Assembly (NCBI GenBank): GCA_013180625.2
Contig: SNVD02013111.1
Span: 1 to 64,000 of the forward strand
Length of the DNA: 64,000 nt
Reading direction: 5' to 3'
Source of the DNA: Boswellia sacra
Lineage: Eukaryota > Streptophyta > Magnoliopsida > Sapindales > Burseraceae
Part shown: in pieces, positions 1-64,000 of the stretch
Layout of the letters: every line of letters begins with the position of its first letter
How positions within the stretch are numbered: position 1 is the stretch's first letter
Notes under the pieces: model-generated
Databases searched by the model: none
Told to the model about the DNA's origin: nothing
The model's input: only the letters and a program-made list of their open reading frames with translations
Program-made: the position numbers and the translations under genes

Positions 1-2
1 AC

Positions 3-1394
3 CATCTCAGTCGCATTGTCCATGACGAGAATGTACTGCCATTACAAGAAAGTTTTCCGGATGAACAATTGCTGTCTCTACATGTAGCAGCCCCTTGGTA
101 GGCAGATATTGTTAATTACTTAGTTACCAAGAAGCTACCACATGACTTGACTCGAGCTCAAAGAGACAAGATCAAAAACATTGCCAAATATTACATGTGG
201 GATGATCCATACTTATGGAAGCATTGTTCTGATCAAGTGATAAGAAGGTGTGCTTCTGAATCTGAATTTAATTCAATTTTGACCTTCTGTCATTCTTATG
301 CATGTGGCGGTCACTTCGGACCAAAAAGAACAGCCCTGAAAGTTCTTGATTGTGGATTCTACTGGCCATCATTGTTCAAAGATGCATATCTATTTTGCAA
401 AGCTTGTGACCGTTGTCAAAGGACAGGTAATTTAAGTGCCAAAAATCAAATGCCACAAACCCCTATACTTATTGTCGAGATTTTTGATGTGTGGGGTATT
501 GATTTCATGGGTCCTTTTCCTTCATCTTTTGGTAATGTTTACATTATACTTGCTGTGGATTATGTTTCTAAATGGGTGGAAGCAAGAGCTAAAAGAACTA
601 ATGATTCTAAAGTTGTTATAGATTTTGTGAAATCTAACATTTTTGCGAGATTTGGAACACCAAGAGCCATGATTAGTGACAGAGGGACACACTTCTGTAA
701 CAAATCATTTGAAGCCTTGCTCAAGAAATACAATATCACTCACAAGGTGTCTACTGCTTATCATCCACAAACTAGTGGTCAAGTTGAAGTTTCAAATCGG
801 AAAGTCAAGTCCATTCTCGAGAAGACAGTGAATCCGAGTAGAAAAGATTGGAGCCTACGATTGAATGATGCACTTTGGGCCTACCGAACTGCTTACAAGA
901 CACCTATTGGGATGTCTCCGTATAGGTTAGTCTATGGTAAGCCATGTCACCTTCCAGTAGAGCTCGAACACAAAGCATGGTGGGCAGTAAAGCTTTGTAA
1001 CATGGAGATGGATGCTGCTGGAGAACAAAGGAAGCTTCAACTGCAAGAATTGGAAGAACTTAGAAATGATGCCTATGAGAATTCCAGAATTTACAAGGAG
1101 AGAACTAAGGCATTTCATGATAAAATGATCTCCAGGAAGAATTTTGAAGTGGGACAGAAAGTTCTTTTATTTCATTCTCGCCTCAAGTTATTTCCAGGTA
1201 AATTACGATCTCGATGGGTTGGACCTTTTGTTATTACTAATGTTTTTCCCCATGGTGCAGTGGAAATCAAGAGCTTAAAAACGGATAAAGTATTCAAGGT
1301 GAATGGGCACAGGTTGAAGCCATACTATGAGAATTCAGTGATGCAAGACATCGAGGAGGTACCTCTCTACGAGCCAGCTTATCTTGATGGGTGA
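3..1394 (+). CDS. Athila pol C-terminal part: RNase H end and integrase
   Basis: The frame enters from the left edge with an RNase H tail and has one in-frame TAG at 99-101. It then runs open to 1394; the longest Met-initiated frame is 147-1394 (415 aa). Counting from 147, the zinc-binding HHCC residues are H49, H56, C87 and C90. The catalytic triad is D119, D178 and E214, with the expected 35-residue spacing between the last two. The C-terminal part has the GPF...[13 protein letters not shown] core usual in Athila integrases. The protein would insert element cDNA into the host genome. The TAG means this copy could not make a full polyprotein without read-through, although the integrase domain is intact. 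Confidence 0.9.
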
Positions 1395-1402
1395 TGGCAA
1401 GT

Positions 1403-1452
1403 AACGTCAGGCTGAGGACGTTAAACCAAGCGCTTATTGGGAGGCAACCCAA
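1403..1452 (+). other. Two small hairpins just after the pol stop
   Basis: AACGTC (1403-1408) pairs with GACGTT (1417-1422). TTGGG (1437-1441) pairs with CCCAA (1448-1452). The segment starts 8 bases after the pol stop codon. From memory, similar text follows pol in other Athila-type elements, but I cannot verify this. A role in RNA processing or export is a guess. Confidence 0.4.
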
Positions 1453-1564
1453 TGTTTTTGAAACATAAATAAAAAGAGACAAAGAAAAGAAGGTAGTAAC
1501 GATTACTTTTTGTGTTTCGAGGAGATTCCTCTCATGGGCTATTATAATTGATCAGGTTTTATCT

Positions 1565-1721
1565 CTCTTGCCATCTGTCTCATTTGCTTTGTTGTTTGTT
1601 TTTGACTTTCGTTTGCTCCTGTGTTTTTATTTCTTTTATGTGTCTCTATTTTCTTTTCTTTTCTTTTCGTTTCTTTTGTTTAATTTGATTATTTCGTACT
1701 TTGTGTTCATTTGTGCAACAG
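1565..1721 (+). promoter_or_regulatory. Polypyrimidine tract and candidate 3' splice acceptor
   Basis: About 150 bases of T/C-rich sequence end in TGCAACAG at 1714-1721, which looks like a plant 3' splice site. Athila env-like frames are expected to need a spliced or internally initiated mRNA because they lie downstream of gag-pol. An exon starting at 1722 would lead into the NABP-like gene at 1841. No donor can be assigned because the 5' part of the element is missing. Confidence 0.4.
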
Positions 1722-1739
1722 CTTGAGGAAACACCGAAA

Positions 1740-1803
1740 CAAGAATTGAAGCCATTGCTTGAAGGTTTGAAGTGTGCATATCTTGGAGAAGAACAGACTC
1801 AAT
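1740..1803 (+). repeat. Displaced copy of the protease-RT linker coding segment
   Basis: In frame from 1722, this segment encodes residues such as QELKPLLEGLKCAYLGE. They closely match LELKPLPEGLKYAYLGE, which lies between protease and reverse transcriptase in element B (about 29094-29145). Here it sits after integrase, just behind the candidate splice acceptor, and its frame closes shortly before 1820. It is probably a template-switch duplication that became the start of the downstream exon. Confidence 0.6.
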
Positions 1804-1840
1804 CGCATTATCGGTAATATCTCCCCTTTTCTTCTCTTCA

Positions 1841-2394
1841 ATGGATGCCGATATCTTTTTGTCGAACCTTCGTAAATATTTTCCTTCACTTCCTCAAAAT
1901 GCTGTGTTTAAAATTTATAAAGTACGGATGACTAGACTTTGGGTACTGATGCTCTTAAATTGCCTGCGGATATCCGATGGCTTATCGAAGCCAAGGTGAG
2001 ATTGTCCGGTGAGCCGGACATTAATCTCGCAAAATACATGCCTGGTCTAGGAAAGAGCTACTACGCCAAGAGGCGAAGAGCGAAAAGGTTACAAGTATGT
2101 TATAAATGTGCTAGATGGAATTGTAACCAGACTTGTCGTTCATTAGGTTTTGTGTCCAGGAATAGAGAAGATAAACTTTCATTTATTAAGAATGGTTTGA
2201 GTAATGAGTCGCTGGATAATGTTTTATTAACTCTTGAGTCACATTCTTGTGGACTTGTTCAGCGTGAATTGCTTAATCTATGGACACAATTTCGTGATGA
2301 ATTGCAGTGTTATAGTCTAGGGAATCTGACTAAAAACGACCCTGTTTGCCAGTTTATAAGAAAACTTGATGGGAAGCAAATCCCCGACTCATAG
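1841..2394 (+). pseudogene. NABP-like Cys-rich basic protein gene, frameshifted
   Basis: The copy in element B (32106-32654) is open throughout. Here the same reading starts at the ATG at 1841 but shifts frame near 1950. The N-terminal part runs in one frame to 1999 and the rest is in the 1939-2394 frame. The intact part keeps the G-K-S-x-Y-A-K-R-R-R-A basic motif followed by a C-x2-C-x4-C-x3-C knuckle. This combination resembles the small nucleic-acid-binding proteins of carla-, allexi- and vitiviruses, several of which suppress RNA silencing. The viral relationship is inferred from the motif, not from a search. The frameshift probably inactivates this copy. Confidence 0.6.
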
Positions 2395-2469
2395 AAGGCG
2401 TTTCAGCCGTTACTGGACGTAAAACCAGAGGAAGATGTGAGCCACAATCACAACTACTTGTATATTTGA
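2395..2469 (+). other. Conserved block after the NABP-like stop codon
   Basis: The 72 bases after the TAG at 2392-2394 match the equivalent block in element B at about 90% (roughly 7 differences). They stay open in the same frame until TGA at 2467-2469. The flanking noncoding DNA of the two elements is much less alike. It may be a read-through extension of the protein or a conserved RNA element. Only about three of the differences are silent, so protein-level constraint is not clear. Confidence 0.45.
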
Positions 2470-2622
2470 ATGTGTGTTGTTGTTGTCGAATTTTATTTTT
2501 TCTTGTTTCGTTTGATCTGATTATCAATGTTGTTTTTGTGTTGTTGTTGTTTGTTGATTTTGTTTGTTTTAATTTCAAGTTTTCTTTTTGACAAACCATA
2601 TGACTACCCCATGGCATAAGTA

Positions 2623-2880
2623 CACGTGGGAGACAAGTGTGGAGGTTTTGTCAACCTCCACCGAAAGTGTATCTCTACTTTTCATGCTTCACGTGGGAGA
2701 CAAGTGTGGGGGTTTTGTCAACCCCCGCCGAAAGTGTATCTCCATTTTCCATGCTTCACGTGGGAGACAAGTGTGTAGGTTTTGTCAAACCTCGCCGAAA
2801 GCATATCTCATTTTTTCAAATCTTGGGGCGATAAATCTGCATCGAGCAACCCCCACCGAAAGTATGTCCCCATGTGTCAA
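2623..2880 (+). repeat. 67-bp tandem repeats with G-box and covarying hairpin
   Basis: Three units start at 2623, 2690 and 2757, with a degenerate fourth to about 2880. Each full unit begins with CACGTGGGAGACAAGTGT. CACGTG is a G-box, and CACGTGG is the core of an ABA-response element. Each unit also contains an inverted repeat around a TTGTC or similar loop. The arms differ between units yet still pair: GGAGGTT/AACCTCC, GGGGGTT/AACCCCC and AGGTTT/AAACCT. The array ends about 20 bases before a TATA-like box and about 130 bases before the LOG start codon. It may be an upstream promoter array or an RNA structure; element B has nothing alike in this position. Confidence 0.7.
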
Positions 2881-2901
2881 AATTTGAGAGTTCTATGGGT
2901 G

Positions 2902-2909
2902 TATATATA
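2902..2909 (+). promoter_or_regulatory. TATA-like box upstream of LOG
   Basis: TATATATA lies 98 bases before the LOG ATG and just downstream of the G-box repeats. A start site about 30 bases further on would leave a short leader. This is a candidate internal promoter for the cargo gene. The region is AT-rich, so a chance match is possible. Confidence 0.35.
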
Positions 2910-3006
2910 CATTCTGCATATTTTCATATGTCATTCCATAACCTGTCTTGCAATTGAAAAGCATAATATCTAACGTGTCTTACACAAGATTAGAGCACTT
3001 GTAGAA

Positions 3007-3657
3007 ATGGAGAAAACACCAATTCGGCGATTCCGCAATATATGCGTATTTTGCGGATCGCAATTTGGTAAAGATGGAGAGTTTACCACAGCAGCTCTTG
3101 ATCTTGGTAGGACATTAGCTGCGAGGGGTATTAATTTGATTTATGGAGGGGGTAGTCTTGGGTTAATGGGGTGTGTGTCAATAGCTGCATCCCTAGGAGG
3201 GAGCAAAGTTCTCGGCATTATCCCTAAACCATTAGCTGTACGAGATATCGTAGGCAACACAATCGGGGAAGAGTTACAGGTCTCTAGTATGCATGAGCGT
3301 ATTGCACATATGGTTGTTAAGTCCGATGCATTTATAGCTTTACCAGGTGGTTATGGTACATTAGAGGAGATATTTCAAATCACCTCTTGGGCACAGCTAA
3401 ACATCCATCGGAAACCCATTGGTTTGTTAAATGTTAATAATTTTTTTGATGGTTTGTTGTCCTTTCTTGATCAAGCTGTAGAAAAAAATTTCATCTCACC
3501 GTCAGCAAGGCAAATGCTGGTTACAGCTTCAACTGCAGGAGAGTTAATTGACAAACTACAAGAATTCGTCTATTCACCTGATCCAACAATGGCTCGGATA
3601 AATTGGTTTGGAGAAGGCAACAAAAGGCGTCAACTGGATTTAACCCTCCATCTGTAA
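3007..3657 (+). CDS. LOG: LOG-like cytokinin riboside 5'-monophosphate phosphoribohydrolase (element cargo)
   Basis: This intact 216-aa frame has no introns. LOG enzymes remove ribose 5'-phosphate from cytokinin nucleotides in one step, releasing active cytokinin bases in the cytosol or nucleus. Seen here are the GGGSLGLMG loop (47-55), MHER (95-98) and PGGYGTLEE (113-121). The family's catalytic Arg and Glu correspond to R98 and E121. The length matches plant LOGs (about 210-230 aa). The residue after MHER is Ile instead of the Lys usual in plant LOGs, so activity needs testing. Plant LOG genes are normally split by several introns. This copy is intronless and lies inside an Athila element, so it looks retro-captured. 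Older annotation may call the family lysine decarboxylase. Confidence 0.93.
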   Translation: MEKTPIRRFRNICVFCGSQFGKDGEFTTAALDLGRTLAARGINLIYGGGSLGLMGCVSIAASLGGSKVLGIIPKPLAVRDIVGNTIGEELQVSSMHERIAHMVVKSDAFIALPGGYGTLEEIFQITSWAQLNIHRKPIGLLNVNNFFDGLLSFLDQAVEKNFISPSARQMLVTASTAGELIDKLQEFVYSPDPTMARINWFGEGNKRRQLDLTLHL

Positions 3658-5623
3658 TCTCTATTTGCTGGTTTGCTTCGTTTTTGTTTGCTTTCTTTTT
3701 AGTGTGTTTATTTGAGATTTTTCATGTCGTTTCTTTTGAGCTTTTTCAGGTTATTTCTTTCGTCCCAGGTAATATTTTCTAATCTCGGTTTTTAGAGTGG
3801 TGGCTTAAAAAGTTCAAGTTCTCTTGAAACGCATTCTGGATCTCTTCAATCCATAATGGCTGAATAAGGAGGCTAACTTCTAAACTTTGTAGACCCATTC
3901 TAACTAACTTGTTTTTGTTTGCTGACTTGTTGAACTTTGTTATTTTATGAGTGAGTTTAGTTTTGCGTAATTTAGAGTTGTTATGTGTTTTTATCTTTAT
4001 CAGTTTTGATTTAAAAAAAAAAAACAATTGTGGAAAAACCTGAGAATGGCAGAATATGGGGTTTCTTTAACCCTTGAAACGCATTCTCTCTAAATAAATC
4101 TGTAGTTTGTTTATTTCATGTTATTTGAAGTGTCTTGTTTCTTGTTTTGTTCTTTCATAATAAAGGTATATAGGCTGGAAACCTTAAGTCTGCGGGCTAC
4201 TGGTCCTAAGGATTGTTGAAATATACAATCTTGACTCAGGTGTAACAACGCCACGTACCTCTTTTCTTGCATTTTGTGGGTCGATGATAAGATAATGATT
4301 GAATTAAGAATAACTCTTGGAAAATGATAAATGATGCATGGATCTGTGTGCTTGAAATGTTTATTGGTTTTCGCTTTGCTTTTGATTCCTTGCGCAACAT
4401 TGAGCACTGAGCTATTATCACTGAGTTATTTGTTCACTTAGAGAAAGTTTATGTAATTTAAATGTTTCTTCAGATTTCAATGAATTCTAGAACTTGTTTG
4501 ATGGTCACTCGAGGCGAAATCCTAGACTGTGCAACATTGGGGAAATGATTTAGGCCATCTTTGGACCGTTTGAGCCTTAATAGCCAACCTTGACTGAAAT
4601 TGATCCCTAGTTACCCCTTTGAGCCTTTGTAAGCCTTTTTCTTTGTTAACTCACTAAAAGATTTCCTAACCTCAAATGAATTTGTTCCAAACAGTTTATC
4701 CCTTACCTATGAGCATGTAGATCATTCACAATTAAATTTTGAGCTATGTTCTGGTTTTGGGAAGTTAGAGGAGGTTGGGATGTGTCATGAGCAATACAAG
4801 TGAGTTCTATTGTGTTTAAAAAAAAAAAAGAAAAACAGAAAAAAAAACCAATCTGCACTTATCGTCCACGTACTTACACATTGAGGACAATGTGTTGTTT
4901 AAGTGTGGGGGAGGGGAAGTGTAATTAAAAAAAAAGAAGAAAAAAAAGAGAAAAAAAAAGAAGAAGAATAAGAGATCTATACCCTTAAGTGTTCTTAAAA
5001 AGAATGAAACAACAAAGTGTGGGGGTGTAGTTTTCTTTTGTTTTCTGCAAAAAAAAAAAAAAAGATTGAGTGTTCTAAATAAGTTTGAGGGAGCAACCTA
5101 GTGAATTGAAATGAAGTTGTGTTATAGGGTTGAGCTCTACATAGTCTTGAATGATTTATGTGTTTGTGGGTGATTTGAGCCAAATTATTATCCTTTATCA
5201 TACCTTCACCCAAGCCAAACGTTACAAGCTTAATAAAGTCCTACTTGATCCTTGGTGTTGTGCATGTCTACATTAGTGGAGAGTGACTTGAAAAGCAGGC
5301 CTATGGAGTTCATTTATACACACATCTTCAATATTAAATATGATTCATTTTTATGCATAAACTCATCCGGGTTACAAGTGATTAGGTGAGAATGGCTCTA
5401 CACACACACACTTGAGGAATTGAAGTGAAGCGAAACTAATCTTTGAGATGAAATTCTTGATAAAGTGCATTATTTTGAAGTTTTCCTTGGGTTATAATTA
5501 AGTACAATCTTTGAGGCCTATTTGCAAGATGAAGCATTTGTGTGTTTTAATTTTTTTGTTGATTCTGTTTCGGTTTAGTTTTATTTCATATTGTCGTAGT
5601 TGCTCGAGGACTAGCAAAGTCTA
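3658..5623 (+). other. 3' noncoding region of Athila element A
   Basis: I see no coding sequence across about 2 kb. It contains several A or A/G homopurine runs (about 4818-4848, 4927-4970 and 5049-5063) and GTGTGGGGG-type tracts near 4903, 5018 and 5625. It also holds GTTCAAGTTCTCTTGAAAC (about 3810-3828), which can fold into a 7-bp hairpin. A similar stretch follows LOG in element B at about 33877-33902. Long purine-rich 3' regions are usual in Athila elements. Confidence 0.6.
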
Positions 5624-5637
5624 AGTGTGGGGGAATT
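5624..5637 (+). other. Polypurine tract of element A
   Basis: AGTGTGGGGGAATT directly precedes the LTR start TGATAAGTG. It is the expected primer site for plus-strand DNA synthesis. Confidence 0.75.
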
Positions 5638-7061
5638 TGATAAGTGTCTATTTATATATCATTTTCATATCAATTCGTCCATGTTTCTTTGCTATATTCC
5701 TTGGTATTTTTATGTTTTTGTGTGGTTTTGATGTTTGTAGGAGTTTTGGAGCAACTTGCACAAAAATGGAGTAAAACCCTTCATTTTCACCTCTGCTAGT
5801 CAACCATCTTCTCGGATTTAATTGTATTGATATACAATGAACCCGATGACATATCATATACCGTTGAAAAGCTCTCGAAGTCTACTTTTTGGAGAAATTT
5901 ACGGTTTATGAATCCATTCAGTGTACCGAAAGTTGTAATCAAAACAGTGTGAGAAGTGTAGAAATGTAATTCCACACATCACTGTAGCATGTATAATACG
6001 GGACACTGTAGCACGTTACTGTAGCAGAGTATTTAAACACATTTTAGGGTTTTATTTTCATAACTTGAAGAGGGGAAAACGTGGGAGGAGGCTGCATTTC
6101 TGGATTTCTCTCATCCTTTGGAGTTCTTGAAGGAGAAAGAAGATTTTGAAAGAGGAGGAACTACAATTCCAAGAAGATTCATCTACAAAGAAGATTTTCA
6201 AAGAATTTGCTAAGTTCTTTCTTTCCTTTTCAATTCTGGAATTTCTCTGTATTGTATTTGTTATTCTGATTGAATATGTGTAACTAAATCTGAATTGGTT
6301 GAGGGTGATTTCAAAGCCCTTGATATGGATTTTGTGAGTTGATTGTGTAAGAAATTGTTATCCAATTCTCTAATTGAAGTTGCTTGTATTTTCCCATATC
6401 TAATGCTTATGATTGCTTACTGATTGTATTTGGAATGGCCAACTGAATATAATCTGTTGTTGTCTATTGCTAGATTAGAAATCTTGATCCGTAATTGTCA
6501 TGAATTTCCAATCATTAGTAGCAAAATTGTGATCAGAGATTGCAATTGGAAAATACAACCTAGGTTAAATAATCCGAACTTGTGTGATTATTGCTTAGAT
6601 CAACCTATCTTTCTCATCGTAATGCTTCCATTGAATTAAACTTAGAGAGCTTGTTCTAGGTTGTTTAATGGATAGAGATTAAATAAAGAGCTTGTTTTAT
6701 TTAACAACAAAGTAAGGAAAGATTGGGATAACAGAGCTTGTTGTTATCTACGGTTGATAACTTCAATGCTGTAATTGGATTACAATTCTATGTTAATTCA
6801 CAAATTCATATCTTGTGGCAGAGAATGAACTCTTAACCAAGTGTCTCTCATTGATTTTTCACTCCATTTAACTTTGCTTTGTGTTATTCTTCATTTGCTT
6901 TCGTATTAAGTTTAGTTAATCAATCAACAAAACCCCCCCTGTTTAGTTTATTATTGCTGGAAAATAACAAATTCAATTAGAATCAATCCTCGTGGGAACG
7001 ATATCTACTTATCACTTTATTACTTGTGCGACTAGTATACTTGCTAGTTTCGAACGCATCA
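5638..7061 (+). repeat. 3' LTR of Athila element A
   Basis: The 1424-base sequence begins TGATAAGTG after the polypurine tract and ends GAACGCATCA. Its distal part (about 6990-7020, CCTCGTGGGAACGATATC) resembles the distal LTR part of element B, where CCTCGTGGATCGACC occurs. Otherwise the two LTRs are very different, so A and B are different families. The right edge is set by the CA end only, since the 5' LTR is not visible. Confidence 0.75.
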
Positions 7062-9049
7062 CATGTACCCATCCATATCACATAATTCGGAAGCTTCCAC
7101 AATATCAATTACAATCACTTAGGAAATAAAGCTTTCTAATCAAGGTAAAACTTTTCATATCATGGTCATATCACATTTATATGGGCCCATATCACATAGC
7201 CACCTATTGGTGGACTCTATAGGCAAGGCATCATCACATGAGTATTTATCCCATTCTCACATTACATGAATCTGCCATCACCCAGAAGTGACAACCATAT
7301 AGTGCTATTAGACTCTATTCGACCACATAGAACAGTACACATACACATAGATGCGCACACTTGAAATAGCTCAAAGCTAGTCCAATAATCCGGGCGATAC
7401 CGGGCCCATGCTGCCGAAGCACGTATAGAGAAACACATAATCCAAACCTCCCCTCAAGCTATGAGAGCTAAGTCTCCTAAGTTTTGGCATTCCAATCACA
7501 TTTTACAATTCAGAATCAATCACATAAAAGAAGTTCTATATTAAGCTTCTAGTACAATCACGATATATCCCAATTCAAGCATCGAAGTGCTAACATTTAA
7601 CAGTGTCACAATACACATATCACCTACAGTATAACAAAATTTATTGTGGCCTCGAAATAGTTAGCTCACTTACCTTATATAGCTCCTTTGTCGATGCTTG
7701 TGTTTAACCTAAAAACAACACAAAGTCATTTTAAGGGTCAACATAAATATTGATGAACTAATTTTCCCTATTTAGTTCAATTTCTATTCATACTCAATCA
7801 AACAATTTTTAACAAACAATTATCTATTCCAAAAATCCCACAATTTCATATACAACCTTTACACTCATAAAACATGTCTCTTTGAATTTTTTAGAGGCAA
7901 ATAAAGTCATATGCCCACTCAAAATAGCTAAATTCATTAACCCAACAATTCTATCAATGCATTCATCTCACGGAGAAGTAGGGACTTAAAAATTTATAGG
8001 AATTGCAATACTGCTCAAATAACTACAAAATTTTACAGGCTAGTATATGACACATATAAATATCTCCACACCAAAAATCATGGCTTTTTAGGAGGTCTAA
8101 GTCATTCAAACCCAAATATTTCTAACTGCCCTATTTTGGAAACTAAAAGTTTCAGTTTTATCAACCCAATTTTCAAAATTCATAGCAATTCATACAAAGC
8201 TTCAATTTCAGTGAAAATTTATAGTATCATAGATAACATGTAGAAGAACTTGCTAACCAAAACTCAAATAATTTTACAAAGATTTTGACCTTTAAATAAA
8301 TTCAATTTTCCTTACGTTGTTCTAAGATAGGGGAAATGTGAAATTCCAGACCAGAAGTTCAAAAATTCACTACAATTCATATACTTCGAATTTTTGAGTG
8401 AATATAATTTCTATGGACTCCTGGACATGTCTATTTCATTAGAAAAATTTCCATAGCTAGAAAACATTTTCCTAATTTTTTGGAATTTTTGAAATGGGCA
8501 CTATTTAGTGTAAAAACACTGTAGAATTTGGACTAAACTCTCACTTCTAGCTTTGTATCCTCATTCTTCTACTTAGTTTACTTCAATTCTCATTCAAATT
8601 TAATTTCTACACAATTTATATTATACAACACAACAATTCTCATAATCACATCACAACACAATGAAACTCTTGCACAATATTAGACAATAGTACAAGGTAT
8701 ACTAATTAGAGAATTTATTCTTACCCCTTCCTTCTTCCTCGTTCCTTCCTTGCCTTGGATTCTTGATGGCTTCATGTGAAGAAGATTGAGAGAACCCAAG
8801 AAGGGCTAGAACATGTGAGCCAAAAGAAAGGAAAGAAAATAACACAATTCTGGAGCTCTCCTCCTTTTATAGACAACATTAGGCCAAAATATCACTTAGT
8901 CCTCCCTCTTCCCATTCTTTCAATAAAGTCCATTATTCTTTCATTTATGACAATATAATTCAAATGCATCACATGTACAGTAATCCATATTAATAGATAT
9001 GTATTCATTATACCTTATGCCTTGTACACTAGCAATTTAGGATGTTACA
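7062..9049 (-). mobile_element. Long LTR-like segment, probably chromovirus (Tekay/Del type), minus strand
   Basis: Read on the minus strand, the segment starts TGTAACATCC at 9049. It then shows an A/T-rich promoter-like part, TATAAAAGG near 8868-8876, a CT/GA-rich leader with GGTAAGAAT near 8720, and long noncoding sequence. The same organisation appears in the plus-strand LTR at 62063-64000. There is no coding sequence. The left edge is uncertain because it abuts element A's LTR, and I found no target duplication. It is a solo or truncated LTR. Confidence 0.45.
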
Positions 9050-10040
9050 ACAATGGTACTAGAGTTTGGAGTTGGTGGCGCCTAAGCAAATTGGCGCAAG
9101 TGAACTAAGTCCTATTCTAGCTGAAGTACCAATAACATTTGAGTTTTACATTATTTCTTTTATTGCCTTCTCTTAGTCATTGGAGAAGTTGCGGTCTCTC
9201 CTTAATATTAGAGAGAAAGGGTCTTAGATTCTTAGTGACTAGAGAGATTTTATAGAGTGTTTTTATGGACAAATAAAATTATTTAGTCTTTGCTCTATAA
9301 AGGCTTCCTTGTCAAAAGGGGGTTATTTCAATTTAAGTCATTGTGCCTATTGGATTATTCTTCATTGTTTCTTTTACAAGTTTACACAAACTGTGAGTAA
9401 ATCTGCAATAGTGCTATCACAGCTTGGCTTAAAAAAGTGAGTGGTTACATGTATGGTTATATATATATATGTTAGGAAATTGCTTTCAAAGATAATATGA
9501 CTCTAAGGAGTATATGGATTTTAAGCAAAATCGATCAAACCCCTCTAGTCTTTCTTGAAAACTTTCCCGATGGATTTAATTATATTGACACTTTATATTT
9601 TTTGGGGTTATAATTCACTGTGAGAATGAAATTGCTAATGACAGAAAAATTTGAAATTAAAATGTTCAATGTGAGCAACCTTGGATAGTGGAAGTATAAG
9701 ATCATAGCTGTTTTGAGAAAAGAAAATTGGTCAGTAGCAATTGGAGAGAGACCAATAATTATTGCATTAATTTAAGAGATAAAAAGAGAGAGACCAATAA
9801 GTATTATTGATTTAGGAGATTGAAGCAGATGGACAACACAATTGCAAATATGCAGTAACTTGGTTGATGATGTATTATCAAGTTTCTTATAATTGCAAAT
9901 GGCTAAGGAAATTTGGGATATATACTTTGACAAATTTATACGAAGCCAAGTCATAACACAACAAAATCTTTTTAAAATAATTGTTGAGCCAAAAGGCTTC
10001 AATGTTTTGTGTCTTGATTATTTCTTGTTACTTTGCTAAG
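9050..10040 (+). mobile_element. Decayed Ty1/copia 5' end (LTR, primer site, gag fragment)
   Basis: At about 9408-9422, GTGCTATCACAGCTT resembles a decayed Met-tRNA primer site. From about 9640, broken frames read like the start of copia gag: a K-F-x-I-K-M-F start, then KYKIIAVLRKENW, IGERP and QMAKEIWDIYF. Multiple stops and shifts break it. The upstream 350 bases would then be LTR. There is no protease or polymerase. Confidence 0.45.
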
Positions 10041-10126
10041 TTATAATGAAAGATAGTAGCTACATTGTTTTGTGGATACAACTTGCTAGCTTTGAACTTC
10101 ATAGTATTCTTAGGAAAGAAAGCATT

Positions 10127-10155
10127 ATTGTTGTTGTTGTTGTTGTTGTTGTTAT
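10127..10155. repeat. (TTG)n microsatellite
   Basis: Nearly perfect TTG repeats, about nine units. Confidence 0.9.
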
Positions 10156-10203
10156 TATGCTTTCATTTGTTAGTCCTGAATGAGTTGTTTCATTATTCAA
10201 TAT

Positions 10204-10394
10204 TGTTGAGAAATTATGGACCGCACAAAACTCCGCATTGGTATGATTTTGTCCACTTTGGGCAGAAGCCCTCATGGATTTGCTTTTCGATTCTACCCAA
10301 AAGGCCTCATACCAATGGAGTCCTTATCCATACTTATATACCCATGATCTTCTCCATGTCTAGCCAATGTAGGACTTTGGTTGCACACCCAACG
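10204..10394 (-). mobile_element. Solo LTR of a TRIM element
   Basis: The 191-base segment is flanked on both sides by AATAT (10199-10203 and 10395-10399), a perfect 5-bp target duplication. On the minus strand it matches the TRIM LTR at 46719-46905, including ACCAAAGTCC, TATATAAGTATGG and AGCAAATCCATGAGGGCTT. The TRIM internal region is gone, presumably by LTR-LTR recombination. Its distal end reads CGTTGGG instead of TGTTGGG. Confidence 0.85.
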
Positions 10395-11138
10395 AATATT
10401 ATTTTATGCAATCATTTAGCTGATTTATTCATTTGTCATTTAGAATTTGATGTTTGACTTGTCTAGAACTTACAGAGCAGTAAAGTATATGGTTCCGGAA
10501 AGAATCGTTTGCAGCTCTTTGCAATAACTGAGAGGAAGTTTGATTATGTAAGACTCTATTTATGTAAATTACTAGACTTTGAATTTTGGCGAGATACACC
10601 GATGTAATCAAGCATTTTGCTGAACCACATAAAAAACCTTTGGTGTTGATCTTCTTTCTTTACTCGCTTGTGTGATCCTAACTCTTGTTTTCCTCATTTA
10701 AATATTGAAAATTAGATTGAGCTCATGCTCGACTCTCCTTCCAAGTCAATGGTGAGCAAAATACGGCCGCCACCTCCTATATGGAACACTTTTTTTGAAT
10801 CCGCTTTGAAATAAATTAAAGTTAGGAATATCAGACCCCACATAATATTATTAAATTTTTATTTCAAATAAACATATAAAGAGAACACTCTACAATTATC
10901 TCAATGTACCAAAAATGAAGCTGTTAAATTGATAACAGTTATGGTGTAATTCAACTCTATCCAAGGGTGAGTTGAGGAATTTTTTTCAGGCTATGCTAAG
11001 TTTTAATTAGAAGAAGACATTATGATAAAAGTTTATTAATAGGAAATTAAAATTTCAATACATAGGGGCACATATTGAACCTTTCCCTTCAAAATGATAA
11101 AATGAAAATAATATAAAAATATATACAATCTAAATATA
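10395..11138. other. Noncoding spacer
   Basis: AT-rich sequence between the TRIM solo LTR and the first CACTA element. I see no gene or clear repeat. Confidence 0.5.
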
Positions 11139-11385
11139 CACTACAAGAAATTTTTAAATATTTGACACATAAGTTTTTAAATAATTGAGGGTTTTTTTAA
11201 ATTTAGTCAAATATAATGTAGTAAGAAAAAGTCAACCCGTGTTGTAGAAATATTTGACTCCATTTCAATAAAATATAATTACGTATTTGCCACTACATAT
11301 AAATAGCCAAATATATCTCATTTCCCCCATTCCCCTTTTGTGTTTTGTCGTTCCCGCTTGGATTTTGCCCTAGCTCGCGCTCGGT

Positions 11386-11765
11386 CGGCTTCATTCCCTC
11401 GCTGATTTGGTTGAAATCACTCATCCCTCCCTCGCCATCACTCAGTCCATTTCGCTTCCTACCTCAGTACCTCGATCCTTGCTCCAATCATTGTCACTTT
11501 AGCGCACATCACTTAGTCCTCTTCCATTTGTTTCTCACGCATGATCGAGGTGAATCACCGATTGATCTCACTGGGTAAGTTAGTTTCTCTCCTCTACTCA
11601 TTGTGTATCGGCTTCATTCCCTCACTGATTTTGTTGAAATCACTCATCCCTCTCCTTGCTCTATTTTTTATTTCTTTCCTCCCTCACGATCACTCAGGCC
11701 ATTTCGCTCGCTACATCGCTACCTCGATCCCTTCTCCAACCGTTGTCACTTTGTCGCATAACTTC
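11386..11765 (+). repeat. Internal duplication in the CACTA leader
   Basis: Two copies of a C/T-rich segment begin CGGCTTCATTCCCTC, at about 11386 and 11609. Each continues through CTGATTT..TTGAAATCACTCATCCC, CATTTCGCT and ACCTCGATCC to TTGTCACTTT. The second copy has an extra insertion. CTGGGTAAGT at about 11569 lies between them and looks like a splice donor. This suggests a transcribed leader ahead of the captured exons. Confidence 0.6.
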
Positions 11766-12646
11766 GATTCCTTTATTCTGTTCCTCTCTCTCTATCTGAA
11801 GCCAAGGTCTATTCTTTCTTCTCTAATTACATCAGTTCAGTTCTTTCTTATTATTTTGGACTCTTCACTGTATCTTTATCTGGTATGATGGTGTTCTATA
11901 ATTTGTTTTCATCTGGGTCTGATCATAATATTTGCAAAATATGCTTTTTTTATGATCGTCACTCTGACTGATTGTGTTTGTGCATGGTTTAAATTGTTTT
12001 TTTGCCTTTGGTTACTAATGATAAGGTTTATCTGTTCTGTTCTGTTCTATTCTGCTCTATTCTCTCTCAAGTGGAGTTTTGTCAGTAAATATGGTCCATA
12101 GATGATGCTTTGTTCTATTTTATGTGTTGCATGCAAGGTATTTCTGATTTTATTAGAGGTAACATGAAAACCTTAATAATGCTAATAATAATGGGCTGGG
12201 CATTCGATATCTATAATCATTTGGGTTTAATTTGGATGCTTAACATAATCTGTTAAATGGGCTTCACATCCTTGTTCAAGATACTTCTTTTCACTGTTCG
12301 TGGTTATGAAATTCAAGAATCTTCTGTATGAAATGGAATAACAATTTTATTGCAGCATAACTGAAAGGTAGTCATGTAAGCTGTAACACTACTATAGAAT
12401 AGTATGAGCCCTATGTTCATGGTTCTGTCAATGTTTCATGGAATTTGTTTAGTTTTCAGTATGGGCTCTGGTTTTGTTGGATTAAGATTGCATCGCTGCT
12501 TGCTTTTGAGTTGGAGCTTTTTGTATCATCCAAATAATGTCCTTGGAAGCACTTAAAATGATGTCAACATTAACCCATTTCCCTATTTTCAAAATTTTAT
12601 CAGATCATTTTAAAATAGAATAAGTATTTATTAGGAGGAAGAAAAG

Positions 12647-13940
12647 ATGGAGATTACAAATGTAATGGAGTATGAAGCTATTGCAAAGCAAAAGTTGCCA
12701 AAGATGATATATGACTACTATGCATCAGGGGCAGAGGACCAATGGACTCTTAACGAAAACAGAGATGCATTCTCTAGGATCTTGTAAGCTTTTCTGTATA
12801 TTTCAAATCAACCAATAATGACCTTTGTTATAGGTTAAACTGACTTTTGGCTGATGATATTCTATCTTTTCATTGCTTCTCCAAATATGAAGAAAAGTTT
12901 TCTTTTTGTGAAAAATAGGTTTCAACCTCGCATCCTTATTGATGTAAGCAAGATTGACGTGACAACAACTGTATTAGGCTTCAAGACTTCAATGCCCATC
13001 ATGATTACTCCAACCGCCATGCAGAAAATGGCTAATCTTGATGGTATAAGCCTCTGCTTTCAGGAACTTGAATTGATTATGGCTAAATGAGTGCATACAC
13101 TGAGTTAAGGCTTTTATGTGCTTCGTTTTATCTGCACATATGCATTCATGGAGGACACATATGCTAAAAAAATACACGTGTAATACCTCTAATGTATTGA
13201 GCTTTAGCTCCATTGATCTAAAAGTGAAATTAATGAAAACATGATCCTAGTGGCAGTTCCATGTGGAACTAGTTTGTAAAGAATTGCAAAAGTTCCTACA
13301 GATATATGTTCTATCTAATTGTCAGTCGAAGTCAGATAGGTTTTCTGCTTCCAGAATCCAGATGCTTTCTTATGACAGCATGAAGGGTGTGTGGTAGCAA
13401 ATCTGATTTTTTCGTTGGGCATCTAGGACAGAAGAAGATATGGCAGTCTAATGACTTCAGATGGATGCTACACTTTTTACCTCTAAAATAGGGCTAAGTT
13501 TTCAGTGCACTGTGCAGCATGCCAAGTTGGTCCAATGGGCAGCAGCCAGCTTAGCTGTTGCAACCGAGTTGGCTGCTGCCTGTTGGGCTAGGTTGGCACG
13601 CTGTACGGTGTAACAGATGCACCGAAGATCCTCTCCTAAAGTAGGCCTATTTATTCAATACTGTTTTCGTATTTAGTTGCTTTGTTTTTTAGAAATTACT
13701 GGAAGATTTTACACTCTTTTAAAACATACAATAGGAACATTGCTTTGGACTACCATATGCGTTTTGATATACTTTCTTTGATGTGAAATCATTTAGTTTT
13801 TGCTGCAACTACCTCTCTGTCCTCTATAAATATATTTTGACAGTCAATTAAAACCAAATAATCCATTTGTGACCAAAGAGTGTATTGTTTGCAGGAGAGT
13901 TTGCAATAGCAAGAGCAGCTGCAGCAGATGGCACGATTAT
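12647..13940 (+). pseudogene. GLO: Captured 5' part of a peroxisomal glycolate oxidase (GLO) gene
   Basis: Three exons are visible. Exon 1 (12647-12783) encodes the start, [15 protein letters not shown], and continues to SRIL. Exon 2 (12919-13043) carries PRILIDV and [14 protein letters not shown]. Exon 3 (13895 to about 13940) carries GEFAIARAAAADGT. Introns with GT..AG borders remain, so capture was at the DNA level. Glycolate oxidase is an FMN enzyme of photorespiration of about 370 residues. Only about the first 100 are present, without the catalytic His region, so no working enzyme is possible. Confidence 0.88.
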
Positions 13941-14030
13941 TTGTTAGGCCTTTATTATTTTTAATACTTATACAAAGATTGGATTCTTAACATGAATAAG
14001 TATTGTTAGTTTTCCACCTGTGTCTATAGA

Positions 14031-15176
14031 GAAGAGGAAGAGCTGGTCGTGTGCAGCCTGACGAGTGTTATCATCTCTATCCCAGATGTGTATATGATGC
14101 ATTTGCTGATTATCAGTTGCCAGAACTTTTAAGGACTCCATTGCAGTCTTTGTGCTTGCAAATCAAAAGTCTACAACTTGGAAGTATATCTGAATTCCTG
14201 TCTAGGGCCTTGCAGCCACCTGAACCTTTGTCGGTAATTTTTATTAAGTTTCTTCTTTCAAACCTAAAAAATCTGCAGAGAAAATGAAAACACTATTGTG
14301 GCCTTTTTTGCTAGCTTCATACATGTCTAAATTATACACTTTTTCATCATAGCAACATATATTTGTTCGCCATTAGTATTATCTGTTGGCCTTCTTGCTT
14401 GCATTCGTTTATGTGTTGAGTTATGCATGTTTTCATTATAGGCGTTTATATTTGTTATCGTTAGTTTTATTTTTTTTGTATTTCTACATATAATTCATTT
14501 GATTTATATTTCTTTTTGTAGGTCAAAATGCTATTGAATATTTGCAAATCATTGGAGCTTTAGATGAGAATCAAAATCTGACAGTGCTAGGTCCAGATTT
14601 GTTTCTGTTTTACAAACTTGTTTCACTGTTGTTATGTTTGATTATTCTACAACAAGGGAATCTTAAATTATGACTGGTGGCTTTGCAGGATGCAACTTAT
14701 GAATGCTTCCAATTGAGCCTAAACTTGGGAAAATGCTTATAGTAGGAGCTATTTTCAACTGTCTAGATCCAATAATGATTGTTGTTGCTGGTCTTAGTGT
14801 GAGAGATCCATTCTTGATGCCATTTAATAAGAAGGATGTAAGTTCTTCATCATGATTGTAGCAGCATTTGTTATTTCAATTCTTCTAATATTATTTTCTT
14901 TTCTAACGTCTGTGTTGCCATTTTTCTTTTCTGTCCACTTTGATGCATTTGCCAAGAATGCTTGTTGTTTTTATTACCAAACCTCCAGTCTGTGTATTCT
15001 TACTGAGGTTTCCTCTTGATTGTGGAGCTTGAAGGTCTTATTTGGAGTGAAGAATTAGATATTGTCCACTTTTTGCAACTTGCGGAGTCTGTAAAAGCTC
15101 AATTTTCTGCCCGTGACTACAGTGACCATCTTGCACTTGTACGAGCATATGATGGTTGCAAAGATGCTGAAAGACA
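14031..15176 (+). pseudogene. Captured fragment of a DExH-box RNA helicase gene
   Basis: The first exon (about 14031-14233) reads [17 protein letters not shown] followed by [21 protein letters not shown]. These are helicase motif VI and the start of the winged-helix region of DHX36-like plant DExH proteins. Further exons at about 14522-14590 (AIEYLQIIGALDE), 14689-14838 ([24 protein letters not shown]) and 15082-15176 ([18 protein letters not shown]) continue into the HA2 and following domain. ATPase motifs I-III and the C-terminus are absent. Introns remain. The gene would unwind RNA if whole; this fragment cannot. Confidence 0.82.
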
Positions 15177-15596
15177 TTAAGCAAATAATAAGATGATAAT
15201 GTTATTATTATTAATATCCTACTACACTTACATAACTTTTTTTCCCTCCATCTATAAATTATTTAAGATTTTGTTATTGATTTGTATCTTTATCAATAAT
15301 TACTGGAAAGTAAAAGGTTGGCTTTGTGACCCTTGATAATATTATATGTCTTGTTACTTGAGGTGCTGTCACTAAGTTGGGTCACCAAATTCATTTTAAG
15401 TAAATGTGGGAGTCCTTTTCTAGAAATTGTAATGGGTAGGTTAATTTTTCTTAAGAAGCTTAAAATTCTATATATGTAACATGACTTTCAGTCGATCTGG
15501 TGATGGATATAATGGTAAATTGCTAGTCAGTTGGATATAAGCTTATTTACATGTTGTTCTTATCACAACAAGGGATATAATGGTAAATTGCAGTCC

Positions 15597-17946
15597 AAGG
15601 GATTATGATGGCGCTTACCTTCAGATGAGAATGTCATACAGTCCAGCTACACACCTTTTCCTCTTTCTAGTACAGTGGACAGACTGTCACCTTGCTAGAG
15701 CCCTTGGACTGCTAAGAATAGTAATTTACAAGGTTTTATTTATTTTTTTGAAATGAGATTTATATTATTAGTTTTCTTCTTAGTGATAATTAACTGACCT
15801 CAGGAATTTTGCAAGTCTATGTGGATGGCACGACCACGATGTCTACCCATGAAAGAAAAGCAAGTATTAGAGAGTTTTATGGTATATCCATGCATTCTGA
15901 TTACTTTGGTGTGGTTACTAACTAATCTAATGTTTAGGCATTGTTATCTTACTAAAGCAAAATTTACTGTGACCAGCGGTAATTTATCCCTCTTTGCTGC
16001 AACTCCAAAGAGGTGTTACAGATACAGAAGATAAGAAACAGAAGGCAGTGTGCATGGAAAGGCACTGAAAAAGAGATGACGATGAATACAGACAACATAT
16101 GGATGTAGACATTGAAAGAGAAGAAGAATGTGGAATATGCATGGAGATGAATAGTAAGATTGTGTTGCCCAACTGCAACCATGTGATGCGTTTGAAATGT
16201 TACCATGAATGGTACTTCCTCTTTCTCTATTTCTCTATGTCTTTTAAATTCTGAATTTACCCTACAGATTATATTTTTATGAGATTTAATGTCATATAAT
16301 GAGTTAGCCATACTGTCCTGCTACTTTGTATTCTGGTTTAGCTGTCTTCATTATGAGGGCGGCATGGTTTAATTCTTTACATGGAGGTGCAGTGGTGTCT
16401 AATAAAAATTGGATTGTTTATTATGTTTCTTATTTTTGCACCTTGTCAACATGAATGGGAGTAAAATTAGAAGAGTGTAAAAAATCATTGTTTCAAATCA
16501 CAAGTGAAAACTTAAATGTCAAGAATTTATAAATTTACTGATACTAGATCATATGTTTTGGTTATTTTTCTATCTATAGTGATTATTGATTAATAAGCGG
16601 CAGTTTCAGATGATATTTAAAAAGTTGACTCTGTAATTTTAAGTTCCATCTGATGATGGATGCAGACTTTGTAGTAAAAGTATGTTCTATGCTTGTATGC
16701 ATCTTATAGACTAAAGTTATAGGTTGGTCTTTTCTGTTCATTTTCGGAGTTTGTGTAGAACATCCCTAAAATATATGCAGGATAGTATAGAGATGAGGAA
16801 GAGAATACTTGCAGTGGGTGGCTTAACCTACATAGGATATGTGATGTGTGATCTTTTGTCTAACTAAAGAGCATTCCAAAAATTGTACTCAGGATGGTAC
16901 AGTGGACAGTTGGGGGGGGGGGGGGATGGGGGATGGGTGGGGGGATGGGTGGGTGGGTAAGGGTGAGGGGAGGAAGATGTGGTGGTGTTCGTAGGGCTGG
17001 GAAAGGAATAATTGCAGTGGTTCGCTTTAACTTACATCTGTTATATAATAATTGATTATTTTTTCAATTAAGTCACCTGAGTTGTAAAATGATTTACTGC
17101 TTTTTTGAACTTTTTGTTGCTTCTCATACTTGTTCAATCTTGTATTTTCCAAGTTTCTGACTTTGAGGTGATCATAATTATAGCTTTATGGACGGAGGGT
17201 GTGGCATATAAAAAATTAACGTTTTAAGAATGCTTGAGATGTCTGTACCCCTTATAGAGAGGGAAGATTTATGTGATCCTATACTGTTGGCATCTTTTGA
17301 TATGACTGCATTTGCCGTAGAGCTAGTCAATTTTCAAATTTTGGAAATGAGACCTTAGTAGTTCGATGGTTTTTATGGCAAACAAATTATTTTTCTGAAG
17401 GTTTAATGAGTCGCACTTACATCATTAGCTTATAATGATTTTGATGGTATTTGCATTCGTTTTCTAGTTCTTTTAATTTTTATTTTCACCCATTTGCCTA
17501 GATAGCCCTTCACCTAAGTTATGAAAACTGGGACTTTTCAACCCTTGGGGTTGACATTTTCCAGGTTTATTGAGCATGTGGTTATCTCTTTATTTGAGTA
17601 ATTAACTAACTCTTTTTTTAAAAGTGAAGAAAAATTAAATGTTGGTGTTAACAGAGTATTATAGCCTTAATCTGTTTCGTTGTAATGTTCTCATTTGTTT
17701 AGATGGGAATTGGAATGTGTTGCCATGAATTGCAGGTGATCAAGGTTGCAGTCATGCCCCTTCTGCCGAGACAGTCTCAAGAGAGTGAACTCTGGTGATC
17801 TCTGGGTATATATCGACAGCAGAGACATTATTGATATGGCAACGGTAACCAGAGAGAGTCTTAGAAGGCTATTCATGTACATAGACAACTTGCCATTGAT
17901 TGTTCCTAATCATCTTTTTGACACATACGATTCCCACCTAAGATAG
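15597..17946 (+). pseudogene. Captured AIRP2-type RING E3 ubiquitin ligase gene, lacking its first exon
   Basis: Exons encode RDYDGAYLQMRMSYSPA..QWTDCHLARALGLLRI (15597-15740), VYVDGTTTMSTHERKASIREFY (about 15814-15880), the acidic region and RING start (about 15965-16212), and the RING end to the stop, SCPFCRDSLKRVNSGDLW.. (about 17739-17946). AIRP2 proteins are ABA-related E3 ligases. Defects are a missing first exon, an in-frame TGA near 16066, and an Arg (MRLKC) where the RING pattern C-x-H-x2-C needs a zinc-binding Cys. Splice sites remain recognisable. It is non-functional as a ligase. Confidence 0.85.
16912..16972 (+). other. G-rich run with G-quadruplex potential
   Basis: An uninterrupted run of 14 G is followed by about eight further runs of 3-5 G separated by 1-3 bases. 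It lies in the last intron of the captured RING gene. The pattern exceeds the usual four-run requirement for a G-quadruplex on the plus strand. Confidence 0.75.
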
Positions 17947-18305
17947 GCGAGATAAGTACATTCCGAACTCGCAATATTCTGTTGTCCCTGAATGAGTAAT
18001 TTCATCCCATGTCTTTTAGTTACATAAAGACCGAAATTCATTCGGTAAATTTAGGTAACAAAGAATAGTAAGGCTTTCTTCCTGCTTCTTCTAAGAAGAA
18101 TCTAGCCCTAGATATCAGAATGCTGGTAGGTGAAGTTGAGATAGTTTTAACGAGAAGGGGTTCATAAATTGTACTTAGCACATTTGTACATGCATGTATA
18201 GCTGGAAGCTTGATTACTAAAAGCTTTTCAACTTGCTGCTCTTCCTTGGTTGTGACGACCTGGTAATTTGCATAAATTGTTCATTTTGAAGAATTTAAAT
18301 GCTTG

Positions 18306-19015
18306 TAATTCCTCGGTTGAAGCTTCAAGGTAATATATCGTTACTTTTTATCTGAGTCATGGCATGTAATTCCTCGGTTGAAGCTTCAAGGTAATATATA
18401 ATATAAATGATACATCTATTATCATAATTTTATTAAAAATTATATTTTTCATATATATGATAATTCATATTTGATGGTTAAAAACATTCAAATATGATAA
18501 TAACGATAAATATTATTTTGAAGAACTTGACAATAATAAACAGTCAAATATGAGCAAAAAAAATCTTTCATACTTGACAAAATACAAACCATCAAGTATA
18601 AAAAAATACTATTTTATAATAATATTTGTCTGTCAAAAAGGAGTCAAATATTATTTTATGACCACATACTTGACAGTTAAATACAATCAAATATGAAGGA
18701 ATTTGACCAGTACTGTTCATTATATTTGATCGTTATAGTCAAATATTAGTAATAATATTTTCAAAATTTTGAACGTTAAATTCATCATATTTGACGGTTT
18801 ATGTCGAATATTACTTCCAAAAACCGTCAAATAATGCTAGAAAGTCAATTCAAATTGCATATAAACTTGACTGTTTATTAAGAGTAAAATATATTATAAT
18901 ATATATTTGACTATTATCATATTTGACGGTGACATATATAACACGCAGTAACCGTCAAATATGATCATATTTGACGGCTAAAAACAGTCAAATATTTGTG
19001 TTTTTTTTTGTAGTG
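18306..19015. repeat. Short tandem copy and subterminal motif array at the CACTA right end
   Basis: TAATTCCTCGGTTGAAGCTT, continuing CAAGGTAATATA, occurs twice (from about 18306 and 18367). From about 18460 to 19015, ATATTTGAC-like motifs and their complements occur many times in both orientations, often as TATTTGACGGT. Such arrays usually bind CACTA transposase accessory protein. Confidence 0.7.
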
Positions 19016-19526
19016 ATAATAATAATAAACTACTAAAATATGTACTTTATGATGCTTTATAGCATAAAATTCACAAAGAATAAATACTTTACTACTATAA
19101 TTTAATCATAACAACACTTTTGTTGTATAAAACATTCACTACAACAAAAGTGACTTTTTACTAAAAATATTTTATGGCAAAAAATATTGAAATGCTATTA
19201 AAAGTTAAAAAAGATTGCGAATCTAATATATTTGCCGTTGAAAATATTTTCCTATTACGGTGAAAAGTGATATTACAACAAGTATTTATTACATGTCATT
19301 AAATATACACCTTCCATAGCATAAAAATAATAATTGCTATTAAAACAAATTTTGAGCGCTTAAAATTGTTTCTCGTAATGGTAATATTTTTAATAGCACA
19401 AATATATATATGCTGTTAGAAATAAATTATTAAATGGAATTTGATATAGGCTATTAAAAGGAAGTATTATTAATGAACCCATTTTTTTTTTTGGATAATT
19501 CCTACTAAGTGTTATATTTCTCTTAG

Positions 19527-19740
19527 GAGTAATGCTACTCATACAAACTATTTATACAAACTCACACATACAAACTGATGTGGCATCTCTATATGATCGT
19601 CACATCACTCATGTTAATTAATGTCATTTATTGTTAATATATATTTATCAAATCACTTCATTTATTTATCAAATCACATTATGCCACGTCAATTTATATA
19701 GGTGAGTTTGTATAAGTAGTTTGTAAGAGTAGCATTACTC
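19527..19740. mobile_element. MITE with 9-bp target duplication (Mutator-like)
   Basis: The 214-base element has inverted ends of about 40 bases starting GAGTAATGCTACTC. TTCTCTTAG flanks it on both sides (19518-19526 and 19741-19749). A 9-bp duplication points to a Mutator-type origin. It lies in the left arm of the second CACTA element. Confidence 0.88.
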
Positions 19741-19749
19741 TTCTCTTAG

Positions 19750-21081
19750 ATATCAAATTAGATTTTATCTCATTTATTGTTTAGGTTTCTTCTTTCTTTT
19801 CCTATTTGCAACGTAATAATCTTCCTTTCCTTAAAAAATACAAACATATATTGATTCTTAAACCTACGTTTCTCAACCTCTCACCAATTAATCTCACCTA
19901 ACGACATTGCTCTGGCAACTCCTACTTTTAATCTTTCCTTTGGTTTGATCTCTAAAACTTCTCTTTAATTGCTTTGAATCTCTCGTTCCTTTTCCCCAAT
20001 TTTCCATGTTACAAAAGTTTTGGGTAAATATCAAAGGTATACAAATTCTTTGCTTCAAACTTCATGATTCCATCCATATAGTTGGCGGAAATCAAACCAG
20101 TTTTTAACAACTGGTCTATAGTTGATATTTTTACAAAAATACATATTTTTCTACCAAATAAACAAGTTAATCATGTATTTCACTTTATCTATATAATCGT
20201 TGGTCATGTGATTATTCTAAACAACTAGAAAAAGATAATAATTTATGCAGTGCTTTGACATTTGAATTTTAGAGAGAGTTATATTATTTTATTTAGTTAG
20301 ATTTTTTTTAAAGCGTTGTAGTGACTAGCCTGCGTATCATGAAATTAATCATTTGTTCCTTGTGAGTTGGGAAGAGAAGAGTTGTAAAACTTCTAGAGAA
20401 TTAGACGTTTTTAAGATTCAGCAAACTTCTAGGTTATGTAAAGAAATTATAATTGTAGATTTAATTACTTCATTATCTATTTGATTTTCTCCTCTTGTTT
20501 ACATAAATAATATGAATATATGAAACAAGTATCATTAAGAAAAAGAAATTAGTTTAATATGAAGATTCAAATACATAAAAGTAGCTTAATATATAGGAAG
20601 TCATCTTTCTTTGATATATAAAATTGTTTAATATAATATTTTACCTAATCCATACAAACACATGAGATCTACATATAAAACTAATAAATAAAATTTTTGT
20701 TTCTGTAATTTGGATTTTTTATTTTGTGTTAACTTTGTTTATTTAACGACATGAATTTTTGGGGCTGTGTAATATAATCTTTTCCTTTCTTTTTGATAAA
20801 TAATAAATACTCAGTTTCTTTATAATGTCACAGAAACAACATTTGCATAAAAATGCATGACACTCTATAAAGTGTTCTATAATTTTAAGGTAAAATGCTA
20901 GTCTTGATATCTTGTGAATGACTTATTTTTACTCACTTTTTTAATTAGCTCTTGTAAATTTATATGATTGGATGGGTTAATGATATTCGTTCTACTTGTG
21001 AAATAATTTGTTAACACTTCTGATTAATGAAGAATGTTTTTGCATCTTAGATTTCCTAAGGCATGTTTGAGGGAACTCTTT
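19750..21081. other. Noncoding left arm of the second CACTA element
   Basis: AT-rich sequence with no gene recognised, running from the MITE to the Sirevirus insertion point. Confidence 0.5.
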
Positions 21082-21086
21082 GGAAT

Positions 21087-21975
21087 TGAGAGTTCTACAG
21101 GTATGCAGTTATAAATAACAACATAGTAAACTATAATGTAAATTGGCATAGGAGGATTTTTACGTGGTTCGGTTATAAAAACCTACGTCCACGAACAGCT
21201 ATACAGTTGCAATTCACTAAGTTCTTGTTTGTACAATCTTTAGGACCTTTTACAGTGCTGAGTCACTCTCACACACTGAACTAATCTTTGACAAACAAAA
21301 TCTTCGCAAAGATATTAAACTCTAGTGACACTACCCACTCTCTGTCGCAGATAACTTAACAACATACTGTTAAGTTATACATAACACCCGATGTATGAAA
21401 CAGAATTACATAAACACTCAACCCTCAAGTTATCCCAAGTGTCTACTAACTCACTCAGACTTAATCAACAACTCATGTACGGTTTTTAACTTTCATACAT
21501 GAATAAAAGACGCAATGAATCAAAGCAATAAAGACATTCCAATTTGTATAGAAGAACCTCTTTCAATTCATGGAATGTTGTGACCTATACTCTCAAAAAC
21601 ACAATCAAGTCTCCAATGCGCAAAACTATCACCTCACCGATTATGTCATAACACGATGCATATATTGAGAGATCTGGTCGAAATCTTCCTAAAAATCCTG
21701 TAAATATCTCAATCAAAATCACATTAGGATTAGGATAAAATGAAATAAGAAGTGTTATAGATAGACTCCTAAAGGAATTTAGACGCAATTAAATATCCTC
21801 CCATTTTGATTAGGATATAAGAAATATTATCCTGATCTAAGGAGATATTTATTGTGAATCAAATACTTCCTATAATGATCTAGAAACAGTGAAATAGGAA
21901 TCAAAATACTATTCTAATTTTTATCACAAGTTAAACAAAAACGCAACATGTGCATGGCACAAGCAAGTACCAATA
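21087..21975 (-). repeat. Sirevirus 3' LTR
   Basis: On the minus strand it starts TATTGGTACTTGC and ends CTCTCA, about 889 bases. It is followed on the plus-strand side by ATCTCCCCCTTTTTGG (21976-21991), the complement of a purine-rich primer tract. The start TATTGG is probably a mutated TGTTGG as in the partner LTR. It differs from the partner by several percent. Confidence 0.75.
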
Positions 21976-22569
21976 ATCTCCCCCTTTTTGGCAACTTTTG
22001 ATGAAAACGCTAAACGATTTCTGAAAACAACACATGATAAATTAGATATAATCAGAAGTTATCATGAAATATAAAACAGACAAAAATCACATGCAAATAA
22101 ATAATATGCTGTTATCAATCGCATAACAGAACACTGTCACGAGATATATAACTTATCAATGCACTAAAGTGAAGTTTTGACAAACATTAATGCAATCACA
22201 CTCATCTACAGAACAAATGAGAACTTTTGTCAAACACTACTGCAATCAAACTCATCTACAAAACAAAGTAAAACATTCATCAAATAACTATGTAGATTAA
22301 TAACACTTAAGACGAAGCAGTAAACAGTTCAAATGCACACATAGCACCAGAAATATAGTTCTTTCTTCCCCTTACTTATGCTTTTGAGAAACAAGTAACA
22401 ACACAAAAATACAAAAATAGTAAGCAGAGAGAAACATGATTAACGAGATAACAGAAAGAACAGCAAAATAAAATAGTTCAGCAGCAATCAGAGCAAAATT
22501 AAATACAACCAATTTAGCCCTTACTCCAGCCCTTATCTCCCCATTGATTTCAGCACAAGTGGCCAAAAT

Positions 22570-24438
22570 CTAACGAAGCCTGGGAGACTTTCTAATTGGT
22601 GGAGAGGTGGAACTGCTAGGACGCTTGATGGATTTGCGAGCAATAGTTTTAAATCGACGCCTAGTAGTAGAGGTAGGCTGATCAGAGGGAACAGGTCCTG
22701 GTGGAGTTTCAATTAGTGCTGGCTGTTTAGAAGGGACTGGTTCTGGTGGAGCTTCAGTAGTATCAGAGGAAGTTGCAGTGACTTCAGCTACAACTCTACG
22801 TATCTCCCTCTCTATTCTTTCTGCACTGGTTTCAGTGGCCTTGATAGGCTATTGTGCAGAGGGAACTAGTGACTCAGTTGCTAGAAGAGTTGGTGATTCA
22901 GGTGGTAATGGATGAGATTCTGCTTCAGCTACTATAGGTAGACGAATATCTTAGGATTCTATCTCAGCAAGTGGTGAGGTCTGCTTCATACCGAAATCTA
23001 CTTGTTTTGATTCATCTGATTCAGATTCATCTTGCAAAGTGGGAGCTGATGAGTCTAGGTTCTGCTTCTGCTTCTGCTTCAGATCAGATGATTTCTTCAC
23101 CACTTTAAGTTTTTTCTTTCCCTTCTTGCTATATCCCTTGATAGAAGCCTTGATTAACTTTTCTTTTGGCTTTTGTGCTGCTATTCTGTCTTTCTTAGCA
23201 GCAGGTTGTGCAGCATGACTTGATGGCATTTGAACAACTTCCTCAGGTAGTGGTTCATTGTCCTCTTGTATTTCCTCAGTTTGTTTTTCGGGAATCGCAG
23301 GTTTAGGTTCCCTGAATTGTGGTGCTATGGGTTGAGAGTGTCCTATAAACTAAGCTTCCAAAACAGATTGCTTGAGTTTAATGATCTTCAAATCCTGCAC
23401 AATATCTGTCAAAGTAGAGTTGATCAATTCAAGCTTTTCTTCAACAATTTTCAATTGGTTTTTCCTGACTCTTTTTGGTTTTGGTTCCGGTGCAGGTAAG
23501 TCAGATTGGTCATGCAATCTTTGAAGGGATCGCTTGGTGATGGACCTAGACAGAATTTCTGTTTGTTCATTAGAGCTCACAGGAATATTGTTCTAAGCAA
23601 GAATTCCTTGAATCAAACAGGAGATCACAAGCAAATAGTAATTAGAGTGATAGGAACCAATTTGTACAATTGTTCTATAGGCTAACAATCCAAAGTTGAT
23701 TGGCCAGTTAGTTCCTAAACAAAATAGAAGCTTCACTCTGTCTTCCCGAATTTGATTTTGGTGGGAAGAAGGAAGCTAATTTAACTGTGCTATCTTATGT
23801 AACACTCTGTATTTCTTCCTAAGGTATTTCTGGTCAAGACCATCTCTTGGTTTCCATTCAATGTCTATTTGACTAGTCACTTCCTTAACGATTTTTGCCA
23901 TGTTATATTCTTCATCTACAGAATGCATACTGTCTATTGGAATGTCCAGAAAAGAGTTTATGATATTGGGAGAGAATTTCACAAACTTCCCCCAACAATA
24001 AACTTTGTGATAATATAAACTCTTAGGATCATCAATGCCACTTGAGATATTAGCATAAAATTCCTGAATCAAAGTTTTTACAGGAGGAAGAAAGTTTGAT
24101 ACCGTTCGAGTCCAGTAATTGGAGTCAATCATCTCATTGAGACCATATGTGTTGAAGTCCGAGAGTTTCACTGGCCTTTCCAATTGTAGCTTTCTCTGTG
24201 AAGTAATCTTGACAAACTTCTGTTTGACTGCTTCTGTGAGAAATTTGTTGTATTTTGGCTTGACCTTGTCCTTAATCTTCTTCATTGGTACTTGTTCGTC
24301 CTCACTGATGGCAGGATCAATTGTAACCGTTGCATGTGTGTGTTGCACAGGAGATGACTGACTGCTGTCACTACTATTGTGACTAGAGCCACTTGAGGAA
24401 GAAGAAGCACTAGCTATCGAGTTTGATGAGGTTGCCAT
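22570..24438 (-). pseudogene. Extra C-terminal frame of the Sirevirus (env-like/plant transposon domain), broken
   Basis: It starts at MATSSNSIASASSSSSG and continues with a Ser-rich head. A domain follows with KFLTEAVKQKFVKI, LPPVKTLIQEFYANI and CWGKFVKFSPNIINSFLDIP, which resembles the putative plant transposon protein domain seen in Sirevirus extra frames. The first frame stops at 23776. Later pieces at 23580-23350 (coiled-coil-like LKIIKLKQ region) and 23229-22951 (Lys-rich KKGKKKLKVVKK) continue it in shifted frames. The function of this protein in Sireviruses is unknown. Confidence 0.65.
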
Positions 24439-24956
24439 AGCTAGGGTTTCTGAACTGTAGAAGATTTTCAAAACAGGAACAGAGAACCAAGACGCAGGAA
24501 AGGGAAGCAACTGTAGGTGAGGGATGATATGAACAAGAGAAGCCCATAAACTATTTGTTATATATATACTAGGCCGAATTTTAAGGAATTTCTGTTTTTC
24601 AACAAGAATTTATTAATAATTTCCCTTTTCAAAACTGTTTAATAACTTCCTTTAAGCACATCAATTCAAATTTGATTTAAATTCAAATAAGGAATACTAA
24701 TAGAGTTAGGATTTCCACCACTGAGACTTCTCCCACTTAATCCAACGATGCTGACATGGCAATGTTTGACACATGGACACACAAGTGACTTATATTTAGG
24801 ACAAGCACATAGGACATTGTTATGAAAAACGTAACAAAACACAGTTAATAATATCATAATAGTAATATTAGGATTATCATATGTATCATTCTAAAGAAGC
24901 ATATTTTAAAGCTGAGTAATTTACACATGAAAGCTTATTTTGAATCAATTGAGTGG

Positions 24957-26478
24957 TGATGAACACTTAAATATGCATGTTTAATAAGAGTTTAGTTCAT
25001 CATATTGCATTAATAGTGTCATTAAATTCCTCAACTTAAGCATATTTGTAGCAATTGCATCTTTGGAATTAATTTCTCTTAATTTTGGTTTTGTTACAGG
25101 TTCGGTAAAATAGGCATAACTCTCTATTTATAGATCGGAATGGTGCAATTCTTAATGTTTTGGAAAGCTGATTTAATTGTCTACAAGATTGCATTCACAA
25201 GCATCATCAAATTCGGGCTCTTAGTGGACCAAAATTGGGCTTGAAGTGAACCCATCTATAGTCTCGGCCCAGTCTGACCAGGCCTCAGTATTTGGACCGT
25301 ATCTCTCAAAATACGTATCCAAATTGTGCAAATCAATATGTTCTAGAAAGCTTAGAGAAATATCTACAACTTTCATGAAGGCATGTGATTAAAATTCACA
25401 ATATTTCGATGTCAAAATTGATGGTCAAAGTCGGTGCCTAATGATCCCAATTGTCAAAGATATTTACAACTAATATTTGACAATTATGCCCTTGTAATTT
25501 GACAAGTTTGCCGCTGGATGTATCTATAAATAGAGGTGCCTTGTGACCCATTAGGGCATCTTGGCCTTGGCTGGAACATTTTGGCTTTGGCTAGGATCTT
25601 GTATTGTGTTTTGTGTGTTTATGTTATTAATGAATTTCCTTTTTCTTGCATTTTATTTTCTTTCTAATTATAATGTTCTTCTAATTTCTCTTTTGCTAAG
25701 GTGAAAGGGTGAAACCCTTGATATGAGAATAAGGATTCTCTAACCCTTAATATGTGCTTAATAATCTTAATCTTATAATGTTTATTCAATATGATTTATA
25801 TTTAATTTCTTAATCAATCTTGACACCACTCGTAAAGTGAGGTCTTGATCCATTGTCGACAATCCTTGGCACATCAAATGCTTGGATCCTTTCTAGATGA
25901 TGTATGGTTCTTTCTTACCGACACGAATCTAGTTAGGAACCTTGATTTGTTGTAGACATATGATGATTGGCACATTGGATGCTTGAACCCATTTACAAGA
26001 AGTGGTATAAATATTGGTAATGAAACAAATATAATTCATATAACTAAAATGGGTTAATTCTCCTTATTTGAAATATCAAGGGCGGATCCCCTAACCTTAG
26101 CCTTCATTGTTATTGTGTTAATTCCTCTTGTATTTTAATTATTCTATTGTTTATGAACTTTTTATTTACTATGGTAGGTTCTACCACCTTATGAAATTGT
26201 TCTTAATTTACTATGGTTGGTTATACCACCTATTTCCATGGATGGTTTTACCTCCTCTTGCTTTTTGTTTTATATTTGAATGGTCGGTAAGACCGCCTAC
26301 CATCTTACATATTTATTGATATTATCTTGTCATTTCTTTGAATTATTCATATCATAATTGCTTATCTTATAATTTGTAACGCTAAAATCTCCTTCCTCGT
26401 GGATCGACCCCGGTCTCACCGGGTTTTATTACTTCGACACTCCTATACTTGGGAGATAATCCTTTTTCAGATTTGTCA
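24957..26478 (+). repeat. 5' LTR of Athila element B
   Basis: 1522 bases, TG..CA. It is nearly identical to 34987-36514. A TATAAATAGAGG box at about 25525-25536 is a likely core promoter for the genomic RNA. Confidence 0.95.
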
Positions 26479-26484
26479 AGTTTT

Positions 26485-26502
26485 TGGCGCCGTTGCCGGG
26501 GA
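26485..26502 (+). other. Primer binding site complementary to tRNA-Asp
   Basis: TGGCGCCGTTGCCGGGGA lies 6 bases after the LTR. It is complementary to the 3' end of plant tRNA-Asp, the primer used by Athila elements. Confidence 0.92.
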
Positions 26503-26612
26503 AGGTAAAAATTGGCGTGCAAAATTGTAAGTGTTCTCTTTTCTCATCTTAGATCTAAATTTTTTATTTTTGTGTGTTCATCTTTTCCTCTCTTTTCTTC
26601 TCTCTTTCTTGC

Positions 26613-28258
26613 ATGAAAATTTGGTCACGAACATCTAGTGGTAGACTTGTTAGAAAAACATCATCTTTCTTAGAAAACATGGCCGGCAATCATGAGGAAA
26701 TATTCACGGATGAAGGGGACAACCGTTCGCAAAAAAATGATCAAAACCAACGAAGAACCCTCAGAGACTACATGAATCCGGTAAGGACTAGTGCACCATC
26801 TTGTGTAGTTTCTCCTCCAGATTCAATCCATTTCAATTTCAAGCCAAGTTTTGTTCAACTTCTACCCACCTTTCATGGCCTTCATGTGGAGAACCCATAT
26901 TCGCACTTAAAACTCTTTGACGAGGTATGTAATTCCTACACTGACCCAAATTGTAGCATAAACACCATTAGATTAAAGCTTTTTCCTTTTTCTTTAAAAG
27001 ATAAAGCTAGAACATGGCTACAAAATTTGAGGTCGAATTCCATTAGTTCATGGGATGAGATGAAACAACAATTTTTAAAAAAATTTTTTCCTACCCATAG
27101 AACAAATTCTCTTAAAAGACAAATTTCTGATTTCTCTCAAAGACAAGGAGAAACCTTTTACCAATGTTGGGATAGGTATAAGGAACTACTTAATACCTGT
27201 CCTCACCATGGGTTTGAAACTTGGAGAATAGTTGCACACTTCTATAAAGGGTTAACACCTCAAGATAGGCAATTAGTGGAATTAATGTGTAATGGAGAAT
27301 TTAAAGAAAAAGACCTGAGGAAGCACTTGACTTCCTAGATTCCTTGGCAGAAAAGGCACAAAATTGGGACACTGCTGGCACCTATGAGGTACCAAGCAAG
27401 GCCCAAACCTCGACATTCAATAGAGGTATTTACAACCTTAGGGAAGACCATGACCTTCAAGCCAAATATGCATCCCTAGCTATAAAAGTTGAGGCTTTAG
27501 AAATGAAAAAGAGTGGTCAATTGAATTCTATTCAAGAAAATGTTTGTAACATTTGTGATGACAATGACCATTCTACTGATAATTGCCCAACTTTGCCTGC
27601 CTTTAGGGAATGTCTCCATGAAGAAGCCAATGCCTTGAACACTTGCAAAAGGCCAAATCACAATCCATATTCACAAACCTACAATCCTGGCTGGAGAAAT
27701 CATCCAAATTTTAGCTGGAAAAATGACAATCATGCACAATCTTCACAAGTCCCTTTTCAAACACGACAAAATTTTCAAAATTCTCATGATCATGCATATG
27801 CTTCTCCTCCTAGGAATGACTTTGAAGAGACATTGCATTCATTCATTACAAAGCAAGAGACTTTCAATAGTCAAACTGCTAAAACATTAGCAAATTTGTC
27901 AGAAACTCTTGCAAAATTTGCATCGACATTTAGCATCCAAGAGAAGGGAAAATTTCCTTCTCATACATTGCAAAACCCCAAAGATCAATCTAACTCAAAT
28001 GCAGGAAGTTCAAGTAACCATTACTTTGATCAAGCCAAGTCAGTCATGACCCTTCGCAATGGTAAGATCGTTGAAAAACACATTCCTGACCCTTGTGAGA
28101 AAGAAGAAGAATCGATATCTAAAGGACAGGAAGAGGTGGCCAAACCAACACCTAGCGAAGAGGAAACCAAATCCTCATCTGTGCCTCCATTTCTTCAAGC
28201 ATTAGCCACACAAAAGAAGCCAACTCACAATTCTAAAATCTTTGAAATTTTCAAATAG
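26613..28258 (+). pseudogene. Athila gag, frameshifted
   Basis: The start is uncertain: 26613 begins MKIWSRTSSGR, 26679 begins MAGNHEEIF, and both are in frame. The capsid region shows FNFKPSFVQLLPTFHGL, ENPYSHLKLFDEVCNS and LQNLRSNSISSWDEMKQQFL, typical of Athila gag. A one-base loss near 27315 shifts the frame. The rest continues from 27344 with the knuckle CNICDDNDHSTDNC (near 27546-27590) and ends at an in-frame TAG at 28256. Gag forms the particle that packages element RNA. Confidence 0.88.
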
Positions 28259-29227
28259 GTAAAGGTCAACATTCCCTTGCTTGATGTGATCAAACAGGTA
28301 CCTTCTTATGCAAAATTTTTGAAGGACTTGTGCACTGTAAAAAGAAAACTAAATGTGAAAAAGAAGGCCTTTCTAGCCGAGCAAGTAAGTGCTATTCTTC
28401 AAAATAATAATAAAGTGAAATATAAGGATCCAGGTTGTCCTACAATTTCATGTGTTATTGGAGACCATAAAATTGAACAAGCTTTACTTGATCTAGGTGC
28501 TAGTGTGAATTTGCTTCCATACTCGGTTTTTCAAAAACTCAATCTAGGTGAGTTAAAACCGACTTCTGCGACTCTTTTGCTTGCTGATAGATCAATTAAA
28601 GTACCAAGAGGAGTAGTGGAAGATGTATTAGTTCAAGTTGATAAATTCATTTATCCAGTAGATTTTATCGTCTTGGACACACAACCAGTGGAAGTAAGCA
28701 ATTCAATTCCTGTTATTTTAGGGCGTCCATTTCTAGCTATCTCTAATGCTTTGATTAATTGCGGGAATGGAGTCATGAAGCTATCATTTGGGAATATGAC
28801 ATTGGAACTTAATGTTTTCAATATGTGCAAACAACCAAATGAAGAAGAAGATGAAATTGATGAGGTTAATGTAATTGAATCTATTGTGGAAGATCACATC
28901 CAAAAAGGGAGTTCTTCTGACCCTTTGGAAACTTGTTTAGTGAATTCGTTAGAATCAAGTACGGAACTAGAACATGATCTTTCTAATATGTGTTCTTTAC
29001 TGGATTGTGCACAGGTGTTGGAAAAAAGCTCAAAATCAAGATTTGAAGAATTGGGGCAGATGAATGAAAGCAAGGAAGATGAAGCTCCCAAGCTAGAATT
29101 GAAGCCCTTACCTGAAGGACTAAAATATGCATATCTTGGGGAGAATCAGACATATCCGGTGGTAATTTCTTCATCCCTCACATGCGAGCAACAAGGTAAG
29201 TTGATAGAAGTGCTTAAAAGGCATTAA
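28259..29227 (+). pseudogene. Athila protease region
   Basis: This part of pol continues in frame after the TAG at 28256. It contains the aspartic protease site LLDLGASVNLLPYSVF (DLG in place of the usual DSG or DTG, common in Athila) and the flap and end region VILGRPFLAISNALI. Further on are the acidic linker and the LELKPLPEGLKYAYLGE segment that is duplicated in element A. It ends at a TAA at 29225-29227, so it is separated from RT by a stop. Confidence 0.85.
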
Positions 29228-30780
29228 AATGCAATTGGGTGGACTTTAAAAGATATAAAAGGCATTAACCCTTTAATTTGCACACATAGAATACATTTAG
29301 AGGAAAATGCCAAAACATCTCAACAACCTCAAAGGAGATTAAATCCACACATGAAAGAGGTCATTAGGGTTGAAGTTCTCAAACTACTTGATGTGGAAAT
29401 TATCTATCCTATTTCTTATAGTAAGTGGGTAAGCCTTACACAAGTAGTACCTAAAAAATCTGGCATTACAGTTGTTAAAAATGAAAGGGGGGAATTATTG
29501 CCAACTCGTGTCTCGTCTAGTTGGAGGATGTGCATTGATTATAGAAAATTAAATGCTGTCACTAGAAAAGACCATTTTCCCTTACCTTTCCTTGACCAAA
29601 TTCTTGAAAGAGTCGCAGGACACCCCTACTACTGCTTTCTTGATGGATACTCAGGCTATTATCAAATTCCCATTGCAATTGAAGACCAAGAAAAGACCAC
29701 ATTCACGTGCCCCTTTGGCACTTTTGCATTTAGGAGAATGTCTTTTGGACTTTGTAATGCTCCAGCTACTTTTCAAAGATGCATGCTAAGAATTTTTAGT
29801 GATATGGTCGAGCATTGTTTAGAAGTTTTCATGGATGATCTAACTGTCTTTGGAAACTCTTTTGATAATTGTCTTGGAAACTTAGAAAAAGTCCTAAAAA
29901 GGTGTGTAGAAAAAGGTCTTATTTTGAATTGGGAAAAATGTCATTATATGGTCACTTCCGGAATTGTTTTAGGTCATGTGGTGTCTTCTAAAGGAATTGA
30001 AGTGGATAAAGCAAAAGTGGAATTAATTTCCCATTTGCCTCCACCAAAAACAGTTAAAGAGGTTCGTTCATTCTTGGGGCATGCTGGATTTTATAGGAGG
30101 TTCATAAGAAATTTCAGTGCTATATCTAAACCTCTTTGTAACCTCTTAATAAAAGATACTTCCTTTGAATGGACTCAAGAATGTCAAAATACCTTTGATA
30201 CACTAATTGGACTTTTAACAACTGCTCCAATTATGCAATCTCCTGATTGGTCCTTGCCTTTTGAATTGATGTGTGATGCAAGTGACTATGCAGTTGGTGC
30301 TGTCTTAGGACAAAGAAAAGAAGGTAAGCCTTATGTGATATACTATGCCAGTAGGACTTTAAATGATGCACAAATGGATTACACAACAACTGAAAAAGAA
30401 CTACTTGCAGTAGTATTTGCATTGGACAAATTTCGTTCTTATTTAATTGGCTCTCCAACAATTGTTTACACTGACCATGCAGCTGTGAGATATTTAATGT
30501 CTAAAAGGATGCAAAACCTAGATTGATACGGTGGATCTTATTGCTCCAAGAATTCAACATCACAATAAAGGATAAGAAAGGAGCCGAAAATGTCGTTGCT
30601 GATCATCTTTCAAGACTAACGACAGAGACATTAATTGAAACTTCACCTATCAATGATTCTTTTCCTGATGAATTTTTATTTTCCGTTGCTACTGTACCTT
30701 GGTTTGCTAATATTGTAAATTTTCTTGCGACAGGAAAATGCCACCTCATTGGAAAGCTCAAGACAAAAGAAAATTTTTAA
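29228..30780 (+). pseudogene. Athila reverse transcriptase and RNase H
   Basis: The main open frame is 29351-30526. RT motifs include WRMCIDYRKLNAVT, the active site VFMDDLTVFG and KCHYMV..GIVLGHVVS. RNase H begins with FELMCDASDYAVGAVLGQRK and continues to YTDHAAVRYL. A frameshift near 30520 moves the end into the 30523-30780 frame (KGAENVVADHLSRL). The enzyme copies element RNA into DNA. Catalytic Asp pairs are still present, but the gene is broken. Confidence 0.9.
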
Positions 30781-31963
30781 CCGAGGTGAAAAATTTTTAC
30801 TGGGATGATCCGTATCTTTTCAAATATTGTCCGGATCAAATAATAAGAAGATGCATACCCGACAATGAGGTAAGTAGTGTCATTAACTTTTGTCATTCTG
30901 AAGCATGTGGGGACATTTTTCATCTAGAAAAACAACTGCTAAGATCTTACAATGTGGATTTTATTGGCCCACCTTATTTAAAGATGCACATGCATTTTGC
31001 AAAACGTGTGAAAATTGTCAAAAATTGGGATCCATTTCAAAAAGAACATGATGCCTTTGAATCCTATTCTTGTTGTTGAAATCTTTGATTGTTGGGGTAT
31101 TGATTTTATAGGACCCTTTCCACCGTCATTTGGTTTTGTGTATATCCTTGTTGCAGTAGACTATGTTTCAAAATGGGTCGAGGCAACTCCATGTCGAAAC
31201 AATGACCACAAAACAGTTGTCAAATTTTTGAAAGAGAATATCTTGAGTAGATTTGGAATTCCTCGAGCCATTATTAGTGATGGGGGTACGCATTTTTGTA
31301 ATAAACTATTTGAAACCTTAATGAAGAAATATGGAATAACCCATAAAATTTCTACACCTTATCACCCACAAACAAGTGGACAAGTTGAATTAGCTAATAG
31401 GGAGATAAAACAGATCCTAGAAAAAACGGTTAACCCAAATCGTAAAGATTGGTCTTTAAGACTTAGTGATGCACTTTGGGCTTACCGAACTGCCTTTAAA
31501 ACATCATTGGGAATGTCTCCTTATAGAGTAGTTTATGGAAAACCTTGTCACTTACCTGTGGAAATTGAGCATAAAGCTTATTGGGCCATTAAAACATTCA
31601 ACACAAATTTGAATGATGCTTGCAAGCTACGTAAACTCCAACTGAGTGAACTTGAAGAAATCAGGAATGAGGCTTATGAAAATTCTAAAATCTACAAAGA
31701 AAAAATGAAGGTTTTTCATGACAAATCCATTGTTAGAAAATCTTTTGAACCTTCACAAAAAGTTCTTTTGTATGATTCAAGATTGCATTTGTTTCCTGGT
31801 AAACTTCGGTCTCGTTGGACTGGGCCTTTATTGTTAAAAATGTTTTCCCTCATGGAGCAGTTGAAATTGAGAACCCAAAGAATGGTAATGTGTTTAAAGT
31901 TAATGGACAACGGTTAAAACCATTCTTTGAAAATTTTGCCCAAAACGAAGAGTCATTGCTTTA
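30738..31963 (+). pseudogene. Athila integrase, several frameshifts
   Basis: The N-terminal zinc region is in one frame (DPYLFKYCPDQIIRRC, FCHSEACG). The catalytic core from about 31060 holds [19 protein letters not shown] and [14 protein letters not shown], the D,D,E triad. The C-terminal part shifts again near 31835, and the original end is the TAA at 31961-31963. It is very similar to element A's integrase. Confidence 0.88.
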
Positions 31964-32105
31964 ATCGATCCTTTTTAAGGATTGATTTTTCCCGGTCAAG
32001 TGGCGGATACGGTACTCCGTGACATTTAAAGTCGGTTTTTCAGTTCCCTAAAAACTGTTGCTCACTTTGCATCCATTTTCTTTTCTTCTCTGTCATTTTA
32101 TTCAC

Positions 32106-32654
32106 ATGGATACCATTCTCTCAAAATTGCACAAACATTTTCCCTCTCTTCCTCAAAATGATTTGCTTAAAATTTATAAAGCTCGTGCAGAAAGACTAAG
32201 GTTGTTGATGCGTAAGGGTATTCCTGCTGATTTTAAGATGGTAATTGAAGCCAAGGTTCGATTCTCTTGTGAATTTTCAGATAATCTTGTGTCCCATATG
32301 CCAGGTTTGGGAAAAAGCTCTTATGCCAAAAAGCGAAGAGCGAAAAGGTTACAAGTTTGTCCCAGATGTGCAAGATGGACTTGTAACCAGCGTTGCCGCT
32401 CCTTGGGATATTTGTCTAACAATCGAGAGGATAAACTACAGTTCATCAAGAATGGACTGAGTAAGGAGTCTTTGGATGATATCCGAACGACTCTTGAGAC
32501 GCATTCTTGTGGACTTGTGCAGCGTGAAATTTTTAATTGTGGGACACAATTCCGAGATGAGCAGGAACGCTATAGTCTTGGGAATCTGACTCAAAACGAC
32601 CCTGTTTGCCAGTTTATAAGAAAACTGGATGGGAAGCATATCCCCAACTCATAG
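32106..32654 (+). CDS. NABP-like Cys-rich basic protein (element cargo)
   Basis: The open frame is 182 aa; the ATG at 32106 matches the start in element A. Seen: an alpha-helical, Leu- and Lys-rich N-terminal third, then G-K-S-S-Y-A-K-K-R-R-A-K-R at 69-81. A zinc-knuckle-like C85-x2-C88-x4-C93-x3-C97 follows, then a C-terminal part with LVQREIFN and CQFIRKLDGK. The G-[KR]-S-x-Y-A-basic motif followed by Cys pairs is the signature I associate with nucleic-acid-binding proteins of carla-, allexi- and vitiviruses; viral members are often silencing suppressors. Binding of RNA or DNA is likely; silencing suppression is inference. It is longer than most viral members at both ends. A plant or Athila-specific zinc-knuckle protein is the alternative. 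Confidence 0.7.
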   Translation: MDTILSKLHKHFPSLPQNDLLKIYKARAERLRLLMRKGIPADFKMVIEAKVRFSCEFSDNLVSHMPGLGKSSYAKKRRAKRLQVCPRCARWTCNQRCRSLGYLSNNREDKLQFIKNGLSKESLDDIRTTLETHSCGLVQREIFNCGTQFRDEQERYSLGNLTQNDPVCQFIRKLDGKHIPNS

Positions 32655-32756
32655 AAGGTGTTTAAGCCGTTTCTGGACGTAAAACCAGAGGAAGATGTGA
32701 GCCACAGTCACAACTACCTGTACATATGCATGCGTGCCATCATTTTTGAATTTTAA
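32655..32756 (+). other. Conserved block after the NABP-like stop, element B
   Basis: It is the counterpart of 2395-2469. It stays open in frame after the TAG at 32652-32654 until TAA at 32754-32756. The first 72 bases are conserved with element A, including CTGGACGTAAAACCAG, which can form a 4-bp stem. Read-through or RNA function are both possible. Confidence 0.45.
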
Positions 32757-32915
32757 TACCTCATTGCTGTCATTTTTGAATTTTTATCTTTTGTTTGACT
32801 TTTGGTGTCTTATTTCATCATCTTTTGACCTTTTCTATGCATTATTGTCATATTTTTCAAAAAGCAACCGAGCTACCTATTTAGATGTCATCATTAGCAT
32901 ACCTTTTTGCACTCC

Positions 32916-32922
32916 ATAAATA
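32916..32922 (+). promoter_or_regulatory. TATA-like box upstream of LOG, element B
   Basis: ATAAATA lies 50 bases before the LOG ATG, within CTCCATAAATACC. A C/T-rich leader-like stretch follows. Position and context suit a plant core promoter, but this is unproven. Confidence 0.3.
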
Positions 32923-32971
32923 CCACATCTCTTATTCTCTTCCTCACACATAGTTAGAGAGTTGCATAGAC

Positions 32972-33621
32972 ATGGAGGGAACTTCACAACGTCGAATCCA
33001 AAGGATATGTGTATTCTGCGGATCTCGACCGGGTAAAAGTGAGGAGTTTGTAGAAGTAGCAAACTATCTTGGTAGGCTACTGGCTGAAAGAAAGATTCAT
33101 GTGGTTTATGGGGGAGGTAGCCTCGGGTTAATGGGTTGCGTATCAACAGCTGCACATGTAGGAGGCAGTCAAGTGTTAGGAGTTATTCCTAAAGCTTTGG
33201 CTGTAGAAAGCATTGTTGGAAAAACGGTTGGGAAGGAGTTACAGGTCTCCTCTATGCATGAACGCATGGCACATATGCTCATCAATTCAGATGCCTTTAT
33301 TGCTTTACCAGGTGGCTTTGGCACTCTTGAAGAAATTTTTCAAATTGCCTCTTGGGCCCAACTGAATCTCCATCAAAAACCCATAGGTTTGTTGAATGTT
33401 AAAAATTTCTTTGATCCTTTGATAAGTTTTGTTGATGCAGCTGTGGAACAAAATTTTATCCCACATTGGCGAGACAGATCCTTGTTTCTGCCACTTCTGC
33501 TGGTGAGTTACTTGACAAATTACAAGAAGTTGAGTATGAACCTGACCCAGCTAGTACTCAAATTAATTGGGCAGGAGGGCAAAACAAAAAGTGCAAATTG
33601 GATTTGAATCTCCGTTTGTAA
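32972..33621 (+). pseudogene. LOG: LOG-like cytokinin-activating enzyme, frameshifted near the end
   Basis: Intronless counterpart of the LOG at 3007. The first 163 residues are collinear with it and about 72% identical by hand count. GGGSLGLMG (47-55), MHER (95-98) and PGGFGTLEE (113-121) are kept. Met replaces the usual Lys after MHER. A one-base frameshift near 33462 diverts the frame to a stop at 33607. The old C-terminal codons can be followed to TAA at 33619-33621. The lost tail is about 50 residues, including the last helices, so this copy is probably inactive. The break looks recent, since everything before it is well preserved. Confidence 0.9.
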
Positions 33622-34974
33622 TTTTTTCTTCTTCTTGTCCTTTATTTTATTTTATTTTATTTTTAGCATTTTATTTTATGAGTCTTTCAGGTCAGCTCTC
33701 TTGAATAATAGAAGCTTCAGGTAATGTCTCCTATACTTTATCTCTCTACATTTAAACATTGAGGACAATGTTTCATTTAGTTGGGGGGAAGGATAGTAGA
33801 CATAAGTGTGTCTTGAAATTTTATTTTTTCTTGCCAAAAAAAAAAAAAGCGAGTTAGTAATTAAATTTAGAGTGCGGTGTAAGGAGTTCAAATCCTCTTG
33901 AGACGCATTCTGGGTCAGGAATGGCAGAGTAGGGAGGACCAGTTTGAACTCTTGAAACCCATTCTAACCAATTTGTCATTTTATTCTTGCATTTTTGAAG
34001 ACTTATTTGATATTATTTAGTCTTGATTTTTGAATTTTATAACAAGGAGGTCTTATTCATTTCACTTTGAATCATTCAAATCTATGAACTCTCACAACCT
34101 TATCATTTAATAAATTGTGTGCTTATGTGCTCATTAAGCAAGTATCTATGAATCTTTCTTCACACACACACATACCTTGATGTATGATTGTGGGTGGCGA
34201 AATGAAATATTGCAATATTTGAGTTCTTTTGTTTTGTTTAGGAAAACAACAAAAGGAAGGGGAAAGTTTAAAAAAAAAATGAAAAAAAATGAAAAATGAA
34301 AAAAAAAGAAAAAAAAAAAAAAGAGAGAAAGTAATGGTGGATAAGTTTGGTCTTGTAGCCTCCTTAATTCGAGCAATTAAGCCCGAGGAGTGCCTCAACA
34401 CCTAATACCCTAAGACCAACTGGTTTGGGAGCTATTGGCCCAAAGCTCGCTACATGGATTAAGGAAAAAGCTTAATGGGATTGAACATTGCACTATCCAC
34501 AAGTTTCTAAGCAAAAATAAAGCATCGGTAACCCGAGTCGTTAAGCTCGTAGGGGTGTCTTAACACCTAATGCCCTAAGGCCAACTGGTCTGGGAGTCAT
34601 TAGCCTAAGGCTCGCTACATGGGTTAAAGATGCATTCTTTCAAAAAAAAAAAAAAAAGAGAGAAAAAAAAAGAAAAAAATGTATAAAATGAATGAATATC
34701 CCCTACCTAAGGTTGTTAGCCTCAACAAATACTAGAACCGATATGGCTTATTTCTAATAAGCCCCATAGTCATGTGTCAACTGAGCCACAAAAGAAGGTT
34801 TGTGGATATCTTGACTGAAGGGTACATGAGTCATTTAAAAAAAAAAAAAAAGGTTGAGAGTTTGTTTATTTGGATAAAATCAAGGAGAGTGCAATAATGA
34901 CCACCTTGGATGTAAAATTCTATAAATCACTTCTAAATAATAACGCTTTAATTGCTAGGGACTAGCAATAAGCT
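33622..34974 (+). other. 3' noncoding region of Athila B with tandem copy
   Basis: I see no coding sequence. Two copies of a roughly 70-base segment occur at about 34381-34450 and 34548-34625. They share CAACACCTAAT or TAACACCTAAT, CCCTAAG, GCCAACTGG or ACCAACTGG, and CTCGCTACATGG. Long A/G runs occur at about 34267-34326, 34640-34679 and 34837-34851. The segment near 33877-33930 resembles the post-LOG segment of element A. Confidence 0.65.
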
Positions 34975-34986
34975 AGTTGGGGGGTG
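34975..34986 (+). other. Polypurine tract of Athila B
   Basis: AGTTGGGGGGTG immediately precedes the 3' LTR. Confidence 0.8.
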
Positions 34987-36514
34987 TGATGAACACTTAA
35001 ATATGCATGTTTAATAAGAGTTTAGTTCATCATATTGCATTAATAGTGTCATTAAATTCCTCAACTTAAGCATATTTGTAGCATTTGCATCTTTGGAATT
35101 AATTTCTCTTAATTTTGGTTTTGTTACAGGTTCGGTAAAATGGGCATAACTCTCTATTTATAGATCAGAATGGTGCAATTCTTAATGTTTTGGAAAGCTG
35201 ATTTAATTGTCTACAAGATTGCATTTCACAAGCATCATCAAATTCGGGCTCTTAGTGGACCAAAATTGGGCTTGAAGTGAACCCATCTACAGTCTCGGCC
35301 CAGTCTGACCAGGCCTCAGTATTTGGACCGTATCTCTCAAAATACGTATCCAAATTGTGCAAATCAATATGTTCTAGAAAGCTGAGAGAAATATCTACAA
35401 CTTTCATGAAGACATGTGATTAAAATTCACAACATTTCGATGTCAAAATTGATGGTCAAAGTCGGTGCCTAATGATCCCAATTGTCAAAGATATTTACAA
35501 CTAATATTTGACAATTATGCCCTTGTAATTTGACAAGTTTGCCCCTGGATGTATCTATAAATAGAGGTGCCTTGTGACCCATTAGGGCATCTTGGCCTTG
35601 GCTGGAACATTTTGGCTTTGGCTAGGATCTTGTATTGTGTTTTGTGTGTTTATGTTATTAATGAATTTCCTTTTTCTTGCATTTTATTTTCTTTCTATTA
35701 TAATGTTCTTCTAATTTCTCTTTTGCTAAGGTGAAAGGGTGAAACCCTTGATATGAGAATAAGGATTCTCTAACCCTTAATATGTGCTTAATAATCTTAA
35801 TCTTATAATGTTTATTCAATATGATTTATATTTAATTTCTTAATCAATCTTGACACCACTCGTAAAGTGGAGGTCTTGATCCATTGTCGACAATCCTTGG
35901 CACATCAAATGCTTGGATCCTTTCTAGATGATGTATGGTTCTTCCTTACCGACACGAATCTAGTTAGGAACCTTGATTTGTTGTAGACATATGTGATTGG
36001 CACATTGGATGCTTGAACCCATTTACAAGAAGTGGTATAAATATTGGTAACGAAACAAATATAATTCATATAACTAAAATGGGTTAATTATCCTTATTTG
36101 AAATATCAAGGGCGGATCCCCTAACCTTAGCCTTCATTGTTATTGTGTTAATTCCTCTTGTATTTTAATTATTCTATTGTTTATGAACTTTTTATTTTAT
36201 TTACTATGGTAGGTTCTACCACCTTATGAAATTGTTCTTTAATTTACTATGGTTGGTTATACCACCTATTTCCATGGATGGTTTTACCTCCTCTTGCTTT
36301 TTGTTTTATATTTGAATGGTCGGTAATACCGCCTACCATCTTACATATTTATTGATATTATCTTGTTATTTCTTTGAATTATTCATATCATAATTGCTTA
36401 TCTTATAATTTGTAACGCTAAAATCTCCTTCCTCGTGGATCGACCCCGGTCTCACCGGGTTTTATTACTTCGACACTCCTATACTTGGGAGATAATCCTT
36501 TTTCGGATTTGTCA
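34987..36514 (+). repeat. 3' LTR of Athila element B
   Basis: It is nearly identical to the 5' LTR. Differences include a 5-base insertion (TTTTA) near 36195 and several single-base changes. It is followed by the target duplication AGTGG. Confidence 0.95.
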
Positions 36515-36830
36515 AGTGGACAACTAGAGCATGCTTCTTATTCACACAAAAGTTGATTTCAACGGAAACTTTTCTTTAATACAGTAGCTTTCACACAATA
36601 TAGAGGTAGCCCTTTTCATATGAGTAGTTAACCTCAACATATTTCCTAGATACCCTGAGGTGACTCTCAATGATGGCTTTCACACATCATATATTGGTAG
36701 CGCTCACTACATTTTTCATTTTAACTCAGTATCTATTATTCATACAAATTTTATACCGTAGCTCAAACATGCTAAATTATAAGGAAACTTATGATACGAT
36801 AGATATGAATAACATAACAGCATACTGTGT

Positions 36831-38330
36831 TCACTCATGTAACTGACAAACAACTAAGGCTTTTCTTAGATTTTCAAACCTTGTTGTGTCTAATGCCTTA
36901 GTGAACAAGTCAGCCAATTGTTTATCAGTGGAGATGTGCTCAATGTGTATAAGTTTAGATTCTATTAGTTCCCTTATAAAATGGTGTCTAATATCAATGT
37001 GTTTTGTTCTAAAATGCTGAACATGATTTTTGGAAATATTTATCGCTAGTATTATCACAAAACACAGTTATAGGCTTTTGTTCAATACCATAATCACTCA
37101 ACATTTGCTTCATTCATAATAGTTGTGTACAACAACTCCCTGCGGCTATGTATTCGACTTCAGTTATAGATAAAGAAATTGAATTCTGCTTCTTGTTGTG
37201 CCACAAGACCAAGTTAGTACCAAGATAAAACAACCCTGCAAGACAATCGTTTGTATATTTAGAAAACCATATCCCATAATCACATGTTCCATGAGCATAC
37301 CTGATGATTCTCTTGGCTGCTACAAGATGTGATTCTTTAGGATTTGCTTGAAACCTTTCACAAAGTCCTACACTAAAGCTTAAATCTGGTCTGCTTGCTG
37401 TGACGTATAGCAGGCTACCAATAATGCTTCTGTGCAAGCTTGCATTAACATCTTTTCCTGTATTATCCTTTGAAAGTTTTAGATTAGTACTGATAGGAGT
37501 TTTCATTAGTTTTGCATTCCCAAGCTCAAACTTTTTTACAAGATTTTTTGCATATTTTGATTGAGATATGAATATCCTATCATTCATTTGTTTAACCTGC
37601 AATCCAAGAAAGAAATTTAATTCTCCTACCATGCTCATCTCAAACTCTTCTTGCATCAACTTAACAAACTCATTAATTTTGTTTTTGTTAGTTGATTCGA
37701 AAACAATGTCATCAACATATATTTGAGCAACAATAAAATAGTTAGATGCATATTTGATAAACAAGGTCTTGTCATTGCTACCTCTTTTATAACCTTTGTT
37801 GATTAAAAAGTTTGTCAACCTTTCATACCAAGCTCTAGGAGCTTGTTTCAAACCATACAAAGCTTTGTGCAGTTTGTACACAAAATCAGGATGTTTAGGA
37901 TCTTCAAATCCTTTAGGCTGTTCAACAAAAATTTCTTCATTGAGATAGCCATTTAAAAATACAGTTTTAACATCCATTTGATATAGCTTAAAATCAAGTA
38001 AACAAGCAATTGGAAGTAGTAATCTGATTGACTCAAGTCTAGCTACACGTGTAAAGGTCTCATCAAAGTATATGCCTTCAACTTGTGTGTAACCTTGTGC
38101 AACTAGCCTAGCTTTATTCCTTACTACTTGACCACTTTCGTCAGTTTTATTTTTGAATATCCATTTAGTTCCAATGACATTTGTACCTTTTGGCTGAGGA
38201 ACTAATTCCCATACTTTATTTCTTTTAAACTGATTAAGTTCATCTTACATAGCTTGAATCCACACCTCTTCTTTTAATGCTTCTTTCACATTTTTTGGTT
38301 CAACTAAATAAACATAACATGCAAACCTTA
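36831..38330 (-). pseudogene. Sirevirus reverse transcriptase and RNase H
   Basis: The longest open piece is 37977-37114. Motifs: MDVKTVFLNGYLNEEIFVEQP, LYGLKQAPRAWYERL, active site YVDDIVF, and RPDLSFSVGLC. The RNase H end follows at 37058-36831, HIDIRHHFIRELIE..KQLADLFTKALD. The upstream part (about 38260-37980, KARLVAQGYTQVEG) is in frame but interrupted by stops. It is broken between 37114 and 37058. Confidence 0.88.
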
Positions 38331-38639
38331 CCTGATTTCTTACCTTGCTCCAGGTTTTCATCATGCCATCTGGTGTTCCAATGATAGAACTTGTTAGATG
38401 TGCCTTTTGTATTCATGTGGGTGGATCTTTTCTATCTTCATCATTCCGGTTTGAACTTCTGTTCAAATCTAAGTTGTCAGATGTTACTGTTACATCAGGT
38501 GTAACAATAGCTGTATTCTCCTTCATAATAGCATCTTCCTTTTTGTTTGAATCTGATTTTTCTGCCTCTTCTGTGAAGCTAGTTATGCTTTCCTCTCGTG
38601 AGTACTTTGCATAATCATCAAGGTCATCAAATACTACGT

Positions 38640-39560
38640 CTGCAGATTCCATGACTGCCTCAGTTCTTAGATTGTAAACTCAAAATGCTTTGCTGTTTTG
38701 AGCATATCCCACAAAGGCTCCTTCATCACTTCTTGAATCTAATTTTCCTAGCAGTTCTCTATCGTTTAAGATGTAACACCTGTAACCAAATACATGAAAA
38801 TATTTCAAATTAGGTTTTCTTCCTTTCAAAATTTCATAAGGTGTTTGATTAGTGCTAGGTCTGAGAAAAACTCTATTTGAAATATAACAAGCCGTGCCTA
38901 TTGCTTCAGCCCATAGCCTCTTGGTCAACTTCTTGCTATTGAGCATTATTCTAGCCATCTCTTGAAGAGTTCTATTTTTCCTTTCCACAATGCCATTCTA
39001 TTCAGGAGTTTTAGGAGCTGAAAATTCATGATCAATTCCATGATATTTGCAAAAGTCAGCATAGCTAACATTTTCAAATTTCTTTCCATGATCACTTCTT
39101 ATTCTCACAATCCTTCCAATGTTCCTATTTTGTTCATTTTCAAGCTTAACACAAAGATTCCTGAAAGCTTCAAAAATGTCAGATTTTTCTTTAATGAAAT
39201 CAACCCAGGTATATCTAGAAAAATCATTCACACAAACAAATATGTATGTCTTACCTGTAATGCTTTCAATTTGCATAGGACCCATAAGATCCATATGAAG
39301 CAAATCAGTATCTTAGATGTGCTAAGATGTGGATTTGATTTGTGTGAACTTCTGATTTGTTTTCCCATTTAAGATGGTCCACAAACTTTATTAATTTTGT
39401 CATCAAGTTTAGGAACTCCTCTTACAACACCTAACTTAGTTAATTTAACCAAGTCTTTGTAATTTAAGTGTCCTAATTTTTGATGCCACAATTCTAAATC
39501 CGAAATCCTAGCATGAAATGCAATTTCTGGCAAATAAAAATTATCCGAAGATCTATTACC
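38640..39560 (-). pseudogene. Sirevirus integrase
   Basis: Pieces read LLHMDLMGPMQIESITGKTY and VCVNDFSRYTWVDFIKEKSD (39303-38998), with the catalytic RIRSDHGKKFEN. The next piece is MERKNRTLQEMARIMLNSKKL (38988-38680), covering the third acidic residue and core end. A stop separates them. The upstream pre-integrase region with a WHQKLGHLNYKDLVKL-type motif lies at about 39490-39440. Confidence 0.82.
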
Positions 39561-39641
39561 TTCTAGAATGCATTTACCGAAATTATCTAAGACTATGCAT
39601 TTTTTTTGCGTGAAGTTAACAGAGTACTTTTCATCATAAAT

Positions 39642-39857
39642 CTAACTAATGCTTATAAGATTAGCTTTCAATTCTTCAACTAGTAAGACATTTTTAAAAT
39701 TTGGTAGGCCTTTGACATTCAAAGTGCCTTTACCAATGATCTTACTTGTTGCTCCATCTCTAAAGGTTACATTGCTATCCTTGCATGCTTTAAAGTTTGT
39801 TAGAAACAGTTTATTTCCAGTCATGTGCCTGGAACAACCGTTGTCAAAATACCACAA
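39642..39857 (-). pseudogene. Sirevirus protease fragment
   Basis: WYFDNGCSRHMTGNKLFLTNF is the copia protease active-site region, with DNG in place of the usual DSG. About 70 residues are open. The Ser-to-Asn change probably removes activity. Confidence 0.8.
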
Positions 39858-39959
39858 ATCATTAGATGCTGATTAAGTGTTGTAAAGGCAACATGGCATA
39901 CTGTTTTGTCTTTCTCAACCCACCGCTGTTATGATTTTGGTAACAGTTTGAACTGTTTT

Positions 39960-41557
39960 GATCTTTTATGCAAAAAGTTCAACAATTTAAAGCATCTAAG
40001 TCTAATGTGTCCCCTTTTTCCACAAACATAACAAGTAGGAATGAATTTCCTTACCTTTTTAGGACTGGATTTGAAAGAACTCAAAGGAGAAACAATGTTT
40101 CACTGCTCTTGGAATTAGGACTTGATTTTGAAGAGTTAAGTTAAAAATTATTACCTAATGTTGAAGCTTTAACAAAGACTATTTTTTATTTAGATGCAAC
40201 ATTACATTCAGTATACCCCAATCCATGTTTTGTTGGAATTGTCTCTTCCAAGGTTCAAAACTTCAAGTTTGGATGTTCCAATTTTGAGTTGATCAACACA
40301 CTTCTTGCTTTCAATTAGTTCTGTTGTGATTTTCTCAATGTGTGTTGTTTTGCCTATCAAAACAGTCTCAAGTTCTATGATATGGTTTTCAGCACAAGCT
40401 TTTTCACATTTTAGAACTTCAATCTCCTTTTTCAAGGTGTTGATTTCTTCTTTCTGACTCAGCCATTCACTATAGAATGCATTGTATGTTTCTTACAACT
40501 GTTCATAATATTCTGGTCCATCTTCATCACCTGAATGATCAACACTGACTTGACAATCTTCTGTTATGTCCGACATAACAACTTTCCCTTTATCTGTTGC
40601 AGATGCTGTAAATGCAACAAAATTGCTCATGCAATCTTGATCTTTTGACTTTGATTCTGATTCATTGCTCCAGGTTGCTGTTAGCCCTTTGTTTTTCTTC
40701 TTGAGATTAGCACATTCATATTGAATATGCTTATAACTAGAACATTCATAATACTAAATCTGTCCTTTCTTTTCAGGTTGTTTTGGCTTCTTTTTATCAT
40801 TCTACTTGCTGAACTTTCTGAACTTTTCTTCACTTGAGGTTGATGGCTTTCCTTGATTCTTTTTCCTGAAATTTCTTTTCATGAACTTGATATAATTTTT
40901 TGTTAGAAAAGCAAATTGTTTAGAATCAGTTTCATCAAGCTCATCACTATATTCATCATCAGATTTTTTTTGCTTTCACATTAAATGCAATGCTTTTGCC
41001 TTTTTATTTCCTAGTACTTTGATTTATTTCAAAGGTTTGGAGAATGCCAATCAGTTCATCAACTCCAATTTCATCAGTGTTTTTAACTTCCTCAATGGCT
41101 GAAATTTTTAGGTTGAAATTTATCTGGGATAGACCTAATTATCTTACTAACAACTTCTGCATCAATGAAAGTTTTGCCAAGCATGTATGCTGAATTTGTA
41201 ATGTGACATATCTTAAAGTAAAAATAAGAAATTGATTCATCCTCATGTATCATTAGATTTTCAAAATTGAGAATTCAGTCTCATTAATTTAGATCTTTTA
41301 ACAGATGTAGTACCTTCATGTTTTACCTCAAGTATGTCCTATACTTCTTTGGCCACTTTGTATCTAGAAATCTGTCCGAAGTTGTTTAACTCTGCTACAG
41401 CAAAGATTGCATTAAGAGCCTTGAAGTTCCAACTGGATCGTCGATATTCTTCATTAGACCATTCATCCTCTGGTTTTGGTTCGGCATTACCAAAAGTATT
41501 CAGCTTTGTTGGCGGACAGTTATAGAGCTGCAATTCACTAAGTTCTTGTTTGTACAA
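39960..41557 (-). pseudogene. Sirevirus gag, truncated at its start
   Basis: Open pieces run from 41557 (EDEWSNEEYRRSSWNFKALNAIF) leftward. One zinc knuckle is intact, CYVCGKRGHIRLRC (about 40046-40005). An upstream knuckle near 40745-40710 is degraded. The first gag codons are missing because gag joins the LTR remnant directly at about 41525. Confidence 0.72.
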
Positions 41558-42299
41558 TCTTTAAGACCTTTTACAGTGCTGACTCACTCTCACACACTGA
41601 ACTAATCTTTGACAAACAAAATCTTCGCAAAGATATTGAACTCTAGTGACACTGCCCACTCTCTGTTGCAGATAACTTAACAACACACTGTTTAGTTATA
41701 CATAACACCCAATGTCTGAAACAGAATTACATAAACACTCAACCCTCAAGTTATCCCAAGTTTCTACTAACTCACTCAGACTTAATCAACAACTCATGTA
41801 CGATTTTTAACTTTCATACATGAATAAAAGACGCAACGAATCAAAATAATAAAGACATTCCAATCTGTACAGAAGAACCTCTTTCAATTCATGGAATGTC
41901 GTGACCTATACTCTCAAAAACACAATCAAGTCTCCAATGCGCAAAACTATCACCTCGCCGATTATGTCATAACACGATACATATATTGAGAGGTCTGGTC
42001 GAAATCTTCCTAAAAATCCTATAAATATCTCAATCAAAATCACATTAGGATTATGATAAAATGAAATAGGAAGTGTTATAGATAGACTCCTAAAGGAATT
42101 TGGACACAATTAAATATCCTCCTATTTTGATTAGGATACAAGAAATGTAATCTTGATCTAAGGAGATATTTATTGTGAATCAAATACTTCCTACAATGAT
42201 CATCTAGAAACAGTGAAATAGGAATCAAAATACTATTCTAATTTTTATCACAAGTTAAACAAAAACGCAACATGTGCATGACACATGCAAGTGCCAACA
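41525..42299 (-). repeat. Sirevirus 5' LTR, truncated
   Basis: The homology to 21200-21975 starts at about 41525 and reaches the LTR start TGTTGGCACTTG on the minus strand at 42299. The LTR end of about 110 bases, the primer site and the gag start are deleted. By eye it differs from the other LTR at more than 30 positions. Confidence 0.75.
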
Positions 42300-42304
42300 T
42301 GAAT

Positions 42305-43266
42305 GACTCTCTTTACAATTTAGTTAATCAATTTTCATCGTTTAAAAGAAGATGGCATATGTGTTGTTGATTCTTTCCATTGTAAGTTAATCCACTTCCT
42401 GCATTACTAAAATTATTTTTCATCAATTTGTGCTTCCTTTGAAATTAGTGGTCCCTTTTCTTCTTCGTAGTTTTACAGGTATCAACTATTAATTATTGAA
42501 ATTAGTGGTTCCTTGCCTTCTCTACAGTATTATTGGTATCGATTATTAATTATTAAGATTGTTGACATTAACTTTTATAGGTTTCAATTTATTGTTAGGT
42601 TTTTTTTTGGCAGATATTTAGAGATACTGAGACTCACAAATTTGGATGTAGAGACGCTTCACATGTAAAAGAGAAGAAAATTTTAACTTACAGGTTTTTT
42701 TTTTTCAGATTTTTTAAACAATTGTAGCATATTACTTTTTATTCTTTATGTGATATGTAAAGTGAAATCTACTCTGACATTGTGTCAGCCCATTTATTTA
42801 TAATAATATTCAATAGATTTATCCATGTTGATTATTAAACTACTGGATGAGATTATGTGAGTTGTGTATGAAAAAATAGAATACATACTTATTTAAATGA
42901 AATCAAGGAGGCATTTGGGAATCAAATGGTTGAAAAAAATAATTTCAAAAATAATTTAACATTAAAATAGCGAAAGTAAATTCTACAAAAGTAACTACGA
43001 CATCTCATATTTGCCATTAAAGCATAAAAGTTGAACTTACCATTTAAATATAATAGCAAATTAACTTTGCTATTAAATATAACAAACAAAAGCAAAAATT
43101 CTTTGTTTTCTAATCATTTTCATAACAAAATTGATGGCTTTTAATCTATGCCGTTGAAATTAAATGACTTTCTATGGCTCATGGATCAATGGCATATTTA
43201 TTTCTAGCACTGTTATCTTTTAATGGCATATTTTCTAAGCCGTTAAACGGATCTTTTGTTGCAGTG
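42305..43266. repeat. Right arm of the second CACTA element
   Basis: Noncoding. From about 42980, motifs such as GCTATTAAA, GCCGTTGAA, GCCGTTAAA and TGGCATA recur, matching those in the left arm at 19170-19470. The arm ends in CTTTTGTTGCAGTG. Confidence 0.7.
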
Positions 43267-44690
43267 ATTAATATTTGAAGTTTTATCAAAATTTTATTAA
43301 AATATATCTAAATTATCACATTCCATTTATTTTATTCGATCACGATTAATTCATCAAAGCCATAAATGATACATTAAAATTGATTTTTTTAATTTAAAAT
43401 CAAATCTATATCAGAACAAACTTAACTCAAAGTAAATACTTTATTTTCAAATTATACCCTATAATATCTCACGCTGCACAATGTTCAACGCCTCAATCAA
43501 TCTATGAAAGGAAAAATCAAACTATCCCTACTTTTTGCATTATTATCACCCAAAATGCCTTTTGCACTTTTTTTATAAGCCCTAGCGCTATGTTTTGAGA
43601 AATTCATTATAGTCCAACCTTTTGTTAGTTTAAGTATTGGGTGGATGTAAATAAGTTAAAAATGGAAGGGTATTATGGGTATTATGACCATTTCACAAAA
43701 ATAATTAAATATAATTGTTCCTCTCTCCTCTCACCCCTCTCCCTTCTCTCCTCTCACTCTTTGCAAGTCGTCCCTAACTTTCTGGCCTTCGACGGCACTT
43801 GTTCTTGCTGCCTAGCCCCAAATTGGATTTAAGAGATCACTATGGGTTTCCTCTCTCTCTCTCTCTCTCTTTGGTCAACCTACTAGTTTTAATAAGATCA
43901 AAGCAAAACAAATTCTAGAGCCACAAGAAACCAAAATCTGCAAAGCATTTACAGTGGAAAAAATGCCCGAACATCATATTAATTTGAACTCTGCTCCAAA
44001 ATCTCTATTCATGTTGATGCCTAATCATCTCATGAATTAGATTTGAACATTTTATTGGATTCTTTTTTTTCTGATTCACTTTTCTTTTTCAATTTTGTCT
44101 TTAATCGCTTGTTGGGTGATTTGCATTGGTTATTGGTGGTGTTTATAGTGGGTTTGGTTGCTAATGGTGAAGGTTTGGCTATTATAGGTGGTGTTTGAGA
44201 TGGGTTTGGTTGCTGGTGGTCTATGCAAGGGGTTTAGATGCTGGTGTTAGATATGAATTTGGTGGTTTTTGGCTAGTTGTGTACTGGTTTTGCAGACGAA
44301 TTTTGCTTCTTGGTGGTGGAGGTTTGTCTACGTCGCAGGGGCAACCAGTGAAGGTCTATTTGCTGTAGCTGGTGCCTTGTTAGTTATTTGCTATTTGCTA
44401 TATATAACATTAATTGTTGTTTGTTGATTGACATTTTTTTAATTTAAATTATAATTGATGTTTAACCCAAGTTTATTTGATTCATGAAAAAAAAAAAAAA
44501 AAAAACCAAAATGCCAAGTAAATAGGTAGCTGAGCGAATGAAAGTTAAAGTTTTGATTTGTTTTTTTATGTTCTTCTTGTGTTAGTCTCATTAAAGTTAT
44601 TAAAGAGAAAAACAATAATGTTACATAATTGATATGTATTTCATGCCTAAAAATGAATTTAGAGGAATTTGTAGCTCACTCAGCAAATTT
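43267..44690. other. Noncoding region with simple repeats
   Basis: No gene recognised. It holds a (CT)n microsatellite (43850-43871), a GGTGGT/GGTTTGG-rich stretch (about 44130-44260) and a poly(A) run (44487-44505), which could be a retroposon tail. Confidence 0.5.
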
Positions 44691-46718
44691 TAATGAGTGG
44701 AGGTATTTGCTACGCCCTTTAACAGCGGTTTTTGAAAACTGCCTCAAAAATTTTATGCCCGTTAGCATCTATGGCTGTTTTACAAACCGCAGTCTAATGG
44801 TAATATAAATCCCAATTTGATTTTACTATAATCCGCCTTTCTCTGATTTTTGCACTCTCACTTTCCCTCTTGGCTTTTCCCTCTCATTTTGTAGGACATT
44901 TTCCACAAATTGCAAAAACCATCGTTGCTCTTCTCTTCTTTTGCTTCTCAATCGCTTCTCAAACACTTGTTGATGGTTTCTTTGGCTACTTAATCTTTTA
45001 TCAATTGGAATGCTAAGTTGCTTCTAAATCGGTGAAGACGGTTTCCTGGTACAGTTCTCTCTATACCATTACGGGTTCGTCTTCTAATTCTTTCTTCTGC
45101 GTTTTTGATGTGTCTTTCTCTTCAATGTGAACAGATGACTTTGTAAATAAAGCTTATGTCTTAATGCTGTTTCAAATCATCTGTTTGAGAAGATAAATTT
45201 TTGGTGTTATTGTTGCAAGAATGTCTTAAATTAGTTGGTTGTGTTTGGTGGACAGGTTGCTTTCTTTCTTTAACACATTGAGCATTGGGATTTATTTTGG
45301 TGCACTGTGGTTGACTCCGAGGTGCTGCCATTCTTCACTTGTTTTGTTGAAAGTTGAAAGTTTCGGTTAGGCCTATGACCAGGTATTTGTCTAGTTTTCT
45401 CTAGATAATCAGTAGCTGATCTCCTTGCAGCCCCAAATATATATTAGTTTAGGAGGTAAAATGCAAGTCGTTTCTAGAAAAAATTTACTTTTTTTACTAT
45501 TTAGTCTTGATGTCTTTACATGTGATTGAATTGACAATTGTATATCTAGTTTTAGAGATTCTATTGTAGTACATATCTCATCACTCATCAGCAAACTTAG
45601 CAAAGAGGCCCAAACTTTTAATTAAAGTAATTTTTATTTTACTTTATTATGTAGACTTTTAAGGCTTTAACTTTATTGATGTTGGCTAAGTATGAGTTTA
45701 AGTTTGATTTTAGAGAAATTTCAAATTTACTTATTCTAAATTTGTGTAAATTGCCTAAAATTCATTGTAAATTTGATATAAATTGTCTTAGGTGTAACCT
45801 GGATCATAAACTTGATTCTAGGTCTTAATTTGTAGGAATAAATTTTATGTTCTTTAAAAAAATATTCAATAGTTTGTATTCAGTAAATCGTCTCATCTTT
45901 TTTTTTTAATTTGTTAATAATTTTGATATGATTTTAAATGCATGGTGTCCATCCCTTTTGGTGTAGCTACAAATCATATTTGTATACTCAAGTTGGTTGG
46001 TGGCTGCTCAAGTGGGGATCGTTTGGTTTGGCGTTGTGCAGATTCTTGGTGACTTTGGTTTTGAAGGTAATGGTCTCAGCGAATTATGTTTTCGATTTTG
46101 GGAATTATTTTTATTTAAATTTTCTACATGGCTGTGATTAACGTAGTCTTTTTCCCTCGAAGCTAGTCAATTTGAAGAAAAACAGAGCCAACTTTCTGTT
46201 ATAGCTAGGTATGCCTTAGATCATTTTATGTATATTTTTATTTTTGAAGTCAAAGTGGCTTGGTATCCTTAATGTTAACTTATTTTGATTTGTCTAGGAC
46301 TTTCTTATAACAATAAGTCATTATAATTAATCTTTACACTTGCGATTGTTTCATTTAATTTGCTTTTCTAATAATTAGAAAAACAAACACGAAATAGAAG
46401 ATCAAGGACTAGAAAAAAATTATGATGGAACTGGCTCTAACTTGGTCAAGTTCTTAGGAGTTTCACTTTATATCATATATAATATTTCTATGAGGAACAA
46501 TGAAAGTGAAGATTTCAATATTTTGGGGATTTATATATCATAGATGGGAAGTGGTGGGTGATGATGACTAACATGTAATTTTTTCTTCAAAAACAAAAAT
46601 TGATTAAAAATAGGATGAGCAAATCTTTGTTACAAAATTGCACTTCCAATATGCTTTCATAAAAGTTTTAAGCTAAGCTGACCATTACTTTACTACTTGC
46701 TTTGTACACCAAGGAAGA

Positions 46719-47380
46719 TGTTCGGAGTGCGACCAAAGTCCTACATCGGCTAGACATGGAGAGGATTATGGTATATAAGTATGGACAAGATCTCCATTGG
46801 TATGAGACCTTTTGGGTAGAATCCCAAAGCAAATCCATGAGGGCTTGGGCCTAAAGTGGATAATATCATACCAATGTAGAGTTTTGGGAGTCCATAGTCT
46901 CAACAAGTAGTATCAGAGCCTGAGCCCAGAGTTAGCCAGAAGAAGACGTAGAGAAATTTCTCAGAATGTCGAAAAAAGGTTGGTGGGTGCCAGCTATGCC
47001 AAACTAAGGTGGTGGACCCTGAGCATCAGTTAAAGCTCATGATTGGGTTCATCTTTGTTAGACCAGGCAGTGTGCACCAGATGCTTCATGGACGTGTCCT
47101 GACCCCAACACGATGAAGAGGAATTGACCTGGATAGAGTAGCTCTCAAGGTATTGGAACTCGATGGAGCAGCCTGAAAAAATATTATAATCATGTGGTTC
47201 TTTGTTCGAGGGGAGGATTGTTGGGAATGCGACCAAAGTCCCATATCGGTTAGACATGGGGAGGATCATAGGTATATAAGTATGGGCAAGATCTCCATTA
47301 ATACAAGGCCGTTTGGGTAGAATCCAAAAGCAAATCCATGAGGGCTTGAGCCCAAAGTGGATAATATCATACCAATATGG
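46719..47380 (+). mobile_element. TRIM retrotransposon with truncated second LTR
   Basis: LTR 1 (46719-46905, TGTTCGG..CAACA) is followed by TAGTATCAGAGCC (46908-46920), matching the Met-tRNA primer site. The internal part is about 300 bases, with no coding capacity. A purine tract, AGGGGAGGAT, precedes LTR 2, which starts TGTTGGG at 47219. LTR 2 breaks off near 47380 after ATACCAATATGG. It is the same family as the solo LTR at 10204. Confidence 0.85.
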
Positions 47381-48887
47381 ATGGGAGGATAGAGTTACTT
47401 TAATGATTCTTAATCTCCCACCAAGAACAAATCAGATCATCACTCCTTCCTAGTTGATTAATAAAGAAAAGAGATATGTTCTGAAAGAGTACTTTATTTG
47501 AGTCTGTTTCACACCTAAAATATAAACATTATTTACCTCTGTTACTGAATTTAGAACTTATATGAATTGTAAGGTGATATATGATGCAATGCCTTAGCTA
47601 TTTCCTTATGCAAATTTGTACAATTCTGAGGTTCATGGTTTCAAAAGACTATTTATTGTCTTAGAGCCATATATTTGTTAAAAATGAATCACTAAAGTTA
47701 GCATCTTCATGTGGTTTTTCTTTTATTGTTCTATTCAATGAATATCAGTTTTACATTTTTTTTTTAAGGTTAAAAAGGAGAGTTTCTTAATTGACTCAAA
47801 TCTCACTATAAACTTACACGATTTTCAACTTTTAAATTTAGAACCAGACTTGGGTGACGAAGGCCGTGCAACTACTAAAAACTTGGGTGATCAGGAGGCT
47901 TTCGATTAGAAAGATAAAGGTCTGTTATTTCAAATAACAAACTTTTACACACTGGGCACTTGTCCTGTTCTGGCCATGAGAGAATAAATGAAAAAGAAAT
48001 TGACAAGTACATGCTTAAATTAATTCTTATTTACTCATCACCACCTAGCCTAGCTAGTTCTCTTAGTCGTATCTATGTTTCTCTAGTTAGCCAAGAACAC
48101 AATGTATTTATATTCAATTTCAATACTCATTTGCTTCCAGTTTGTAATTATATATCTATTGTAGTACTTGATGAAGGATCTCTAATATGAAAAAGACAAA
48201 AGTTACAAAAATCATTAGTTAATCTTACTATTAATTGTCAACTGATAACTTAGTGGAAAATGGTGAAACTTCTTTTAGTTCTGCTGGTTATGAAGTGATT
48301 ATAAATTCATTACAGCTCTATTCTCTACATCGAAGCTCAATTTCTCAATTTCGTAGAGCCAGCTATCAGTTTCATGACTATTATCTTATGTTTCTTATTG
48401 TCTTTCTAAAAAAAATGCAATTTCATGACCATGTTCATATTAGAAGCTTAGTAGGCACAGAGAGAACATTCCATTTAGCTTTGGAATTGAATTGAAAGTC
48501 ATGAAGTCACACCACAGGAGATAGTTTTCTGATCCTTTTTGTTAGAATATGCATGAAGATATAGATTTTTTTGTCATACTAATTGATTTAATATTGTCTA
48601 TGATCAACAAGTCTCCAACTTCCACGCTATTCTATTAGAAAATTGATCTACCATCCTCTAATCTGATGCAATTAAACTTTCAATTAATTTTTAAGCAATT
48701 GTTAATGTCTTTACAGCATTTTTAATATGTATCTCTTTTATATTATGTGAATATCCTTTAGCTAAGTAGTAAATTAGTTTTTACTTGTATGGTAGCTTAT
48801 TATATACCTTTTTGAGATGAGTTTTAATGTTAGGCCGAAATTGGCATAATGGATATGAGAAGGGAAGGCCTACAATAGCCACCAAAC

Positions 48888-49566
48888 TAACAACTAAACC
48901 AACCTAGCCCACTAACCAAAAAATAAACCAACCCATCCCACTAACATAAGCAAAGTAGACAGCCCACTAAACCAAAAAATGACACTAGCCCAATAAACCC
49001 AAAAAAAGACATTAGCCCATTAAATTCCAAAAAAGTGAGAAGCCCAATAATGCCAAAACAGAAGCAAAATGGGCAGCCTAATAAACCCAAAAAAAAAAAG
49101 CAAAGCTGTCCAACTAGTCCCAAAAACATTAGCAAAGTTGGTAGCCCACTAAACCTAAAAAAGGAAAGATAACAACCCACTAGGCCATGAAAAAAAAAGA
49201 CACTAGCAAACTAAACCAAAAAAAAGCCCACTAAACCAAGAAAATCAAAACAGCCTATTAAACAAAAAAAAAAAAAAGGAAAGACAGTAGCCCACTAAAC
49301 CAAAAAGAAAAAGGCCACCAACCCACATAACGATAAAAAACCAATTCAGCCTACTAAACAAAGAAAACCAAACCAGCCCACTAAACTAAAAAAAGGAAAG
49401 ACACCAGCCCACTAACCCAAATAAAGGAAAGGCACTACTCCACTAGTCAAAAAAAAAAAAAGCACCATCCCACTAAACCAAAAAGAAAACCAAAATAGCC
49501 TATTAAACCAAAAAGAAAATTAAAAGCTCCCAATAAACCAAAAACAAAAGAAGAACAACCCACTTT
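48888..49566. repeat. Degenerate minisatellite, consensus near AGCCCACTAAACCAAAAAA
   Basis: About 20 imperfect units of roughly 25-35 bases occur in tandem. Each has a GCCCACTAAACC-like core followed by an A-rich tract of variable length, often with GGAAAGACAC. The minus strand gives a spurious Gly-Leu-Phe-rich frame. Confidence 0.85.
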
Positions 49567-49797
49567 CCTATGTCAACTTTCTGAATTGAGTTAAATTTAA
49601 TTCCAACTTAACACTTCCCACTACCCCAAAAAAATTATAAATTAATAGTTTCTATTGTTGGTAAATATCGAACATATAGTTCGTATCTCTTTGTTTATTA
49701 TTATTGTTATTTTGTTTTTCTATGTTTGTTATTCAATAGTTATTATTTGACCTTTCCTAATATGAGTTATATCTAATTTCTTTAAGGAAACTATGCA

Positions 49798-52440
49798 TAG
49801 ATAAGAGTTGGATTGACTTACCAAATCGATGTTGTCGGGTATATTTCAATGAGGTTGAGGGATTTTTAAATTTTGCCTTCGGCAATTTAGTCAATGACAC
49901 TAGAATTTTATGTCCATGAAAGAAATGTCACAAGCAATATCGTATGGATAGATACACAGCAAGAGAGCATTTAATTTGTAATGGGTTTCTTAGAACATAC
50001 AAAAGGTGGACTTTACATGAGGAACAATATATACCTATAGAGTTTGACCAACCCAGCTAAAATTTTTAGGGCGGTTGCGATTCCACTGTGGTTGATGATA
50101 TGGTTGGAATGATACATGAACCATGGGGGTCTCGAATAATTATTTTGCTGAAGGTAGTAATCATCCATTAGATAAAGAAAATAAAAATTATTTAAAACTA
50201 CTTCAAGAGGCAGAGTGTCCTTTGTATCCACGTTATGAGAAATTTAGTTCATTTTCATTTACTGTTCAACTTTTGCAAATGAAAATGCTGTATGGATGGA
50301 GAGACAAATCAATGATAAAGTTACTAAAACTTTTGAAAAAGGCCTTTCCAGAGCAATCCAAAATTCCTTCTTCTTATTATGAGGCACAAAAGATGACCAT
50401 CAACTTGGGGTTTACATACAAGACTTGAGATGCTTGTCCAAACAATTGTATGCTGTTTAGAGGTGAGTTTGCAAATTTGGATAGATGTTGCATATGCTAC
50501 GACTCTCAATAAAAACTTTGTTGAGTTAAATGGTGTATCGAATTCCAATAGTAAAATTGCTGCAAAAATAGTTAGATACTTTCCATTAATTCCTAGGTTG
50601 CAAAGATTATTCATGTCTTCAAAAACTACTTCTCCTATACGATAGCATAGAAAAGATCGCATTAAAGATTGTGTGCTAAGGCGTCCTGCTAATAGTCCTT
50701 ATTAGAGAACTTTTGATGGGAAAAAACCAGATCTTGCTGTTGATTTTCATAATATGAGACTTGGATTGGCAGCTGATGGATTTAATTTGTTCAAGATCAT
50801 GTCTATAGCACATAGTACATGGCCTATTGTGTTAATGCCATACAACTTGCCTCCTTGGTTTTGTATGAAAGAAACATTTTTTCATTTTGTCTATGCTCAT
50901 TGATGGTCCAAGAGGTCCTGAAAACAAAATTGATGTCTATATGTAACTACTGATTAATGAATTGAAAGAATTATGGAGTGAAGGTGTACTAACCTATGAT
51001 ACATCAGTCAACAAACGTTCAAGTTACATACAGCATTGTTGCGACTATTAATGATTTTCTGGCAAATGCTAATCTATCGGGTTGAGTACTAAATGGGAGA
51101 AAGCATGTCCTTGCTATTCAAGAAATACAATTTCTAAATGGTTGCCTCATAGTTGAAAATTCTATTACATGGGCCATTGACGGTACTTACCTACTACTCA
51201 TAGATTTTGAAGGGATAAGATATCATTCAATGGCATCATGAAAATGGGATAGGATATCATTCAATGGCGTAGTGAAAATGGAACCTCCTCCACCTCGCCT
51301 GTCTAGTTTTGATGCAAAAAGACAAGTAGAAGATGTTTTAACTTAATATAAGATGGAGGACCTTCAAAGAAGAATGAATAATTTTGTAATGGAAAATCAA
51401 GCAAACATTTGGAAGAAGAAAAAGCATTTTCTTTGAACTCCCACATTGGGTGCATAATTTGATTAGACATAATCTTGATATCATGCACATTGAGAAGAAT
51501 GTCTGTGATAATATACTATGAACATTGTTAGGAGATTCTAGGAAATCAAAAGATTCTTTGAAGGCTCGACTTGATTATAGGATATGAAAATTAGAAAAGC
51601 ATTGTATCCCAAAAAACGAGATGGTAACAAATTATATTTACCTCCTACATGCTTCCCAATGGACAAAGAAAATAAAGATGTCTTTCTTAGTGTGTTGAAG
51701 AGAGTGAGGCTACCAGATGGTTATGTATCAAATATTCAACAACATGTTCACATGAAAGAGCGAACCATTTCAAGTTTAAAAAGTCATGATAATCATATTC
51801 TAATACAACAACTGGTTCCTCTTGCTACTTGCAAGGCATTGCCAAAAAATGTTGTTTTTACTTTGATGGCGTTGGCAAACTTTTTCAAGCAACTGTGCTC
51901 AAAAGTGAATAATGTAGAAGATTAAATAAAATTCAAGATCGAGTTTTTCTTATGCTATGCCATCTTGCGAAAGTTTTCCCACCTTTATTCTTTGACATAA
52001 TGGAGCATTTGCCTGTTCATCTTGCTCAAGTGCCACCTATAGCAGGGCCAGTACGATTTTGATAGATGTATCCTATTGAAATGCATTATTAAGTAGAATG
52101 TGAATTAATGTCTTTTTTACTCCCATTCTCCTTAATGAATAGTTACTTGTAAATCTTTTGGTTTCTTTAGGTATTTACTAACTCTAAAGCGATATGTGCA
52201 AAATCATGCACACCCAAAGGCTTCTATTACTAAAAGATATCTAATGGAGTGCGTAAATATTTGCTCAAGCTATCTCAATGAGGTCGAAACTAGAATTAAT
52301 CGAGGACTTCGAAACAAAGATGGTATCTCTAATGAAGGAGAGCAATTTGAACCTAGTCATGTCTCTTGGGTTCAAGCACATAGATATGTGCTAGTTAAAA
52401 CAACTTATATTGATCCATTTCGAGAGTAAGTTATGCATCA
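49798..52440 (+). pseudogene. CACTA transposase TNP2-like (TNPD), decayed
   Basis: In order: a transposase-associated N-terminal domain (DKSWIDLPNRC, NFAFGNL, CPCKKCH-like, REHLICNGF) from about 49798, with its start codon apparently mutated to ATA. Then come TNP2 core pieces LYPRYEKFSSFSFTVQLLQMK (50123-50428), MRLGLAADGFNLFKIMS, STWPIVLMPYNLPPWFCMK (about 50755-50875) and DGPRGPENKIDVYM. Next is KSHDNHILIQQLVPLA (51584-51925), which opens the DUF4218 region; LPVHLAQVPP..GPVRF and PKASITKRYLMECVNICSSYL (52196-52429) follow. Many stops and a 30-base tandem copy at about 51210-51280 break it. The whole enzyme would cut CACTA ends. Confidence 0.82.
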
Positions 52441-52905
52441 TCATTTCTTTTTCTAAACAACTAAGTGAAAGTACTTACATAATTAGTAATGTCTTTTGAT
52501 GTCTTCTCACACATAAAGCATCATAATGAACTTCAACGACAAATGCCTTGTCCTTCTATTCCTTAAATTTATAAAGAGCACAACTCAAAATTCCATGAAT
52601 GGTTTCAAAGTCATGTAAGTGATAATCATTTATTGAATTGCTAGCATTATAAGGAATTTTCTTGCTAACTATATGTGTTCCTATAGGTTCACTCCTTGTA
52701 AAAGACCTCAAATGTATTATAGTCTGAGAAAATAATAAACTTAGCTGATGCCCCTAAATCAAGTGCACATCACTATAAATCTTATGTTGTTAACGGCTTC
52801 AAATTTGACACAAAGGAGATCAATAAGCACAAAACCACTCAATAATGTAGTGTTATTTTGAAGGCCGATACCATGAGCTATGTTAGTGCGCAGGACAAAA
52901 ATCCT

Positions 52906-53571
52906 ATGCCATGAAGATGAGAGGCACGCATACTCAGAAGTAGCTTAATGTGGAATTAAACTAGGAGTTTCAAGTACACATCTAAGCAAAGAAATTAAAG
53001 AAAAAACACAAGGACATAAGAATTTATACTAGTTCATACCACAAACGTGATCTTACATCCAGTTGCTGTCGATGAACCTATCACTATGGTGAAAAACAAG
53101 AAATTATATGAGTGTTTACAAGGACAACTAAAAGAAATTAAGTTAACTTTTTTTCCAAGAAAGTTCCAATCTATCTAAACAGTAACTCTCTTCTTTCCTG
53201 TCTTTTCTTTGCTTTTTCATATCTGTTTTACACTAGAATCACATCCTCTTTTGATATTCCAACACCTATGGGCTAATAACTTATGTGCCAAGAAACCAAT
53301 CTAGAATAGGAAAATCAGAGTTGCATTTTTACACAAAAACGCTAACGCTCTGATGTGAACTCTCTGCCTTGATGTATATCTAGACCCAGAACCTATGCTC
53401 CTGTATAGAACTCCTTGCGCGCCTGTGACCAGTTACTGTCTGTAGCAGCACCCCTACGTTGGACACCTTGCGCCCCAGTATGAAGTCTTTGCCTTCAATG
53501 TTTGATGCCGTATCTTGGTGCTCTCATGCCAATTTTCTGTCTGCACAACACAAGCTAAGCTATAATCCTCA
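52906..53571 (-). repeat. Tork 3' LTR
   Basis: On the minus strand it starts TGAGGATTATAGC and ends near CATGGCA. It aligns along its length with 57645-58318, with many substitutions. Confidence 0.75.
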
Positions 53572-53852
53572 CATATCTCCACCTTGGATCAAGCTTGTAT
53601 TCCACACTGTAAACCACCATAGTAGATTTCCAGCGACAACCATCGTCAAGCTAAAACGGTCCATCCATTGCTCATATCAAATCCAAGCAAGTTTTGAACT
53701 TGATACTAGTAACGGACTTAGTAATCATATCAAACAGATTCTTTTTAGTATTTATCTTCACTACTGAAACCTTCCCTTCAGCAATAACATCTCTGATGAA
53801 ATACAACTTGATATCTATATGTTTGGTTCTTTCATAATACATTTGATTTTGG

Positions 53853-54960
53853 TCAAATGTATGGAACTTTGGTTATCACAAACACCTTTACCTTGTCTTG
53901 TTTTACACCAAATTCACCAACAAGTACTTGTAGCCACAATGCTCCTTTCACAGTTATATATTTAGCCTCAGTTGTGGAGAGAGCCATAGCTGAATATAAA
54001 TTAGCTTTCCAACTAACGTTGCAACCAAACAACATGAACACATAACCAGTTAATGATCTTCTTTTATCAAGATCACCTATAAAATCTGTATCGACGTAAC
54101 CTACTAGCTTCTCATCAACGGTTTTGCTCCTCTTATACACTAACCCATAGCTCGAAGTATCATTGAGATATTTAAATATCCATTTGATAGATTCCCAATG
54201 ATTCTTACTTAACTTTGCTGTGAAACCACTTACCAAGCTAACTGCATACACCAAGTCAGGTCTTGTGCACATCATGGAGTACATCAAACTTCCAACAGTA
54301 CTAGCATAAGGAATTTTAGTCAACTTCTTTTTCTCTACATTTGCAACAGGAGATTGTAATGATAAAAGTTTAAAATGAGCTGCGAAAGGAGTCTAAACCT
54401 TCTTTGCACCAGCCATGTTGAATTTCTCAAATTTTTTGAGTATGTAGTCACATTAAGACAGAAATAACAAGCCTCTATCTCTATATCTACTAATCTTCAT
54501 CCCCATAATCTTCTTAGCACAACCCAAATCTTTTATCCCAAATTCCTTGTTTAGCTAAATTTTTAGTCTTTAAATTGCTTCCGTGTTTGTCGATGCTATC
54601 AACATGTCATCAACATAAAACAACAAGAAAATCCCAACTCCATTGTTTAACCACTTGAGATACACGCAACTATCATATTTACTTTTGGTATACCCATGTT
54701 TGATTACGAACTCATCAAACTTCAAATACCATTGTCTCGATGACTGCTTGAGGCCATACAAAGATTTCTTCAACAAACACACTTTGTCTTCACTTTCTAC
54801 TTTCAGAAAACCCTCAGGTTGTGCCATCACAATCCTCTCCTCTAAATTACAATACAGGAATGTAGATTTGACATCCATACACTCTAACTCTATATTGAAT
54901 TGGGTTACTACAACCAGTAATACTTGAATGGAGTGTGTTTCATGATAAGAGAGAAAACCT
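53853..54960 (-). pseudogene. Tork reverse transcriptase and RNase H
   Basis: RT piece 54878-54570: MDVKSTFLYCNLEERIVMAQP, LYGLKQSSRQWYLKFD, active site YVDDMLIAS. The RNase H side is at 54323-53853: PYASTVGSLMYSMMCTRPDL, YVDTDFIGDLDKRRSLTGYVF, and the TEAKYI motif. The pieces are in different frames, with stops between them. Confidence 0.85.
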
Positions 54961-55404
54961 CATTGAAATCAATGCCTTCCTTTTGAGTGAATCCTTTTGC
55001 CACCAGCCTAGCCTTGTACCTAGGCTTTCTATCCCTACAAGCATTTTTTTTTCGTTTAAGCACCTATTTATAATCTACTACCTTTTACCTAGTAGTGTTG
55101 TCAATCTGAATCCAGGTATGATTCTTATTTAAAGAATCCATTTCCTCTATCATTACCGGTTGCTAATGAATGTTATCTCTACTAGCCATCAGTTCCTTAT
55201 AGCTTCTAGGCTCATTACCATTAATCTCCTCAAACAAAGACAATGCAAAAGTTATAAGATCAGCATAACCACACCTCATCGGTGTCATTATTGTCCTCCC
55301 AACACGATCTCTTGCTAGTTGATAGTCTCTCAAGTTGTCAGACTCATCAAGATCAACTGTTTTACTTGTCTTTTCTTTTCAAGAATCTTTAGCATCATGG
55401 AGCT

Positions 55405-56428
55405 TCACCTTAGTCCTAACTCTACCTGTATTCGTAGCATTCTCACTAGGTTTGAACTCTGACTCTCTAAAGGTGACATCTCAACTTTGAAACACTTTGA
55501 AACATTAGACTCTTGCCACCATAATCTGTACCCTTTTACACCACCAGGATAACCAATAAACATGCATTTCCTCAAACTTGGCTCCAACTTACCTTGCTTG
55601 ATATTTGTGTATGGCACACAACCAAACACCCTCAAATGACTGCAACTCGGAGGCGAACCTATCCATACTTCTTCGGGCATCTTGAAACCAATAGTCATTG
55701 AAAGATATCTATTGATCAAGTATGCTGCTATGTTAACTACTTCTCCCCAAAATATTTTGGGCAATCTAGCACTCAACAACATGCAGCTAACCCTCTCAAG
55801 AAGCGTTATATTCATCCTTTCAGCCAATCCATTTTGCTGCAGTGTCCTGGATACTGTCTTGTACCTCACCACTCCCTCATTGTTGCAAAACCAGTTGAAC
55901 TCTTCATTCAAAAACTCCAAACTATTATCAGTTCTAAGCTTCAGAACTTTTCTACCTATTTGGAGTTCAACCATCTTTTCCAATCTTTAAATTTTTGGGG
56001 TACCTCGTCCTTAGTCTTCAACATGTATACCCATACCTTTCTTGAACAGTCATCAATAATGGACATGAAGTATCCACCTCTATCTAAACTTGCATGCTTA
56101 GATGGCATAGATTGAAATGGACATAATTGAGAGTTTCTCTTGTAGTGTAGAATGAGGAAGTGAATTTTACCCTTGTTGCCTTGCCAAGCATTCAATGCTT
56201 GCAAAACTCCAATTTCCCCAACTTGTCTCCACACAACAGACCTTATTTCTGTAGCTTATGAAGCTCTCTTTCACTCCCATGGGCAAGCCTCTTATGCCAC
56301 AAGTAGGCTTTATCTTCTATGCCCGATACCTTATCGACTTCTCCAATTATAGTATTGCCTTGGAGAATGTATAAACCATTTTGTCGTACACCTTTCATTA
56401 CAACCAAGGATCCTTTTGTAACTTTCAA
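55405..56428 (-). pseudogene. Tork integrase with pre-integrase domain
   Basis: The pre-integrase zinc region is YLWHKRLAHGSERELHKLQK (56428-56243). The core pieces are HASLDRGGYFMSIIDDCSRKVWVYML (56234-55956) and LRTDNSLEFLNEEFNWFC with GLAERMNITLLER (55983-55405). D, D and E of the triad are visible. Two frameshifts separate the pieces. Confidence 0.83.
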
Positions 56429-56664
56429 GGTGCTATTCTCCTCGTTTTAATTGCAGCCATTGGAATCAAGTATACTAAATCAAATTCCTTTTTAGCTCTG
56501 GAATATGCCTTACAGCTGTTAGAATCTTTCGATATCATCATGAGTCTTAATCCGAACTGTTCCTACGCCCACCACACTATAAGCTTTATTGTCACCCATC
56601 AAAACCTTTCACCATCAATCTTCTCAAAAGATTCAATCTATTTGATGTCATATGAAATGAATAA

Positions 56665-57623
56665 TCAGAATCCAAGACCTAGTGCTTTTCTTGAGTTTTT
56701 AGTAGTTACAACCAACACATCAAAACTCTTATATTCATCCTCTACAATAGCAACATCACCCTTTTCTGGCTCCTTACCCTTTTCATTCTTCTTTCTCTTA
56801 GGACAAAGCCTCCTAATATGCCTTTCCTCATGACAGTGGAAGCATTTTATAGGTTTCTTCCCCTTTGATTTAAACCTTGAGTGTGACTTTCCCTTATAGT
56901 CTCTCTTACCGCTCCTACCTCTAACATGTAGCTTTTCACTTGAGTTTTCACCCAACTCATCCTTCCTTTGGAGATCCCTCGAATTCAACGCACCAATAAC
57001 ATCATTAAGTGACAATGTTTCCCTGCCATGCTTCAAATATATATAAAAGTCTTATATGATTTCGGAAGAGAATGCAACAACACCAAGGCCTTATCCTCAT
57101 CATCATAGTCAAATTGTATGTTTTCTAAATCTAAGCACAGCTTGTTAAATTCATCAATGTGGTCTTGCAAGTTCTTATCCTTAGCTATTTTGAATGTAAA
57201 GAATTTAGCTTTCAAATACAACCTATTAGACAAATTCTTAGTAATATAAAGGCTTTCAAGCTTTAACCATACCTTAGCTACAGTTTTCATCTTCAAGACT
57301 TGCCTCGACACCTTATCACTCAAGTAAAAAATTAACGTGTTGATGTCGCTCCTCTTCTTAGCATTGTAGCTATCCCATATCTTGTTTTCACCTCCAAGAG
57401 CTTGATCCAGTCCTAAGTCGCCAAGTAAAGCCAACATCTTCATTCTCCAAATAGCGAAGTCGTTGTAACCATCAAACTTCTCCATCTTATGCTTGGTAGT
57501 TAATGTAGCCGTCACAGAAATTTCATCGAACACCTCTCGTACTACACGAATACGACTTAGGGCTTTTATCGAACACCTACCGTGCAAAGGACTAAAAATG
57601 CCAAAGAACCCCAAATCAATCAT
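56665..57623 (-). pseudogene. Tork gag
   Basis: The first piece, 57623-57033, starts MIDLGFFGIF and has the copia gag core KFDGYNDFAIWRMKMLALL and HIDEFNKLCLDL. The second, 57036-56665, carries the zinc knuckle CFHCHEERHIRRLC and basic flanks. A one-base shift separates the two. Confidence 0.83.
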
Positions 57624-57625
57624 AA

Positions 57626-57640
57626 CCTAGCTCTGATATC
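57626..57640 (-). other. Tork primer binding site (Met-tRNA type)
   Basis: On the minus strand GATATCAGAGCTAGG follows the LTR end after a few bases, matching the TGGTATCAGAGC-type site of copia elements with one or two changes. Confidence 0.75.
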
Positions 57641-57644
57641 AATT

Positions 57645-58318
57645 TGTTGCGAAGATGAGAGGCATGCACACAGACAAGTAGTTTAATGCTAGGAGTTTGA
57701 AGCACACACCTACGCAAACAAAATAAAGAAAGAACACAAGGACACCGAAATTTCTACTAGTTCAGACCACAAACATAACCCTACATCTAGTTACTGGCGA
57801 TGAACAATTCACTATGGTGAAAAATAAGAGATTACAGGAGTGTTTATAAGGACAACTAGAAGAAATTGAGTTAACTTTCTTCCCAAGAAACTCCTAATCT
57901 CTAAACCCTAACTCTCTTCTTTCTTGTCTTCTTTCTGCTTTCTCATATCTATTTTACATTGGAAACATGTCTCTTTTTTATATTCCAAGGCCTATGCACT
58001 AATAAGTTGCATGCCAAGAAGCCAATTTAGACTAGGAATATCGGAGTTACGCTCCTGCGTAACAACACTAGCTCTTTGACGCAAACTCTCTACCTCTATG
58101 CGTATCCAAACTTAGAACTTACGCTTCTGCACAGAACTCTCTACTCATCTATGCCAAGTTACTACCTGTAGTGGTGCCCTTACACAGCACACATGTGCGT
58201 CAATGCCAAGTTTCTACCTTTATTGTTTGATGCTGCATCTTGGTACTCCTATGTAGCTCTAACTGCGCTCTTGCGCCAATTTTCTGTCTGCATAACGCAA
58301 GTTGAGCCACAATCCTCA
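57645..58318 (-). repeat. Tork 5' LTR
   Basis: 674 bases, TGAGGATTGTGGC..CGCAACA on the minus strand. It pairs with the LTR at 52906-53571. Confidence 0.78.
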
Positions 58319-58339
58319 ATCCCCTTTTAGGCTGTGTAA

Positions 58340-58806
58340 CATTTCTTAGAGTGTTAACAATTTTAATTCAAATTCATTATGTCAATAGCATGACTTTTTT
58401 GTTGTTCAAGTGTGATTGGGTTGATAATCGGATTGGTAAGAAGTGTGATGAATTTGACTTTATGATGGTTAATTTTAATCATCTATTATACAAAGACAAC
58501 CGTGTTGATGATGAACCTTTCATTTTAGTAGAACAAGCCGAGCAAGTTGGTTATATTCAAGATCCTATAGATAAAGATTGACATGTTGTTTTTAAAATGA
58601 CGATGAGAGATTCATATGATCTCAATTCCAAAAATTCATGTACCATGAACATGGTGCCACAAGTTGAGCTATATACGCGACAAGAACTTGGTGAAAGAGG
58701 CTATTTTTGTGAGGAAGACGTTTAGTGGGTTAGGCAAGGAGTTGAAGGAACAATAGTTGTTAACAATAGAGAAGACAATGGTAATGGGATAGATGATGTT
58801 GATTGA
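58340..58806 (+). pseudogene. DUF4216 C-terminal part of the CACTA TNP2-like gene
   Basis: MTFLLFKCDWVDNRIGKKCDEF, DEPFILVEQAEQVGYIQDP and KMTMRDSYDL are typical of DUF4216, which follows the TNP2 and DUF4218 parts in CACTA transposase genes. A TGA ends the first piece at 58581 after QDPIDKD. The tail (ERGYFCEEDV, WVRQGVEGTIVV) runs to about 58806. The Tork insertion separates it from 49798-52440. Confidence 0.78.
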
Positions 58807-59044
58807 TAATGCTTTGTTTGGCTTGTTTATTTTTTATTATTTCATTTTGTATCTTGCTTTTGTTTGAAGGGACTTTATCATATATCTCCCTTCGTCAAAG
58901 TGTAACAACTACTTTTTATGAATGAAGTATATAGTTTGTTTAATTTAATTTGTATGGGTTGTAATTTTTTACGATATGCAGACATTTAGTATTATAACAT
59001 TTATGAAATGATGTTAACATTGTTTTCTGTTTTTTTCATAGGTA

Positions 59045-60927
59045 ATGATGCCACCAAAGAGACAAAGAGACACCTCTATAGAGAGTATAATACAAAGGGA
59101 AGCAGAATCTTCGTGACAATCAGCCATATCTTCCCAAAATCAAACGAATAACAAAGAGTAAGGTATGTACATAGATGAGATTTCTTTACTAATTAAAATT
59201 TAAAATTCTTTTCCCATTTGTTTTTTTGTTTTTATAGATCGAGTGGTACATTAACAGCTGTAAAACGATGTGGAATAGCTTGTACCATTCATGAGTTAGA
59301 GTCAAGGCAACGGTTTCATGTTGAGTTTAACTCTCAATGGCAACCAACTAACGCAACAAAGATAAATTAGTTTCCTAACTTGAAATTATAGCTAAAAATG
59401 GCAACATGGCTCCATTGACTTTTCCTTGATGGCAAAATATGCCACAACATCTGTTAGATGATATCTAGAAAGAAGTAAAGCTAAGTAATTTATAAGAAAT
59501 TATTGGGTTATAACATATTTATTCATATCTAGTTAATCCATTATAATTTGTTGTTGCAAGATAATACAGATGCTCCTGATGAGTATAGACCTCATTGCCT
59601 AAGAGCAATTGGGAAACTTTTGAGGGATTGGAAAGCTCGTGCGAAGAGAGATTATTGCAAAAAATTTGATATGGATGAGGTTCAATTAGCTTTCACTCCT
59701 CCCAGAGTTAACCCAAATCAGTGGCCTATTCTTGCAGCTTATTGGGGCACGGAACAAGCTAAAGTATGTGCCTAATACAATAAATAATCTATGTAGCCCT
59801 AAAAATTTATTCGTATTTAGTAAACTATGCAGAAAAGAACTGTTTGTATTATAGGAAGTTAAAACTTAAAAATTGTTTGTACTATAGGAAGTTGTATAAA
59901 AGAATAAGGTCGCACGTACTTTGCGGCGAAACGAGATAGGAAAGTTTTGGCCTACTATTTACATATTTTTATTAATATGATCTTTACTTCTTAGTTACGT
60001 AGATCTAGTTGTATATATTTAGTGGTTGTTATTTTAGTTCTATTGGAGTTTATGCTACTTTAAATGAGTCATGAAAGAAGTGGCTGGCTTTCTCTTACAT
60101 TAGAGTTGTATTAGCAAGAAGTGGGATGTGTTTAACTTTTATGATAGTTTTGGTAAGTAACTTTACTTTTAAATGCTTCTAAATGAGAATAAAGCTTCAT
60201 ATTAATTATTTTTTTGGTTAGATGATAAGAAATGGAGAACAAATTGATCGTATTAGTGTCTTCGCCAAGACAAGAATAAAAAGTAATGGGGAAATAGGTG
60301 ATAATGAAAATGGAGAAATAATTGTAAGTTATTCAATTTTTCACTTATATAGTCACCCTCTATCTACGAATTAATTTTACTTATAGTTTATCTTCATTAA
60401 CTTGTTATTTCTTTTCATAATGTTACAAAGTTAATTTAATGAAGGTTTGTCACAAGATGAACAAACTCAACAAGTGAGAGAAGATGTGTTTGGCAATGAA
60501 ATGGGACCTGATCATCGTGGTTATGCTCAGACGTACGATCATGGTCCATCTCCTAGTGCCGTTCAAAGAAGTGGTGGCCCATCTGATAATCAATTGAGAG
60601 AACAGTTCAATGCCTTACAAGAAGCACACAACAACCTAAGGGAAGAGCACAACAACTTGAAGAGAACGCATGCTGAAGTCCTTTCCTTTTTGTAGGAGCT
60701 GTTTCTAGAATTTGCAAAGTTGCATGCTAGAAGACCGATATTCACTTAGTTTTTATAAAAATCAAAGTTTCTATCCATTCATATTTTAACTTATGTTTCA
60801 TATTTTATTTCTTAAGTAGGTCCCAGATGCTTCAAGTGAGCACCAAAGTTGTTTCCAATGTGATAGTCATGGAACAAACGATGTAACACATGGCGAATCA
60901 AATCAGGAACATGAATACTATTAAATA
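59045..60927 (+). pseudogene. CACTA TNPA-like second transposase gene, exons in pieces
   Basis: The start MMPPKRQRDTSIESII is at 59045. Exon-like pieces follow: KRCGIACTIHELESRQRFHV (59238-59374), YRPHCLRAIGKLLRDWKARAKRDYC with WPILAAYWGTEQAK (59548-59775), RISVFAKTRIKSNGEI (about 60222-60324), and a coiled-coil C-terminus LREQFNALQEAHNNLREEHN (60447-60695). The final part reaches about 60927. It resembles the Transposase_24/En-Spm accessory family, which binds subterminal repeats. In-frame stops (for example after REAESS) suggest decay, though some may be intron borders. Confidence 0.72.
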
Positions 60928-61613
60928 ATCTTATTTGTTTCAAAATAAACAATCTTATTTAACGATTATGATCTAGGTTACAAATTTATTCTTGCAAGAA
61001 AGTTCAAGTTTTGTGGTTTGCTTATCAAGTGATTGAGTTATGTGGAGGCTATCAAACTATGAAAATAAGATGTTATTTAACTATTAGCTTATCATTTTTC
61101 GAACCATGTGCTTTATAATTGAGTTGCATTTGGCTTCTTAATTTGAACAATATTTGGTTTCTTTTGATTATGGTTAAAATATTTCAACATGAATGTCTTG
61201 ATATTTAGTTTGTTTTTATTTTTATATTTAATAAATAGAATGAATTAATGATTGAAATATTATACCAAAATATTTTATTAGACAGGTTACCCAAACCATA
61301 AACAGCAACTATGAATTTAATAGCCAGAGCACTCAAGAAAAAAACTGACAACACCGTTTACAGTGGTTTGAAAATTGTCGTAAACAAATATCTACCAATA
61401 TGACGATTTTAAGAGTATTTACGATGGTTATGTAAAAATCATTTATAGTGGTTTGAGCCCAATGTAAAGGTGTGCTGCAAACAGGAATACTAAGTCGTCC
61501 TAGTTTTTATGGCGGTTCAATTGTTCAGCGCAAAAAAAAAAAAAAATTGATATTTACTGCAATTAATAACCACCGCTGTAACAGTCTGCAGTCACTACAG
61601 TCAGTACACTCTA

Positions 61614-61975
61614 AGGTATTGTCCGCTCTGGGCCCATCGGCCCGCAAGGTTTTATCCCCCGGTACTACCCTGTCGTGGGGAACGGGGCCTTATAGGACAC
61701 CCTCTATTACCCTCAAGGGATTATTCCCAGGAGCGCCTCCCCCACTCGAACCCAAGACCTCAAAGGTCATTGGCGTTCGAAGTGGGTACCAGTTGTTGGT
61801 ACCCACTTCGAACGCCAATGACCTTTGAGGTCTTGGGTTCGAGTGGGGGAGGCGCTCCTGGGAATAATCCCTTGAGGGTAATAGAGGGTGTCCTATAAGG
61901 CCTCGTTCCCCAAGACAGGGAAGTACCGGGGGACAAAACCGTGAGGGGCCAGTAGGCTGCCAGAGCAGACAATAC
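61614..61975. repeat. Near-perfect foldback palindrome
   Basis: Arms of about 178 bases (61614-61791 and 61797-61975) surround a 5-base loop, GTTGT. The inner 105 or so base pairs match perfectly by eye; the outer 70 match at roughly 80-85%. It is much more GC-rich than its surroundings. Each arm holds GGTTCGAGTGG, similar to a pol III B box, so two head-to-head SINEs are an alternative to a foldback or Mutator-type end pair. No target duplication is clear. Confidence 0.88.
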
Positions 61976-62062
61976 TGGATTGTTGTGCGATTGAGGACAA
62001 TCGTAAGGTCCCGGTGCTGCAATGCGCCCGAGCAGGGGACCGGTCGTTATAATAAAAAGGCG
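61976..62062. other. GC-rich tail next to the foldback
   Basis: GAGGACAATCGTAAGGTCCC and CGCCCGAGCAGGGGACCGG stand out from the AT-rich flank and probably belong to the same element as the foldback. Not identified. Confidence 0.4.
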
Positions 62063-64000
62063 TGACACCCCAAATTTTAAGTAAGTTTGACTTACATGTA
62101 TATTGTAAAAATATGTATTATTAACATAATGAGGTATGTATATATATATATGGAGAGGGATGAAATTAGATGAGAGATGGAAGGGTGTGAGTGAAAAGCT
62201 AAGAAAGTGTGGGGGTTTAATTGAAATGCTTGTGTGATGTATATCTATAAAGCATGAGATAAGTCTAGAAAATTCAATTTTCTTCCCCCTTTCTCTTTGA
62301 ACGTCCAGCACCCTCTCTCCCTCTTTTTCCCTCAATTTTTCCATGGAATCAAGAAGAGAGGATGGAAACAAGAGGCCAAGATGTAAGAATTCACTTCTCT
62401 CTCTCTAATTCTAGCCATAACCATGCAATTGAGTGATGGTTTATTATTTTTTGTGATATTTCATGTCAGACATATTCTGTAAATGGCTAGAAAAACATGA
62501 ATTAGAGTGAATTATGGAAGAATTTAAAGATTTGATGATGCTAGGAAGCTAGAAGTAAAGTATGAGTATGAATCCTGCAGACTTGTTTTTCTGAACAGTG
62601 CTAAATCCGAAAATTCCCATAAATTCCATGGTTCTTTGCTGACTTTGAAATTTTTATATGATAAACTAGACACAAGGTGTTCATAGAATTTTGAAACACT
62701 CAAAAATTCGTAGTGTGTGAATTGTAATGAATTTTTGAAATTCTGGTTCGAAATTGAGAATTCCCCTGTTTTAAAACAGGGCAGGGGGAATGAACTCGAT
62801 TTGAGGGGGCAAATCTTTATCAAATTTTGTGATTTTTAATACACAAACCCTTGGGTATGTTTTTTGTTAGACTGTAAATTTTCATGGTTTTTGGAGTTGT
62901 GTCTGAATTGTTACGATTTTTCAAATCTAGACTTAAAGAACTGTGAATATTAAGTTCTAGAACTGAGTATGTGAAATAAATTCTGTTTGACTGCCTTAAA
63001 CTCCTTATAAAATCATGATTTTTGGTGGAATGACTCTTATATGTGTCTAGTTTTATACTAGAAAGTTTGGTAGAGATTGGATTATTGTAGAATTTTATAA
63101 AATTCTTCAAAATTTCACTGTTTAATGGAGAGGTCTGCAGACAAATTTGCTGTGTGAATGAAATTAAGGATTTTCAAGGGGAATATGACCTTATTTTGAC
63201 TGAATGAAATTCATGAACTATAATATGTATGTCTATTTGACTGCCATGAAGTTTGGTGATGATTGGAAATGAATAACTTCTCATTATAATAATCCAACCA
63301 ATATGTGTGTGTTATAGAGTTTAATAAATGATGTTATTGGTGGGTTGAATTGTTGTTAACCTATAAGGGATTTAATGACTTCTAAATGGACACTGATCAG
63401 TGTGTTATGACTATGGAAATGGTTACCAGAGAGGAAGGAGAAGAAGAAGAGATAAACTTTAAACAACTGCTTATCAAGAAATATATGAAAGCAAAATTAA
63501 GAGGCGAGGCTAACCAGGTAAATAGCTATACCTTTTTGAGGACACAATAGATGTTGACTTTTAATGAAATGTGTTTAATGATTGTGTTTGTGAATATATG
63601 TGAAATGCGTAGATGGAATGTGGATGGGGCCATGAATACATGGACCTTGATATGAGAAATGATTTGATTTAGGTTTATAGTGATTTATGAAATGTGTGAT
63701 TTCACACACTTTGATGTGTATGTGATTTACATGTTGGTGTAACTTCTATGTGTGTGAGAGATAGAAATGTGAAGTGCCCTCATGTATGTGAATTTGTTAT
63801 GATATGGCTTGAATAACATTGCCAATGAAACGACGTATGTATATGAAGAATGAAATACATGCCAAACGTTCTAGGATACTAATTCCTCATATGAGTTGGC
63901 ATGACAAATGAATGTCTAGCTATGACATACCATGTGTATTAGAGTTCCATGAATGTGTATGAATGGAAAATGAATGAGACCAGTTATACATGGACATAGT
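62063..64000 (+). mobile_element. Start of a long LTR, probably chromovirus (Tekay/Del type), cut by window end
   Basis: It begins TGACACCCCAAATTTTAAG. A C/T-rich leader follows with GATGTAAGAATTCACTTCTCTC (about 62380-62400), then noncoding sequence to the window end. The layout mirrors the minus-strand segment at 7062-9049. There is no coding sequence; the short frames present are spurious. Confidence 0.5.

Follow-up and report, generated by a model that had tools for sequence, protein, structure and literature searches.

We consider it fairly probable that Athila-type (Ty3/Gypsy) retrotransposons of Boswellia sacra carry an old and selectively maintained cargo module, made up of a zinc-finger protein resembling the viral nucleic-acid-binding proteins (NABPs), a candidate cis-acting element and a host-derived LOG-type phosphoribohydrolase. 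Two elements with this module, A and B, lie on the + strand of the window, the whole stretch of 64,000 nucleotides that was analyzed, and were compared with related loci in the same genome and with proteins from other plants.

Element A is cut on its left side by the window edge, which is the start of the contig, and is readable from the integrase (INT) onward. The INT ORF (147..1394), comprising an H2C2 zinc domain and the core, is followed by the NABP-like Cys-rich gene (1841..2394, with an ATG at 1841), which has a frameshift in its N-terminal third and is open over 1939-2394. The candidate cis element (2308..2457) covers the last 28 codons of this gene and 66 nt from the stop codon; its coordinates were transferred by homology from the comparison of L009, B, and L029 described below. 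The leader of LOG contains three tandem repeats of 67 bp, each beginning CACGTGGGAGACAAGTGT (2623..2823), and the LOG ORF (3007..3657) runs uninterrupted for 216 aa to its end at 3657. The 3′ LTR (5638..7060) begins TGATAAGTGTC, its end being set by a match to the LTR of locus L022 (96.6% identical).

Element B is bounded by two LTRs that are 98.4% identical (24957..26478 and 34987..36514, ends judged by eye) and flanked by a target-site duplication, AGTGG, at 24952-24956 and 36515-36519. A primer-binding-site (PBS)-like sequence, TGGCGCCGTTGCCGGGGA, is located 3′ of the 5′ LTR at about 26485-26502. The gag-protease region (27344..29227) consists of the C-terminal part of gag (27344-28258), which was assigned by position and has no gag Pfam match, and a protease (PR) of the Asp_protease_2 type (28277-29227). 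Pfam identified the reverse transcriptase (RT)/RNase H (RH) ORF (29351..30526) and the INT core ORF (31015..31917). Downstream lie an open NABP-like gene of 182 aa (32106..32654), the candidate cis element spanning its stop codon (32568..32717), and a LOG gene (32972..33607) whose catalytic core is open and whose C terminus is frameshifted relative to those of A and L019. The original prediction had assigned this DNA to an Athila-type element, and this is borne out by the LTR pair of element B, its PBS-like site, the domain order PR-RT-RH-INT, the extra region between INT and the 3′ LTR, and the target-site duplication; the PBS type and a long 3′ region are typical of Athila. The prediction had also placed an intact LOG gene in element A and the order INT, Cys-rich gene, LOG in both elements despite unrelated LTRs, all of which was confirmed, with exact coordinates. 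The LTRs of A and B share no similarity (best E 0.93), and the proteins of the two families are 68% (LOG) and 70% (NABP) identical, the B-family LOG being taken from L019 and the A-family NABP from L009. Within the window, each element has one open and one frameshifted member of the pair (LOG is open in A, NABP in B). We rejected these frameshifts as a sign of gene death: small indels are confined to individual copies, many being deletions of one base, and may reflect either decay or assembly error.

The genome of the same species (638.6 Mb) was searched with PF03641; 150 of 10,198 first-look candidates were scored, and all 150 were above cut-off. Of these LOG loci, 44 were read, namely 20 of up to 9.9 kb, 20 of 2 kb, and four from the eight best, the other four of the eight being duplicates of longer loci. 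The 9.9-kb loci comprised a random draw of 19 among 101 of the 150 together with L028, chosen because its short version (L001) showed no NABP, and the 2-kb loci were taken in list order. In 40 of the 44 loci, LOG is preceded on its own strand, within 2.5 kb, by an NABP-like gene, which excludes chance co-occurrence. The pair is thus conserved in Athila elements beyond the window, as the original prediction required, and its position between INT and the 3′ LTR holds in two element families with unrelated LTRs. Three loci are B-type (L019, L032, and L039) and all others A-type; the idea that L032 and L039 are mosaics was dropped, both being plain B-type. Since the loci were found through their LOG score, copies without LOG are missing from this sample and conservation of LOG is favored, a bias from which NABP is free.

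NABP and LOG occur usually but not always together. Among the four exceptions, L018 is rearranged, and L028, L036, and L043, which form one clade, have a full-length LOG and no NABP gene; L028 and L043 retain the sequence behind the NABP stop codon (98-99% identical) and have lost the coding body. The 3.3-kb contig L029 carries INT, NABP, and 983 nt behind NABP and no LOG, a tblastn search with two LOGs giving a best match of only E 0.27. The two genes are therefore not obligately coupled. L029 is filed under a Nomurabacteria MAG, and its gene content is that of a plant Athila element. A protein search with the NABP of element B yielded 272 relatives among 294 candidates. The plants named among the best 120 of the 272 are Rhamnella, Populus, Xanthoceras, Acer, and Orobanche, and in one Rhamnella gene model (P0093) the Carla_C4 and LOG domains are present in one protein model.

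The likeness of the Cys-rich protein to viral NABPs, first suggested from the letters of the DNA, stood up to profile searches. PF05515 (Viral_NABP) matches with E 1.5e-10 in A and 8.9e-08 in B, and Carla_C4 with 3e-05 and 3e-07, all above curated cut-offs, and these two viral families match 90 and 89 of 98 members at E 0.01. Neither was found in 10 reversed or shuffled controls; the two reversed ones among them matched Stress-antifung (6.7e-04 and 4.7e-03), below the cut-off of that family. Across the 98 sequences, the cysteines C85, C88, C93, and C97, spaced C-X2-C-X4-C-X3-C, and the basic, putatively nuclear-localization-like stretch K75 K76 R77 R78 A79 K80 beside this finger are conserved at 90% or more. 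The spacing described for the carlavirus zinc finger, C-X2-C-X12-C-X4-C (PMC8839810), is not present in the protein. An AlphaFold model has a mean pLDDT of 71.7 and a pTM of 0.36, an earlier model based on 24 sequences being poor (pLDDT 53.3). No solved structure matched the NABP sequence, and a search of solved structures with the NABP profile returned one weak match, a ribosomal protein (E 0.63). In viral contigs, 39 stretches fit a pattern and none encodes an NABP relative; phage records gave no match. Suppression of RNA silencing, which the original prediction attached to this protein, would be a property taken over solely from the name of the family. For chrysanthemum virus B, the carlavirus NABP p12 is reported to be a transcription factor that induces hyperplasia and a weak silencing suppressor (PMC12172455, PMC8839810).

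The second gene belongs to the LOG family, as predicted, with matches to PF03641 (E 1.6e-38 in A, 2.2e-35 in B) and, above cut-off, to TIGR00730 (NCBIfam), and with the PGGxGTxxE motif and the catalytic Arg and Glu in place. Scores against NF058542, the cytokinin phosphoribohydrolase equivalog, were 117.1, 109.5, and 115.1 bits compared with a cut-off of 300, a shortfall that may simply reflect a bacterial model. In the LOG of Corynebacterium glutamicum, Arg99 and Glu122 are proposed to be catalytic, and Lys100 and Glu125 lie in the putative site for the prenyl group (PMC4979012). Among 120 listed relatives of the LOG of element A, the catalytic residues Arg98 and Glu121 are present in 113 and 116, respectively, so that, judged by these residues, LOG is not catalytically dead, as the original prediction required. 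The pocket residues Lys99 and Glu124 are kept in only 11 and 10 of the 120, and both are replaced in 109. In a search with AtLOG3, all four residues were invariant in the 120 listed matches. The prenyl-pocket Lys and Glu of CgLOG and AtLOG3 are absent from the LOGs of both elements (I99 and Q124 in A, M99 and Q124 in B). Such a change of the pocket speaks against ordinary cytokinin chemistry, and the substrate of the element LOGs may be something other than an ordinary cytokinin precursor.

In a phylogenetic tree, the element LOGs and their relatives are separated, with 100/100 support, from a host side made up of AtLOG8 and ten proteins of the LOG3/LOG1 type; the bootstrap had not fully settled. 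Ten matches to the LOG of element A keep both Lys and Glu, and the seven of these in the tree are placed between the host proteins and the other element LOGs. One of the ten, P0121 from Xanthoceras, extends into sequence similar to the gag-PR junction of element B (E 1.2e-08), so at least one LOG with the Lys/Glu pair looks element-borne. Taken together, this placement and P0121 suggest that the pocket change probably followed the capture of LOG. Populus proteins named LOGL10 belong to the element LOG clade.

Both genes appear to be under purifying selection. Between families, dN/dS amounts to 0.20, 0.22, and 0.25 for NABP (three comparisons) and to 0.21 for LOG, with dS about 1; INT gave 0.11 and 0.16, with saturated dS in a third comparison, and the LOG of A compared with the partial LOG of L009 gave 0.07. 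Within the A family (42 LOG and 39 NABP copies), variants present in a single copy, which mostly arose after insertion, were distinguished from variants shared by at least two copies. When only transitions are counted, the ratio of amino-acid-changing to synonymous variants (N/S) among single-copy variants is near the neutral expectation (LOG, 1.69 vs 1.83; NABP, 1.74 vs 1.78) and that among shared variants is far under it (LOG, 0.42; NABP, 0.28). With transversions included, the shared values (0.55 and 0.39) again lie well under the single-copy values (1.92 and 2.54), and the latter are themselves under expectation (3.06 and 3.36), which indicates that part of the signal resides in recent variants too. 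Each small indel in the NABP gene occurs in at most two of the 39 copies. Long-term maintenance of the pair is supported by the dN/dS of about 0.2 between families and by the depletion of shared amino-acid changes.

Many carriers of the module lack pol. Sixteen loci have NABP with about 3.2 kb or more of sequence upstream of it; of these, two (L010 and L025) contain RT and INT, one (L022) contains an INT tail, and the other 13 contain neither. Twelve of 20 loci yielded an LTR pair, the 9.9-kb reads favoring short elements. The pol-less B-type locus L019 has LTRs that are 98% identical, GAGAG on both flanks, a gag-like ORF matching B, a nearly open NABP, and an open LOG. Selection was then assessed in a set of 15 loci taken as pol-less, which holds 10 gag and 11 PR copies. 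The set includes L022 as well as L015 and L023, for which too little upstream sequence is at hand for a verdict. Shared N/S is 11/31 (0.35) for LOG and 7/14 (0.50) for NABP, compared with 53/23 (2.30) for gag, 87/41 (2.12) for PR, and 33/8 (4.12) for the spacer when treated as a reading frame; gag differs from LOG at p=6.9e-06 and from NABP at p=0.0044. Comparing shared with single-copy variants within each gene gave p=0.00062 for LOG, 0.024 for NABP, 0.88 for gag, and 0.29 for PR; the single-copy N/S values are 1.57 for LOG and 1.69 for NABP (expected, 2.81 and 3.01), 2.49 for gag, and 2.88 for PR. Judged by these variants, the two cargo genes of pol-less elements remain constrained, whereas the gag and PR remnants in the same set drift.

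Selection on NABP and LOG might nevertheless operate only in autonomous elements, with the pol-less copies receiving fresh 3′ halves by template switching and the module being functionless there. The 5′ and 3′ trees conflict, and pol-bearing copies, the element A of the window and L010, sit among pol-less ones in the 3′ tree. L025 combines a divergent body (N-terminal part of INT 57-67% identical to A) with an A-like INT tail (95%), LOG (100%), and 3′ placement. The conflict and this chimera indicate that the module moves between elements by recombination, and with the interleaving of pol-bearing copies it follows that selection could act mainly in autonomous elements. On the other hand, the numbers of shared synonymous variants per codon are similar in NABP (14/184), LOG (31/216), gag (23/297), and PR (41/304; 15, 15, 10, and 11 copies, respectively), so there is no clear sign that the 3′ module is younger than the 5′ part that drifts, and pol-less loci outnumber pol-bearing ones 13 to 2 among the 16, with one holding an INT tail. 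We therefore treat selection confined to autonomous elements as a serious possibility that falls somewhat short of being likely.

The candidate cis element, about 150 nt long, straddles the NABP stop codon and was delineated by comparing L009, B, and L029, each measure giving three pairwise values. Among codons that keep their amino acid, 23/24, 19/22, and 19/22 are identical in the last 28 codons of NABP, compared with 59/99, 61/103, and 52/98 elsewhere in the gene (Fisher, 0.00048, 0.016, and 0.0039), and identity over the 66 nt that start with the stop codon is 94%, 89%, and 92%. A core of 28 nt is exact in 35 of the 44 loci. All four sequences tried share three short predicted hairpins in their minimum-energy folds, with fold energies no better than those of shuffles (z 0.18, 0.25, −0.79, and −0.25). 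One base pair is altered on both sides; for the base-pair counts, an underpowered comparison of three sequences, the observed value was reached in 156 of 500 shuffles. Rfam gave nothing at E up to 1 for positions 1400-3100, and viral contigs contain no exact copy of the core. Readthrough of the NABP stop codon was considered, as the in-frame stretch behind it is conserved in A, B, and L029, and P0065 continues into this stretch. It was rejected: the changes behind the stop mostly alter the amino acid (by eye) and include the base-paired double change, which a nucleic-acid element fits better. The conserved tract thus points to a nucleic-acid element overlapping the end of the NABP gene. The element persists in L029 despite the lack of LOG there, and in L028 and L043 despite the loss of the NABP body, and may therefore serve the RNA of the retrotransposon itself.

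These observations bear on a reading that takes the Cys-rich gene to encode an RNA chaperone or packaging factor of Athila itself, comparable to a nucleocapsid protein and binding the cis element so as to package the RNA of the retrotransposon, with a distant or convergent likeness to NABPs and with LOG as a separate passenger. Such a role would agree with the presence of NABP, without LOG, and of the conserved tract overlapping its stop codon in L029 and with the compact C-X2-C-X4-C-X3-C spacing, which is closer to that of the retroviral knuckle. We regard it as less likely than not in view of the two viral Pfam families that match 90 and 89 of the 98 members and neither shuffles nor reversals, of a LOG as constrained as NABP, and of the persistence of the cis element in L028 and L043 without the NABP coding body. 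That the genes are neutral passengers, captured sequences left open merely by the youth of the copies, is very improbable: many copies are indeed shifted or stopped (among A-family copies with at least 90% coverage, 25 of 42 for LOG and 6 of 39 for NABP are free of both), but the reading is already contradicted by the dN/dS of about 0.2 at a dS of about 1, the depleted shared amino-acid changes, and the rarity of each indel.

If the module is selectively maintained, as we favor, NABP could bind the RNA or DNA of the element, perhaps at the adjoining cis element, and might have a nuclear role like the one reported for a carlavirus NABP. LOG would strip ribose 5-phosphate from a cytokinin-type or other N6-substituted adenosine monophosphate; the LOG reaction activates cytokinins, and these favor division (PMC8234997). 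Jointly, the two proteins may drive the cell into a proliferating, permissive state that promotes copying and germ-line inheritance. Such a push toward a permissive, dividing cell would be the simplest theme common to NABP and LOG, and host manipulation by the pair, as originally proposed, is an inference. Copies without pol would be satellites mobilized in trans, and they might keep the module either because it acts preferentially for its own carrier or because it is regained by recombination.

A more far-reaching scenario, which we put forward as speculation and consider rather doubtful, is that an Athila element took up the 3′ end of a flexivirus-like RNA genome, consisting of NABP and the structured tract downstream of it as a former viral 3′ UTR, together with a host LOG mRNA. 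The LOG pocket would have been re-cut for a new N6-modified nucleotide, the cassette would spread between elements, and pol-less satellites would keep it alone, and not the transposition machinery, under selection; the cassette would then be to a retrotransposon what a host-control region is to a virus.

The usual view of plant retrotransposons is that of gag-pol machines whose extra ORFs are poorly understood. In the present elements, two such genes have readable biochemistry and show measurable selection that extends to copies lacking RT and INT, which makes an action of retrotransposons on host hormone state, silencing, or nucleotide pools testable. Genome annotations may also count element-borne copies as host LOG genes, for example Populus LOGL10.

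The abstract of Steinbauerova et al. 2011 reportedly mentions two Athila-like elements similar to LOGL4. A LOG (YgdH) domain has been noted, with credit to that study, in Gypsy consensuses of two Citrus species and Populus (PMC9289625). The original claim that no such plant LTR element had been described thus fails for LOG alone and holds at most for the NABP–LOG pair. Among the literature matches listed, no report of NABP families or a carlavirus-like protein together with LOG in LTR elements was found by title or start of abstract. What looks new is the purifying selection on both genes, the pol-less carriers, the changed LOG pocket, and the candidate cis element. The elements with a LOG(L4)/YgdH extra ORF resemble ours in being Ty3/Gypsy elements with a LOG-family domain; the available part of the report (PMC9289625) names no NABP partner, cargo selection, pol-less carriers, pocket change, or cis element.

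Compared with plant LOGs (AtLOG3 and AtLOG8), the element LOGs share the sequence family, the PGGxGTxEE motif, the catalytic Arg and Glu, and a similar length, and differ in forming a separate clade, in being multicopy, and in the replacement of the Lys-Glu pair in most listed members. An m6A RNA demethylase domain is also used by flexiviruses. The orchid Gypsy elements with such a domain are likewise plant Gypsy elements that gained an enzyme domain; they carry a different enzyme, were found in two Phalaenopsis species only, and have no NABP named in the available part of the report (PMC9289625). The NABPs of carlaviruses and flexiviruses (CRP/NABP; PF05515, PF01623) have in common with the element protein the profile matches above cut-off and a basic stretch by a four-Cys motif, whereas the element protein is encoded by an LTR element, is 182 aa long, and has C-X2-C-X4-C-X3-C instead of C-X2-C-X12-C-X4-C. 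Finally, LARD and TRIM elements are non-autonomous LTR elements, bounded by LTRs and without RT and INT, and the pol-less copies are like them in these respects; they differ in carrying two cargo genes that appear to be under purifying selection while the gag and PR remnants drift.

Two of the LOG-bearing loci read from the same genome, L028 and L043, lack the coding body of the virus-like nucleic-acid-binding-protein-like gene (NABP) and carry a full-length LOG. In both, the region 3′ of the NABP stop codon is retained, with 98–99% identity. In one copy, L042, about 20 small indels were seen in NABP versus one in LOG, an indel load that may reflect poor local assembly quality.

In element A, 67-bp tandem repeats with CACGTG cores (window positions 2623–2823) are situated upstream of LOG and are followed, near position 2900 and still ahead of the gene, by a TATATATA stretch; the repeats and this stretch could together form an internal promoter. 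By visual inspection, a conserved hairpin-like block is located 5′ of NABP both in element B (window positions 31990–32050) and in contig L029 (positions 1665–1735), and seems to be lacking in element A. L029 (positions 1–3330) is plant Athila DNA with integrase and NABP that was deposited under a Candidatus Nomurabacteria MAG, where its presence is probably due to contamination.

Element B is flanked by direct repeats (window positions 21192–21973 and 41513–42297; approximately 20.3 kb apart and 95% identical), which are possibly the LTRs of a single element into which others have inserted. Directly past element B, minus-strand ORFs (36831–37977) were judged by eye to resemble Copia-type reverse transcriptase. 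The window also contains a near-perfect inverted repeat (61641–61947), with 151-nt arms that are 96% complementary and separated by a 5-nt gap.

In the tree, the clade of element LOGs, which is separate from AtLOG8 and ten host LOG3/LOG1-type proteins, includes two Populus proteins annotated as LOGL10 (P0160 and P0231), meaning that database tallies of host LOG genes may count in element copies.
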